DNA of 64,000 bases, taken from Paulownia fortunei. Taxonomy: Eukaryota; Streptophyta; Magnoliopsida; Lamiales; Paulowniaceae. The notes under the pieces were generated by a model, which saw only the letters and a program-made list of their open reading frames with translations, did no database searches and was not told the origin of the DNA. Below, in pieces: positions 1 to 64,000 of the stretch; position 1 is the stretch's first letter; every line of letters begins with the position of its first letter. The position numbers and the translations under genes are program-made. The DNA lies in the NCBI GenBank assembly GCA_019321725.1, contig CM033121.1, forward strand, positions 12,214,001-12,278,000, given 5' to 3'.

Positions 1-3000
1 AGCAACTACCCTCTCATTACTCTCTCACTCTTATTCTACATTTTAGAATGTAGAGTTCAAAAAACCCTAGGTTTTGCTAATGAAATTTTCACCCCTACCC
101 ACTCACTAGTATCTCCTTTTTTTGTCCTTTATTTTATTATTCAAAATCTAATACACACTAGTTTTTGCTACTGAAGTTTTCATACTACATATACCAGGCC
201 ACCCCGCCCCTCGCTAATCTCTCTTGTGTTTTGTATTTCAAGATGTGCAATCTAAAAAATCATAATTTTGCAACTCGTAATTGTGCCCCCACCCTCTCGC
301 TAACATATCTTATATATTGTGTATTTTAAGATATATAATCCAAAAAACCCTAATTTTTGCTACATAAATTTCACATTACAAACCCTAGGCCACCCCTACT
401 CTTTCTCTACTCTTCCACTTATGTTTAGTAGTTCATGATATAGAACCCAAACAACCATAGTATTTGCTTCTGAAATTTTCATGCTACAAACCCAAAGCTG
501 CCACCACCCTCTCATTACTCTCTCACTCTTATTCTGAATTTTGGCATATTGAATCCAAAAAACCCTAGTTTTTTGAATGAATTTTTCACCCCACCCACTC
601 GCTAATATCTCTCATGTGTTTTATATTTTTTGATGCAGAATCTAAAAACCCTAGTTTTTTGCAATAGAAGTTTACACAGGCCACCCCAACCCCTTGCTAC
701 TCTCTCTTGTGTTCTATATTTCGAGATGCAAAATTTAAAAAATCTTAGTTTTTGACACTATTATATTTGCCCCCTCCCTCTCATTAACATCTCTTATATG
801 TTATGTATTTTAAGATATAAAATCCAAAAAACCATATTTTTTGCAATAGAAAGTTTTAAATTACAAACCTCAGGTCACCCCCACGCTTGCGCTACTCTTC
901 TCTTGTGTTTAGTAGTTCATGATGTAAAACCCAAACAACCCTAGTATTTGCTGCTGCAATTTTCAGGCTACAAACATGTGGCTGCCACCACCCTCTCCTT
1001 ACTCTCTCACTCTTGTTCTTCATTTTAAGATGTAAAGTCCAAACAACCCTTGTTTTTGCTAATGAATTTTCACCCCTACCCACTCGCTAATCTCTTTTTT
1101 TTTTTGTCCTGTATTTTATGATTCAAAATCTAAGAAAATCTAGTTGTTGCTACTAATATTTTCGTACTACAAACACCAGGCCACCCATGCTCCTCCCTAT
1201 TCTCTCTTATCTTATGTATTTTTAGATGTTCAATCAAAAAAACCTTAGCTTTTGCAATAGAAGTTAACACACGCCACCTTGCCCCATCCCTCTCACTAAC
1301 ATCTCTTATATGTTGTGTATTTTAAGATACAGAATCTAAAAGACCATAATTTTTGCTACAGAAAGTTCCAAATTACAAATCTTAGGCTACCCCCACCCTT
1401 CCGCTACTATTTTTGTTGTGTTTAGTAGTTCATGATGTAGAACCCAAACAACCCTAGTATTAGCTATTGAAATTTTAATGCTACAAACTTAAGGCAACCA
1501 CTACCCTCTCGTTACTCTCTCATCTTATTCTGTATTTCAGGATGTGGAATTCTGAAAACCCTAATTTTTGCAAATGAAATTTTCACCCCTACCCACTCAC
1601 TAGTATCTCTCTTTTTTGTCCTCTATTTTATGATTTAAAATTTAAGAAATTCTAGTTTTTGCTACTGAAGTTTTCATACTACGAACACCAGGCCACCCCC
1701 GTCCCTCGCTACTCTTTGTTGTGTTTTGTATTTCAAAATGAACAATCCAAAAAAAACATAGTTTTGCAACTGGTAATTTTGCCCCTACCCTCTCGCTAAC
1801 ATCTCTTATATGTTTTTATTTTAAGATATAGAATCCAAAAAACCCTAATTTTGTTAGTAGAAAGTTTCACATTATAAACCCTAGGCCACCCCTACTCTTT
1901 CGCTACTCTTCAACTTATGTTTAGTAGTTCATTATATTGAACCCAAACAACCCTGATATTTGCTTCTGAAATTTTCATGCTACAAACCCAAAGTTGCCAC
2001 CACCCCCTCATTACTCTCTCACTATTGTTTTGAATTTTAGGATGTTGAATCTAAAATACCATAGTTTTTCTAATGAAATTTTCACCCCCAGCCACCCGCT
2101 AATATCTCTCTGTGTTTTATATTTTGTGATGCAGAATCTAAAAACTATAGTTTTTGCAATAGAAGTTTACACAGACCACCCCAACCCCACGCTACTCTCT
2201 CTTGTGTTCTACATTTGAAGATGCAGAATCCAAAAAATCTTACTTTTTGACACTGAAATTTTGCCCCCTCCCTCTCGCTAACATCTCTTATATGTTGTGT
2301 ATTTTAAGATATAGAATCCAAAAAACCCTAATTTATGCTATAGAAAGTTTCAGATTACAAACCTTAGGCTACCCCTGCCCTTTCACTACTCTTCATGTTG
2401 TGTTTAGTAGTCCGTGACGTCAAACCCAAACAACCCTAATATTTTCTACTGAAATTTTCATGCTACAAACCTAAGGCTGCCACCACCCTCTCGTTACTCT
2501 CTCACTCTTGTTCGGAATTTTAGGGTGTTGAATCCAAAAAATCCTAGTTTTTCTAATGAAATTCTCACCCCCACCCACTTGCTAATATCTCTCTTGTGTT
2601 TTGTCTTTTATGATGCAAAATCTAAAAACCCTAGTTTCTGCAATAGAATTTTACACAAGCTACCCCGCCCCTCGCTACTCTCTCTTGTATTCAATATTAC
2701 AAGATGCATAATCCAAAAAATTTTAGTTGTTGCAACTGAAATTTTTGCCCCCACCTCGCTAACAGCTCTTATATGTTGTGTATTTTAAGATATAGAATCC
2801 CAAAAATCATAATTTTTGCTACAAAAAGTTTCACATTACAAACGATAGGCCATCCCTACTCTTTCGCTACTCTTCCACTTATGTTCAGTAGTTCATGATA
2901 TACAACCCAAACAACCCAAGTATTTGTTGCTGAAATTTTCAGGCTACAAACCTGAGGTTGCCACCACCCTCTTCTTTCTCTCTCACTCTTGTTCAGCATT

Positions 3001-3811
3001 TCAAGATGCAGAGTCCAAAAAACCCTAGTTTTTGCTAATGAAATTTTCACCCTTACCCAGTCACTAGTATCTCCCTTTTTTGTCCTCTATTTTATGATTG
3101 AAAATCTAAGAAACCCTAGTTTTTGCTACTAAAGTTTTCATACAACAAACACCAGGCCACCCGTGCCCATCTCTACTCTCTCTTGTGTTCTGTATTTTAA
3201 GATGTACAATCCAAAAAATCATAGTTTTGCAACTGGTAATTTTGCCCCCACCCTCTCGCTAACATCTCTTATATGTTGTGTATGTGATGATATAGAATCC
3301 AAAAACCATAATTTTTGCTACTGAACTTCTGAAAGTTTCACATTACAAACCCGAGGTAACCCTCACCCTTTCACTACTCTTCCTCTTATGTTTAGTAGTT
3401 CATGATGTAGAATCCAAACAACTATAGTATTTGCTACTGAAATTTTCATGCTACAAACCCAAAGTCGCCACCACCCACTCGCTAATATCTCTCTTATGTT
3501 TTGTATTTTATGTTCTACATTTCAAGATGCAAAATCCAAAATGCCTTAGTTCTTCCAACTGAAATATTTGCCCCCACCTCGTTAACATCTCTTATACATT
3601 GTGTATATTAAGATATAGAATCCAAAAAATCCTAATTTTTGCTACATAAAGTTTCACATTACAAACCCTAGGCCACCCCTACTCTTTTGCTACTCTCCCA
3701 CTTGTGTTTAGTAGTTCCTGATATGGAACCCAAACAACCTTAGTATTTGCTACTAAAGTTTTCATGCTATAAACCTAAAACTGCCAGCACCCACTTGATA
3801 CTCTCCTACTC
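1..3811. repeat. Higher-order tandem satellite, block 1
   Basis: Seen: a motif beginning TTTAGTAGTTCATGAT recurs near 427, 911, 1423, 1921, 2403, 2885, 3388 and 3705, giving units of about 482-512 bp; the last is shortened to ~317 bp. Each unit contains five related subunits. In the unit at 1921-2402 their GAATCC/GAACCC anchors lie about 108, 87, 92, 88 and 108 bp apart. Every subunit has the plan anchor, A-run, CCCTAGTTTTTGC or CCCTAATTTTTGC, GAAATTTTCAC, CCACCC, CTACTCTCTC. Short open frames inside are by-products of the repeat. The block starts mid-unit, so the array continues beyond the left edge. I cannot match it to a named satellite. Confidence 0.9.
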
Positions 3812-6465
3812 ATGTAACCCTATATATAGAAAAAATCACTATTTATATATATTCAGCACTTTACATAATAATAATGAGTGCAAAAATTATAATATGCCCA
3901 CAACACAACCCAACAGGTCGTCATCCATGTATACTGATCATCAGAACTTGTAGAAACTCCAATAGCTTGCCCAGTAAGTCCTTGGTATCAAGAATCACTA
4001 GACTCACCTACAATGCATAAACTATATGAATTAACGCTCAGCAAGTAAAGATTATGTATGTCAAAAAATAATCCACAATATTAAGTCATGCATCTCAAAA
4101 TGCTATGCCCATAATGTAATTCCATGCATCAAATCATTTCTCTCAAAATCATTTCTTTCTTGGGCCTTTGACCAATGCTACTATCCCATGCACCGAAAAA
4201 GAGCTCTGCATAATGCCATAAACCAATGGCCATTAATCATAAAAGCATGCAAATCCATGCACACTCGTATGCATGCAAATCCATACACGTGAACCTGCAA
4301 ATCCATGCTTACAACCATGCAAATCCATGCATGTTTTGGTGCACTAGTAGTGGTCAGTAAAATATTTTCCTTTCTCAGAATCATGCCGTGCAATGCAAGA
4401 TTTATCACAATGCTCGTATATGATACATGCATGTGGCAATGACAATGCCCATGTATGTATGCTCAATGGAGAGCCCTCTACTATGCACATATGATTTATG
4501 ATATTACATATAATTCACACATCTACTATATCTATGCATTGTAGTTGCAAATGAATTTTTACTTACCTTTTATCGGTTGTGTGTCACTTCTAGGTTTTTT
4601 AAGTATTACTCCCCAACCCTAGATGTGAAACAATCTGTAAAAATATAAGATATCAATCACCATCCTCAATTAACAAGTTCATTATACCTAATGTAGTATA
4701 AAGATCTTGAATCTCAATTTAACTAAACAACCTTACCACTTAGAAACTATAACCAAATACAACCTTCTACGTACCTTTGTTCCATATCTTAAATGTATAC
4801 TAACCTCAATTAATTGATGTATTATAACTCTTAAAACATTTCCCTAAATGTTAGGGATCAAATGCAGCATATCTATGCTGGAACATATTAATGAACCAAA
4901 TGGGACAGATTCACCACTTCATATTTTCTTGCTGCCACATTAATGTGCATGATGATTTTGACACCCTTAGACATATTCATTCACTCCATAATTTTTTATC
5001 ACACTTATCTAACATCAAAAACAATGTAACCATGTCACAAAATGGCTAAAACTCACGGATATAACTTCCCAAGTTCAGCTCCTTTCACAGCATACTGAAA
5101 CAGATTTTTCCTACCGTGACAGTTTTACGCACATCATGACATTAATGGTTTTGGCACCTTTAAGGATATTCAATCACAAGCAAATTTTCACCACACTTAT
5201 ATAACATATAAAAAGAGACAACCAGGTCATATACTTGCCAAAACTAATGGATTTAAGACTGTAAAACAAGTCCACTTCACATAGGACAGAATCTGAAATT
5301 GATGGTGATAGTTTTGAGCATCTCTTGAATATCATGCCCAATTTTAATTTCTAACCGATGAAAATTATTCCAATACTCTTAACCCATATATAAACATGTA
5401 TATATACAGGTTTTATTCAACATACCATACACGTTTTGAAGCCTAAAACATAAGAAAATAGTAAGGTAATAGTTTCTGCCACAAGTATTTTCTATTAAGT
5501 GTTTGTCATCAAAAACCCTTTCTTTGTGCACCAAAGTCTAACTAAAAACTTCCTAGCACTTTTATAAGATATATTGAAAGCTTAGTAAACAATAAAACCA
5601 TTCAGAACCATCTGAAAACCAAAGGTAAAACTGTAGATAAGTGTTACCTATGCAGATTTTGAGGTTAAACTTGATGGTAATCAATTCTCCTTTGCTTTTC
5701 TTGCTTTTATTTTAACTTGGAATCAATTTGGAGCACTTGATACCTTAAGGTGTGTGTTTGGAAGATGAAATGGCTGAAATGAGGGTGTAGTCATGGCTTA
5801 AGGGTGAAGGGTTTGAGGTGCTAGCTTAAGATGTTAGCTTAAGCTTAATAAGAAAGCATGAGGTGGCATGTAATGGTATAATCTGATTTTCTCCCTTGTC
5901 TTGCAGCCCTAATCTTGTGTGTTTTACATATTCTTATTTGGTTGCAACCTATCTTAGTCACCATTCAATCCCATAGGTAATTCCTATGTCCGTCCATTCG
6001 ATCTTCGAACCGATTGACATTCGATTCTTAAATGATTGTCTAGTTTGCATTTATAAAATCATATGCACATATGGACCTTGTATTATGACACTTAAATCAC
6101 ATCATATCATGTCCAATATCCCAAGTATGTTAATCCATGGATATACACTTTTAAAACACCTCGATCTAATTAAATCGAATCATATAAACTTACTAGTAAC
6201 ACCTTTAACACTTCCAAAATTATAACATATAATCTATGAATATCCAATATATCGACCAATCTATTATTTTTCTTATTTAAATATAGAATTTCTTAATTAG
6301 GTTATAAGATCTCAACCACTTATATCATGTGATAGCATTAGAGGTCTAACGATTAAGAATGCTATATAAGATGCAATGTAAATATTAATGCAAATTAGCA
6401 TATAAGTAGCATGTAATGCATGAATTACATTGGTCAAGTGAGTTGTGAGAGGTTCGGGTATCACA
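3812..6465 (-). repeat. 3' LTR of A1, outer end truncated
   Basis: Aligns along its length with 12762-15397. It ends GGTTCGGGTATCACA at 6465, the 5' end of the LTR when read on the minus strand. The outer terminus is absent: homology begins at TAACCCTATATATAG near 3812, about 140 bp inside the expected TGTAACACCC terminus. It contains the CATGCA-rich cluster common to the family. Confidence 0.85.
4245..4335. promoter_or_regulatory. CATGCA (RY-type) repeat cluster in the A1 3' LTR
   Basis: An imperfect repeat of ATGCAAATCCATGCA, roughly every 20-24 bp, gives several CATGCA cores within 90 bp. CATGCA is the RY element recognised by plant B3-domain factors (ABI3/FUS3/LEC2). A role here is inference. 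Confidence 0.5.
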
Positions 6466-6478
6466 TCCTCCCGTTCTT
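6466..6478 (-). other. Polypurine tract of A1
   Basis: On the minus strand the 13 bases AAGAACGGGAGGA lie directly against the TGTGATACCC start of the 3' LTR. That is the position and composition expected for the plus-strand primer of an LTR retrotransposon. Confidence 0.75.
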
Positions 6479-6529
6479 ATAATAATTTTGTCCCCAAAAT
6501 TTCACTTACAGAAAAAGTTTAGGATACTT

Positions 6530-7280
6530 AGTTCTCATTTCATCCTCCATTTCCCAAATAGATTCTTCTGTTGATTGACTTCTACTCTGTACTTTAACTA
6601 ATGAGATATTCTCTTTTTGAAGTTACTTTACATCCCTTGCTTGAATCTCTATAGGTCTTTATTCATATCTCCAATCTCAATTCAGTTCTATTGGTCCCTT
6701 TTCAATAGATGATATGATATACTTCCTTAACATGAACACATGAAACACATTATGAACTCGAGATATTGATGCAAAGAGGTCGAGTTTACAGATAATCTTC
6801 CCAATTATCTCAGTAATGCAAAATAAATCAATGTACCTAGGATTAAGTTTGTGTGTGACATTCCCAAATTCCTTTTTTTGCCCAAGCCGCATAATCCATT
6901 TTATTGGAGACACCTTCAAAAAATTGATCCCCTATCATATATTGCAATGACATTCCTCTTTAATCTGCATAACTCTAGGGCCACCTCTAACTAATTTCCA
7001 TACATTAGCAATTTGTTCTACCACTTCTATCATTTCCCAAACCATATTCAACCTAAAAGAACACCAATTTCATTTCAATAAAATGATGACCTAAATTTTC
7101 TATTATACAATGCCTCATAGAGAACTATCCCAAGTAGCCTTATCACTGTTGTGATAAGTAATTCCTCCCAAGAAACAATTTTCTCAATTGACATCAATAA
7201 TCTAATGCAAAATCTCTAAGCATATCTTGCAAAGCCTAATTTGTTTGTCCTGGTTGCCCATTGATGCATGGATGATCACA
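6530..7280 (-). pseudogene. A1 integrase C-terminus and chromodomain remnant
   Basis: Minus-strand reading shows degenerate Ty3/Gypsy pol. Near 7160-7280 is an integrase core remnant with GTKLYF-like and NGQSEQ-like words; NGQSEQ occupies the place of the NGQ..E active-site region. From 6919 to 6677 a short open frame carries SPIKWIMRLGQ, LNPRYIDLF and VHNVFHVFMLRKY, typical of the region after the integrase core. Between 6530 and 6620 come SLVKVQSRSQSTEESIWE-type words, the end of the chromodomain in Tekay/Del elements. Multiple stops and frame changes make it non-coding. The same region in A2 (25960-26700) is equally degenerate. Confidence 0.75.
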
Positions 7281-7593
7281 ATACTAAAATATAATTTTGT
7301 TCTCAATACCTGATGTAAGATCTTCTAGGAAGTGGACAAATACCTTAAATGTACATCAGAACTAATAGACACTAATAAACCATAAAGTCTAACTGCTTTA
7401 TATACATTTATCTTTCCATAGATTTCTATGGAATACCTAAGGTAAATTGAGAAAGAATGAGCATATTCAGATAACCTATGAACAATAACCCAATTCCATT
7501 ATTATGTATAAAATTTCTGAATGCCTTCCCATTTCCACTTGAAAATAAAAGCAGAACTAAGTCATTCCAACATATGAACTTTTACATATATCC

Positions 7594-10422
7594 CTTTTTG
7601 TAACACCCCCATTACTACACAACTAGATATATATTATAATTTAACACGATAGAACCTATGTGCATGCATGGAATATTTTTTTTTGTAACACTTTAAGAAA
7701 AGATAAATCACTTCTTACATGCACAACCCTGTTTAAAATACTTTCTAACACATGTCATGTATATAACAGGATCGGTATTTATATAAAAGCACAACACCCA
7801 CAATGACCCAATATTTACATACTTATTTACAGTAAAGTTTTAAAAGTGAAATATAGTACCAGTCTAAAAATATAATACAACAAACTCAAAATATAGCAAT
7901 CCAACAAAATAGCCCAACAGGTCGTCATCCATGTACATACTCTCTCAGACACCTGCACGAGCTCCAACCTCCGCCTAGCTAATAAAAGATGCTTCAGGTA
8001 TCGTCGTACTCACCTATAATGCATAAACTATATGAGCTAATGCTTAGCAAGTAAAGATTATGCATGTCAAAAAATAATCCACAATATCAAGTCATGCAAC
8101 TCAAAATGCTATGCTCATAATGCAATTTTATGCATCAAAATATTTCTCTCAAAATCATTTCTTTCTTGGGCCCCTGACCAACGCTACTATCCCATGCACC
8201 GAAAAGAGCTCTGTATACCGCCATAATCCAATGGCCAATAATCATATAAGCATGCAAATCCATGCATACTCATACGCATGCAAATCCATGCATGCGAACC
8301 TGCAAATCCATGCATAAAACCATGCAAATCCATGCATGCTTCGGTGCACTAGTAGTGGTCAACAAAATATTTTCTTTCTCTGAATCATGCCGTGCAATGC
8401 AAGATTTATCACAATACTAGTATATGATGCATGCACGTGCTAATGACAATGCCCATGTATGTATACTCAATTGAGAGCCCTCTACTATGCACATATGATT
8501 TATGATATTACATATAATTCACATATCTACTATGTCTATGCATTGTAGTTGCAAATGAATCTTTACTTACTTTCACTTGGTTGGTGGCTTAGTCTAAATT
8601 TTTTAGTATTCCTCTCCAACCTTAGATGTAAAATAGCCTGTAATATTACCCAACATCAAGCACCATTCCCAATTTGGCAAGTTGAAAGCACAAAATTCAT
8701 ACTAGACCTTAAACACCAAGCTATAAGCTAACAATCAAGCTTTCACAAACTAGAACCCAATATAGCCCCTCAAATACCTCAATTTCTCATCTTAAATGCA
8801 TGCAAACATCATGTAATTGAAGTATTATAACTCTAATAGCATGTACCTAATTGTTAACACTCAATAGCAACATATCAAGGTTGAAACATGCTAAGTGATC
8901 AAATGTGGCAGATTCACATTTTCATATTTTCTTGCTGTCAAGTTTAGTTGCATGATAATTTTAACATCCCTAAGCATATCCAATCACTCCCAAATTTTTA
9001 CCACACTTATATAACATGTATATAAATGTAACCATATCATATAATTGCTAAAAATCACGGATATAGCTTCCCAAGTTCAGCTCTCTTCACAACATACTGA
9101 AACAGATTGTTTCCTACCGTGACAGTTTTGCACACTTCATGACATTAATGGATTTGGCACCATTAAGTATATTCAATCACTCCAACATTTTCACCATACT
9201 TATATAACATATATAAGGAGACAAACAGGTCATATTATTACCAAAAATAATGGATTTAGCTCCCTTAATTCAGTTTCCTTCACAGCACACCAAAACAGAT
9301 TTTGCTATTTTGGCAGTTTGAGTGTTTCTCCAATATCATTCTCTATTCCAACTGATAAAACTTCATTACAATACTATTAACTCATATATGGTCATGTAAA
9401 TGGTAATAATTATAGGTTTTATTCAACATACCATACACTTTTGAAGCCTAAAACACAAGAAAACAGTAAGATGACAGTTTCTGCCATAAGTATTTCCTAT
9501 TAAGTGTTTGTGATCAAAAACCCTTTCTTTGTGCACCAAAGTCTAACTAAAAACTTCCTAACACTTTTATAAGAGATATTAAAGCTTAATAACCATAAAA
9601 CCATTCATAATAATCTGAAAACCAAAGGCAAAACCGTAGATAAGTGTTACCTATGCAGATTTTGAGGCTAACTTGATGGTAATCACTTCTTCTTTGCTTT
9701 TCTTGCTTTTATTTCAACTTGGAATCAATTTGGATCACTTGGAGACCTTAAGGTGTGTGTTTGGAAGATGAAAATGGCTGAAATGAGGGTCTGGTCGTTG
9801 CTTAAGGGTGAAGGGTTTGAGGTGTTAGCTTGAGATGTTAGCTTAAGCTTAATAAGAAAGCATGAGGTGGCAAGTAAATGGCAAATCTGATTTTCTCCCT
9901 TATCTTGCAGCCCTAATCTTGTGTGTCTCACCTATTTTTATTTGGTTGCAACCTATCTTAGTCACCATTCATTCCCATAGTTATTTCCTATGTCCGTTCA
10001 TTCGATCTCCAAACCGATTCACATCCGATTCTTAAAGAATTATCAAGTTTGCATTTCTAAAATCATATGCATATATGGGCCTTGTAATAGACACTTAAAT
10101 CACATTATATCATGTCCAATATCCCAAGTATGTAATTTACAAATATATACTTTTGAAATAACTTGATCAAATCAAATTAAACCGTATAAGCTTACTAGTA
10201 ACACTTTTAACACTTCCAAAATTATAACCTATATATCCCATCTATATCTAATATTGATCCACCTCAGAACTTCAGAATTTAGTTTAATATTCAAGAATAT
10301 CATATAAAATGAAATAAATTATGCAATGTCAATAGAAATGCAAATAGCATATAAAATTAACACGTAATGCATGAATCATATTTGGCCATGTGAGTAGTAA
10401 GAGGCTCGGGTATCACACTTTT
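7594..10422 (-). mobile_element. Solo LTR of family A with 5-bp target duplication
   Basis: The LTR spans 7599-10417 (2819 bp), TGTAACACCCCC...GGGTATCACA on the plus strand, flanked by CTTTT at 7594-7598 and 10418-10422. The A1 interior continues on both sides with no element interior between. The homologous place in A2 (near 25680) reads straight across without the LTR and with one copy of the target, giving an empty site. The sequence is more diverged from the A1 LTRs than they are from each other, so it is a separate subfamily. It arose by insertion followed by LTR-LTR recombination. Confidence 0.92.
8251..8340. promoter_or_regulatory. CATGCA repeat cluster in the solo LTR
   Basis: Four CATGCAAATCCATGCA-like repeats with additional CATGCATG cores, at the same LTR position as in A1 and A2. 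Its persistence in a diverged LTR shows it is an old family trait. Confidence 0.5.
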
Positions 10423-10949
10423 TTTGTGGCAAACCAAATATTAACGATATATTCCATAATAGCTCATCCAGTATCCAATATCTGTACATTTTCTTGAGAT
10501 CACAAACATCATTCATACCACTAAATAAAACAAATAAAAAGGTATATGATCATCACCTAAAACTTAGTCTTGTAATTTCATATCCCTCATTTTCGCACCT
10601 ATCTCTTATTAAGTGATTATAATCACTTATCACAAAAATCTATTTAAGTAACTTTTCTACCTTTCATCTTAATCCTAACCTTTCATTAGCCTTATTTTGA
10701 GCATTTGAAATTAGATCAACCAAAATTAGTCTTACCAAAATATTAATAAATAGATAATTCACCACTTACTCTAATTTATCCTCTATACAACCCTCAACTC
10801 CCATAATAGTTTATGATGTAAAGTTTGTTTGAATATTAGTCTGTTAACATATTTCATTCCAATGACATCTGTTGTTATATGGATCATACAATATATTTAG
10901 TTACTAATAATATATATCATTTCTTCAGGTTCAACCCCTTTTAAGTATA

Positions 10950-11640
10950 TAGATATTTCAAGTACTTTGATTTTGTAATGTCACATGTAGTATTACATAA
11001 ATAATCTAATTAACTCGAAGAGTGTCGAGTAACTTTTCTATATTACATCAAACATATACCAAAACACAATGAGATAAACCACTATACACAATAAATAACT
11101 TATATCTAAAGTTGGAGTCACTACTGAAGCTCAATTCAATTCTCTTTAAGTAATTATAAATTTCTTCCCACTTAACGAACCATTCAAATTTCATATACCT
11201 GTATATATGATGAAATAAAGCAGTAACAACTAAGGATAAATTTTTGACAGAATACCCAATAATATCACTAACCCATAAAATATTTTTATTTCTATCATAT
11301 TTATTGGTCTTCTCTATTTCAGTACAACCTCGAAGTTTTGAATAGTTACAAGGACACCTTCTTAAGAAAATTACTAGTACCAAAATAAATATTGTATTAC
11401 ATAACCGAAAGATCGCATTTACTAAATCAAACGAATAATTTCTACTTCCTTAAAGTTTCCAAGATCATATTGAAAGGTCAATCATATTTCTCCTCGTTAT
11501 AGACTAAGATATCATCAATGAATATCACCCCAAACATACCTATATAGAATCATCAAACACATTATTCATCATGTATATCAAAATAATTAGGGCATTAGTC
11601 AACCCAATGGCACAACAAGAAATTCATAATTAATTCAAAC
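10950..11640 (-). pseudogene. A1 reverse transcriptase remnant
   Basis: Minus-strand reading from 11640 gives broken words matching Ty3/Gypsy RT: a PFGLTNAP-like start, MMNNVFDD, and a VIFIDDILVYN-like word holding the IDD catalytic pair. Between 11383 and 11048 is a 111-codon open stretch containing KFEWFVKWEE, which corresponds to the RT/RNaseH junction (KFEWTEECE type). Stops and shifts interrupt the whole region. The A2 counterpart is at 24480-25062 with the same order and similar lesions. Confidence 0.7.
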
Positions 11641-12603
11641 TTAAAATCATTCCTCAAGATCACAGTAGCTCATCTTAATTTATCAAATAAACTTTAATAT
11701 GAAAATCTGTACTCATTACAAATTATTATTCAATTCAGTTGCAAAAAAAAAAATGCATAACCTCAAGATTCATCTTTCTTGTAGGTGAATATGAAGTGGA
11801 ACTTGTTTATGAGAATTACTAAACCTTAATGCCTTGTCCAACATTATAACAATATCACTTAAGGTTCATCGAATTCCAATAGGTGTATATGATAAACTAA
11901 AAGAGAGATTGGATTTGTTCTTATAACTATATCCAGGATAAAATCAATTTGTTAGTCAATAGCATGCCTGGAAACTTCTTTTCAACATGTATCAAGAGAT
12001 CTAAGATCACACAATTGGATTTTTAGTAAACTTGGTCATTTCTAAAAATTCTAACACAACCCAAAGATCGATAAATTTTCTTTATTTTCTACAAATAGTA
12101 AACATTTTCCTGCTATGGCCTCCATAAAATTTCTAAATTTTCATCACCTAGAATTTAAAAATCTTAATAATCCTGAAATAATCCACCATGCATAATTCTC
12201 AATAAATCAATCAACGCAAAAGATTATATCATAATCCTAGCCAATATAACAAATTAACCTAAAGATCTTAAAATCTAATTAGTTGATCTTGAACCTCCAG
12301 AAAGAATTAAAACATTATAATTGACCTCGTATATATATCAAGTACCCTATCCAGGCTTATTACAAACGTAGTAGATAATAGAGAATATGTAGCTCTAAAG
12401 ATAGAATACCAACCATAAATTTTGTACCTGTTACTATTAATGAGTCTGCCTCAACATTATTTTATACAAAATCTTAAAACACATGGCCAATATTATTCAT
12501 GAAATACAAAATGAATTATAGAACAAATAAAACTTACTGACATGGTTGTGCTCCACCAGTTTCAAAGGTCATGTACATAGACAGTCTACAGAACCACAAA
12601 CTA

Positions 12604-12616
12604 GGCTCTGATACCA
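12604..12616 (-). other. Primer-binding site of A1 (tRNA-iMet type)
   Basis: The minus strand reads TGGTATCAGAGCC three bases inside the LTR end, the standard complement of plant initiator tRNA-Met. It fixes the orientation of A1 as minus. Confidence 0.9.
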
Positions 12617-12619
12617 CTC

Positions 12620-15397
12620 TGTAACACCCCCAACATTAAATATAGATATTGGTATAACAATAATTTTGACAAGGTAGCACATGTGTGTGCATGTGTGTGT
12701 ATATATATATATACTTTTGTCAAATGTAGCACTTTGAGAAATAGTAATGTATTTTCTCACATATATCCCTGTATATAGAAAAAATCACTATTTATATATA
12801 GTCAGCACTTTACATAATAATAATGAATGCAAAAATTAGAATATGCCCACAACACAACCCAACAGGTCGTCATCCATGTACACTGATCCTCAGAACCTGT
12901 AGGAACCCCAACAGCTTGCCCAGTAAGTCCATGGTATCAAGTATCACCAGACTCACCTACAATGCATAAACTATATGAGCTAACGCTCATCAAGTAAAGA
13001 TTATGCATGTCAAAGAATAATCCACAATATCAAGTCATACATCTCAAAATGCTATGCGCATAATGCAATTCCATGCATCAAAACACTTCTCTCAAAATCA
13101 TTTCTTTCTTGGGCCCTTGACCAATGCTACTATCCCATGCACCGAAAAAGAGATCTGCACAATGCCATAATCTAATGGCCAATAATCATAAAAGCATGCA
13201 AATCCATGCACACTCGTACGTATGCAAATCTATGCACGTGAACCTACAAATCCATGCATACAACCATGCATGCTTCGATGCACTAGTAGTGGTCAACAAA
13301 ATATTTTTCTTTCTCAGAATCATGCCGTGTAATGCAAGATTTATCACAATGCTCGTATATGATGCATGCACGTGGAAATGACAATGCCCATGTATGTATT
13401 CTCAATAGAGAGCCCTCTACTATGCACATATGATTTATAATATTGCATATAATTCACACATCTACTATGTCTATACATAGTAGTTGCAAATGAATCTTTA
13501 CTTACCTTTGATCGGTTCTGTGTCACTTCTAGGTTTCTTAAGTATTACTCCTCAACCCTAGATGTGAAACAATCTGTAAAAATATAAGATATCAATCACC
13601 ATCCTCAATTAACAAGTTCATTATACCTAATGTAGTATATAGACCTTGAATCTCAATTTAACTAAACAACCTTACCACTTAGAAACTATAACCAAATACA
13701 ACCTTCTACGTACCTTTGTTCCACATCTTAAATGTATACTAACCTCACTTAATTGATGTATTATAACTCTTAAAATATTTCCCTAAATGTTAGGGATCAA
13801 ATGCACCATATCTATGCTGGAATATGTTAATGAACCAAATGGGACAGATTCACCACTTCACATTTTCTTGCTCCCACATTAATGTGCATGATGATTTTGA
13901 CACCCTTAGACATATTCATTGACTCTATAATTTTTTATCACACTTATTTAACATAAAAAAAATGTAACCATGTCAAAGAATGGCTAAAACTCAGATATAG
14001 CTTCCAAAGTTCAGCTCCTTTCACAGCATACTGAAATAGATTTTTCCTACCGTGACAGTTTTACGCACTTCATGACATTATGGTTTTGGCACCTTTAAGT
14101 ATATTTAATCACTACCAAATTTTCACCACACTTATATAACATATAAAAAGAGATAACTAGGTCATATAATTGCCAAAACTAATAGATTTAAGACTGTAAA
14201 ACTAGTGCACTTCACATAGGACAAAATCTAAAATTTGATGGTGATAATTTTGAGCATCTCTTTAATATCATGCCCAATTTCAATTTCTAACCGGTGAAAA
14301 TTTATTCCAATGCTCTTAACCCATATATAAACATGTATATGATGATAATTACAGGTTTTATTCAACATACCATACACTTTTGAAGGCTAAAACACAAGAA
14401 AATAGTAAGGTGACAGTTTCTGCCACAAGTATTTCCTATTAAGTGTTTGTCATAAAAAACCCTTTCTTTGTGCACCAAAGTCTAACTAAAAACTTCCTAG
14501 AACTTTTATAAGATATATTGAAAGCTTAGTAAACAATAAAACCATTCTGAATCATCTGAAAACCAAAGGCAAAACTGTAGATAAGTGTTACCTATTCAGA
14601 TTTTGAGGTTAAACTTGATGGTAATCAATTCTCCTTTGCTTTTGTTACTTTTATTTCAACTCAGAATCAATTTGGAGCACTTGGATACCTTAAAGTGTGT
14701 GTTTGGAAGATGAAAATGGCTGAAATGAAGGTCTGGTCATGGCTTAAGGGCGAAGGGTTTGAGGTGTTAGCTTAAGCTTAATAAGAAAGCATGAGGTGGC
14801 ATGTAATGGTATAATCTGATTTTCTCCCTTATCTTGCAGCCCTAATCTTGTGTGTTTTACATATTCTTATTTGGTTGCAACCTATCTTAGTCACCATACA
14901 TTCCCATAGGTAATTCATATGTCCGTTCATTCGATCTCCAAATTGATTGACATCCGATTCTTAAATGATTGTCTAGTTTGAATATCTAAAATTATATGCA
15001 CATATGGACCTTGTATTATGACACTGAAATCACATCATATCATGTCCAATATCCCAAGTATGTTAATCTATGATATACACTTTTAAAACACCTCAATTTA
15101 ATTAAATCGAATCATATAAACTTACTAGTAACACCTTTAACACTTCCAAAATTATAACATGTAACCTATAAATATCCAATATATCAACCAATTTATTATT
15201 TTTCTTATTTAAATATAGAATTTCTTAATTAGGTTATAAGATCTCAACCACTTATATCATGTGATTGCATTAAAGATCTAACGATCAGGAATGCTATATA
15301 AGATGCCATGTAAATGTTAATGCAAATTAGCATATAAGTAACATGAAATGCATGAATCACATTAGCCAAATGAATTGTGAGAGGTTCGGGTATCACA
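12620..15397 (-). repeat. 5' LTR of A1 (complete, 2778 bp)
   Basis: TGTAACACCCCCAAC at 12620 and GGTTCGGGTATCACA ending at 15397 are the full termini (TG...CA on either strand). It matches 3812-6465 throughout. A CATGCA cluster lies at 13194-13274. Immediately right of it the satellite resumes with GTATAGATTCC, part of the fifth subunit type. Confidence 0.9.
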
Positions 15398-18300
15398 GTA
15401 TAGATTCCAAAAAATCCTAATTTTTGCTATAGAATGTTTCACATTATAAACCCTAGGCCACCCCTACTCTTTCGCTACTCCCCCACTTATGTTAAGTAGC
15501 TCAAGATATAGAACATAAACAACCCTAGTATTTGCTACTAAAATTTTCATGCTACAAACCCAAAGTTGCCACCACCCACTAGTTACTCTCTCACTCTTAT
15601 TATGCATTCGAAGATGTAGAGTCGAAAAAATCTTAGTTTTGCTAATGAAATTTTTTACCCCTACCTACTCGCTAATATCTCTCTTGTGTTTTTTAATTTA
15701 TGATGCAGAATCTAAAAATCCTTGTTTTTGCTATAGAAGTTTACACTGACCACCACCACCCATCACTACTCACTCTTGTGTTTTATATTTCAAGATGCAG
15801 AAGTCAAAAAACCTTAGTTTTTGCAACTGAGATTTTTTCCCCCTACCTGTCGCTAACATCTCCTATATGTTGTGTATTATAAGATATAGAATTCAAAAAA
15901 CCCTAATTTTTGTTATAGAAAGTTTCAAATTATAAACCCTGGACCACCCCCACCCTTTCGCTACTCTTCCTATTATGTTTAGTAGTTCATGATGTAGAAC
16001 CCAAACAATCCTAGTATTTGCAACTAAAATTTCATGCTACAAACCTAAGGCTACCACCACCCTCTCACTACTCTCTCATTCTTGTTCTGCGTTTTAGGAT
16101 GTAGAGTCCAGAAAACCCTAGTTTTTGCTAATGAAATTTTCATCCCTACCCACTCGCTAGTATCTCTCTTTTTTGTCCTATATTTTGTGATTCAAAATCT
16201 AAGAAACTCTAGTTTTTGCTACTGAGGTTTTCATAATACAAACACCAGGCCATGCCCACCCCTCGCTACTCTCTCTTGTGTTCTGTATTTCAAGATTTTG
16301 AATGCAAAAAACCATAGTTTATGCAAGTGGAAATTTTGCCCCGACGTTTTGCTAACATCTCTTAAATGTTGTGTATTTTATCGTATAGAACCTAAAAACC
16401 ATAATTTTTGCTGCTGAAAATTTCACATTATAAACTCTAGGCCACCCCCACCATTCACTACTCTCTCTCTTGTGTTTAGTAGTACATGATGTAGAACCCA
16501 AACAACCTTAGTATTTCCTATTAAAACTTTCAGGCAACAAACCCATAGCCACCACCACCCTCACATTTCTCCCTCACTCTTATTCTGCATTCCAAGATGT
16601 AGAGTCCAAAAAACCATAGGTTTTGCTAATGAAATTTTCACCCTACCCACTCACTTATATCTCTCTTGTGTTCTGTATTTTAGGATGCAGAATCTAATAA
16701 ACACTAGTTTTTGCTACTCAAGTTTTCACACAACAAACGCCAAGCCACCCCTACCCAACGCGACTCTCTCTTGCATTTTATATTTTAAGATGCAAAATCC
16801 AAAAGACCTTTTTTCTTGCAATTGAAACTTTTGCCTCCACCTCGTTAACATCTCTTATATGTTGTGTATATTAAGATAAAAACCCTTAATTTTTGCTATA
16901 GAAAGTTTCACATTACAAACCCGAGGCCACCCCTACCACTTCACTACTCTCCCTCTTGTATTTAGTAGTTCATGATGTAAAACCCAAACAACACTAGTAT
17001 TCGATATTGAAACTTTCATGCAACAAACCCTAAGCCGCAGCCACCCTCTCGTTTCTCTTTCATTCTTGTTCTACATTCCACGATGTAGAGTCCAAAAAAC
17101 TCTAGTTTTTGCTAATAAAATTTTCACCCCACCCACTCACTAGGATGCAGAATCTAAGAAACACTAGTTTTTGCTACTGAAATTTTCACACAATAAACAC
17201 CGGTTCACCCCCACCCATCGCTACTCTCTCTTATGTTCTATTTTTCAAGATGCAGAATCCAAAAGACCTTAGTTCTTGCAACTAAAATTTTTGCCTCCAC
17301 CTCGCCAACATCTCTTATATGTTGTGTATATTAAGGTGTAAAATCCAAAAAAACCCTAATTTTTGCTATAGAAAGTTTCACATTACAAACCCGAGGCCAC
17401 CCCACCACTTCACTACTTGCCCTCTTGTGTTTAGTAGTTCATGATGTAGAACCCAAACAACCCTAGTATTTTCTATTGAAACTTTCTTGCAACAAACCCT
17501 AAGCCACTGCCATCCTCTCATTTCTCTTTTACTCTTGTTCTATATTCCAAGATGTAGAGTCCAAAAAACCCTAGTTTTTGCTAATAAAATTTTCACCCCA
17601 CCCACTCGCAAATATCTCTCTTGTTTTCTGTATTTTAGGATGCATAATCTAAGAAACACTAGTTTTTCCTACTGAAATTTTCATAGAACAAACACCATGT
17701 CACCCCACCCATCGCTACTCTCTCTTGTGTACTGTATTTCAAGATGCAGAATCCAAAAAACCTTAGTTCTTACAACTGAAATTTTTGCCCCAACCTTGCT
17801 AACATCTCTTATATGTTGTGTATATTAAGATATAGAATCTAAAAAAGCAAATTTTTTGCTACAGAAAGTTTCTCATTACAAATGCTAGGCCACCCCTACT
17901 CATTCGCTACTCTCCCAGTTGTGTTTAGTTGTTCATGATATAGAACCCAAACAACCCTAGTATTTGCTACTAAAATTTTCATACTACAAACCCAAAGTTG
18001 CCACCACCCACTCGTACCTCTCTCACTCTTGTTTTGAATTTCAGGCTGTTGAATCCAAAAAACCCTAATTTTGCTAATGGAATTTTCACCCCCACCAACT
18101 CGCTAATATCTGTCTTATGTTTTGTAAGTTATGATGCAGAATTTAAAGACCCTTGTTTTTGCTAAAGAAGTTTACACAGACCATCCTCGCCTTTTGCTAC
18201 TCTTTCTTATGTTCTTTATTTCAAGAGGCAAAGTACAAAAAACTTTAGTTTTTGCAACTGAAATTTTTGCCCATACCTTTCACTAACATCTCATATATGT

Positions 18301-19287
18301 TGTGTATTTTAAGATATGGAATTCAAAAAATCCTAGTTTTTGCTATAGAATGTTTCAAATTACAAACCCTAGGCCACCCCACCCTTTCGCTACTCTTCCT
18401 GTTGTGTTTAGTAGTTCATGATGTAGAACCCAAACAATCCTAGTATTTGCAACTGAAATTTTCATGCTACAAACCTAATGTTGTCACCACCCTCTCGTTA
18501 CTCTCACTCTTATTCTGCATTTTAGAATGTAGAGTCCAAAAAATCCTAGTTTTGGTTAATTAAATTTTCACCCCCACCCACTCGCTAATATCTCTCTTGT
18601 GTTCTGTATTTTTGGATGCAGAATCTAAGAAACACTAGTTTTTACTACTAAAGTTTTCACATCACAAACACAAGGCCACCCCTACCCTTTGCTACTCTCT
18701 CTTGTGTTCTGTATTTCGAGATGCTGAATCCAAAACACATAAGTTTTTGCAACTGAAATTTTACCACCACCCTGTCGCTAACATCTCTTATATGTTGTGT
18801 ATTTTAAGATATAGAATCAAAAAACTCTAATTTTTACTACAGAAAGTTTCACATTACAAACCCTAAGCCACCCCTACCCCTACTCTTTCGCTACTCTCAC
18901 TCTAGTGTTTAGTAGTTCATGATATAGAACTCAAGCAACCCTAGTATTTGCTACTAAAATTTTCATGCCACAAACCCAAGGCTGCCACCACCCTCTTGTT
19001 ACTCTCTCACTCTTTTTCTGCATTTCAGGATGTAGAGTCCAAAAGACCCTAGTTTTTGCTAATGAAATTTTCACCCCTACCCACTCGCTAGTATCTCTCT
19101 TTTTTGTCCTGTATTTTATGATTCAAAATCTAAGAAATCCTAATTTTTGCTATTGAAGTTTTCACACTACAAGTACAAGGCTTCCCACACTGCTCGCTAT
19201 TCTCTCTTGTGTTCTATATTTCAAGATGTTGAATCCAAAAAACCATAGTTTTGGAAGTAGAAATTTTTCCCCCACCCTCTCGCTTAT
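15398..19287. repeat. Higher-order satellite, block 2
   Basis: Same five-subunit units as block 1. First-subunit anchors lie near 15493, 15978, 16476, 16960, 17431, 17923, 18407 and 18908, a spacing of about 471-501 bp. One third-type subunit near 17150 is shortened. The unit ends inside the fourth subunit at CTCTCGCTTAT, where A2 inserted. Confidence 0.9.
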
Positions 19288-20408
19288 AATAATACCCAAG
19301 CCTCACACTACTAAATTAGATAATATGATTCATGCATTACATGCTACTTATATGCAAATTTGCATTAACATTTGCATGGCGTATATAACATTCTTAATCA
19401 TTAGACTTCTAATGTTATCACATGATGTTAGTGGTTGAGATCCTATAATGTAATTAAGTAATTCTATATTTAAATAAGAAAAAGAATAGACCAGTCGATA
19501 TATTGGATATTCATAGGTTATATGTTATAATTTTGAAAGTGTTAAAGGTGTTACTAGTAAGTGTATATGATTCGATTTAATTAGATCGAGGTATTTTAAA
19601 AGTATACATCCATGGATTAATATACTGAGGATATTGGACATGATATAATGTGATTTAAGTGTCATAATAGAAGGTTCATATGTGCATATGATTTTAGAAA
19701 TGCAAACTAGACAATCATTTAAGAATCGAATGTCAATCGGTTTGGAGATCGAATGAACGAATATAGGAATTACCTATGGGAATGAATGGGGACTAAGATA
19801 GGTTGAAACCAAATAAAAATAGGTCAGACACACAAGATTTGAGCTGCAAGATAAGGGAGAAAATCATATTTTACCACTACATGCCAACTCAAGCTTATAC
19901 CACCTCATGCTTAGACTTTTCAAGCTAGCACCTCAACCTATTCTTCACTCTTAAACTAACAGCCATGACTTGAACCTTCTTATGCACCATTTTACCTTCC
20001 AATAATGTAGAAAAAGCTCTCTAAAAAGTTTCTAAGTGATTCCAACCGAAAAAAGAGGCAAAACAAGCAAAGGGAAGGAGAAATAAACAATTCAAGTAGA
20101 AAACTGTGCAAGGTGAGCTTAGCCTATGGGTTTGGCATGACTTTTAGATTTATTTTGAGTTTTATTGGCTTATTAAGCTTTGAATATTATTTATAAATCT
20201 GTTAGGATGTTATTAAATAGGCGTTGGTGCACAAAAAAAAGGTTTTTGATTGCAAATACTTGATAGAAAACATTTGTGCTAAAAACTGTCACCTTGATGT
20301 ATTCTTATATTTTAGGCTTCAAGTGTATGGTATGTTAAGTAAAACCTATAGGTATCATCATATACGTGTTCATGTATGAGTTAAAAGTATTGGAATAAAT
20401 TTTCTTCT

Positions 20409-21599
20409 GCTGAGTTATCAAAACCTGATAAGTTGAAACTGCTTGTCATTTAATATATTTTTATTTGCAATAGCTAGTCCAATTGCTCTAAATACCTGCT
20501 AGAGGTAAAGATTGTCATATAAATTAAACTTAAAATAGAGACATGCTAAACAGAGCTGCAAAAGTTTGGAAAGAGAGTCAAAGTAAAATGTGACACTAAA
20601 ATGCATGCAGACACAAATAAACAGGCAAAATATAGAGGCCATGTGTAGCACACCTCATATGTACGCGCCAATCCAGCAAGATTAGGTATTCAATCTATAA
20701 GTGATGCTAGGAGGATAATTTGTCGTCTACTTGCTTTTAACTTCTCTACAATCACTCCTCTTGAATGTAGCAACTGATCAAGAAGTTGATCTTCATTGGC
20801 CATATCTACATTTGGGAGCAAAGAAAGTCATATTATACATTTTCTTTAAGAACGTCAGCTGAGAGGAAAAAACTAAGCCTAGCAATCTTTTCATGGAAGG
20901 AGAAATATTGGCAAATACATTTGGGATTAGGTTGGTAAGCTGAGCTGGTGATGGGGAAGGTTGTATGTCCAAATTTCCCCAGGGGTAGCAGGTAGCATTG
21001 CAGACCTTTAGGGCTGTCAATTAATGTGAATGGGCCAAGCTTGCCTAAACTGAATATGGGTTTTCTTTCTCATGGTTAGAGTTTATAAAAGACTTTTTCT
21101 TAAAGGTTAGGCTTGGTTTGAAAAATAAATACTACCTTTATGCCCAGCCAACTAGAATGTACTTTTTTACAATTTATATATTTTTGTATGATCAATGGAA
21201 TAAATTCAAAACACCCAATAACAAACAGAAAAAAACCAATAAGGAGATATAAGAAAGATTGATTTTGTTTAGCATTTCTTCAAATGTAAACTTCTCTTAA
21301 TTCTCCTGTAACTCGAGCATCAGAGTTTATTTTTTAGGTTTTGATGTAAATTTATTTATAATATAGTCTATACAATATAATTCTAATTTTATCTAATACA
21401 AGCCCAAGAATAATTCAAGCCGGGACTACCCCACACTCACACTCGAGTACAATTAAAATTCAACTTTGGATCCTTGGCTCACGATTAGTTTCATTTGAAA
21501 ATAATAGTGAGCTTGGTTTCAAAATTTTCAAACCAATCTTGCAAGCTTCAAGCTGCCTGGAGCCCATTTGAAAATGCTACTCATTTTCCACATGGCTGA
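20409..21599. mobile_element. Unclassified 1181-bp insertion in the A2 5' LTR
   Basis: The LTR homology stops at CTTCTGCTGA and resumes at GGCTGAATTAAATT. GCTGA occurs at 20409-20413 and 21595-21599, a plausible 5-bp target duplication. The sister LTR (near 26738) reads across without the insert. The inserted DNA (20414-21594) starts GTTATCAAAACCTGATAAG, a short inverted repeat (TTATCA...TGATAA), and ends TTTCCACATG. I see no long terminal inverted repeat, LTR or transposase. It contains a small minus-strand reading frame and could be a gene fragment moved by a transposon. Confidence 0.65.
20690..20803 (-). CDS. 37-codon reading frame in the nested insertion, unrecognised
   Basis: Minus-strand frame from ATG at 20803 to a stop at 20690. 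It starts MANEDQLLDQLLHSRG and continues with a helical, leucine- and charge-rich stretch ending LLASLID. The composition looks like genuine protein rather than random A+T-rich translation. I do not recognise the family. An overlapping 75-codon frame (20793-21020, minus) is in another phase and less protein-like. It may be one exon of a captured host gene, but no splice partner is confirmed. Confidence 0.3.
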   Translation of the reverse strand: MANEDQLLDQLLHSRGVIVEKLKASRRQIILLASLID

Positions 21600-22628
21600 A
21601 TTAAATTAAAATATTTCATGATAATTAAAGAGATGCTCAGAACTATCTCCATCGAATTTCAAATTCTTTCCTATGTGAAGGGAACTGGTTTACAGTATTA
21701 AATCCATTAGTTTTGGCAATAATGTAACCTAGTTGTCTCTTTGTATATGTTATCTAAGTATGGTAAAAATTTAGGAGTGATTGAATATAATTGAGGGTGC
21801 CAAAACCATTAATGTCATGAAGTACACAAAACTGTCACTGTAGGAAAATTTTGATTTAGTATACTGTGAAGGGAGCTGAACTTGGGAAGCTATATACATG
21901 ATTTTTAGTCATTCTATAACATGGTTACATTTTGTTTGATGTTAGCTAAGTGTGATAAAATTAGAGAGTGAATGAATATGTCTAACGGTGTCAAAATCAT
22001 CATGTAAATTAATGTGGCAGCAAGAAAATGTAAAGTTGTGAATCTGTCCCATTTAGTTCATTAAAATGTTCTAATGTGGATGTGGTTCATTTGATCCCTA
22101 AAATTTAGGTGGATGTTATAAGAGTTATAATACATCAATTAAGTAAGGATAGTATATATTTAAGATGTGGAATAGAGGTACGTAGAAGGTTGTATTTGGT
22201 TATAGTTTCTAAGTGGTAAGGTTGTTTAGTTAAATTGAGATTCAAGATCCTTATAGTACATTAGGTATAATGAACTTGTTAATTGAGGATGGTGATTGAT
22301 AACTTGTATTTTTATAGATTGTTTCACATCTAGGGTTGGGGAGTAATACTTAAGAAATATAGAAGTAACACACAATGGATCAAAGGTAAGTAAGATTCAT
22401 TTGCAACTACAATGCATAGACATAGTAAATATGTGATTTATATATAATATCATAGTTCATATGTGCATAGAACAGGGCACGCATTACTGTCATTCATGTC
22501 CATTGTGCATACATACATGGGCATTGGCATGTGCATGCATCATATACGAGTATTGTGATAAATCTTGCATTGCACGGCATGATTCTAAAAAAGAAAAATA
22601 TTTTGCTGACCACTACTAGTGCACCAAA

Positions 22629-22709
22629 GCATGCATGGTTGTATGCATGGATTTGCATGTTTGCGTGCATGGATTTGCATGCGTATGAGTATGCATAGAT
22701 TTGCATGCT
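22629..22709. promoter_or_regulatory. CATGCA repeat cluster in the A2 5' LTR
   Basis: TGCATGGATTTGCATG-type repeats, the reverse complement of the clusters in A1, keep several RY cores. The matching cluster in the 3' LTR is at 27618-27706. Confidence 0.5.
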
Positions 22710-23454
22710 TATATTATTATTGGCCATTGGATTATGGCAGTGTGCAGAGCTCTTTTTCAGTGCATGGGATAGTAGTATTGGTCAGGGGCCTAAGAAAGAA
22801 ATGATTTTGAGAGAAATATTTTGATGCATGGACTAGCATTATGGGTAGAGTAATTTTGAGACGCATGACTTGATATTATGGATTATTCTTTGACATGTAT
22901 AATCTTTACATGCTGGGCGTTCGCTCATATAGTTTATGCATTATAGGTGAGTCTGTTGATACTTGATACCATGGACTTACTGGGCAAGCCGTTGGGGTTC
23001 CTATAGGTTCTGAGGATTAGTGTACATGGATGACGGCCTGTTGGGTTGTGTTGTGGGCATATTCTAATTTTTATCATCATTATTATTATGTAAATTGCTG
23101 ATTATATATAAAGGGCTACAAGATGCAAAATGTCCTTCTTCCGAAAGTAAAGGCTATTATTTTTATTTTTGAGTCTATCGTATTATAACTTTGGGATGTG
23201 TGTCCTATATCACTATTGAAATTTGATAGTAAATCAGCCTGACAATAGCGTGACTATGATAGGTGTTGTGTTTTTATATAAATGGTGATTTTTCTATATA
23301 GAGGGTTATATGTTAGAAAACACTTTACTGTTTCTCAAAGTGCTACATTTAAGAAAAGTGAATATATATGTATACACATTCACACACATGCACTACCTTA
23401 TCAAAATTATTGTTATACTAATATTTATATTTAGTGTTGGGGGGTGTTACAGAG

Positions 23455-23467
23455 TAGTATCAAAGCC
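23455..23467 (+). other. Primer-binding site of A2 (degenerate tRNA-iMet type)
   Basis: TAGTATCAAAGCC lies three bases after the LTR end and differs from TGGTATCAGAGCC by two G-to-A transitions. Such changes fit decay of methylated cytosines on the opposite strand. Confidence 0.8.
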
Positions 23468-24479
23468 TGGTTTGTGGTTCTGTAGACTATCCATGTACAT
23501 GATCTTTGAAATTGGTGGAGCACAACCATGTAAGTTTTATTTGTTGTATAATTTATATTGTATTTCATGAATAATATTGGTCATGTGTTTTAACATTTTG
23601 TATAACATAATGTTGAGGCAGTCTCATCAGTAATAGTAGGTATACAATTTATGTTTGGTATTCTATCTTTGGAGCTACATATTCTCTATTATTCACTAAG
23701 TATGTAATAAGACTGGACAGGGTACTTGATATATATATAAGGTCAATTACAATATTTTAATTCCTTATGGAGGTTTAAGATCAACTAATTAGATTATAAG
23801 AGCTCTAGGTTAATTTTGTTATATTGGCTAGGATTATGATATAACCTTTTATGTTGTTTGATTTATTGAGAATTATGCATTATGCATTATTTCAGGATTA
23901 TTAAGACTTTTAAATTCTAGGTGATGAAAATTTAGAAATTTTATAGAGGCCATAGGAGGAAAATGTTTACTATTTGCAAAAAGTAAAGAAGATTGTCAAA
24001 TTATAATTTTCTACAGTTATCGTGAAAGAGTTATTATCTATCTTTGGGTTGTGTTAAAATTTTTAAAAATGACCAAATTTACTAAAAATCCATTTATGTG
24101 ATCCTACATCTCTTGATACATGTTGAAAAGAAGTTTTTGGGCATGCTATTGACTAACCAATTGATTTTATCCTTGATATAGTTGTAAGAACAAATTCAAT
24201 CTCTCTTTTAGTTTATCATATACACCCATTGGAATTCGATGAACCTTAAGTGATATTGTTATAATGTTGGGCAAGGCATTAAGGTCTAGTACTTCTCCTA
24301 AACAAGCTCCACTTCATATTTACCTAGAAGAAAGATTAATCTTGAGGTTATGTATTATTTATTGCAACTTAATTGAGTAATAATTTGTAATAAATACAGA
24401 TTTGCCATACTAAGGTTTATTTGATAAATTAAGAGGAGCTACTGTGATCTTGAGGACTGATTTTAAGTTTGAATTAATT

Positions 24480-25062
24480 ATGAATTTCTTGGTTATGCCA
24501 TTGGGTTGACTAATGCCCTAATTATTTTGATATACATGATGAATAATGTGTTTGATGATTCTATATGGGTATGTTTGGGGTGATATTCATTGATGATATC
24601 TTAGTGTACAATTAGGAGAAATATGATTGATCCTTTAATATGATCTTGGAAACTTTAAGGAAGTAGAAATTATTTGTTCAATTTAGTAAATGCGATCTTT
24701 CAGTTACGTAATACCTTATTTATTTTGGGACTGGTAATTTTTTTAAGAAGGTGTCCTTGTAACTATTCAAAACTTCGAGGTTTTACTAAAATAGAGAAGA
24801 CCAAAAATGTGATAGAAATAAGAAAAGTTTTTATTTGTTAGTGATATTATTGGGTATTCAGTCAATATTTCCCTTAGTTGTTACTACTTTATATCATTAT
24901 ACATACAGGTATATGAAATTTGAATGGTTCGCTAAGTGGGAAGAAATCTCTAATTACTTAAAGATAATTGATTTGAGCTTCAGTAGTGACTCCAACTTTA
25001 GATTTAAGTTATTTATTGTGTATAGTGGTGTATCTTATTGTGTTAATATATGTTTGATGTAA
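24480..25062 (+). pseudogene. A2 reverse transcriptase remnant
   Basis: Counterpart of the A1 remnant on the plus strand: a PLG-TNALIILIYMMNN-like word near 24496-24560, then the region of the catalytic IDD box, then a 75-codon open stretch (24835-25062) with KFEWFAKWEE and FIVYSG words from the RT/RNaseH boundary. Stops are frequent. No complete RT domain can be read. Confidence 0.7.
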
Positions 25063-25959
25063 TATAGAAAAGTTACTCGACACTCTTTGAGTTAATTCAA
25101 TTATTTATGTAATACTACATGTGACATTACAAAACCAAAGTACTTGAAATGTCTGTATACTTTTAAGGAGTTGAACTTGAAGAAAAGATGAATATTATTA
25201 GTAAGTGAATATATTATATGATTCATATAACTACAGATGTCATTGGAATGAAAGATCTCAATAGACTAATATTCAAACAAATTTTACATCATAAACTATT
25301 ATGGGAGTTGAGGGTTGTATAGAGGATGAATTAGAGTAAATGGTGAATTATTTGTTTATTAATATTTTAGTAAGACTGATTTTAATTGATCCAATTTCAA
25401 ATGCTCAAAATAAGGTCGATGAAAGGTTAGGATTAATATGAAAAGCATAAAAGATACTTAAATAGATTTTTGTATTAAGTGATAATAATCTCTTAATAAG
25501 AGTTAGATGTGACAATGAGGTATAGGAAATTGCAAGACTAAATTTTAGGTGATGATCATGCACTTTTTATGTATTTTATTTAGTGGTATGAATGATGTTT
25601 GTGATCTCAAGAAAATGTACAGACATCGGATACTGGATGAGCTATTATGGGATATATTTTTAATATTTGATTTGCCACAAAAAAGGGATATATGTAAAAG
25701 TACATATGTAGGAATGATTTAGTTCTACTTTCATTTTTAGGTGGAAATGGGAAAGCATTCATGAATTTTTTATATGATAATGGAACTGGGTTATTGTTCA
25801 TAGGTTAACTGAATATGCTCATTCTTTCTCAATTTACCCTAGGTATTCCATGAAAATGTATGGAAAGATAAAAGTATAGAAAATGGTTAGATTTTATGAT
25901 TTATTAATATCTATTAGTTCTGATGTAGATTTAAGGTCTTTATCCACTTCTTAGAAGAT

Positions 25960-26700
25960 CTTACATCAAGTATTGGGAACAAAATTATATTTTAGTATTG
26001 TGATCATCCATGCATCAATGGGCAATCAGAACAATCAAATTAGACTTTGCAAGATATGCTTGGAGCTTGTACATTAGATTGTTGATGTTAATTGACAAAA
26101 TTTTTCCTTGGGTAGAATTTCTTATAACAACAGTGATAAGGCTACTTGAGATAGTTCTCTATGAGGCATTATATGATAGAAAATATAGGTCGTCATTTTA
26201 TTGAAATTAATTTGGAGTTCTTTTAGGCTGAATATGGTTTGAGAAATGATAGAAGTGGTAGAACAAATTGCCAATATATGGAAACTAGTTAGAGGTGATC
26301 ATAGAGTTATGCAAATTAAAGAGGAATATCGTTGTAATTTATGATAGGGGATCAAATTTTTGAAAGTGTCTCCAATGAAAGGAATTATACGGCTTGGGCA
26401 GAAAAAAAATAAAAATTTAGGGATGCTGCTTACAAACTCGACCTACCTGGATCAATGTCTCAAGTGCACAATGTATTTCATGTATCCATACTGAGGAAAT
26501 ATATTTTAAATCCATCTCATATTCTAAAGAATGAACGTAAAGAGGTCAAAGCAGATTTAAGTTATGATGAAAAATCTGTAGAGATTCTTCTACGAGAAGT
26601 AAAATAACTCAAAAATAAAAAGATCCCATTGGTTAAAGTATTATGGAGAAATCAGTCAACAGAATAAGCTACTTGGGAAAGGGAAGATGATATGAAAATC
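25960..26700 (+). pseudogene. A2 integrase and chromodomain remnant, cut at the 3' LTR
   Basis: An integrase core remnant (GTKLYF-like and NGQSEQ words near 25976-26035) is followed by the post-core region (KVSPMKG near 26360, VHNVFHVSILRKY near 26466-26505). A chromodomain with PLVKVLWRNQSTE and ATWEREDDM words lies at 26625-26700. The frame then runs directly into the middle of the LTR. The polypurine tract and roughly the first 1.1 kb of the 3' LTR have been deleted at this junction. Confidence 0.75.
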
Positions 26701-26701
26701 A

Positions 26702-28453
26702 AGTATGAGTTAAGAGTATTGGAATAAATTTTCTTCGGTTAGAAATTAAAATATTGCATGATAATTAAAGAGATGCACAGAACTGTCTCCATTGAATTTT
26801 AGATTCTTTCCTATGTGAAGGCAATGGTTTTACTGTATTAAATCCATTATTTTTGGAAATAATATGACTTGGAAATCCATTCTAAATGTGGTAAAAAATT
26901 CGGAGTGATTGAAAATACTTAAGGGTGCCAAAACCATTAATGTCATGAAGTGCACAAAACCATCACTGTAGGAAAATTTTGATTTAGTACACTGTGAAGG
27001 GAGCTGAACTTGGGAAGCTATATACATGATTTTTAGTCATTCTATGACATGGTTACATTTTATTTGATGTTAGCTAACTATGATAAAAATTAGAGAGTGA
27101 ATGAATATGTCTAACAGTGTCAAAATCATCATGTAAATTAATGTGGCAGCAAAAAAATATGAAGTTGTGAATCTGGTTGTATTTGGTTATAGTTTCTAAG
27201 TGGTATGGTTGTTTAGTTAAATTAAGATTAAGATCTTTATACTACATTAGGTATAATGAACTTGTTAATTAAGGATGGTGATTGATTTCTTGTATTTTTA
27301 CAGATTATTTCACATATAGGGTTGGGGAGTAATACTTAAAAAACATAGAAGTAACACACAATGGATCAAAGGTAAGTAAAGATTCATTTGCTACTACAAT
27401 GCATAGACATAGTAAATGTGTGATTTATTTCTAATACCATAGATCATATGTGCATAAAAGAGGGCACACATTATTGTCATTCATGTCCATTGAGCATACA
27501 TTCATGGGCATTGACATATGCATGCATCATATACTAGCATTGTGATAAATCTTACATTGCACGACATGATTTTGAGAAAGGAAAATATTTTACTGACCAC
27601 TACTAGTGCTCCGAAGTATGCATGGATTTGCATGGTTGTATGCATGGATTTACATGTTCGCGTGCATGGATTTGAATGCGTATGAGTATACATGGATTTG
27701 CATGCTTATATCATTATTGGTCATTGGATTATGGTAGTGTGCAGAGCTCTTTTTCGGTGCATGAGATAGTAGTATTGGTCAGGGGCCCAAGAAAGAAATG
27801 ATTTTGAGAGAAATGTTTTGATGCATGGACTGGCATTGTGGGCAAAGTAATTTTGAGATGCATGACTTAATATTATGGATTATTCTTTGACATGTATAAT
27901 CTTTACATGCTGGGCGTTCGCTCATATAGTTTATGCATTATAGGTGAGTCTGTTGATACTTGATACCATGGACTTACTGGGCAAGCCGTTGGGGTTCCTA
28001 CAGGTTCTGAGGATTAGTGTACATGGATGACGACCTGTTGGATTGTGTTGTGGGCATATTCTAATTTTTACCATCATTATTATTGTGTAAATTACTGATT
28101 ATATACAAAGGGCTACAAGGTGCAAAATGTCCTTACTTCTTCCAAAAGTAAAGGCTATTATTTTTATTTTTGAGTCTATCGTATTATAACTTTAGGATGC
28201 CCTATCCTATATAACTCTTGAAATTTGATAGTAAATCAGTCTGAGAATTGCGTGAGTGTGATGGGTGTTGTGTTTTTATATAAATTGTGATTTTTCTATA
28301 TAGAGGGTTATATGTGAGAATGCACTTTACTATTTTTCAAAGTGCTACATTTGATAAAAGTAAATATCTATATATACACATGCACACACATGCGCTACCT
28401 TGTCAAAATTATTGTTATACCAATATCTATATTTAGTGTTGGGGGGTGTTACA
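26702..28453 (+). repeat. 3' LTR of A2, 5'-truncated with an internal deletion
   Basis: Begins at GTATGAGTTAAGAGTATTGG, which lies about 1.1 kb inside the LTR, and ends GGGTGTTACA at 28453. Compared with the 5' LTR it also lacks about 150 bp at 27174, where GTGAATCTG joins TTGTATTTGG. Confidence 0.85.
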
Positions 28454-28977
28454 CTTACATCTCTTATATGTTGTGTATTTTATTATATAGAATCCAAAAA
28501 TCATAATTTTTTCTACTGAAAGTTTCGCCTTACAAACCCAAGGCCACCCCCACACTTTCACTACTCTCCCTATTGTGTTTAGTAGTTCATGATGTAGAAC
28601 CAAAACAACCCTAGTATTTGCTACTAAAATTTTCATGCAACAAACTCAAAGCCGCCACCACCCTCTTATTTCTCTCTCACTCTTATTCTGCATTCCAGGA
28701 TGTAGAGTCCAAAAAATCCTAGTTTTTGCTATTGAAGTTTTCACACAATAAAACACCATGCCATCCCCACCCGTCGCTACTCTCTCTCTGTTCTATATTT
28801 CAAGATGCAGAATTCAAAAAACCTTTATTTTTGCAACTGAAATTTTTGCTCCCACCTAGCTAACATCTCTCATATGTTGTGTATTTTATGATATAAAATC
28901 CAAAAAATCCTAATTTCTGCTATAGAAAGTTTCACATTATAAACCCTGACCACCCCCACCCTTTCGTTACTCTCCCT
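28454..28977. repeat. Higher-order satellite, block 3
   Basis: About one more unit: it resumes with CTTACATCTCTTATATG in register with block 2, has a first-subunit anchor near 28578, and is cut at CGTTACTCTCCCT by the Athila LTR. Confidence 0.9.
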
Positions 28978-30570
28978 TGATAAGTGCATATTTTAATATA
29001 TTTTTGTAACAAATCCTTTATACTTTTCTTGCTTATTCTTGTTAATATTATTGTTTTATTAATATTTTGTGTTAGGGAATAAATGGAAGCATGTTTCAGA
29101 CTTGTGCAGTTTTTGTAATTTGAGCATAACTTCATGATCAAAAGCCTATGGACCTGAAGCTTGTTTCATTTGAAAGCCAAGAGATAGAGGTACAACTTTT
29201 ATGTTGGAATCAGCCCAATTCAGTCTTGATGATAGCAGAAAATTCGTCCAAGTAGTTGCACAAAATGGATCACCAAAATTCGGATCAGAGTTCAGCCCAG
29301 TATTGACTTATTTTACCAATTCGGTTATATATCTTGAGCCCAAATTTATTTTGGTGAAATTTGGATATGTTATACCAAGAGGTAAATAAACAAGTTTCTG
29401 AAGACAAGATGGTGTGAAAATGTGTCAAATGGTAAAACCATAGGCTGCAAGTTGCTGCTGATGTTAAAGGGCGGCTCTTGGACATGACTCGGTAATTTGA
29501 CCATATCTCCTTCATCCGACCACAAATTTGACAAAAGATATATGAAAATATATCAGCGTGAAAGATCTACAATTTTTTTCTTCATGTATCTTCAAAATCT
29601 GGCTGTATCTGACGAAAAATATAATTCAATTCAGTGGTGAGAAATTTGTGTAACAACTTACCAACTCTTGGCAACTAGCATACCACTTGATTAACCCCTC
29701 CATTATTTGTTTGGCCTCTAGCTTACTCCAAGTACTATAAATAGGCCATGTATTAAGCTTGTAAGAGGAGGGGTAGAGGGTTTCTTTAGGCTAAGTTATC
29801 TAGTTTGTATGTTTTCTAGTATTGTAAGTTTTCTAGTAGTAATAGAAATGCATTCTCTAGTTTCTCTTATATTTTTAGTCTTTGTTACTTTTATTATGTC
29901 TTTCTAAATTTCATTTTGTTGAGGAAAAAGGGTGAATCTCTTGATGGAGGAAGAGAAATGGTTATAAGGGTAGAAATTGTTTAAGTATGTTGTATTATTA
30001 TTTTTATTTTTGATCTAAACCCTACTTGTTTTGTGGTGATTCTTGATTTATGTATCTCCAATGGCACAACAAATACTTGGGTTCATTTAGCTTATTGTAC
30101 GGTTTTACCCCACCGACTGCTAATGTGAAACCTTGATTTGTTGTTGACGAAGTGTACATAAATGCTTGATCCCATAAATAAGTGTTGGCGTTAAGAGATA
30201 ATTTGCAATAGTAAGACAATATCATGATTACCTTATTGCATGAGTTACTTGATAATATCTTCCATTGGAACCTTCATTATGTATGGATTCCAATTGTGGC
30301 AATTAATAGAGGTAAAAAGAATAAATAACCATTTCTCTATCCAAAACTCAAGAGTGGATCCCTAATCCTCAGTACTTTTATTACTTCGGTTTTTCTTTAG
30401 TTACATCATACATTAATTGTTCATATATTTTGATTCACATAAACTCCATCTTTTTAGAAATATAAACTTGAATTCTTCAAACAACTTCCCTGTGGATCGA
30501 CCTCGGACTCACGAGAAATTTATTACTTACTACAACCTGCACTTGGGTTTGCAACCTTAAAGTTGTAGCA
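28978..30570 (+). repeat. 5' LTR of Athila copy 1
   Basis: Starts TGATAAGTGCATATTTT and ends CCTTAAAGTTGTAGCA. It aligns with the LTR at 52838-54472, but lacks about 200 bp after GTTAGGGAATAA that the other copy has. It is inserted in the satellite; the preceding five bases are TCCCT. Confidence 0.9.
29736..29743 (+). promoter_or_regulatory. Candidate TATA box in the Athila LTR
   Basis: TATAAATA in the context AGTACTATAAATAGGCC. The same box is kept in the other LTR at 53614-53621, so it is the likely core promoter of the genomic transcript. Confidence 0.6.
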
Positions 30571-30576
30571 AGTTTT

Positions 30577-30593
30577 TGGCGCCGTTGCCGGGG
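30577..30593 (+). other. Primer-binding site, tRNA-Asp type
   Basis: TGGCGCCGTTGCCGGGG lies six bases after the LTR. This is the characteristic Athila primer site, complementary to the 3' end of tRNA-Asp. Confidence 0.92.
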
Positions 30594-30768
30594 AAGGCAA
30601 GGTAAGTATTCAGGTTTGTTAATATTTTTCCTTTGTAAATATAGTTTGTTTATTTTCTTTATGGATATATGGTTATATGGTATCGTAGTCATAATTCTAC
30701 GTTTAGTAAGAAATAATTCCGAAACTTTGTTTGGAAATTTGTTTGAATCATCTCCACACACTTCCACC

Positions 30769-31850
30769 ATGGCTGAAAATGAAAGTGTCCAGGATGAAAA
30801 TGAGAATCAACAGGTGCGTACCATGCGTTATTACTTGCAACCTCCTCGAAATTCTTCTCCTTCTTGTTTCATTTTTCCTCTAAATGCAAATAATTTTCGA
30901 TTCAAGTCAGGTATGATCCCTTTACTTCCTAATTTCCATGGTTTAGACTCTGAAAGCCTTACTTGCATTTAAAAGAATTTGATGAAGTATGTGCCACTTT
31001 TGATGATCAAACTTGCACAAATGAGATTGTTAAGCTCAAATTATTTCCTTTCTCTTTAAAAGATAAAGCAAAAAATTGGCTTAATTCTTTAAAACCTAGG
31101 TCAATTGGCACTTGGCAAGAAATGCAAGCTGAATTCTTGAAAAAATTCTTTCCAACTCATAAAACTAATGCTTTGAAAAGACAAATTCAAAATTTTTCTC
31201 AAAATTCGAATGAAGTTTTCTTTCAATGTTGGGAAAGATTTAAAGATTTGTTGAATTCATGCCCACATCATGGTTTTGAAAAATGGCGCTTAATTAGTTT
31301 CTTTTATGAAGGTTTAACTCCTGAAACAAAACAATTTGTTGAAACAATGTGTAATGGTGAGTTTCTTGATAAGGAACCTGATGAAGCCCTAGAATATCTA
31401 GATCATTTGGCAGAAAACTCTCAATCATGGCATAGTGTTAATTCTTCCGAAGGTTCTATTAGATCTAATCTTGCTAATAGTAATAAAGGAAAATATTACC
31501 TTAGCCAAGAAGATGATCTAAATGCTAGACTTGCTAGTTTAACAAGAAAAGTTGAAGCCATGGAACTTAAAAAAGTAAAGGAAATCAAATCTGTGCAAGA
31601 GGAAGAAGTTTGTAGCAATTGTGAACTTTTGGGGCACTCCACCAATGAATGTCCAAACATTCCAGTACAAGCAAATTTTATGAACACATTCAAAAAACCT
31701 TTCCATTCTCCATATTCTGAAACTTACAATCCACAATGGAGAAATCATCCCAATTTCAGTTGGCGAGATGATAACCGTGCCCAACCACTGCATTCACAAA
31801 AACCACAAACTTTCATTCTTATCCACTCCACATACAAAATCCATTGAGGA
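30769..31850 (+). pseudogene. gag: Athila gag (capsid/nucleocapsid), frameshifted
   Basis: Structural polyprotein that packages the element RNA. I chose ATG 30769 (context CCACCATGG, start MAENESVQDENENQQ) because it lies past the leader and opens an acidic N-terminus like other Athila gags; an upstream in-frame ATG at 30616 encodes only untypical leader sequence. A single-base shift near 30955-30965 moves to the frame read from 30963, which holds the capsid block (FPFSLKDKAKNWLNSLKP, WERFKDLLNSCPHHGF). A CX2CX4HX4C zinc knuckle (CSNCELLGHSTNEC) lies near 31611-31652. The frame is lost again near 31810-31840. Identity to the family is obvious despite the breaks. Confidence 0.9.
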
Positions 31851-32510
31851 GACTTTGCAAGCATTTATGCATGAACAAACAAACATCAATAATCAGACTT
31901 CACAAGCTATCAATGAGATCAGAAGCACACTTTCAACACTGACAACTTCTTTGCGTACTCATGAAAAAGGTAAATTTCCTGCTCAACCTCAACCTAATCC
32001 TTCCTCAGTGTCATGTTTCTTCTTCAGGTGAAAATGCAGTCAAGGAGGCTAATTCAGTTACAACTCTTCGGAATGGAAAAGTTGTTGACAAGACTATTCA
32101 TCCCAAGGAGAAAGTTTCTAATCCACCTCCAGAAATGAAAAATGGAAATAGTCTTGACGATGAAGGTAAGTTTGAAGAAGGTAAGTTGAAAATGATGAAA
32201 AAAAAAATATTTACCTCCAGCACCCTTTCCTCAAAGATTGCAAGCAACTCAGAAATTGAACTCAAATGCTGAAATTTTTGAAATTTTTAAACAAGTCAAG
32301 ATTAATATTCCATTATTGGATGCAATCAAGCAAGTTCCACCTTATGCCAAATTTTTGAAAGATTTGTGTACAATCAAAAGAAAACATCATGTACAAAAGA
32401 AGGCATTTTTAACTGAAAGTGTTAGTTCAATCATTCAACAATTCACTCCACCAAGTACAAAGATCCAGGTTGTCCAACCATTTCATGTATCATAGGAAAC
32501 ACTAGAATAG
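31800..32510 (+). pseudogene. Athila gag C-terminus and gag-protease linker
   Basis: Three overlapping frames continue the polyprotein: a helical stretch with SIEETLQAFMHEQTN (31768-32031 frame), a linker with GENAVKEANSVTTLRNGK (31961-32272 frame), then LLDAIKQVPPYAKFLKDL (32238-32495 frame), the conserved block just before protease in Athila. Shifts are near 32015 (one extra base), in the A run at 32195-32210, and near 32485. I see no in-frame nonsense substitutions. Confidence 0.8.
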
Positions 32511-33126
32511 AGCGTGCTTTGCTTGATCTTGGTGCTAGTGTAAATCTTCTACCTTTCTCAGTTTATGAACAGTTAGGTTTGGGAGAACTTAAAACAACTT
32601 CTGTTGTACTCCAACTAGCTGACCGTTCGATTAAAGTTCCAAAGGGAATAGTAGAAGATGTGTTGGTACAAATTGATAAGTTTTACTTTCCAGTTGATTT
32701 CATTATTTTGGACACAGAGCCTGTTGCACAAACACATACACAAATTCCTATCATTTTGGGTCGTCCTTTTCTTGCAACTTCAAATGCTTTGATCAATTGT
32801 AGAAATGGTATTTTGAAGTTATCATTTGGAAATATGACTTTGGAACTAAATGTGTTTAATGTTTGTATGCAACCTGCAGAAGATGTCGAAGTACATGAAG
32901 TGGATTCAATTGAGGAACTTGTTCATGAATACTTTACTACTACTAACTCTTCAGATTCTTTGGAGACTTGTTTTGAAAGTGAAAGTATTTATAAAAAGGA
33001 ACACACTAATACTATCTCTGAATTTTTGCAGGTACAAGAAAAATATTTTTGGAAGCCAAGGTTCGAAGAACTTTCATCATCAACAGTAAAATCTATTCCA
33101 TCAAGTATTAAAGCTCCCGTGGTTGA
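32495..33126 (+). pseudogene. pro: Athila aspartic protease
   Basis: Cleaves the polyprotein. The reading frame contains IERALLDLGASVNLLP, whose D-(L)-G-A is the active-site motif (the usual D[ST]G is DLG in Athila), then LQLADRSIKVPKG, VDFIILD and IPIILGRPFLATSNALI, the expected order of a retropepsin-like fold. A spacer follows before RT. There is no start codon because it is part of gag-pol. The ATG at 32519 lies just inside the domain by chance. The domain looks complete. The frame breaks on both sides (near 32485, and 33128 where one T is missing). Confidence 0.88.
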
Positions 33127-33760
33127 TTGAAACCTTTGCCAGTTAATTTGAAATACTCTTTCTTGGGTGAGAATGAGACTTTTCCAGTAATAATTTCTTC
33201 CAAACTCGATGCATCTCAAGAAGGTAAGTTGATCGAAACTCTGAAAATGCATAAGAATGCTTTAGGATGGACCATTGCTGATATTAAAGGTATTAATCCT
33301 TTCATTTGCACACATAACATCTATCTAGAGGAAAATGCTAAACCATCTAGAGAAATGCAACGAAGGCTAAATCCTAATATGAAAGAAGTAGTAAGAAATG
33401 AAGTCATTAAACTCTTAGATAATGGAATCATTTATTCTATTTCTGATAGCAAATGGGTAAGTCCTACTCAAGTTGTACCTAAGAAATCTGGAGTTACTGT
33501 AGTCAAGAATGAGAATGATGAATTAATTCCAACTAGGACTGTTACTGGTTGGCGAATGTGCATTGACTATAGAAAACTCAACTCAGTTACTAGAAAAGAT
33601 CATTTTCCATTACCTTTCATGGATCAAATTTTAGAAAGAGTTGCGGACACGAATTTTATTGCTTTTTAGATGGATATTCTGGTATAATCAAATTGCAATT
33701 GCACTTGAAGATCAAGAGAAAAAACTTTTACATGTCCTTTTGGTACTTTTGCATATCGAA
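33127..33760 (+). pseudogene. pol: Athila reverse transcriptase, N-terminal part
   Basis: RNA-directed DNA polymerase. Frame 33127-33669 holds LGWTIADIKGINPFICTH, REMQRRLNPNMKEVV, SKWVSPTQVVPKKSG and WRMCIDYRKLN...HFPLPFMDQ, the fingers and first palm motifs in the correct order. A shift near 33665 and another near 33757 interrupt the [15 protein letters not shown] segment. Between them the nucleotide sequence still resembles the family but is out of frame. Confidence 0.9.
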
Positions 33761-34832
33761 GATGCCTTTTGGATTATGTAATGCACCAGCTACATTCCAA
33801 CGATGCATGCTTAGTATTTTTAGTGACATGGTTGAACGTTTTCTTGAAGTCTTCATGGATGATTTTTCTATTTTTGGTAATTCATTTGATGATTGCTTAT
33901 CTAATTTAGAAAAGGTTTTGATCAGGTGTGAAGAAAAGAATCTTGTGCTCAATTGGGAGAAATGTCACTTCATGGTAACAACTGGTATTGTTCTTGGACA
34001 CATTATATCATCAGAAGGTATTGAGGTTGACAAATCTAAAATTGAGTTAATTGCCAATTTGCCAACACCAAAGACTGTGAAGGAGATTAGATCATTTTTA
34101 GGACATGCTGGTTTTTATAGAAGATTTATCAAAGATTTTAGTATAATATCTAAACCTTTGTGTAATCTTCTAACAAAAGACACTATTTTTGAATGGACTG
34201 AAAACTGTGAAAATGCTTTTGTTAAGCTTAAAAGCATGCTTACGTCTGCTCCAATCATGCAGCCTCCAGATTGGACTTTACCTTTTGAAATAATGTGTGA
34301 TGCTAGTGATTATGCTGTTGGAGCTGTCTTGGGACAAAGAAAAGATAAAAAACCATATGTTATTTACTATGCAAGTAAAACTTTAAATGGTGCTCAATTG
34401 AATTATACAACAACTGAAAAAGAATTACTTGCTGTAGTTTTTGCATTGGATAAATTTCGATCTTATCTTGTTGGCTCACCAATTGTTGTTTTCAGTGATC
34501 ATGCAGCTTTGAAATATCTTTTGTCAAAAAAAGATGCTAAACCAAGACTGATTAGGTGGATTCTCTTACTCCAGGAATTTAATGTTACTATTCGAGATAA
34601 AAAGGGAGTAGAGAATGTAGTGGCTGATCATTTGTCGAGACTTGTTTGTGATGACTCATTTCAAACCACACCTATTAATGACACTTTCCCTGATGAACAA
34701 CTATTTAATGTTTCTATTTTACCTTGGTTTGCTGACATTGTTAATTTTCTTGTGACAGGAAAGATGCCATCGCATTGGAACTCTCAAGATAAAAAGAAGT
34801 TTTTGACTGAGGTTAAAAATTTTTTGGGATGA
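33760..34832 (+). pseudogene. pol: Athila reverse transcriptase C-terminal part and RNase H
   Basis: In-frame after [15 protein letters not shown]. The catalytic box FMDDF is at 33852-33866 (YxDD equivalent), followed by [40 protein letters not shown] and the thumb. RNase H follows from about 34280 ([16 protein letters not shown] with the first catalytic Asp; [18 protein letters not shown] with the Glu; [13 protein letters not shown] with the next Asp; VVADHLSRL at the end). All four classical blocks are visible. The frame ends at 34832 because the run of T near 34825 has changed length; copy 2 has FYWNDPYLF at this place. Confidence 0.93.
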
Positions 34833-36010
34833 TCCATACCTATTCAAATATTGTCCGGATCAAATCTTTCGAAGATGTGTGCCTGACAATGAGATAGGTA
34901 ATATTGTCAAATTTTGTCATTCAGAAGCATGTGGTGGTCATTTTTCTGTAAAGAAAACTACTGCAAAAATCTTGCAATGTGGATTTTATTGGCCAACTCT
35001 TTTCAAAGATACTTACACTTTCTGCAAAAGTTGTGAAAATTGTCAAAAGTTAGGGTCCCTTTCAAAGAGAAATATGATGCCCCTACACCCTATCCTAGTG
35101 ATTGAAATCTTTGACTGTTGGGGTATTGATTTTATGGGGCCATTTCCATTATCATTTGGTTTTCTTTACATATTGGTTGCCATAGATTATGTTTCAAAAT
35201 GGATCGAGGCAATTCCTTGTCGAAACAATGATCACAAAATAGTGATAAAATTTTTGAAAGAAAATATTTTAAGTCGATTTGGAATTCCTAGATCTATTAT
35301 CAGTGATGGGGGAAAACATTTTTGTAACAAAGTTTTCGAACTTTAATGAAGAAATATGGAATCATACATAAAGTTGCAACCCCTTATCACCCTCAGACAA
35401 ATGGACAAGTTGAACTTGCAAATAGGGAGATAAAACAAATTTTGGAGAAAACAGTTAACCCAAACCGTAAAGATTGGTCTCTTAGACTTACCGATACACT
35501 TTGGGCATATAGAACTGCTTTCAAAACATCATTAGGCATGTCTCCTTATAGGATAGTTTATGGAAAACCTTGTCATTTACCTGTTGAACTTGAACATAAA
35601 GCTTATTGGGCAATCAAAATGTTTAACTTCAACCTTGATGAAGCTTCAAAATTGCGCAAATTGCAAATCAATGAACTTCAAGAACTGAGAAATGATGCAT
35701 ATGAGAATTCTAAAATTTATAAAGCAAGAATCAAAGATTTTCATGATAATAAAATTTCAAGAAAAATATTTGAGGTTGGTCAAAAGGTTTTGCTTTATAA
35801 TTCTCGATTGCATTTGTTTCCTGAAAATTGAGATCAAGGTGGAGTGGTCCTTTTGTTGTAAAAAAAGTATATCCTTATGGGGCGATTGACATTGAGAATC
35901 CTAGAAATGGTAACATATTCAAAGTAAATGGACAAAGAGTTAAACCATTTCTAGAAAATCAATTTTCACAAGAGGAAATTCTTTTTCTTTCTAACCCTTG
36001 TTATGATTAG
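34833..36010 (+). pseudogene. pol: Athila integrase
   Basis: Inserts the cDNA. The N-terminal HHCC zinc domain is HSEACGGHF...CKSCENCQ (34918-35045). In the core, the first catalytic Asp is in GIDFMGPFP (~35125), the second in IISDGGKHF (~35300), and the Glu in [16 protein letters not shown] (~35390-35435). Then comes [22 protein letters not shown] and a C-terminal domain with [14 protein letters not shown] and RWSGPFVV. There are two shifts: near 35340 (a G missing before ACTTTAATG) and near 35829 (a G missing in CCTGAAAATTG; copy 2 has an extra G). It ends at TAG 36008-36010. No chromodomain, as expected for Athila. Confidence 0.92.
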
Positions 36011-36106
36011 TGTTGTATATACTCATTTTTCTGACATTATTTTTTTTTTCTTCTTCTTTTATTTTTTTCTTTTCCGGTTAAATGGCGGATAACGGTACTC
36101 CGTGGC

Positions 36107-36113
36107 TATAAAA
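36107..36113 (+). promoter_or_regulatory. Candidate internal TATA box upstream of the accessory genes
   Basis: TATAAAA in the context GTGGCTATAAAAGTCGG, 85 bases before ATG 36198, with a pyrimidine-rich leader between. This suggests a separate promoter for ORF-A and the LOG-like gene (inference). In copy 2 the equivalent reads GTGGCTATTGAAGTC, so the box is lost there. Confidence 0.45.
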
Positions 36114-36197
36114 GTCGGACTTGTCAGTTTCCCAAACAACTGAAATCTTTGTACAAATTTTCTTTGTTTTCTCATTCTCTTTTCTTGTTTTTTCAAA

Positions 36198-36741
36198 ATG
36201 GGTGACATTTTTCTAACTCTCAAGAAGCGATTTCCTTTTCTTCCTAAAAATGCAATTTTGAAAATTTATAAAATCAGGATTGAAAGATTGAGGATGCTTA
36301 TGCACAAGGGCATCCCGGAGGACATACGATGGATAATTGAAGCAAAGGTAAGGGCAGGTGAGTTTTCACATGAGTTTACTAGATACATGTCTGGTTTTGG
36401 TAAAAGCACATATTCAAAAAAACGAAGGGCAAAAAAATGAAAGTTTGTCATATTGTGCTAGATGGACTTGCAACACAAAGTGTCGTTCTTTAGGAATGGT
36501 CTCTAAAAATCGAGAAGATAAACTTAAATTCATTATGGATGGACTGAGTAAGGAGTCTTTAGATCACATTATATTGACTCTTGAGACGCATTCATGTGGA
36601 TTGGTACAACGTGCAATTCTTGATTTATGGGATCGTTTTCGAAATGAATATGAGCTTTATAGTCTTGGGAATCTGACATTAAAAGACCCTGTTTGCCAGT
36701 TTATAAGAAAACTGGATGGGAAGCATATCCTCGACCCATAG
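36198..36741 (+). pseudogene. ORF-A, conserved accessory protein of unknown family
   Basis: ATG 36198 (context CAAAATGGG) opens MGDIFLTLKKRFPFLPKN, followed by IYKIRIERLRMLMHKGIPED and a basic tail. A frame change near 36420-36440 leads to a second half with RWTCNTKCRSLGMVSKNRED, ESLDHIILTLETHSCGLV, AILDLWDRFRNEYELYSLG and FIRKLDGKHILDP. Copy 2 (47388-47947) keeps the same two halves and reads CHKCD-WTCNTKC at the joint, a possible CX2CX4CX3C zinc-binding site. The TAG at 36739 is shared by both copies, and the frame stays open for another 26 codons in both. I do not recognise the family. It occupies the env-like position of Athila elements, but no signal peptide or membrane segment is visible. 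Confidence 0.6.
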
Positions 36742-36975
36742 AGGGCGTTTAAGCCGTTACTGGACGTAAAACCAGAGGAAGATGTGAGCCACAATCACAA
36801 CTACATGTACATACACGTGTAGTAGGTAATTTTTAAATTTCGTATGTGTCCTTATTTTCAACCTTTTTGACAAAAGAAAAAGACATGCAATAAATGCATT
36901 CCCTGTTCACACCTCAATAAATATCACCGTACTCACTCTATTTTTGCACAACTTATTTTCAAAAAAAAAAAAAAA

Positions 36976-37624
36976 ATGAAGTTTCTTCAACTCGCAAATT
37001 TAATTCCATTTGTGTTTTTTGTGGATCCAATCTAGGAAAAAATGGTGAGTTTATAGGGGCAGCCAATAACCTTGGTAGAACTTTAGCAGAAAGAAAAATT
37101 CATTTAGTGTATGGGGAGGCAGTTTGGGGTTAATGGGGAGTGTTGCTATTTCTGCTTATGTAGGAGGTGTCAAAGTTTGGGAGTTATCCCAAAATCTTTA
37201 ACAGTACAGAATATCACAGGTATGACCATTGGAGATGAGCTAAAAGTGTCACATATTCAGGACAGAATGCCTAACATGTTAAACAATGCGGATGCATTCA
37301 TCATTCTACCTGCGGTTTTGGTACACTGGAGAATTATTCCAAATTGTCTCTTGGGCACAACTCAACATTCACCAAAAACCTATAGTATTCTTAATGTTAA
37401 TGGTTTTTATGATGGTTTGCTATCTTTTGTAGATCATGCTGTGAAAAAAGGGTTTTATTTCAACTTCTGCGAGAAGAATCATCATTTCTGCTCCAACACC
37501 TGACCAGCTGATTGATCAACTTCTAGCATATGTGCCAAAACCTGATCCAGCCTTGGCCAATGTGGATTGGTCCAACAGGAACAATGGTCGAAAACGCAAA
37601 TTGAATTTGACTCTCAGTCTGTGA
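36976..37624 (+). pseudogene. LOG: LOG-like cytokinin-activating enzyme gene, copy 1 (frameshifted)
   Basis: Related to LONELY GUY (cytokinin riboside 5'-monophosphate phosphoribohydrolase), which releases active cytokinin bases in plants. The ATG follows a run of A. In successive frames I read ICVFCGSNLGKNGEF, AANNLGRTLAERKIHLVYG, a GGSLGLMG block, VIPKSLTVQNITGMTIGDEL, DRMPNMLNNADAFIILP, the PGG..GTLEELF signature region, LLSFVDHAVKKG, RRIIISAPTPDQLIDQLL and WSNRNNGRKRKLNLTLSL-stop. This is the full LOG domain order at near-normal length (~210 codons). The conserved Arg before the DAF block is kept. About six or seven single-base changes break the frame. No introns are present, unlike host LOG genes, which suggests capture from RNA. 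Confidence 0.85.
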
Positions 37625-37730
37625 TACTTATTGTTAATGATTTTATCTAATAGTATGTGTTTTTTTTTGTTTCAGCTTTATTAGCCATTTCAGGTGATAT
37701 CTTTCAAACTCTACTTTCCTATCTATTTTT

Positions 37731-37769
37731 GACATTGGGGACAATGTCTCGATTAGGTTGGGGGAGGGA
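37731..37769 (+). other. Hairpin and internal polypurine-like tract, Athila 3' region
   Basis: GACATTG-GGGA-CAATGTC (37731-37748) can form a 7-bp stem with a 4-base loop. It is followed by GGTTGGGGGAGGG (37757-37769). Copy 2 keeps the purine tract (48967-48980), but its hairpin is weakened. Confidence 0.5.
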
Positions 37770-38141
37770 TAATTGATATCATGACTTGTATATTCAATGT
37801 GTGTTTTTTAGTATTAAAAAAATTAAAAAAAAATAAATAATAAATATAAATCAAGCGTGTTTTTTTATGGGTCCGTTGAAAGCATGAAAAAAGGTGGCTG
37901 AGTAAAGGGTAATTGTAACACTCTTGAGACGCATCCCTATTTTTTGCATAACATGGCAGGTTTGTAAAGTTTTTAACAATGTTTGTGAATTACCAATTTT
38001 TTTTTGAGTCGTATAGGTTCTTCCAACTTCAATGATTAAAATTAAGCATGAATAATATGGTTTGATTGATGATGGGTGTTGTTTTGACTTTGATGTTGTT
38101 ATTTGGTTAATATATTTTTGCGATAATTATACTCAAATTTA

Positions 38142-38241
38142 NNNNNNNNNNNNNNNNNNNNNNNNNNNNNNNNNNNNNNNNNNNNNNNNNNNNNNNNNNN
38201 NNNNNNNNNNNNNNNNNNNNNNNNNNNNNNNNNNNNNNNNN
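38142..38241. other. Assembly gap (100 N)
   Basis: Exactly 100 N, a conventional placeholder for a gap of unknown size. The left side is the Athila 3' region and the right side is an unrelated Gypsy LTR end, so the join is not sequence-supported. Confidence 1.
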
Positions 38242-38657
38242 GACTTGAGACCTCTAGTATACTGGCTAGCAGTGGAGCTCCCACAGGCTTTCAAAGATCA
38301 ATGTACTTAGATGACGACCTATTGGGGCTATTTTGTAAGCTGTGTTTTTTATTTTACAGTTATTGTATTATATTAGTGACTTTATCCTGTATATCACTTT
38401 CAAAACTCCTTTGTAATAGAAAGTTTAGGTTTGTGATGATTTTAATAGACTTGGTTAATGTTTAATAACTACATATGTATATACAGTGTGATAGAATATG
38501 AAAACACTTTATTTTTATCAATGTTTTGTTGAACTGAGTAGAAAAAAAAAAGTTATACACATGTATACATGCACAAATTATATTGCACAGGTTGTTTATA
38601 TATATATTTATACATATTGTGTATATATATTTATACATATTGTTGGGAGGTTGTGAC
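38242..38657 (+). repeat. 3' end of a third Gypsy LTR family (family C)
   Basis: The layout resembles the 3' part of family A LTRs (GGAGCTCCCACAGG... then GATGACGACCTATTGGGG) and it ends GTTGGGAGGTTGTGACA at 38657, a CA terminus. The remainder is lost in the gap. Orientation plus, opposite to the neighbouring family B piece. Confidence 0.55.
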
Positions 38658-40063
38658 AAGTCCACTTTGTGCTAAGTGAAAAGGTTAATCTCTTTGGAAG
38701 ATAAAATATGTTAAAGGTCTAACATAATCAAATTATGTACCATTTAATATCTTTTTATAAATTATTTAGTCTATTCTAATTAAAATCACATACACTTTTT
38801 AATTTTTTGTACACAATTCCATATCAATTACATAACCTTAAAAACAATGCATGCTCTGTATTTTACTACTAATTCAAGATATTAAACATTAGGGCAGTCA
38901 TTATATAACTAATAATTCAAGCATAATTTATTAGGGCAGCTCCTAAAATATGCACACAATTCAAATTAACATGACGTAAACTCGGTTCTAACTTAAATTG
39001 ATTGTAACCTTAAATTAAGCAACCTAATTGCTATTATTTTCAATCATTCATAGGAACTTCCAAATATAATATAAGCATTACAAGATCAATAGAAACAAGT
39101 AAATTAAGCATATTTCACAAGACTATCAATTTTGTTAAAACTAGCCTAACTAGCTTGGTTTTGCCTTCAAGTGTAACCTACTTAAGTTTTCAATCATACA
39201 AAAACATAATAAAATATGTAACCATCCAAGATACTACAAATTCATCATAAGAAATATTGAAAAAGAATATACCTTGATTAAGTTGGAATTAAGCTTCAAA
39301 ATCAATGATTTTGAAGCTTAAAAGGGTGGAAACTTGTTCTAGTTTGTGTTTTATAGATTCCTATGGATTGAATCCAATTTTTGTGAGTATAAGAGTGTAG
39401 AAATTTGGGAGAAACTTAGGAGAATAAGGGCTGGTAGTTTTTGAGGTGCTTCCACAAGAAATATGGATGAAAATGATTTCTTTGACCTTTCAAAGAGAGA
39501 TAAGTGGAGGGTGATGATTGGTTGCATCATGCTTGGTGTCTTCTCATGCCAAAAGCCACATTCATGGGTTAAGGAGATGACACAAAAAATGATGCTTTGG
39601 TGTTATAATCAAGTGCAATACGGTTTAAAATGATTTCATGCAACCTAGTCAACCAACTAATCAAATTGCCCCATAATACATACTTTTAGTTTTTAGGCAA
39701 ATATAACATATTTAAAGTAAATATTTAGGCAAATAATCACTTTAGAATGTAACAAGTATGGAGCAATATGAATAATTCATTTCATGGCCATTCAACACAT
39801 CAATCTTTTTTAATTGAGATACCGAGTTTTTCACTACAAAAAGGCACTTAAGGAATATGTTAAATCCAGAAACAAAAGTTTGATCTCATATTTCATGTAC
39901 TAATACATCTTAAAGCATAACTAGAGCATATAATAATAATTATTCAAGTTCATGCAATCATGCTATTTGTATGCTATAATTCAATAATACACATTGATTA
40001 AATGTATTTTCATACAAGATGTTTATTATTAGTTATGTAGGAGAGAATTGAGCATTACAATCC
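38658..40063 (-). repeat. Family B 3' LTR, truncated
   Basis: Reverse complement of roughly 49594-50985. Homology breaks at ACAAGTCCACTTTG near 38658. On the minus strand the purine-rich AAGGAATGAAGGAT (40064-40077) adjoins the LTR start as polypurine tract. Confidence 0.85.
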
Positions 40064-40147
40064 TTCATTCCTTATAAAAATTTCTGCCTCGAAATTTGAT
40101 GTACTAAATAATTCTGGATACTTGCTCTGCATTTCTTCTTCTTTTTC

Positions 40148-40962
40148 CTATGTGGCCTCTTCTACAGAATGATTCATCCATAATACTTTAACAAGTCGAA
40201 TCTTTTTCATTCTCAACTCCTTTTCCTTCTGATCTAGAATTTGCACTGGGTTCTCTATATAGGCTAAATCAGGAGTCAGTTCCAATGGTTCATGACTCAA
40301 CACATGAGAGAGGTTTGAAATGTACTTCCTTAACATAGACATATGGAAAACATTATGAACACTAGATAATGACGGAGGTAATCTTTATCACCAACTCTTT
40401 CGAGAATCTCGAATGGGCCAACATACCTTGGGCTTAGTTTTTCTTCCTTTCCAAATCTCATGACACCTTTCATGGGAGCTACTTTTAAGAACACATGATC
40501 CCCAACAACAAACTCTAGATCTTTTCTCCGTTTATCTGCATAACTTTTCTGTCTACTTTGCGCGATCTTCATTCTCTCCCGTATCTTTTCCACTACCGTA
40601 GCAGTATGTTGAACTATTTTTGGACCAAGTAGGCTTTGTTCTCTAACTTCATCCCAATGAACTGGAGATCTATATTTCCTTCCATACAATGCTTCATAAG
40701 ACGTAATTCCAATTGTTGATTGGTAGCTATTATTATAAGTAAAGTCCACTAATGGAAGCTTAGCATTCCAACTCCCTTGAAAATCTAGCACATAAGCTTT
40801 TAACATATCCTCTAATATGTGAATAACCCTATTTGATTGTCCATCACTTTGTGGATGAAATGTTGTACTAAATGCAAGTTTTGTTCCTATGGCACTGTGT
40901 AAGCTCTTCCAAAATATAGATGTAAACTTAGGATCTTTGACGGACACTATTGAAACTAGCAC
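40148..40962 (-). pseudogene. pol: Family B integrase core C-terminus and chromodomain
   Basis: Minus-strand frame 40962-40330 reads the integrase core: DPKFTSIFWKSLHSAIGTKL, FHPQSDGQSNRVIHILED, YNNSYQSTIGITSYEALYGR, then the post-core QSRQKSYADKRRKDLEF and GDHVFLKVAPMKGVMRFG. A shift leads to frame 40342-40148 with MSMLRKYISNLSHVLSHEPL and NPVQILDQKEKELRMKKIRL, VKVLWMNHSVEEAT, a Tekay/Del chromodomain that would bind modified histone H3. Two catalytic positions are altered: the Asp of SDRD-type motifs is Val (SIVSVKD), and the Glu after NGQS/DGQS is Asn (DGQSNR). The integrase would be inactive even if the frames were intact. Confidence 0.88.
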
Positions 40963-41144
40963 CCCATGTAACTTGACTATCTCTTTAACATATTGTTAAG
41001 CATATTGGTCCATATTATATGTTGATTTCACTGGAAGAAAATGGCTGATTTAGTTAATTTATCAACAATCACCCATATGGAATTATACTCCTTTTGTATT
41101 TTAGGTAATCCAAGCACAAAGTCCATTGTAATGTGCTCTCATTT

Positions 41145-41745
41145 CTACTGTGGAATCAACAAAGGCTTCAACAACCCTGATAGTCTTTGATGTTCAATCT
41201 TAACTTGTTGACAAGTTAGACATTCAGCCACAAATTTTGCTATATCTCTCTTCATTTTAGACCACCGATAATTTTGTTGTAAGTCCTTATATATTTTTGT
41301 GCTACCTGGATATACCAAGTAGGGAGTAGTATGAGCTTCTTCTAAAATATCTCTTTTCATGGCCTTGTCAAATGGCACACACAGTTTCTCTTTATATTGA
41401 ATAATTCCATCATTGGTAATAGAGAAGTCTGGCCTCTTTCTAGCATCAATCTTTCTTTTCAATCTACGCAAATGCATATCCACCTTCTGACCTTCTTTAA
41501 TTCTATCTTGAAGTGCAAGTCTCAACATTAAGACTGATAATGAATATTTTTTCGCTTTAGGTACAATTTCAAGCTCTAATCTCTGCAAATTCAGTAATAT
41601 TGACTTTTGTATAACAAAAAGAAAAGATGTGGATTTTTTGCTCAATGCATCTGCAACCACATTCGCTTTACCAGGATGATAGTTGATCACACAATCATAA
41701 TCCTACACAAGTTCTAACCATCTTCTTTGTCTCATATTTAGCTCT
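41145..41745 (-). pseudogene. pol: Family B RNaseH tail and integrase zinc domain
   Basis: Minus-strand frame 41690-41145 starts INYHPGKANVVADALSKK, the end of RNase H, then LRLALQDRIKEGQKVD and NDGIIQYKEKLCVP. It continues into the HHCC zinc domain (the first His is in EEAHTTPYLVYPGSTK, the cysteines in CLTCQQ). The second His (native PGSTKMY.D type) region is diverged. Upstream sequence to 41745 keeps the motif preceding INYHPGK, after which homology stops abruptly. Confidence 0.85.
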
Positions 41746-41754
41746 TTTTGGGTC

Positions 41755-41945
41755 AAGAAACAAAAGTTTGATATCATATTTCATGTACTAATACATGTTA
41801 AAGTATAACTAGAGCATATAATAACAATTATTCAAGTTCGTGCAATCATGCATTTGTATGCCATAATTCAATAATACACATTGATTAAATGCATATTCAT
41901 GCAAGATGCTTATTGTTGGCTATGTAGAAGAGAATTGGGCATTAT
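41755..41945 (-). repeat. Second family B LTR fragment
   Basis: About 190 bp nearly identical in order to 39873-40063, ending at ATTGGGCATTATA. It duplicates the start of the LTR next to the broken pol. I infer rearrangement or a second, mostly deleted insertion. Confidence 0.75.
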
Positions 41946-42560
41946 ATTTTTGGTCAAGAAAGCCATAGGTTTTGATATATCATCATCATCTTCTAGTTCC
42001 GACGTTGATTTTGGAACTTTAGCTTGAAAAGCAACATTGTTTCCTTTATCTCTCCTATTATGATTAATATTCAATTCAAATATTTGTAAAGAGCCCATCA
42101 ACTCATCCAGTTTCATGTTTTCAATATCACGGGCTTCTTCAAGGGCAATAACCTTATATGCAAATCTCTCGGATAGTGACCTTAACGCTTTTCGCACAAG
42201 TTGTATATCTGAGTATTTTTTGCCAAGTGCTTGAACTTCATTTGCTATATTGCATAGCTTTGTATTGAATGTGGCAATCGTCCTCACTCTCCTTCATTCC
42301 AATATCTTCAAATCTTGAGGCTAAAATTTGGAGTTTTGATATTCGCACTGCTATAGTTCCTTCATAGATAGTTTGTGGAATTTTCCAAGCCTCTTTTGCA
42401 CTCTCACGGTTTGTAATCAATTTAATTTTATTAACATCAATCGCAATAAAAATTACATTTAGGGCCTTTGAGTTGTAATTTGAAATTTTCTCCTCTTTAG
42501 TGTTCCATTGGTCTTCTGGAATAAGAACCTCTTCTTTCTGTTCATTTGTCATCATAGAAT
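41946..42560 (-). pseudogene. gag: Ty1/Copia gag remnant (minus strand)
   Basis: Two overlapping minus-strand frames form a Copia gag (UBN2-type). 42555-42238 has WNTKEEKISNYNSKALNVIF, ESAKEAWKIPQTIYEG and KLQILASRFEDIGM. 42287-41910 has FNTKLCNIANEVQALG, LVRKALRSLSERFAYKVIAL and ENMKLDELMGSLQIFELN. One shift lies near 42260. It is cut at 41946 before any zinc knuckle by the family B LTR fragment. Upstream on the minus strand are a primer-binding site and probable LTR. Confidence 0.85.
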
Positions 42561-42754
42561 ATTACCAACCTATTATAACAGCATGTCAAGCCCGTTCATC
42601 CACATTTAATGAAGGCTCATATATTTGTCTTCTAGTATGAGTAATTTGATCCTTCCAATAATGGAGATCAGGTAGTTGATGTCCTTTGCAAAGATGATCC
42701 ATTCCTGTATGTTAAACAGATCAATTCCAAAATCTCACTAAATGTATCTAGTGA

Positions 42755-42771
42755 CTAGCTCTTGATGCCAA
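42755..42771 (-). other. Primer-binding site of the minus-strand Copia element
   Basis: The minus strand reads TTGGCATCAAGAGCTAG, a degenerate tRNA-iMet complement, upstream of the gag. Confidence 0.6.
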
Positions 42772-42781
42772 TTATTAGATC

Positions 42782-43637
42782 TGTTTTAGCGCTACTACCA
42801 ACTTTACTTGTTAATTGGATTTAATTATTGTAATAATTGGATAGTTTGTTGCAAAAAGTAAAAGACAGTAATGTAAAAGACACAAGAGATTTTTATGTGT
42901 TTCAAGTACAAATGTACTCTACATGTACGAGGGAGGCCACCACCTGTAATGAATACTTTACTAATTCAAATTACAATTATTATAATGGGACTTATTCAAA
43001 ATGTAAAGACTCTCTCATTACTAATGACGCCGTTCTTGAACAAATTAATTAGTAAAGCTTCAGCAAGAACCCCTCGACTTTTAAGTCCACACTGTTGAAC
43101 TCTATTCAACACTAAAATCTCTTCAAATGTTAGACCGACCTTCTCCCAAAGATCTTCAAATTATTCTCCCAAAGAATTGTGCCAATCTCCAGAAAGGCTC
43201 ACCCTTTTCTCCCAAAGAGTGAATAAAACAAGATCAATCTCAAAGCTTGAAGCCACTTGCATCTTCTCACAAAAGGCAAGTACTTTTTCTAGTTCTTTGA
43301 GGTTTTCTTGTAGCATCAATTAAATTCAAATCTCCACCTCAAAAGTGTCTAAATACGCTACATAGATAATATAAGATATGTCAAGATTCTTTCTTATCAG
43401 TAAAAGATATTAACTTATCTTGTAAATAAAATCTTCAATTCTTTCCATCAATATAATCCAATCAAATCTGCACAAGCTAAACAAGATAATTAATTCATAT
43501 AAGGCCAATCAATAAAATAAATTAAATCTTGTGCAAGATAATAAGTTGTTAATCAATGCCAACTAATCAAATCATAATTAATTATGATCCCAAAATAATC
43601 AATTATGATTCTATCACAATCAAGCACAACATCAACA
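42782..43637 (-). repeat. Probable 5' LTR of the minus-strand Copia element
   Basis: On the minus strand the stretch begins TGTTGATG at 43637 and ends GCTAAAACA at 42782, giving TGTT...AACA ends beside the primer-binding site. No second LTR is present to confirm the limits. The sequence beyond 43638 is a different Copia copy in the opposite direction. Confidence 0.5.
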
Positions 43638-44151
43638 ATTAAGAGCATGTTATATCTGTGGCAAGAGTAAGCATATTGGTTGATTTTGGAAATATTGGAA
43701 TCCTAAGTCTATTCCACAAACTAACGTAACTTGAGAAGCCACTTGTGGCAATGATAACTAACGTAAACATGATTGAAAATGTTGATGGTTGGTGGATGGA
43801 TTCTAGGGCAAACAACTATATTTGCTATGAGAAATGTTGGTCCACGATTTATAGTCCTTTTGAGGAGCCTGAAACTCTTATGCTTGGTGATTCTCATACC
43901 ACCCAAGTACTTAGGATGGGAGAATTTGAGTTGAAATTCATCTCAGAAAGGTAATGAATTTGAAAAATGTGCTTTTTACTCATTTTGTGAGAAAGAATTT
44001 GATGTCTAGTTTTCTTCTTAACAAGGCTAGCTTCAAACAAATCATGGAATGTAATCAACTTGTGATTACTAAAAAAGGTGTTTTTATGGGCAAGGGGTAT
44101 GCATGTGATGGGATGTTGAAATTGAATGTTGAAATCTACTTTTGTTTATAC
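43638..44151 (+). pseudogene. Ty1/Copia zinc knuckle and protease remnant (plus strand)
   Basis: Starts RACYICGKSKHIG, the front of a CCHC knuckle. Then come NVMIENVDGWWMDSRANNY (the protease D-S-G is now D-S-R), PFEEPETLMLGDSHTTQV, and, after one shift near 43950, LKNVLFTHFVRKNLMSSFLLNK and ITKKGVFMGKGYACDGM from the protease/integrase linker. The catalytic Gly has become Arg. The integrase that should follow is deleted: RT homology starts within 140 bp. Confidence 0.8.
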
Positions 44152-44279
44152 GCTTTTTTCTACTAATTTGTGGCATGATGGTTTTTGTCATATTAATAAT
44201 CATTATGCAAAATCATGAGTTTCATATTACCATGAGGTTGTAAAACAATTGGGTGTAAATGGGTCCTTAGAAAAAGTTA

Positions 44280-44940
44280 AAATTGGATGGTGTTATTGAT
44301 AAATTTATGGTTAGACTAGTTACTAAAAGTTTCAAACAACTAGAAAGCTTAGAATTTTTGACACATATTATTCGGTTAATAGTAGTAACATCCATGAGAT
44401 TTTCGATTGCTAGTGATATAATTTTTTATTTGCATATTTATCTAATAGATGTGAAAATTGCATTCTTAAAAGGATCAAATGAAGGTTTCATAGAAGCCGG
44501 TCAAACAAGAAAATTATGTGAATTGATAAATTTATATATTACTTAAGAAAGGCATATAACTAATGGCATAAAAAGTTTGATGCATGATTAAGAATGATTA
44601 TAAACCGAATGAGTATGACAAGTGCATTTATCATAAGTCTTGGAGTAATTCACATGTGATTGTTTACCTCTATGTTGATGATTTATTGATTTCTAGCTGT
44701 AAATTGCATGTTATCAAGTAAACTAAAAACTTGATTAATGGCCACTTTGACATGAAAGATCTTCAGGAGGCAATTTTATTTTAGGTGTGATGGCATTTTC
44801 CTTAACCAGTCACATTATGTTGAGAAAATATTTTTCTATTTATTGTAAGTGTGTTGCAATTCCTTTTGATTCGAGTATTTACTTATTTAATGAAGATGAT
44901 TAATCAAAAGAAGTATGCTAACTTAATTGGAAGTTTAGAT
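44280..44940 (+). pseudogene. Ty1/Copia reverse transcriptase remnant (plus strand)
   Basis: Begins DGVIDKFMVRLVTKSFKQ (typical DGTIDKYKARLVAKG). It continues through IDVKIAFLKGSNEGF and, after stops, reaches CIYHKSWSNSHVIVYLYVDDLLIS with the YVDD catalytic box near 44670-44685, then KKYANLIGSL at 44910-44938. The RNase H end is missing. Confidence 0.8.
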
Positions 44941-45150
44941 GGAATGATTTGGATTTAAAGGGAGGATTTGGGGGAAATATTTCAAATTACTACATATAAG
45001 ATGGATTTAAAATCCACCACAATGACTCAAAAGATAACATAAAATAGGGCTTAAGAATTTGAAATCCATTGTATCATGAGATTATCCAAACAAGATTAAT
45101 GAATTCATTATTATGGATTTGAAATCCATCAATCCAAATGAAACCTAAAA
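44941..45150. other. A+T-rich spacer, possible MITE
   Basis: About 200 bp with ATTTGGATT near the left end, its complement AATCCAAAT near the right end, and internal GGATTT...AAATCC palindromes. It sits between Copia and Athila fragments. The inverted ends are too imperfect for a firm call. Confidence 0.3.
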
Positions 45151-45164
45151 GAAAATCATGTTAT

Positions 45165-45960
45165 ACCTTATACTCAATTGGGAGAAATGTCATTTCATGG
45201 TAACTATAGTATTATTGTTTGGCACATGATTTTGTCAAAAGGTATTAAAGTAGACAAATCTAAAATTTAATTAATTGTCAATTTGTCAATACCAATGTCT
45301 GTGAAGGAGGTAAGATCATTTTTAGGACATGATGGTTTTTATAGAAGATTTATCAAAGATTTTATTATAATATCTAAACCTTGTGTAATCTTCTAACAAA
45401 AGATACTATTTTTAAATGAACTGAAAATTGTGAAAATGCATTTGTTAAGCTTAAAAGCATGCAGCCTCCAAATTGGACTTTATAACTTTTGAAATAATGT
45501 GTGATGCCAAAGACTATGATATCGGAGCTGCATTAGGATAAAGAAAAGATAAGAAACCATATGTCATTTAGTATGCAAGTAAAACTTTGAATAGTACTCA
45601 ATCGAATTATTCAACAACTGAAAAATAATTACTTCTTGTTGTTTTTACATTGGACAATTTTAGATCTTATCTTGTTGGCTCACCAGTTGTTGTTTTAAGT
45701 GATCATGCAGTTTTGAAATATCTTTTGTCAAAAAATTATGTCAAACCTAGACTGATTAGGTGGATTCCCTTACTCTAGGAATTCATATTACGAATCAAGA
45801 TGAGAAACGAGTAGAGAATGTGGTGGCTGATCATTTGTTGAGACTTGTTGTGATGACTCATTTTAAACCACACCTATTAATGATACTTTCCCTGATGAAA
45901 AACTATTTAATGTTTCTATTTTACCTTGGTTTGCTGATCTTGTTAATTTTTTTATGATAC
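45165..45960 (+). pseudogene. pol: Athila copy 2 RT end and RNase H
   Basis: The nucleotide sequence follows copy 1 ([10 protein letters not shown] near 45176 to VVADHLLRL near 45822 and the linker after it), but with frameshifts and stops, for example AAATAATTACTT where copy 1 has AAAGAATTACTT, and CTCTAGGAATTC for the CTCCAGGAATTT of copy 1. A ~24-bp deletion near 45463 removes part of the RNaseH-proximal linker. It lacks the FMDDF box because truncation occurs downstream of it. Confidence 0.85.
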
Positions 45961-45989
45961 AAAAGATGCCACCATATTGGAATTCCCAA

Positions 45990-47165
45990 GATAGAAAGAA
46001 GTTTTTGACTGAGGTGAAAAACTTTTATTGGAATGATCCATACCTATTCAAACATTTTTCTGATCAAATCTTTCGGAGATGCATGCCTGACAATAAGAAA
46101 AATAATATTTTTAAATTTTGGCATTCGGGAGCGTGTGGTGACCACTTTTCGGCAAAGAAAATTGCTGCAAAGATCTTGCAATGTGGATTTTATTGGCCAA
46201 TTCTTTTCAAAAGTATCATTAATAGCGAAACCAAGGTAAAAGTAATCAAAGATACTTACATTTTTTTGCAAAAGTAGCGACAATTGTCAAAAGTTAGGAT
46301 ACATTTTAAAACGAAACATAATGCCCCTACACCCCATCCTAGTGATTGAAATCTTTGATTGTTGAGGTATTGACTTCATGGGACCATTTTTATTATTATT
46401 TGCTTTTATTTATACATTGGTCACCATAGATTATATCTCAAAATGGATCGAGGCAATTCTCTATCGAAATAATGATCACAGAATAGTGATAATTTTTTGA
46501 AAGAAAATATTTTAAGTCGATTTGGAATTTCTATATCTATTATTAGTGATGGGGGAAAACATTTTTGTAATGAAGTTTTTGGAACTTTAATGAGGAAATA
46601 TGGAATCATACATAAAGTTGCAATACCTTGTCACCCTCAGACAAATGGAAAAGTTGAACTTGTAAATAGAGAGAGATAAAATAAATTTTGGAAAAGACAA
46701 TTAACCCAAATCATAAAAATTGGTCTCTTAGAATTACTGATACACTTTGGGCATATAGAACTACTTTCAAAACATCATTAGGCATGTCTCTTTATAGGAT
46801 AGTTTATGAAAAACCTTGTCATCATTGGGCAATCAAAATGTTTAACTTCAACCTTGATGAAGTTTCAAAATTACGCAAATTACAAATCATTGAACTTCAA
46901 GAATTGAAAAATGATGCATATTAGAATTTTAAAATTCAGATTTAAAGAATTTCATGGAAATAAAATTTCAAGAAAAATATTTGACGTTGGTCAAAAAGTT
47001 TTTCTTTATAATTTTTTATTGCATTTATTTCTTGGAAAATTGAGATCAAGATGGAGTGGTCATTTTGTTGTAAAAGAGGTATATTCTTGTGGGGCGATTG
47101 AGATTGAGAATCCTAAAGGTAGAGAATCAATTTTCACAAGAGGAAATTCTTTTGCTTTCTAACCC
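45990..47165 (+). pseudogene. pol: Athila copy 2 integrase
   Basis: Recognisable words in four frames: [103 protein letters not shown]. Relative to copy 1 there is a ~37-bp insertion near 46210-46245 splitting the zinc domain, a ~33-bp deletion near 46822, and a ~50-bp deletion near 47118. The Trp codon of the first catalytic block is TGA. It is clearly dead. Confidence 0.88.
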
Positions 47166-47387
47166 TTGTTATGATTAGTATTTGTGTATATATATATATA
47201 CATATTTTTTTTAACTTTGTTTATTTTGTAGGCTTTCTTTCTTTTTTTTTCTTTTCTTTGCCTAGTTAAGTGGTGGATAACAATATTTTGTGGCTATTGA
47301 AGTCAGATATATCAGTTTCTCAAATAACTGAAATCTCTGTACAAAGTTTCTCTCTTTTTCTCATTCTCTTTTCTTGTTCTTTTCACA

Positions 47388-47947
47388 ATGGATGATATTC
47401 TTCTAACTCTCAAGAAATAATTTTATTTTCTTCCTAAAAATGTAATTTTAAATATTTATAAAACTATAATTGAAAGATTAAGGATGCTACTGCACAAGGG
47501 CATCCTAGGGGACATACGATGGATAATTGAAGCAAAGGTATAAGTGGCAGATGAGTTTTCATATGATTTTTCAAACTTGCTTACTAGATACATACCTGGT
47601 TTTAGTAACAACACATATTCAAAAAAATAAAGGGCAAAAAAATGCAAGTTTGTCACAAATGTGATTGATGGACTTGCAACACAAAGTGTCGTTCCTTAGG
47701 AATGGTTTCTAAAAATCGAGAAGATGAAATTCAATTCATTAAGAATGAACTGAGTAAGAAGTCTTTAGATAATATTATATTGACTTTTGAGACACATTCA
47801 TGTGGATTAGTATATCGTGTAATTCGTGATTTATGGAATCACTTTTGGGATGAATATGACCATTATAGTTTTGAGAATCTGATATTAAAAGACCATATTT
47901 TTTAGTTTATAAGAAAACTAGATGGGAAGCATATCCTTGACCCATAG
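47388..47947 (+). pseudogene. ORF-A, copy 2
   Basis: Starts MDDILLTLKK then TAA. Further words in phase with copy 1 are IIERLRMLLHKGI and RWIIEAKV, then across the joint CHKCD-stop-WTCNTKC, GMVSKNREDEIQFIKNELSKK and LDNIILTFETHSCGLV. The TAG at 47945-47947 corresponds exactly to that of copy 1, and 26 codons after it remain open to TAA at 48026. The second half survives as one open stretch from 47702. Function unknown. Confidence 0.55.
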
Positions 47948-48171
47948 AGGGTGTTTAAGTTGTTACTAGATGTAAAATCAGAGGAAGATGTGAGCCACAG
48001 TAACAACTACATTTACATTCACATGTAAGTAGCTAAAATTTAAATTTTGTGTCCTTATTTCAACTTTTCTGACAAAAGAAAAAGACGTGCAATAAATGCA
48101 TCCCATGTTCACACCTCAATAAATAGCACCGTACATGCTCTATTTTTGCACAACTCACTTTCAAAAAAAAA

Positions 48172-48824
48172 ATGAAAGTCTCTTTCACTCGCAAGTTCAA
48201 CTGTATTTGTCTTTTGTAGAATCCTTCGAGGAAAAAAATGGTGAGTTTATAGGGGCAACCAATAATCTTGGTAAAATGTTAGTAGAAAGAAAAATTCATT
48301 AGTATATAGGGGAGGCAGTCTAGGGTTAATAGAGAGTGTTACTACTTCTGCTCATGTAGGAGGAGTCAAAATTTTAGGAGTTATCCCAAAATATTTTACA
48401 GTACATAATATCACAGGTATGACCATCAGAGATGAGATAAAAATGTCACATATTCAGGACAAAATGCCTAATATATTAAACAATATGGATGCATTCATCA
48501 CTCTACCTGGTGGTTTTGGTACACTGGAGGAATTATTCCAAGTTGTCACTTGGGCACAACTCAACATTCACTAGAAACCTGTAGATATTCTTAATGCTAA
48601 TGGTTTCTTTGATAGTTTGCTATCTTTTGTAGATCATGCTATAGAAAAAGGTTTTATTTCAACGTCTATGAGACGAATTATGATTTCTGCTCCAACACCT
48701 GACCAACTGATTGATCAACTTCTGGCATATATATCAAAACCTGATCCAACATGGGCTCGTGTGGATTGGTCCAATAGAAGATAATGGTCAAAAAAGAAAA
48801 ATGAATTTGATTCTTAGCCTGTGA
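48172..48824 (+). pseudogene. LOG: LOG-like gene, copy 2
   Basis: The ATG at 48172 is in frame with the domain (MKVSFTRKFNCIC), which supports this start for copy 1 too. The signature LPGGFGTLEELFQVVTWAQL is intact near 48508-48565, with the catalytic Glu of PGGxGTxxE. Then come a stop in place of the Gln codon after NIH, ILNANGFFDSLLSFVDHAIE, STSMRRIMISAPTPDQLIDQ, and, after one shift, a C-terminus NLILSL-stop. Other lesions: a shift after ICL, and GTATATAGG and CTAGGG changes in the first glycine loop. It has the same length and order as copy 1 and no introns. Confidence 0.82.
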
Positions 48825-49593
48825 AATTTATCCTTAATGGTTTCAACTAATAGTGTATATATTATGTTATTTCAGCTTTACTTTCTAATAAGTCACATTT
48901 TAGGTAATAGCTTCTAAACTCTACTTTCCTATCTATTTTCGACTCTGGGGGCAATATCTCGATTAGGTTGGGGGAGGGGATAATTGATATCATGTCTTGT
49001 GTGTTCAATATGTATTTTTCTACTTTTTTTAAAAAAAAAATCAAACATGTTTTCTTTTTGGATCCATTGAAACCATGAAAAAGGGTGGTAGAGTAAAAGC
49101 TAACTTTAACACTCTTAAAATGTACCCCTATTTTTTTGTTTGCATAACATAGCAAGTTTGTGAAGTTTTTAACAAAAAATTGTGAATTATCAATTTCTTT
49201 TAAGTCGTATATGTTCTTCCATTTTTAATGATTAAAATTAAGCATGAATAATGTGGTTTAATTGATGATGCGTGTTGTTTTAAACTTTGATGGTGTTCTT
49301 TGGTTAATATATTTTTTTGGTAATTTTACTCAAATATTTTTGCACAAATAGTTATGTTATTCAGTGTGGAGACAAGCATGTAAAAATAGGTTGTTCTTAT
49401 ATTCTCTCTTTAATCATCACTTAGATTTTTTATATGTAAGGGTTGAGTGTTAGAACTTTTTCTTTTGGTTTGTCGAGGCGAACGACTCATTGAGCACTAC
49501 TTGAAAATGATTAACGCATTAGGCTTTCTAGCACCATGGCCAAATCAATTTGTTCCCCATGTGATGTTATAAGATAACATCCCCCACAGTAAG
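48825..49593 (+). other. Athila 3' untranslated region, first part (copy 2)
   Basis: Non-coding and collinear with 37625-38141 of copy 1 up to about 49340. Includes the polypurine-like GGTTGGGGGAGGGGA at 48967-48981. After 49340 it is known only from this copy. Open frames here are A+T-rich chance frames. Confidence 0.6.
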
Positions 49594-51889
49594 TGTAATG
49601 CCCAATTCTCTCCTACATAGCCAATAATAAGCATCTTGCATGAATATTCATCTAATCAATACGCATTATCAGATTATGGCATACAAATACCATGATTGCA
49701 TGAACATGAATAATTGTTACTATATGCTCCAGTTATGCTTTAACATGCATTAGTACATGAAATATGAGATCAAATTTTTGTTTATTGATTTAACATATTT
49801 CTTAAGTGCCTTTTTGTAGTGAAAAGCTCGATATCTCGGGTAAAGAAGATTGATGTGTTGAATGGCCATGAAATGAATTATTTGTATTGCTTCATACTTG
49901 TTACATTCTAAAGTGATTATTTGCCTAAATATTTGCTTGAAATATGTTATATTTTGGCTAAGAACTAAAAGTACGCAAAATGGTGCAATTTGATTTGTTG
50001 GTTGACTAGGTTGCATAAAATCATTCTAAACCATATTGCACTTGATTATAACACCAAATCATCAATTTTTGTCATCTCCCTAGCCCACAAATGTGGCTTT
50101 TGGCATGAGAAGACACCAAGCATGATGCAACCAATCACCACTTACCTCTCTTTGAAATGTCAAAGAAGTCATTTTTAGCCTATTTTCTTGTGGAAGCTCC
50201 TCAAAAATGGCCAACCATTCTTCTCCAAAGTTTCTCCCAAATTTCTACACTCTCATACTCACAAAAATTAGATTCAATCCATAGGAATCCATAGAACACA
50301 AACCAGAACAAGTTTTCACTCTTTTAAGCTTGAAAATCGTTGATTTTGAAGCTTAATTCCAACTTAATCAAGGTATATTCTTCTTCAATATTTCTTATGA
50401 TGAATTTGTAGTATCTTGAATGGTTACATATTTTAGTATATTTTTGTATGATTGAAAACTTAAGTAGGTTACACTTGAAGCCAAAATCAAGCTAGTGAAG
50501 CTAGTTTTTAGCAAAATTGATAGTCTTGCGAAATATGCTTAATTTATTTGTTCTTATTGATGTTGTAATGGTTATATTATGTTTGAAAGTTTCTATGAAT
50601 GATTGTGAAAAATAGAAATTAGTTTGCTTAATTGATTGTTAGAATCAATTTAAGTTAGAATCAAGTTCATCCCATGTTAATTTGGATATTTTGAGTTTGT
50701 GTTCAAGGTTTGGGGGCTGCCCTAATAGTAATTTAATGGCTACCCTAATGTTTTATTGTCTTGAATTATTAGTAAATATGAAGTATGTATTGTTTTTGAA
50801 GTAATGTAATCGATATGGAATTGTTTACAAAAAAATTAAAAAGTGTATATGATTTTAATTAGAATAGATTATGTGATTTATTAAAAGGATATTGAAAGGT
50901 ACATGATTTGATTATGTTATGCCTTTAACACATCCTATCTTCCAAAGAGATTGACTTTTTCACTTAGCACAAAGTGGACTTGAGGTAAGTTGAAGCTTTC
51001 ATTTGCTGTATCATAAAAATCATATAATGTTGTTCATATTTTAATGTGATTGTTATTATTTGTCAAATGATGCAATGTTTGATGCATTTATGGGTCATGA
51101 AGCATGACACTATTAAGAATATAATGAGGTTTCTGAAAAGTAAGTATGGTACTTGATTGATGGTTGGGTAGACAAGGGACGTGGGAGGGACCAGGAGACC
51201 CAACAAATGGTGGCAAATACTTGAGGTTAAAAAACTAGTATAGGAAAGCCACAATGAATGAGATAGAATACGGCTAATACCTGAGGTTGAAAGATCAAGT
51301 ATGGAAACCTCGTATTAGTTCTCTTATTGGCCAATCATTATGAACAAGTTTCGAAAACCATGGTCTATCGCTATTAGTTAGGTACCACACTTCAAGGGCC
51401 CTAAAGAATCATTTATGAAAGAAAGTTATTAAATTGAATAATGCATTTAATCATTTATGTGATTTGCATGTACGCTAATTATTATTGTATCAGTCTCCCT
51501 TACTAAGCCTTTACCTCATTAGATTCATGTGATGCAAGTGGAAATGTACAGGTTTAGAGGTTGACTGAGTCTCCAAGGCGGCCAGACAGAGATTTGTTCA
51601 TATACCATACTTCGAGTTGTTTGTAGCATATCTTAAAAACTCTATTTTATTTTTAAATAAGCCGCTCTTTTATGGTTTTGTAAACAAATGTACTCAATTT
51701 TGATTTATGTATATGGTGTGTTTAAAATGAAATGAAACAACAAATGAATTCAAGTTCTTTCTTTTATAGCCTAATGGGGAACTTTTATCAAAACCATAAC
51801 TCTAGTATTGATGAAAAGTTAACATTTCTTGATTTAACTGTGTTAGCTTGTTTAAGTTCTACAGTTAGGTTAAGGGGTGTTACAGTAAG
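49589..51889 (+). mobile_element. Family B solo LTR with 5-bp target duplication
   Basis: The LTR spans 49594-51884 (2291 bp): TGTAATGCCCAATTCTC...AAGGGGTGTTACA. The flanks are GTAAG at 49589-49593 and 51885-51889. Its first ~1.4 kb match the reverse complement of 38658-40063. No primer site or coding interior adjoins it, so it is an insertion reduced by LTR-LTR recombination. Athila 3' sequence continues on both sides. Confidence 0.92.
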
Positions 51890-52837
51890 CCACTTTGAGC
51901 CTTTCATTAAATAAGCCTGTTTTGTGGTAACCATATCTTTCTACCTAGCCTAAATACACTATTATCCTACCCTTATTCTAAAAATAATTTGGAGCTTAAG
52001 AGATATTTTATTAACAAGGTGAGCTTGCAATAGAAATTTGGGTTGGAATAGAAGACAAGTACGGAGAGTTTCTCTTCTAAAAAAATATAAAATATAGTCG
52101 CAAAGTGTTAAAAATATTATGAATTGCAACTAAAAATAGGATGTTGCAAAATCAATAAGAATGATGAAGAGGGGTCCAATTCAATAAGAATAGGCCTTGG
52201 TGTTGAAATTCGTAAAGTATGAGAATTCTTCATTGATAAACTCTATATCTTTCATCCCATGAAGTTTTTAGAACTTTTGTTGCATCCTATTCTTTTATTT
52301 TTTAGCCACATCACTTCCCTTTGGCCCCATTACAACCTTTGTTGAAGATTTTTTAATTTTATATGGTGCCTTCGGTGTGGTGGAGATTTGTACCAAAGGA
52401 AGAGCCTATGATGTTTAACCGTTCCATTAGAGATTGAGTGATGGTTTTTGTGAGTCTATGGGATTTCACTTGTTTGAAGCATGTATGATTTCACCACTGT
52501 TGACATTAACTATTCACACACACACTTGAGTTGCTTACTGTGGAAATGTATTGACTTTTAAATGACTAAGGGTTAGATTCAATACTTATTTGATTTCATT
52601 TCTGTATTACTTTGTTGCTTTCTAAGAATAATGGTTGCAAGTTAGTTATTATAGGTATTTATAGGTATCACCGTTGGAAACCCTCGGGAGACTATAACTC
52701 GTCATCTATAGGCCACTTAGGGATTTAAAGGCTTATTGCACTTGTTAAATGCAATTGTGATTTCCTACGAAAATTGATTAGTTTAGATTTATTTTAGGCT
52801 TGCTCGAGGATGAGCAATGGTTAAGTGTGGGGGGATT
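51890..52837 (+). other. Athila 3' untranslated region, second part, with polypurine tract
   Basis: Non-coding sequence ending TTAAGTGTGGGGGGATT (52821-52837), the polypurine tract typical of Athila, directly before the LTR start TGATAAG. Preceded by GGCTTGCTCGAGGATGAGCA, also common in these elements. Confidence 0.75.
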
Positions 52838-54472
52838 TGATAAGTACATATTTTGGCATATTTTTGTATCAAATCTTTTCTACTTTTCTTGATTTATTCT
52901 TGTTAATATTATAGTTTTATTAATATTTTGTGCTAGTGAATCAAGAATAAAAAGATATCAAAAAGAGCCAAAATAAAATCAAAGAAAATAACACGTTTCG
53001 TGACCAAGTTGGGAGATAATATTATATTAGATCAAAGATGCATCACAATTAGAAGAAAAGGATTATTTTTTCCTAAGTCCATCATATGTAGATCAAAATA
53101 TATGCAAGACATCACTTGAACTTTGCAAGTGATTGTTGGCCTTGCATTAAATTCAAAATAAGTATATTTTCAAACTTGTACAGTTTTCATATTTTAGGTA
53201 TAACTCCATGTTCAAAAGCCCTATAGACTTGAATCTTACTTCATTTGAAATACAAGAGATAGAACTACAACTTTGGTGTTAGAAGCTCAGCCCAAGTCAG
53301 GCTTGATTAAAGTAGAAAGCTCGTTCAATTATGTGTATTGGAAGGGATCTATCTATGCTGACACATCTCTTTAAATTAAGCATAAATTTTTTCCTATTAG
53401 TTGGAATTAGGCTATTCAGGTTGAAAAATGAAGCTAACAGACAAATATACATTTTTCTTATAGATCACTTTTACAAATTCAGCTGATTTCATGGAAAAAT
53501 ATGTGTGACAAAATTTAGATCTGAAAAGGACAAGTATATTTAGAGCATATTTAATGTAAAATTGGAGTGCATTTGGAGTGAATTTGAAGATACAAATTTA
53601 GGCACTCTTCTACTATAAATAAGGGCTTTTGGATGTCATTGAAGATACACAAAAACACAAAATCCCTTAGATGGGTAAATAAAGTTTTATTGTTGTCTTT
53701 CTTTAGGCTATGTTTTCTAGTAGTAATGTAATTTTTTTAATAGTAATAGAAATGTATTCTCTAGTTTATCTTCTATATTTTAGTATTTTCTACTTTCATT
53801 ATATCTTTCTAAATTTTATTTAGTTGAGAAGAAAGGGGGAAACTCTTGATGGAGAAATACGAACGGTTATAAATATACATAATGTTTAAGTGTGTTGTAT
53901 TATTATTTTAATTTTTTATTAAACTCTCCATGTTTTATAGAGATCCTTGATTTATGTATTACCAAGGCACAATAAATACTTGGGTTCATTTAGCTTAATG
54001 TATAGTTCTACTACACCGATTGTTAGTATGAAACCTTGATTTATTATAAACAAAGATATGCATAAATACTTGATTCCATAAACAAGTATTGGTGTTAAGA
54101 GATAATTTATAAATATCAAGACAATATCATGATTCTCTTATTACATGAGCTATTTGATAATATCTTTTCATTGAAACCTTCATTATATATGGATTCCAAT
54201 AGTGGCATATAAAAGAGGTAAAAAGAATAATAAATAATCGTTCATCCATCCAAACTCAAGAGCGGATCCCTAATCCTTAGTACTTTTATTACATTGATTT
54301 CTTAGTTATAGCATAAATTTTTCTTTATAATCTAAATTACATTCAGCCCATCTTTTAAAAAATATAAATTCAAAAACTTCAAATAACTTTTCTATGAATC
54401 AACCTCGGACTTACGAGAAATTTATTAGTTGACACAACCTGCACTTAGATTTGCAACCTTAAAGTTATAGCA
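52838..54472 (+). repeat. 3' LTR of Athila copy 2
   Basis: TGATAAGTACATATTTTGG to CTTAAAGTTATAGCA, 1635 bp, homologous to 28978-30570. A TATA box at 53614-53621 (ACTATAAATAAGG) matches that of the other LTR. The flanking TCGGG does not match TCCCT before the other LTR. Confidence 0.9.
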
Positions 54473-55002
54473 TCGGGCTATTGTATCTTGGAGGAAACAA
54501 GTTAAAAGTATTACTGCTCAACCAATAGAAAACTCTACTGTAGTAGATTTAATTTTTTTAAAGAAAATGAGATATTCACACCTCAAACTAAAGATTTTTG
54601 TTTAGTGTACATTGTACCATAACCAACACCAAGTTAAATAAAATTCCAGTAACTTAGCATAATTCATAGAAGTATATACTAGGCCTCACACTACTCCATC
54701 TAAAGTCAACAAGGCTCTCAGCATTATAAAATGTTGCATTAGCATGCTACAAAGAAAATGAGGCATCAAAACAGGCCTTGTGTATAAGGAGCTTATAATT
54801 ACATTTGAATTGAAGGATTTGAGAGTTAAGAATTTAATATCTAATATAACAAAATTGCATCGTATTTTACTTTCTTTTCTCTATTTCCTCTCTAACCAAA
54901 CAAATGATATATACTTCAGCTCATCTTGAACTTTCAATTTTCATCTCAACCAACCTTAATATAAAAGAAGTGGTAGGTGATTAATTTTTCATGTTTTATT
55001 AA
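54473..55002. other. Unassigned A+T-rich sequence
   Basis: No gene seen. Positions 54862-54975 resemble 55780-55904 (both contain CCTCTCTAAC..AA and ATAAAAGAAGTGGT), a diverged direct repeat around the MITE. Confidence 0.4.
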
Positions 55003-55668
55003 TGGTAAATGACACTTCACCACCTCAAACTTATTAATTTTAGTACTTTACTCCACAAAAGTAAATTTTAAGCACTTTTCCCCATAACTTGTATTTATTG
55101 TAGTATTTTGCCCCCTCAACTTCATATATTGTAGCACATTGCCCCCAACGTAATTTTTAGATTAGATTTTCATCGATATACTCTTTATTGCCCATGGTCG
55201 CTCATTTTTTTTTCCATCTTTCCACTCAAATACCGAGAAAAAAGGCATCTTAAAATTATTCATATTATTACCAATACTGAAAATATGTTAAATATTGCTA
55301 TATTTTTTCAAATAGTATCAATCACAGTACTAAAATATCTTATATGCCACCATTTTTCGTGTTTCATTATTGACAGTAATAAAAAAATATCACAATGCTT
55401 TTTTCCTAGCTTTTGAGTGGAAAAAATGAGGGATGGTGGCTAACGAAGAGCATTTCGCTATAATATTGACCTGAAAATAACATTGAGAGGCAATGTATAA
55501 TAATAAATAAAAATTGAAGGGGCAAAATTCTTAATATTTACTTTTGAGGGGTTACGTGCCAAAATGTTTAAGTTTGAAGGGGCAAAGTGCTTAAAATTTA
55601 CTTTTCAGGAGTAAAATACTAAAATTATTAAATTTTTAGGAGTTAAGTGCTATTTTCCATTTTATTAA
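54994..55668. mobile_element. Mutator-type MITE with 9-bp target duplication
   Basis: The element is 55003-55659 (657 bp). The termini TGGTAAATGACACTTCACC and, inverted, TGGAAAATAGCACTTAACTCC begin long terminal inverted repeats, over 100 bp with TAATTTTAGTA.TTTACTCC and AGTAAATTTTAAGCACTTT in common. The flanks are TTTTATTAA at 54994-55002 and 55660-55668; 9 bp is the Mutator-superfamily length. No transposase. The middle contains a second, looser inverted pair. Confidence 0.85.
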
Positions 55669-56138
55669 TTCATCCTATTCTTGAACTTTGGGTTTTTACA
55701 TCTTTTGGCCCGTGTAGGTTCTCTTTTTCGCCCAATCTTTTCACGGAAATAAATTTAGATCTATAAGGATTTTTATATACTGTATTTTACATTTTAACTT
55801 CCGCTCCTCTAATCCCTCTCTAACTAAATAAATGAATGTATAGTTTACTTCATCTTAAACTTCCACTTTTTAACTCAAACCAGCCATAAAATAAAAGAAG
55901 TGGTTGACTAGGAGTGTGATAAAAAAAAACGACATGTATTCACAACTCAGCATTGTAGAAGTTGTCAGCCAAATGATTCCTCATTATAAAGAAAAGGACT
56001 ATCACCATATACACGTAAACAATGCAACTAATATTGAATTAAATGCGCAATCGAATCCGCTTGAAAGATTAAGATTTAAGACTTTCAAATTTATAGGATT
56101 AAATATTGTATAAATAATGTATTTACATATAATATTAT
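55669..56138. other. Unassigned spacer
   Basis: No recognised coding sequence. A 69-codon frame at 55904-56113 has a mixed composition and no family match, and I do not call it a gene. Confidence 0.4.
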
Positions 56139-56847
56139 TGTCCCACATTGGAATGTGTGTATTCACATTGTATTATCAATATATGCATTTGTCCTACATT
56201 GATTGTTAGCTAGAGTCATGGAGCTATTCTTGATGTATAAATATGTTTTAAGTTTGCTAAGTTTTACCAAGCTATCTTGGAGTCCTCTTCTATGAGGAAA
56301 AACCAAGAAAAGCTTCTAGTTCATTTTTTGTGTATATATATATGTATATAAGAAATAAATAAATAAATAAAATAGAAAGCTAGGGAAAGAAGGACTGGAT
56401 TTTCAAATCTGTCCAGGTTCAGAATTAAAATAGTTGAAATTTTGAAATGAAAAGGTGTCTTTTCACCAAAAGGCATCTCTTGGGAGGGATTGCACTCTTT
56501 GAAGGCAATATTTCGAAGCCTGTAAATAACTTCTGTTTTACAACAGAAAATTAATGAATGAAATAAAATGATATAGATATACGAACGTTCCCTATAACAG
56601 AGAACTTTCATCTTTCTTTCTGTATAATTTTTTATCTTTATCAAAACTTGTGATTTTTGCTCCATAAAATTCTTAGTGTAAATTTAGAATTTTAGTGAAT
56701 CATAGGCTTTGTATCCTGAAGGTCAATTCCTTGAGAACCATTTTACACCATAGTGGGATGAATTAATACCTTAAAAAAACATCTTTAAAAGGTATGCCTT
56801 GCCTATACAGATTTTCATACCCACAATATTCAAAAATATTTACAACA
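56139..56847 (+). repeat. 5' LTR of the Copia element
   Basis: The TG...CA stretch next to the primer site includes the TCCCACATTG start often seen in Copia LTRs and a T(ATG)TATATA-rich tract at 56332-56350. The limits rely on the termini and the shared tail near 59320. Confidence 0.6.
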
Positions 56848-56877
56848 ATTTTAAGGTATTAAGATTTCTGCAATGGA

Positions 56878-57366
56878 GTTTGTTCTGGTCAAGGCATAAT
56901 TGCATGATGGAGATAAATTGAAAAGATTGAATGGGCTGAACTACAAACCCTGGAGTTTGAGGTTGGAATATCTATTAATAATTGCAAAGGTGTTCTATGT
57001 GTTGTTCGAACAATGTCCGAAACATGTGACTAATCCATAAAAAACGGAAGCACAGAAGGCAGAGGCTGCATAAAAGGCTAACAAAAGGAAAGATGATGAT
57101 TTCATTTGTCATTTCACCATTCTACAGTCCTTGAACAACACACTTTTCAATGTTTTCCATGTTCATAAAATTGTTGCTGAACTTTGGAATGCTATAAAAA
57201 GAAGGTATGTTAATGAAGATGCTGGAAATAAATCTTTTTTGGTTAACAAGTATGTTAAATACAAGATGGTGGATACTAAACCTATTATTGATCAAGTAAA
57301 TGAGTTAAATGATACAACAACAGAATGTGCTAATGCGGGTGAACCCATTTCTGAGACTTTCTAAGT
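56878..57366 (+). pseudogene. gag: Copia gag remnant
   Basis: Reads LNGLNYKPWSLRLEYLL, then QKAEAA and DDDFICHFTILQSLNNTLF, AELWNAIKRRYVNEDAGNK, VDTKPIIDQVNELND, a typical Copia gag order. One or two stops interrupt the first third, and the open frame 57131-57364 keeps the rest. It stops at SETF, then jumps to the protease/integrase linker: zinc knuckle and protease are deleted at about 57366-57385. Confidence 0.8.
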
Positions 57367-57384
57367 TTCTACTATCATATTCCC

Positions 57385-58200
57385 TCTATGAGGAAGAATC
57401 TTGTATCAATCCACAAGTTGGACGGAAATGGTTTTAAAGTAGCTTTTGAATCCCAAAAAGTGATCATAACTAAGAAGGGATCATTTGTTGGAAAAGGCTA
57501 CATTAAAGACAATATGTACTTGTTGAACATTAATAATAATATTTCTATTTTGTCTTACTTTATTGATTCTTTTCATTATGTTCAAAATGATAAGCATGAT
57601 TTTTGGCACTTTAGATTGGGACATGTTGGTTTGAATGCTATGAATCGTATGATTAATTATGATTTAATTCCCAAGTCTTCATCTACTTTATCTATGAACA
57701 CTTGTGAATGTTGAGCACAATCTAAGTTCAATAAAACTTATTTTAAAAGTGTAGTTAGATCAACTGTTTTACTTGAACTCATTCATACTGATATATGTGA
57801 CAATAAAGAGCATGTTACTAGAGGTGGAAAACATTACTTTATTACATTTATTGATGATTTTTTCTAAATTCACTAGGTATATTTTTTTTAGAACCAAGGA
57901 TGAAGCTTTTGATAAGTTTAAAATTTTCAAAGAAGAAGTTGAAAATAAAACCAATTTAAGGATCAAAAGATTGACATCGGATAGAGGTGATGAATATTTT
58001 TCTAATGAGTTTATATCATTTTGTAATAGTATAGTTAGAGAATTTTCAGCACCTAATACTCCACAAAATGCAGTAATTGAAAGAAAAAATAGATCCTTAT
58101 TAGAAATGGTTAGTGCTATGCTAATACACTCTAAACTTCCAATGAGTTATTTGAGAGAGCACTACTAAGTTCTTGTTACATTAGTAACATAATTTTGAAT
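57385..58200 (+). pseudogene. pol: Copia integrase remnant
   Basis: Frame 57388-57714 has RKNLVSIHKLDGNGFKVAFE, KKGSFVGKGY and the GAG-pre-integrase HDFWHFRLGHVGLNAMNRM with HHCC residues, ending in a TGA at CEC-stop. From 57773 the core continues: FFRTKDEAFDKFKIFKEEVE, RLTSDRGDEYFSNEF (second catalytic Asp), TPQNAVIERKNRSLLEM (catalytic Glu). The first catalytic Asp block (HTDICDN near 57783-57810) is out of frame. Confidence 0.85.
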
Positions 58201-59310
58201 AAAAAGCATATAAAAACTCCATATGAGTTATTGGTTGGGCATAAGCCTAGCATTAAACACTTGAAGGTATAGGGTTGTATTGCATATGTTTTAGATGCAA
58301 CTTTGAAAAGGCCAAAACTTGGTAGTAAAGCTGTGAAATCTATGTTTGTTGGTTATTCTTTACTTAGTAAAGCATATAGATTTCTTAAGCTTAGTGATAA
58401 TAGTGAATTTGAAGCTACTCATGCTATATTTTATGAAAATTTATCTATTAAAGATTCTAACAGATTAGAACTTAATAATGACTTGTTACATGAACTTGAA
58501 TTAGAAACAAATGAGACTAATTCATAAGTTCCATCTAGCTCACACATGCATGTTAGAACATCAGTGAATGATGCAAATTTGAACAAGGATGAAAAATGAT
58601 GAAATTGTTGGATTAAGGAGAAGTAAGAGACGTAGAATTGAAAATAATTTTGGTTCTGATATGTTAACTTACATATTAGAAGAGGATCCTAAATCTTTTC
58701 AAGAAGCTATGTCATTATATAATTAAAATATGTGGAAAAGAGCCATGTATGATGAGATTAAATCAATTCTTGATAATCAAACATTGACTTTGGTGGATCC
58801 TCCTCCCAACACCAAACCTAATAGCTGTAAATGGATTTTAAGAAAGAAACTCAAAACTGATGGTACTGTTGATAAGTACAACGTAAGATTAGTAGCCAAA
58901 GGTTATAGTCAAAAAGATGATATAGACTATTTTGGGACATTGTCTCTTGTTACAAAATTTACATCCATAAGAATTATGTTTGTTATTGCTTCTATTTATT
59001 ACTTAGAGGTTCATTAAATGGATGTTAAAACTACTTTATTAAATGGAGACTTAGAAGAAGAAATTTACATACATCAACCAAAAGGATATGTTATTAAAGG
59101 TGAAGAACATAAAGTATGTAAATTAAATAAGTCTTTGTATGGTCTTAAACAAGCACCTAGACAATGGTATAAGAAATTTAAGCATGAAATTAAAAAATTT
59201 GGTTTTAAGAGTAGCAAAGTAGAAAGTTGTGTGTTTACTAAAGTTACTCTTGAATATAAAGTGCTTTTACCTTTATATGTTGATGATTTGCTTATTTTTG
59301 TTCTAAAGAA
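58201..59310 (+). pseudogene. pol: Copia integrase tail and reverse transcriptase, cut at YVDD
   Basis: PYELLVGHKPSIKHLKV-like and GSKAVKSMFVGYSLLSKAYR words form the integrase tail. RT begins near 58730: WKRAMYDEIKSILDNQTL, CKWILRKKLKTDGTVDKYN, VRLVAKGYSQKDDIDYF, then after a stop MDVKTTLLNGDLEEEIYIHQ, YGLKQAPRQWYKKF and LPLYVDDLLIF near 59268-59300. RT ends there, and the palm C-terminus and RNase H are replaced by the LTR tail. Confidence 0.88.
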
Positions 59311-59379
59311 GTCATATTTAAAAGGCGTGCCTAGCCTATACACAATTTTCATACCCACAATATTCAAAATATTTAAACA

Positions 59380-60409
59380 TTAAATTCGTTCAATTTATTG
59401 GAATAATTTTAAATTACAATAAATTCTTAATATTTTAGTATTCATTTCGTGTTATTTTTTCAATCAGTATGGTAAATTTTAAACCCACTTAATATTAAAG
59501 TTAATTGAAATCTTGAGGTTCTGATAAAAACTTGGTTAAGGTTTTTATTCTCGACCACTAGATAAGGAATTGCGAATTAACATTAACATTTTTTCATTTT
59601 TCTATTGAAATTACCAACTGTTGATAATAATAAGTTTTGTTATTCCAGTCTTTCATTAGTTTGTAGTTAGATAGAACAAACTCTCTACCTAATTCCCTAA
59701 CCATTAAAGAATCTTCCAAGCTCTCTAGATTTAATTCAATGAAAGTATTGAGATGAGAAAGATAGATTGATTTAAGAAACAAATACACAAGCTCGGATTA
59801 TTCAACTTCGGTTATGTTCACATTACGATTAACAAAAATATATGATAATCATTAATCACAATCCACTACTCATGATTATAATTCAAGACAATTACGGATC
59901 AAGATTTCTAACCTAGTTGTTGATAATTCTCAAGACCTACTTAGTTGTGCATCCAAATAAAACTAGAAACTAGTTATGAGGGCTAACCTGACCCAAGTGT
60001 TTCAAATTAAAACTTGGTATGAGTGGGTTTTTGTAAACCACCCATAACCAATGTAAAAGAAAACTTTTTCCTATGTTCTCTTTGACTTTTGACAACATAC
60101 ATGAAAAATTCTTGGGAAAATAATGTAAAAAACTAGAGAGAAAGAGGGTTGTTCTTTTTTGTAATTTTCAAGTAGAAAATGAAGGCATAATATTTGGAGG
60201 TCAAGTTTTGATCAAGATTTAAAGAAAAATACCACTTAGGGAATCATTTGTTTTGTGGATTCAAACCATTTTTATTGTAATTGGATTTGGACGAAAGTGA
60301 GCCACAAACGAGGAAGAACACCGGTGATTCAACCATGACAAAAAAAATGTCCGAATTTGGGTAAGTTTTCTTGATCTTGCCTCATGTAGATTATGTTTAA
60401 TTTCTATCA
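59380..60409 (+). repeat. Probable 5' LTR (limits unclear) of a SIRE-like Copia element
   Basis: Non-coding, about 1 kb, placed directly before a primer-binding site and ending TTTCTATCA. Only the right end is defined. I cannot find the left terminus or a partner LTR in the window. Confidence 0.4.
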
Positions 60410-60410
60410 T

Positions 60411-60423
60411 TGGTATTAGAGTC
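60411..60423 (+). other. Primer-binding site of the SIRE-like element
   Basis: TGGTATTAGAGTC differs from the tRNA-iMet complement TGGTATCAGAGCC at two C-to-T positions and lies just after a CA end. Confidence 0.7.
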
Positions 60424-61700
60424 ATATATGGTTGAATTCCTAATGTTATTTGGCTCTATTTCATGTGTTAATATGCTTCATTTCATGTCATTAAGTATGC
60501 AATCCATTTACGAATATTTGATGGGTCTTTAATGGTAAATAATGATATGCTTCATATTATGTTGTAATTGTTTAACTGAAGCATGCTTATACATGGTAGA
60601 AATGATCTGCAAAGTTTCATGGTAATATCCTTTGTGTATGAAAAGAAAATTCAGATCCTAGTCAAAATTTCATTTCAATTTCTGTATCTGTACACTGTAG
60701 TTTGGAGCATAAAATTTATATGGTTAGATCATACTCGTAAAGGGCTTTCTAATCATATATTATACATAAAACCAGCCTTAAAATGAGTGAGATATGGTCG
60801 TTTGAAGTTTATGTCGAATTTAAGAATTTCTTAAAATTTTGGAAAAATAGTGAAGATGATGAACAATGCCTATTCAATCTCGCTCTTGTCGTCGATATGT
60901 GTAGTCATACACCATGATATGGGGCTAAAAATTAAAAATGGGCACCATCATTGGATTTGGAAAATAAAAAATATGGGAATAGCCAATAAAAAGTTGCTGA
61001 AGAAAATGAGTAGACTGCTACTGTGTAAATAGCAACCTAACCAAACATGCCCTTAACTCCCTCTTCGGCGCGTTTGGGCGCGTGTAGGTTGTTTCCAATG
61101 GCTGTTTTTGGCTAAAAAATATATTGTTCTGCCCAAGTTTGATTTCCTATTTTTTTGTAAATTAAAATTAATTTTTCAATTGATAAAGATATTTTTCTCT
61201 ATTTTTATATTATAGAATTTGGTGAAAATTACAGAAAGAGCAAGATTTTTTTTTTTTTTGGTAAATTCTAGAAAATCATTTTGAGATATTTGCTACTCAA
61301 TGGAAGTATTGGGATACTTATACTTATTTTTTTCAATTTATGGAGCACATAAAAAAATATTTTTCTGTAATAAGTCTATAAAATTGAGTAGAGACTGAAA
61401 TATTATGATTATAAGTGTCAATTGTTATAAAATATGATCTGGATATTAAGGTTGGCTTTGTGGCCAAATGTAATAATTTTTTTCCTTTTTTGATTATTTG
61501 TAGTGGTTGTTGGGCACACTGCGTGTAATATTTTGAGAAGTTTTGGAAGCCTCAAAGGCGATAATAAATTATATGTTAACATGTTTAGTGGCTTAAGTTA
61601 ACTTATTTTGCACCATAAAGTGGCTAATGTTAACATGTTTTGTACTATAGAATTATGCATTCTATATAATGTAACAAGCCAAAGTTTGGTAAGCCTTTCA
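60424..61700. other. Leader / gag N-terminal region, unrecognised
   Basis: About 1.3 kb between the primer site and the readable gag. No protein homology is recognised. Contains a locally GC-rich GGCGCGTTTGGGCGCG (61066-61081) and a short duplication around TTAACATGTTT (61574 and 61630). Confidence 0.35.
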
Positions 61701-62580
61701 ATTCAAAAAAAGGTAAAATTGTTTCTAATCTTCCTAATGACAGGAAGAGTAGAAGAATTCAATGTTGTGAATGTGAAGGTTTTGGCCATGTCCAAGCAGA
61801 GTGCACTAATACTCTCAAAAGGATGGGCAAGTATCTAATTACCACCTGAAGTGATGAGGAATTTAAAAAAAAAAAGGAAAATGATGATGATGAACATTTG
61901 AGCAATCATGTGGCGCTTAACTCTAAGATGATCAACAGTCGTCATGAACATGATGCAACAAGTCAAAGGTATGTTCCAACAGTTCAGTATAATGCAACAT
62001 GTTAGACTTCATTTACTGTTACAGGAGAAAAGGATGTGCAGAATTCAGATTCAGAAACTGATAGTGATGAGGATGAGCCTAGCATCAAGGATATTCAGTA
62101 AACATACAATAAAATGTTTCAAAAGTGGCATGAGATATGTAAAATCAATAAGTCACTTAAGGAACAAACTATTGTTCTAAACAAGGAAAATGAGTTGATG
62201 AAAGTAGAAATACTTGAGTTTACAAACCTTGTTGCTAAAAAGGATAGAAAAATTCAAGAAACTAAGCAGGAATTATTTCATACTCAGAAGAGGATGAAGT
62301 TTGATTCTGATAAGAAAAAACTAGATGAAATTCTCTCCATTGGAAAACCATATAGTGACCATCACAGTTTGTAATACACTGGTGAGTCTTCAACTTCAAA
62401 AACTATTTTTGCAAAGGAAATAAAACCTGTTAAGTCCATCTTTGATAAAAGTAAAACACTTATTTTTCAAAAGACCAAGCTAAAAAGGTTGATTCCTATT
62501 TGTTATTTTTGTAATCTGCCTGAACATATCAAACCAAGATGTTTTAGGTTTAAAAAAGGTTTTAAGGAATGGTATGTGTT
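61700..62580 (+). pseudogene. gag: SIRE-like Copia gag
   Basis: Reads RRIQCCECEGFGHVQAECTN, a CX2CX4HX4C zinc knuckle (61763-61804), then an acidic stretch with a TGA where Trp is expected (TT-stop-SDEEF). SDSETDSDEDEPSIKDIQ follows, then a coiled-coil segment (KWHEICKINKSLKEQTIVLN, LVAKKDRKIQETKQELFHTQ) and a second knuckle ICYFCNLPEHIKPRCFRF (62495-62552). Two knuckles separated by a coiled coil is the SIRE/Maximus arrangement. A few stops break it. Confidence 0.85.
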
Positions 62581-62699
62581 TTGGTTCACTTGTTTTTGCA
62601 ATATTGCGACAGAAATCTAAATTGTAGCAACAAACTCCTAAGATCAAAATTGACTTGAATAGCAAATCTCAAAGAAGAATCTAGGTTAGAAAGTCAAAT

Positions 62700-63999
62700 C
62701 TTAGATGTTCATAGCCGATATCTCATTAAACGCCTGTACTAATAATACTTGGTATTTTGATAGTGGATAATCCAGACATATGATAGGAGATAAGGAAAAA
62801 TTGAAAGGTTATTAAAGTGTGAATAAAAGACATGTTACCTTTGGAGATGGTGAAAAGTGATGTGTACTTGGAAAATGAGTACTCAATATTGAAGGAGTGA
62901 AGGACTGCCAAAACTCAAGAATGTGCTCCATGTAGAAGAATTGAAGGCAAATCTGATTAGCATCAGCCAACTTTGTGATCAAAATCTCTTCATCGGGCTT
63001 AATAAGGATAAATGTTAGGTATTTGATGAAATTGACAGGTGTGTGTTAACTGGTTCTTATTCATCTGATAACTGTTATATATTGCAACAACCTCAGGTAT
63101 GTTACAACATAAAAGTTGATGAAACTAATTTATATCACCAAAAATTAGGGTAATTGATTTCTAGAATCTGACTACGATTGTGAGTACAAGAGCTATGCTA
63201 AGAGTGCTAAAGCTGAATAAAAAGAATCCAAGGGTGTGTGCATGTCAACTTGAAAAATAAAGAATGGTACAAACAAAGTGTTGCAACACATCAGTACATC
63301 TCATTCTATATAACTTTTCCCCATTGACTTTATGGGACATAGGCAGTAGAAAGATTAAGAGGAAAGAGGTATGTATTTATAAGAGTAGATGATTTTTCTA
63401 GATTTACTTTGGTAGATTTATTAGAAAAATTAGATACCTTTCAAGTGTCCAAATAATTATGCAAAAAATTAGTAAATGAAAAGAATAACAATATTGGTAA
63501 GAATTCGAAATGATTATAATAACGAATTTGAAAACGCTTCACCAATTTTGGTGAAAATTTTGAAATTGCACATGAATTTTCGGCTGCAAAAACACCCCAT
63601 AAAATGTTGTTGTGGAAAGAAAGAACAGAAACCTTCAAGATATGGCTAGGGTAATGTTGAATGCCAAAGGAGTAGCCATCCATTTTTAGGCAAAAGCAGT
63701 CAGCACTACATGTTACACCATTAATATAGTGTATTAGAGGTTAAGTACTAAGAAAACCCCTTATTCTCTTTGGCAAGGTCAAAATCCTAATCTTAGATAC
63801 TTTCACATCTTTGATTGTTCATGTTGTGTACTAAATGATCCTGGGTAATTAAGAAAATTTAATGCTAAGGGTGATAGAGGGATTTTTACTAGTTACCCAA
63901 ACTGTCATGGAATCCTCAAATGTTGTTGTTGATAACTTTTATGTTTTTGTAGAACTAACAGTAGAAGAGAAAATTCTCAGACTCAGTGAGGAAAAAAGA
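62700..63999 (+). pseudogene. pol: SIRE-like Copia protease and integrase remnants, running off the window
   Basis: The protease is recognised from NTWYFDSG (catalytic DSG, ~62748-62770), SRHMIGDKEKLKGY and VTFGDGEK. The linker ISISQLCDQ is degraded (62960-62990), and ATLYHVHLI-type pre-integrase sequence is unreadable. The integrase is seen from ERKNRNLQDMARVMLNAKGV (~63618-63680), KTPYSLWQGQNPNLRYFHIF and GDRGIFTSYPN. Stops occur every few dozen codons. The RT would lie beyond 63999. Confidence 0.75.
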
Positions 64000-64000
64000 A

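Follow-up and report, generated by a model that had tools for sequence, protein, structure and literature searches.

Element structure and LOG reading frames

Two related Ty3/gypsy copies were found in the window (the whole 64,000-nt stretch of Paulownia fortunei DNA that was analyzed), and these were 82.1% alike between 33942-38138 and 45167-49335 (Table 1). Copy 1 carried gag, protease, reverse transcriptase (RT), RNase H and integrase in the Ty3/gypsy order (Pfam, open stretches), and the extra reading frame between the integrase and the 3' LTR, ahead of a polypurine-like tract, was identified as LOG. Copy 2 was without gag and without the first part of RT. An N gap was present in the window, an Rfam scan gave one weak match only, and a tRNA scan found none.

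Table 1. Coordinates of element features in the window
Feature	Position	Strand	Evidence
5' LTR, part; adjoins satellite DNA	28977..30570	+	three blocks match 52837-54472 in the same order, 79-88%
TATA-like CTATAAATA in 5' LTR	29735		
Primer binding site	30577..30592	+	16/16 match to presumed tRNA-Asp type pattern
gag	30954..31844	+	PF03732 1.4e-24
Aspartic protease	32426..33127	+	PF13650 3.1e-06
Reverse transcriptase (part) and RNase H	33594..34829	+	PF00078 1.9e-15, PF17917 1.9e-37
Integrase zinc-binding domain and core	34807..35343	+	PF17921 6.1e-14, PF00665 2.5e-12
Integrase remainder	35328..35828	+	open frame; initial part collinear with Primulina model P0210
TATA-like CTATAAAAG for middle reading frame	36106		
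Middle reading frame (two overlapping frames), without family assignment	36198..36738	+	no Pfam match at or above cut-off
LOG reading frame, copy 1	36976..37624	+	208/210 aligned codons identical to P0003
C-terminal basic and LxLxL tail, copy 1	37589..37621	+	sequence; relatives end alike
Polypurine-tract-like TTGGGGGAGGG, copy 1	37758..37768	+	on + strand only here and at 48968
Element copy 2, part of RT to 3' region	45167..49335	+	82.1% to 33942-38138
LOG reading frame, copy 2, diverged	48172..48824	+	PF03641 4.1e-16 (48275-48571); 165/215 codons identical to P0003
C-terminal basic and LxLxL tail, copy 2	48789..48821	+	sequence
LTR-like sequence 3' of copy 2	52837..54472	+	same-order match to 5' LTR region

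The primer binding site was the sole window match to a presumed tRNA-Asp type pattern, allowing up to 4 mismatches; such a site may be typical of Athila. With general Pfam profiles, the RT-type RNase H alone was found in 33594-35343, and no second, archaeal-type RNase H, a domain that marks Tat and, in the Tat elements of angiosperms, lies after RNase H and ahead of integrase (passages of PMC6317226). No chromodomain was matched in 35328-35828 (Pfam; scan reaching only to 35828), and the scanned open stretches gave no match to the Athila ORF-1 domain PF03078, which occurs in 16% of Athila elements and is not required (passages of PMC6317226). Assignment of the window element as Athila-like, with LOG downstream of integrase, was supported.

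A preliminary description of this DNA had placed LOG segments at about 36976-37624 and 48172-48824, and both are present. The reading frame follows the integrase by ~1.1 kb in each copy, starting in copy 1 1.15 kb past the last integrase open stretch (end 35828), and the PF03641 domain was detected in copy 2. Copy 1 aligned to residues 2-217, and copy 2 to residues 1-217, of P0003, a P. fortunei protein of 217 aa. Both are intron-free, since no insertion above a few bases was found in either, and both are broken as they stand. In copy 1 there were six single-base length changes and zero in-frame stops in the aligned part, and the first ATG does not share the frame of the sequence downstream of it; this pattern resembles errors of long-read assembly, or damage of very recent date, more than long-standing decay. 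Copy 2 is truly diverged, with one stop, four short length changes and Lys at the catalytic Arg position. A LOG fold was obtained in the predicted model of the relative P0001 (top PDB match 2a33, TMt 0.94).

Relatives and phylogeny

Full-length LOG relatives were found in Paulownia, Rehmannia, Orobanche and Malvaceae, so that full-length reading frames are known from three named plant families (Paulowniaceae, Orobanchaceae and Malvaceae). Single clusters held 328 members in Orobanche minor, 244 in O. hederae and 327 in Pterospermum. In the LOG tree the element-type sequences (31 rows, including 7 Xanthoceras domains, with Primulina and Xanthoceras gene models among them) formed one clade with support 100/89, against 31 others comprising 30 plant LOGs (AtLOG3 and AtLOG8 among them) and one bacterial LOG; a single ancient capture is therefore likely. 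Host LOG7 dominated the list of a second protein search because its query alignment, A1, mixed host and element rows. Citrus P0068, P0070, P0071, P0100, P0101 and P0106 were considered as element copies and ruled out, as they cluster with host LOG7. A scan of viral contigs with P0003 gave 10 pattern matches and no relative.

The gene models P0210 and P0211, from two Primulina species, each fuse RNase H and the integrase core with LOG in a single protein; P0210 matched copy 1 across RNase H-integrase in five blocks (51-85%) and copy 2 in blocks of 41-71%. In the Xanthoceras models P0123 and P0124, the gag-pol linker was identical to window 32199-32492 at 26/36 and 25/35 positions. The separate clade that the preliminary description proposed to look for was recovered, with LOG in an element context in the window, the two Primulina models and the two Xanthoceras models only; most other relatives presumably lie in elements as well. 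Its proposal that LOG was captured before the two copies diverged, 3' of integrase in an Athila-like element, is supported, and we hold the element anatomy together with a single capture to be highly probable.

Catalytic core, pocket and C-terminal tail

Thirteen representatives, with pairwise identity down to 45%, were compared. The catalytic Arg and Glu and PGGxGTxxE were present in 13/13, and all seven positions of R99, PGG.GT and EE were invariant, against none of five pocket residues (hypergeometric P 1.6e-5). When element-type sequences were scored by row, the Glu was kept in 78/78 and the catalytic Arg in 67/78 (absent in 11). Lys100 and Glu125, which sit in the adenine/prenyl site (passages of PMC4979012), were each kept in 0/78 of these rows and both kept in 117/117 host LOGs; in the 13 representatives Lys100 was always hydrophobic and Glu125 always Gln or His. 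Not every element LOG shows this pocket change: Xanthoceras retains Lys and Glu at 9/9 domain sites.

A basic stretch and an LxLxL or DLNLTP end (LxLx[LP] at the very end) followed a variable linker in 10/13 representatives; such an end was found in 0/119 host LOGs. By rows, which are not independent, the tail was present in 30/80 (29/40 outside Orobanche and 1/40 in Orobanche). Every one of the 11/40 non-Orobanche rows without the full motif was a model of < 210 aa; the full motif was absent in 39/40 Orobanche rows, 32 of which end in FLSL or close to it. The EAR repressor consensus is LxLxL or DLNx(x)P (passages of PMC9956375). In the predicted model of P0001 the tail was of low confidence (pLDDT < 50 at 205-211 and 215-217). 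LxLxL is a short motif.

Selection

LOG copies 1 and 2 gave a dN/dS of 0.49 (Nei-Gojobori; codon bootstrap 0.30-0.88, 7/500 at >= 1), and wrong-frame readings gave 0.77 and 0.72. When neutral evolution was simulated under the transition bias seen between the copies, the median was 0.68, with 85/1000 at <= 0.49, so the value for the two window copies was not distinguishable from neutral and the purifying selection sought in the preliminary description was not detected between them. Copy-to-copy difference was 15.2% for LOG vs. 16.0% for the 3' non-coding part. For the pooled pol pieces dN/dS, as judged from its interval alone, was 0.36 (0.27-0.48; 0/400 at >= 1), and for the middle frame 0.78 and 0.59, both with intervals crossing 1 and indistinguishable from it. 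Invariance of the catalytic core across species supports purifying selection on LOG indirectly.

Discussion

An Athila insertion that by chance lies next to LOG pseudogenes of the host, or an artefact of the assembly, would suit the N gap and the error-like length changes of copy 1, but is largely refuted and extremely improbable, given the same order in both window copies and the joining of LOG and integrase in one model in two Primulina species. That LOG is a functionless captured gene, carried along and decaying, is very unlikely: both window copies are broken, LOG diverges like its non-coding flanks and the dN/dS test was not significant, but full-length frames occur in three families, the core is invariant among representatives as little as 45% identical, and a mere 2/210 aligned codons separate copy 1 from P0003.

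A working cytokinin-activating LOG would raise local active cytokinin and thereby favor division or meristem competence of the cells hosting element replication. Its LOG fold, its retained Arg-Glu pair and phosphate loop and the Xanthoceras copies with their Lys and Glu agree with this reading, which is nevertheless rather unlikely, as Lys100 and Glu125 are replaced throughout the window type and the new tail is left unexplained. Cytokinin release, as put forward in the preliminary description, is doubtful, since two residues of the adenine/prenyl pocket have been substituted in 78/78 scored rows, and we judge it somewhat probable that ordinary cytokinin activation has been lost. The same kept catalytic and phosphate residues with a consistently altered pocket would also fit a nucleotide 5'-monophosphate hydrolase that has switched substrate and works in the cytosol or particle (e.g. 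on nucleotide pools for reverse transcription), whose tail has no corepressor role, and some plant LOGs mainly release riboside instead of base (passages of PMC11593424); this is unlikely, and the basic and LxLxL/DLNLTP end of 10/13 representatives would go unexplained.

A repurposed, perhaps corepressor-recruiting protein appears to fit better than a plain cytokinin activator, which is doubtful on the residues compared. The best explanation as a whole, a remodeled element LOG whose main role has ceased to be cytokinin activation, is put forward tentatively, at slightly less than even confidence. An Athila-type lineage probably captured the coding sequence of a host LOG a single time in the distant past and has retained it downstream of integrase, ahead of the 3' polypurine tract; the Lys and Glu of the pocket would have been lost after the Xanthoceras branch split off, with the catalytic Arg and Glu and the PGGxGT loop, which binds phosphate, being kept. 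C-terminal basic residues followed by LxLxL would also have been gained, and in the main Orobanche group this tail would afterwards have degenerated. The fold, window position, single clade, residue changes and tail are results of computation; beyond these we propose a changed substrate, nuclear entry, corepressor binding and a benefit to the element: the protein may bind or cleave another nucleotide, the basic stretch could direct nuclear entry, the tail could recruit a TOPLESS-type corepressor, and the element could so be helped to manage host expression or defense. A corepressor role is possible, well short of an even chance. The fullest version, in which a hormone-activating enzyme became the element's nuclear effector, with a rebuilt pocket and a TOPLESS-recruiting EAR tail that quiets host genes or steers the element's own chromatin and is kept in asterids and rosids, is conceivable though somewhat unlikely.

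To our knowledge, most of the extra ORFs found in plant retrotransposons have no assigned function. For antisense extra ORFs the same is stated in passages of PMC7264820, the main text of which makes no mention of YgdH, LOG or lysine decarboxylase. The element LOG has a fold that is known, occurs at full length in both asterids and rosids, and carries a short tail whose presumed binding partner can be tested; its pocket change can be located on the tree, as the Xanthoceras copies hold the old state. If the corepressor reading is true, a retrotransposon would, like some pathogens, make use of a protein that recruits a corepressor. Some entries named cytokinin riboside 5'-monophosphate phosphoribohydrolase, e.g. 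in Rehmannia, are probably retrotransposon copies, and such copies under host-enzyme names would inflate LOG gene counts.

An abstract by Steinbauerova from 2011 reportedly described two Athila-like elements with similarity to LOGL4. The preliminary description was aware of no described Athila carrying LOG, but LOG/YgdH in LTR retrotransposons is already published: YgdH (LOG) domains in Citrus and Populus LTR retrotransposons were reported in 2022 (Alvarado-Marchena; passages of PMC9289625), citing the 2011 survey, and a literature search turned up nothing more about element-borne LOG. Those elements and the 2011 LOG-like ORFs share with ours a LOG-family domain in plant Ty3/gypsy. LOG capture in LTR elements is thus known; the loss of pocket residues, the repression-signal-like tail and the Lamiales/Malvaceae members are described here, do not appear in the PMC9289625 passages and are not known from the 2011 abstract, although the 2011 ORFs may share them.

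Host LOG7, LOG3 and LOG8 have the same fold, catalytic Arg-Glu and PGGxGTxxE as the element LOG, which differs from host LOGs in being intron-free and within an element (window), in its replaced Lys100 and Glu125, in its basic LxLxL tail and in its own clade. The m6A demethylase (AlkB) of Phalaenopsis Gypsy elements is likewise an enzyme domain carried as an extra ORF, but a different enzyme from LOG and active in vitro (passages of PMC9289625). The TOPLESS-binding pathogen effectors Jsi1 (PMC8126959) and HaRxL21 (PMC7446885) have the same mode as that proposed here, recruitment of a host corepressor; they are proteins that pathogens secrete and for which binding is reported, whereas the element LOG is compared with them by its motif alone, as read from sequence.

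Anatomy of the two elements

The window consisted of plant repeat DNA, and the LOG reading frame that had been proposed for the env-like position of its two related Athila-like Ty3/gypsy elements (copies 1 and 2) was found at the same place in each.

Features of the element copies and adjoining repeats, in window positions
Feature	Position	Strand	Remark
LTR-like stretch, copy 1	28977-30570		
Primer binding site, copy 1	30577		
gag, protease, RT, RNase H, integrase, copy 1	30954-35828		Covered by nine open stretches, overlapping or touching
TATA-like CTATAAAAG, copy 1	36106		Altered in copy 2
Middle reading frame, copy 1	36198-36738		Without known family
Run of 16 A, copy 1	36961-36976		Last A is the A of the LOG ATG
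LOG reading frame, copy 1	36976-37624		
Polypurine-like tract, copy 1	37758		
Copy 2	45167-49335		82% alike to copy 1; lacks gag and part of RT
Satellite arrays	8-3480; 15408-19276; ~28450-28979		Units of ~483-494 bases; the last adjoins the 5' LTR of copy 1
Inverted copies	38657-40059; 49594-50982		86% alike; immediately downstream of each Athila copy
Broken Ty3/gypsy integrase pieces	40333-42561; 57074-59380	minus; plus	Tf2-type SH3 domain; beside copia-type gag; in addition a second broken copia element
snoRNA R71 (plant), in gag	31168-31276	minus	Full-length Rfam match, 42.6 bits (cut-off 40); may be chance

The TATA-like site, ~90 bases upstream of the middle-frame ATG, might act as an internal promoter and yield a short RNA with the middle frame and LOG. 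The database relatives P0001, P0002 and P0011 sit on ENA contigs of 1730-1743 bases, lengths that would fit such an RNA. A shorter A run precedes LOG at the same place in copy 2.

Aligned with P0003 (Paulownia fortunei, 217 aa), the copy 1 LOG was identical at 208 of 210 codons and had no in-frame stop there; six single-base length changes were present, and its first ATG was out of frame with the remainder. The surplus of length changes over substitutions suggests an assembly error or damage of very recent date. Three of the six lay no more than 3 bases from a homopolymer of at least four (background 28% of positions), a weak indication. The copy 2 LOG is truly diverged (165/215 codons identical to P0003, one stop). 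From these matches, the window probably belongs to Paulownia or to a plant closely related to it.

Relatives and phylogeny

Of 5915 proteins matched at E < 0.001 in the first protein search, the best 120 were sorted into 40 host-type LOGs (ordinary plant enzymes) and 80 element-type LOGs (those of the window's type), the latter including 10 shorter rows (Reevesia, Orobanche) classed without a tree. In a tree of the 110 rows of at least 185 aa, 70 element-type and 40 host rows fell on opposite sides (100/100), which supports element-type LOGs as a group apart. Among the matches listed, named element-type sources were Paulownia, Rehmannia, three Orobanche species, Reevesia, Pterospermum and Diplodiscus (Lamiales and Malvales); in Orobanche and Pterospermum, individual clusters comprised 328, 244 and 327 sequences, in agreement with expectation for repeats. 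A second search (best 120 of 4509 examined) added at least five Xanthoceras (Sapindales) models, and the two of these that were scanned held two LOG stretches each. Element-type LOGs of Rehmannia (P0013-P0016, P0025, P0041, P0057) bear UniRef names starting "Cytokinin riboside 5'-monophosp", and host LOG counts are therefore probably inflated by element-type entries.

A third search, with P0013 behind padding as query, returned 10 long proteins; two of these, from Primulina eburnea and P. tabacum, combine an RNase H, an integrase core and a LOG domain, and no retroelement domain was listed for the other eight. The Primulina model P0210 aligned with copy 1 RNase H-integrase in five blocks (51-85%) and with the copy 2 LOG at 52%. 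In Xanthoceras P0123 and P0124, a gag-pol linker between two LOG domains was identical to window 32199-32492 at 26/36 and 25/35 residues. Element context was seen in the two Primulina models and in P0123 and P0124.

A 62-row tree was built from chosen fetched rows, omitting near-duplicates and short rows and adding AtLOG3, AtLOG8 and Pseudomonas LOG. The 31 element rows, including seven Xanthoceras domains, formed one clade (100/89; long branches call for caution), with Xanthoceras as its first branch, so LOG was probably captured a single time. Primulina (Lamiales) grouped with Malvaceae-type rows, apart from other Lamiales, which implies at least two old sublineages or some horizontal movement.

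Pocket, catalytic core and tail

According to the available text of PMC4979012, catalysis in CgLOG is proposed to depend on Arg99 and Glu122; its adenine site consists of Met96, Lys100 and Glu121, and its prenyl site of Met96, His97, Lys100, Glu125 and Trp129. Residues were scored by pattern in 78 readable of 80 element-type rows and 117 readable of 119 host rows (P0128-P0206 assigned by source names and similarity, not all by tree). All scored pocket and catalytic residues were kept in host rows (117/117), whereas element-type rows kept neither Lys100 nor Glu125 (0/78 each), His97 in 14/78, Trp129 in 39/78, Arg99 in 67/78, and Glu121 and Glu122 in 78/78. The Lys and Glu were retained at 9/9 Xanthoceras domain sites, so the pocket change postdates that branch. 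The capture of LOG is real and old, and the preliminary description had placed it before the divergence of the two copies; the cytokinin release it proposed is doubtful, since loss of Lys100 and Glu125 suggests a product remodelled away from ordinary cytokinin activation.

Across 13 subclade representatives (mean pairwise identity 58%), seven catalytic and phosphate positions were invariant, against 47/216 columns overall (P 1.6e-5), and 0/5 pocket positions were. Selection on LOG was not demonstrated by the window's two copies taken alone; invariance of the catalytic core across species speaks for constraint, and such invariance would not follow from survivorship among intact gene models by itself. 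The AlphaFold model of P0001 (alignment A1, mixing host and element rows) had a LOG fold (pLDDT 85; 2a33_B, TMt 0.94, 1.4 A) and a low-confidence tail.

Ten of the 13 representatives ended, past a variable linker, in LxLxL (DLNLTP in P0031), mostly preceded by a basic stretch; the Orobanche representative had no motif, and the Reevesia and Primulina models end early. Counting rows that are not independent, terminal LxLx[LP] occurred in 30/80 element-type vs 0/119 host rows, LxL in 59/80 vs 1/119, and the basic pattern within the last 16 residues in 56/80 vs 2/119. Shuffled element tails gave LxLxL or DLNxxP in 4.3%. The LxLx[LP] end was present in 29/40 rows outside Orobanche, the remaining 11 being models of 157-208 aa, and in 1/40 Orobanche rows, 32 of which finish FLSL or near it. 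Both window copies keep the tail; it is absent from the Xanthoceras model P0122, which reads on beyond the LOG domain. The EAR repressor motif is LxLxL or DLNx(x)P, with LDLNLTP listed in ZCT1 and ZCT2 (available text of PMC9956375).

Comparison with described elements

Among titles and visible abstracts of open-licence literature, searched with queries not worded for the pocket change, none was found to describe this change, or such a tail, in LOGs of elements. The abstract of Steinbauerova 2011 reportedly names two Athila-like elements as similar to LOGL4. For two Citrus species, LTR-retrotransposon consensuses are recorded with the YgdH domain, tied to LONELY GUY; once the authors' filter was dropped, so were those of Populus, in line with Steinbauerova 2011 (available text of PMC9289625). 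A LOG-carrying retrotransposon, which had been thought possibly undescribed, is accordingly already published (PMC9289625, in the text available), and the gene capture is of a known kind.
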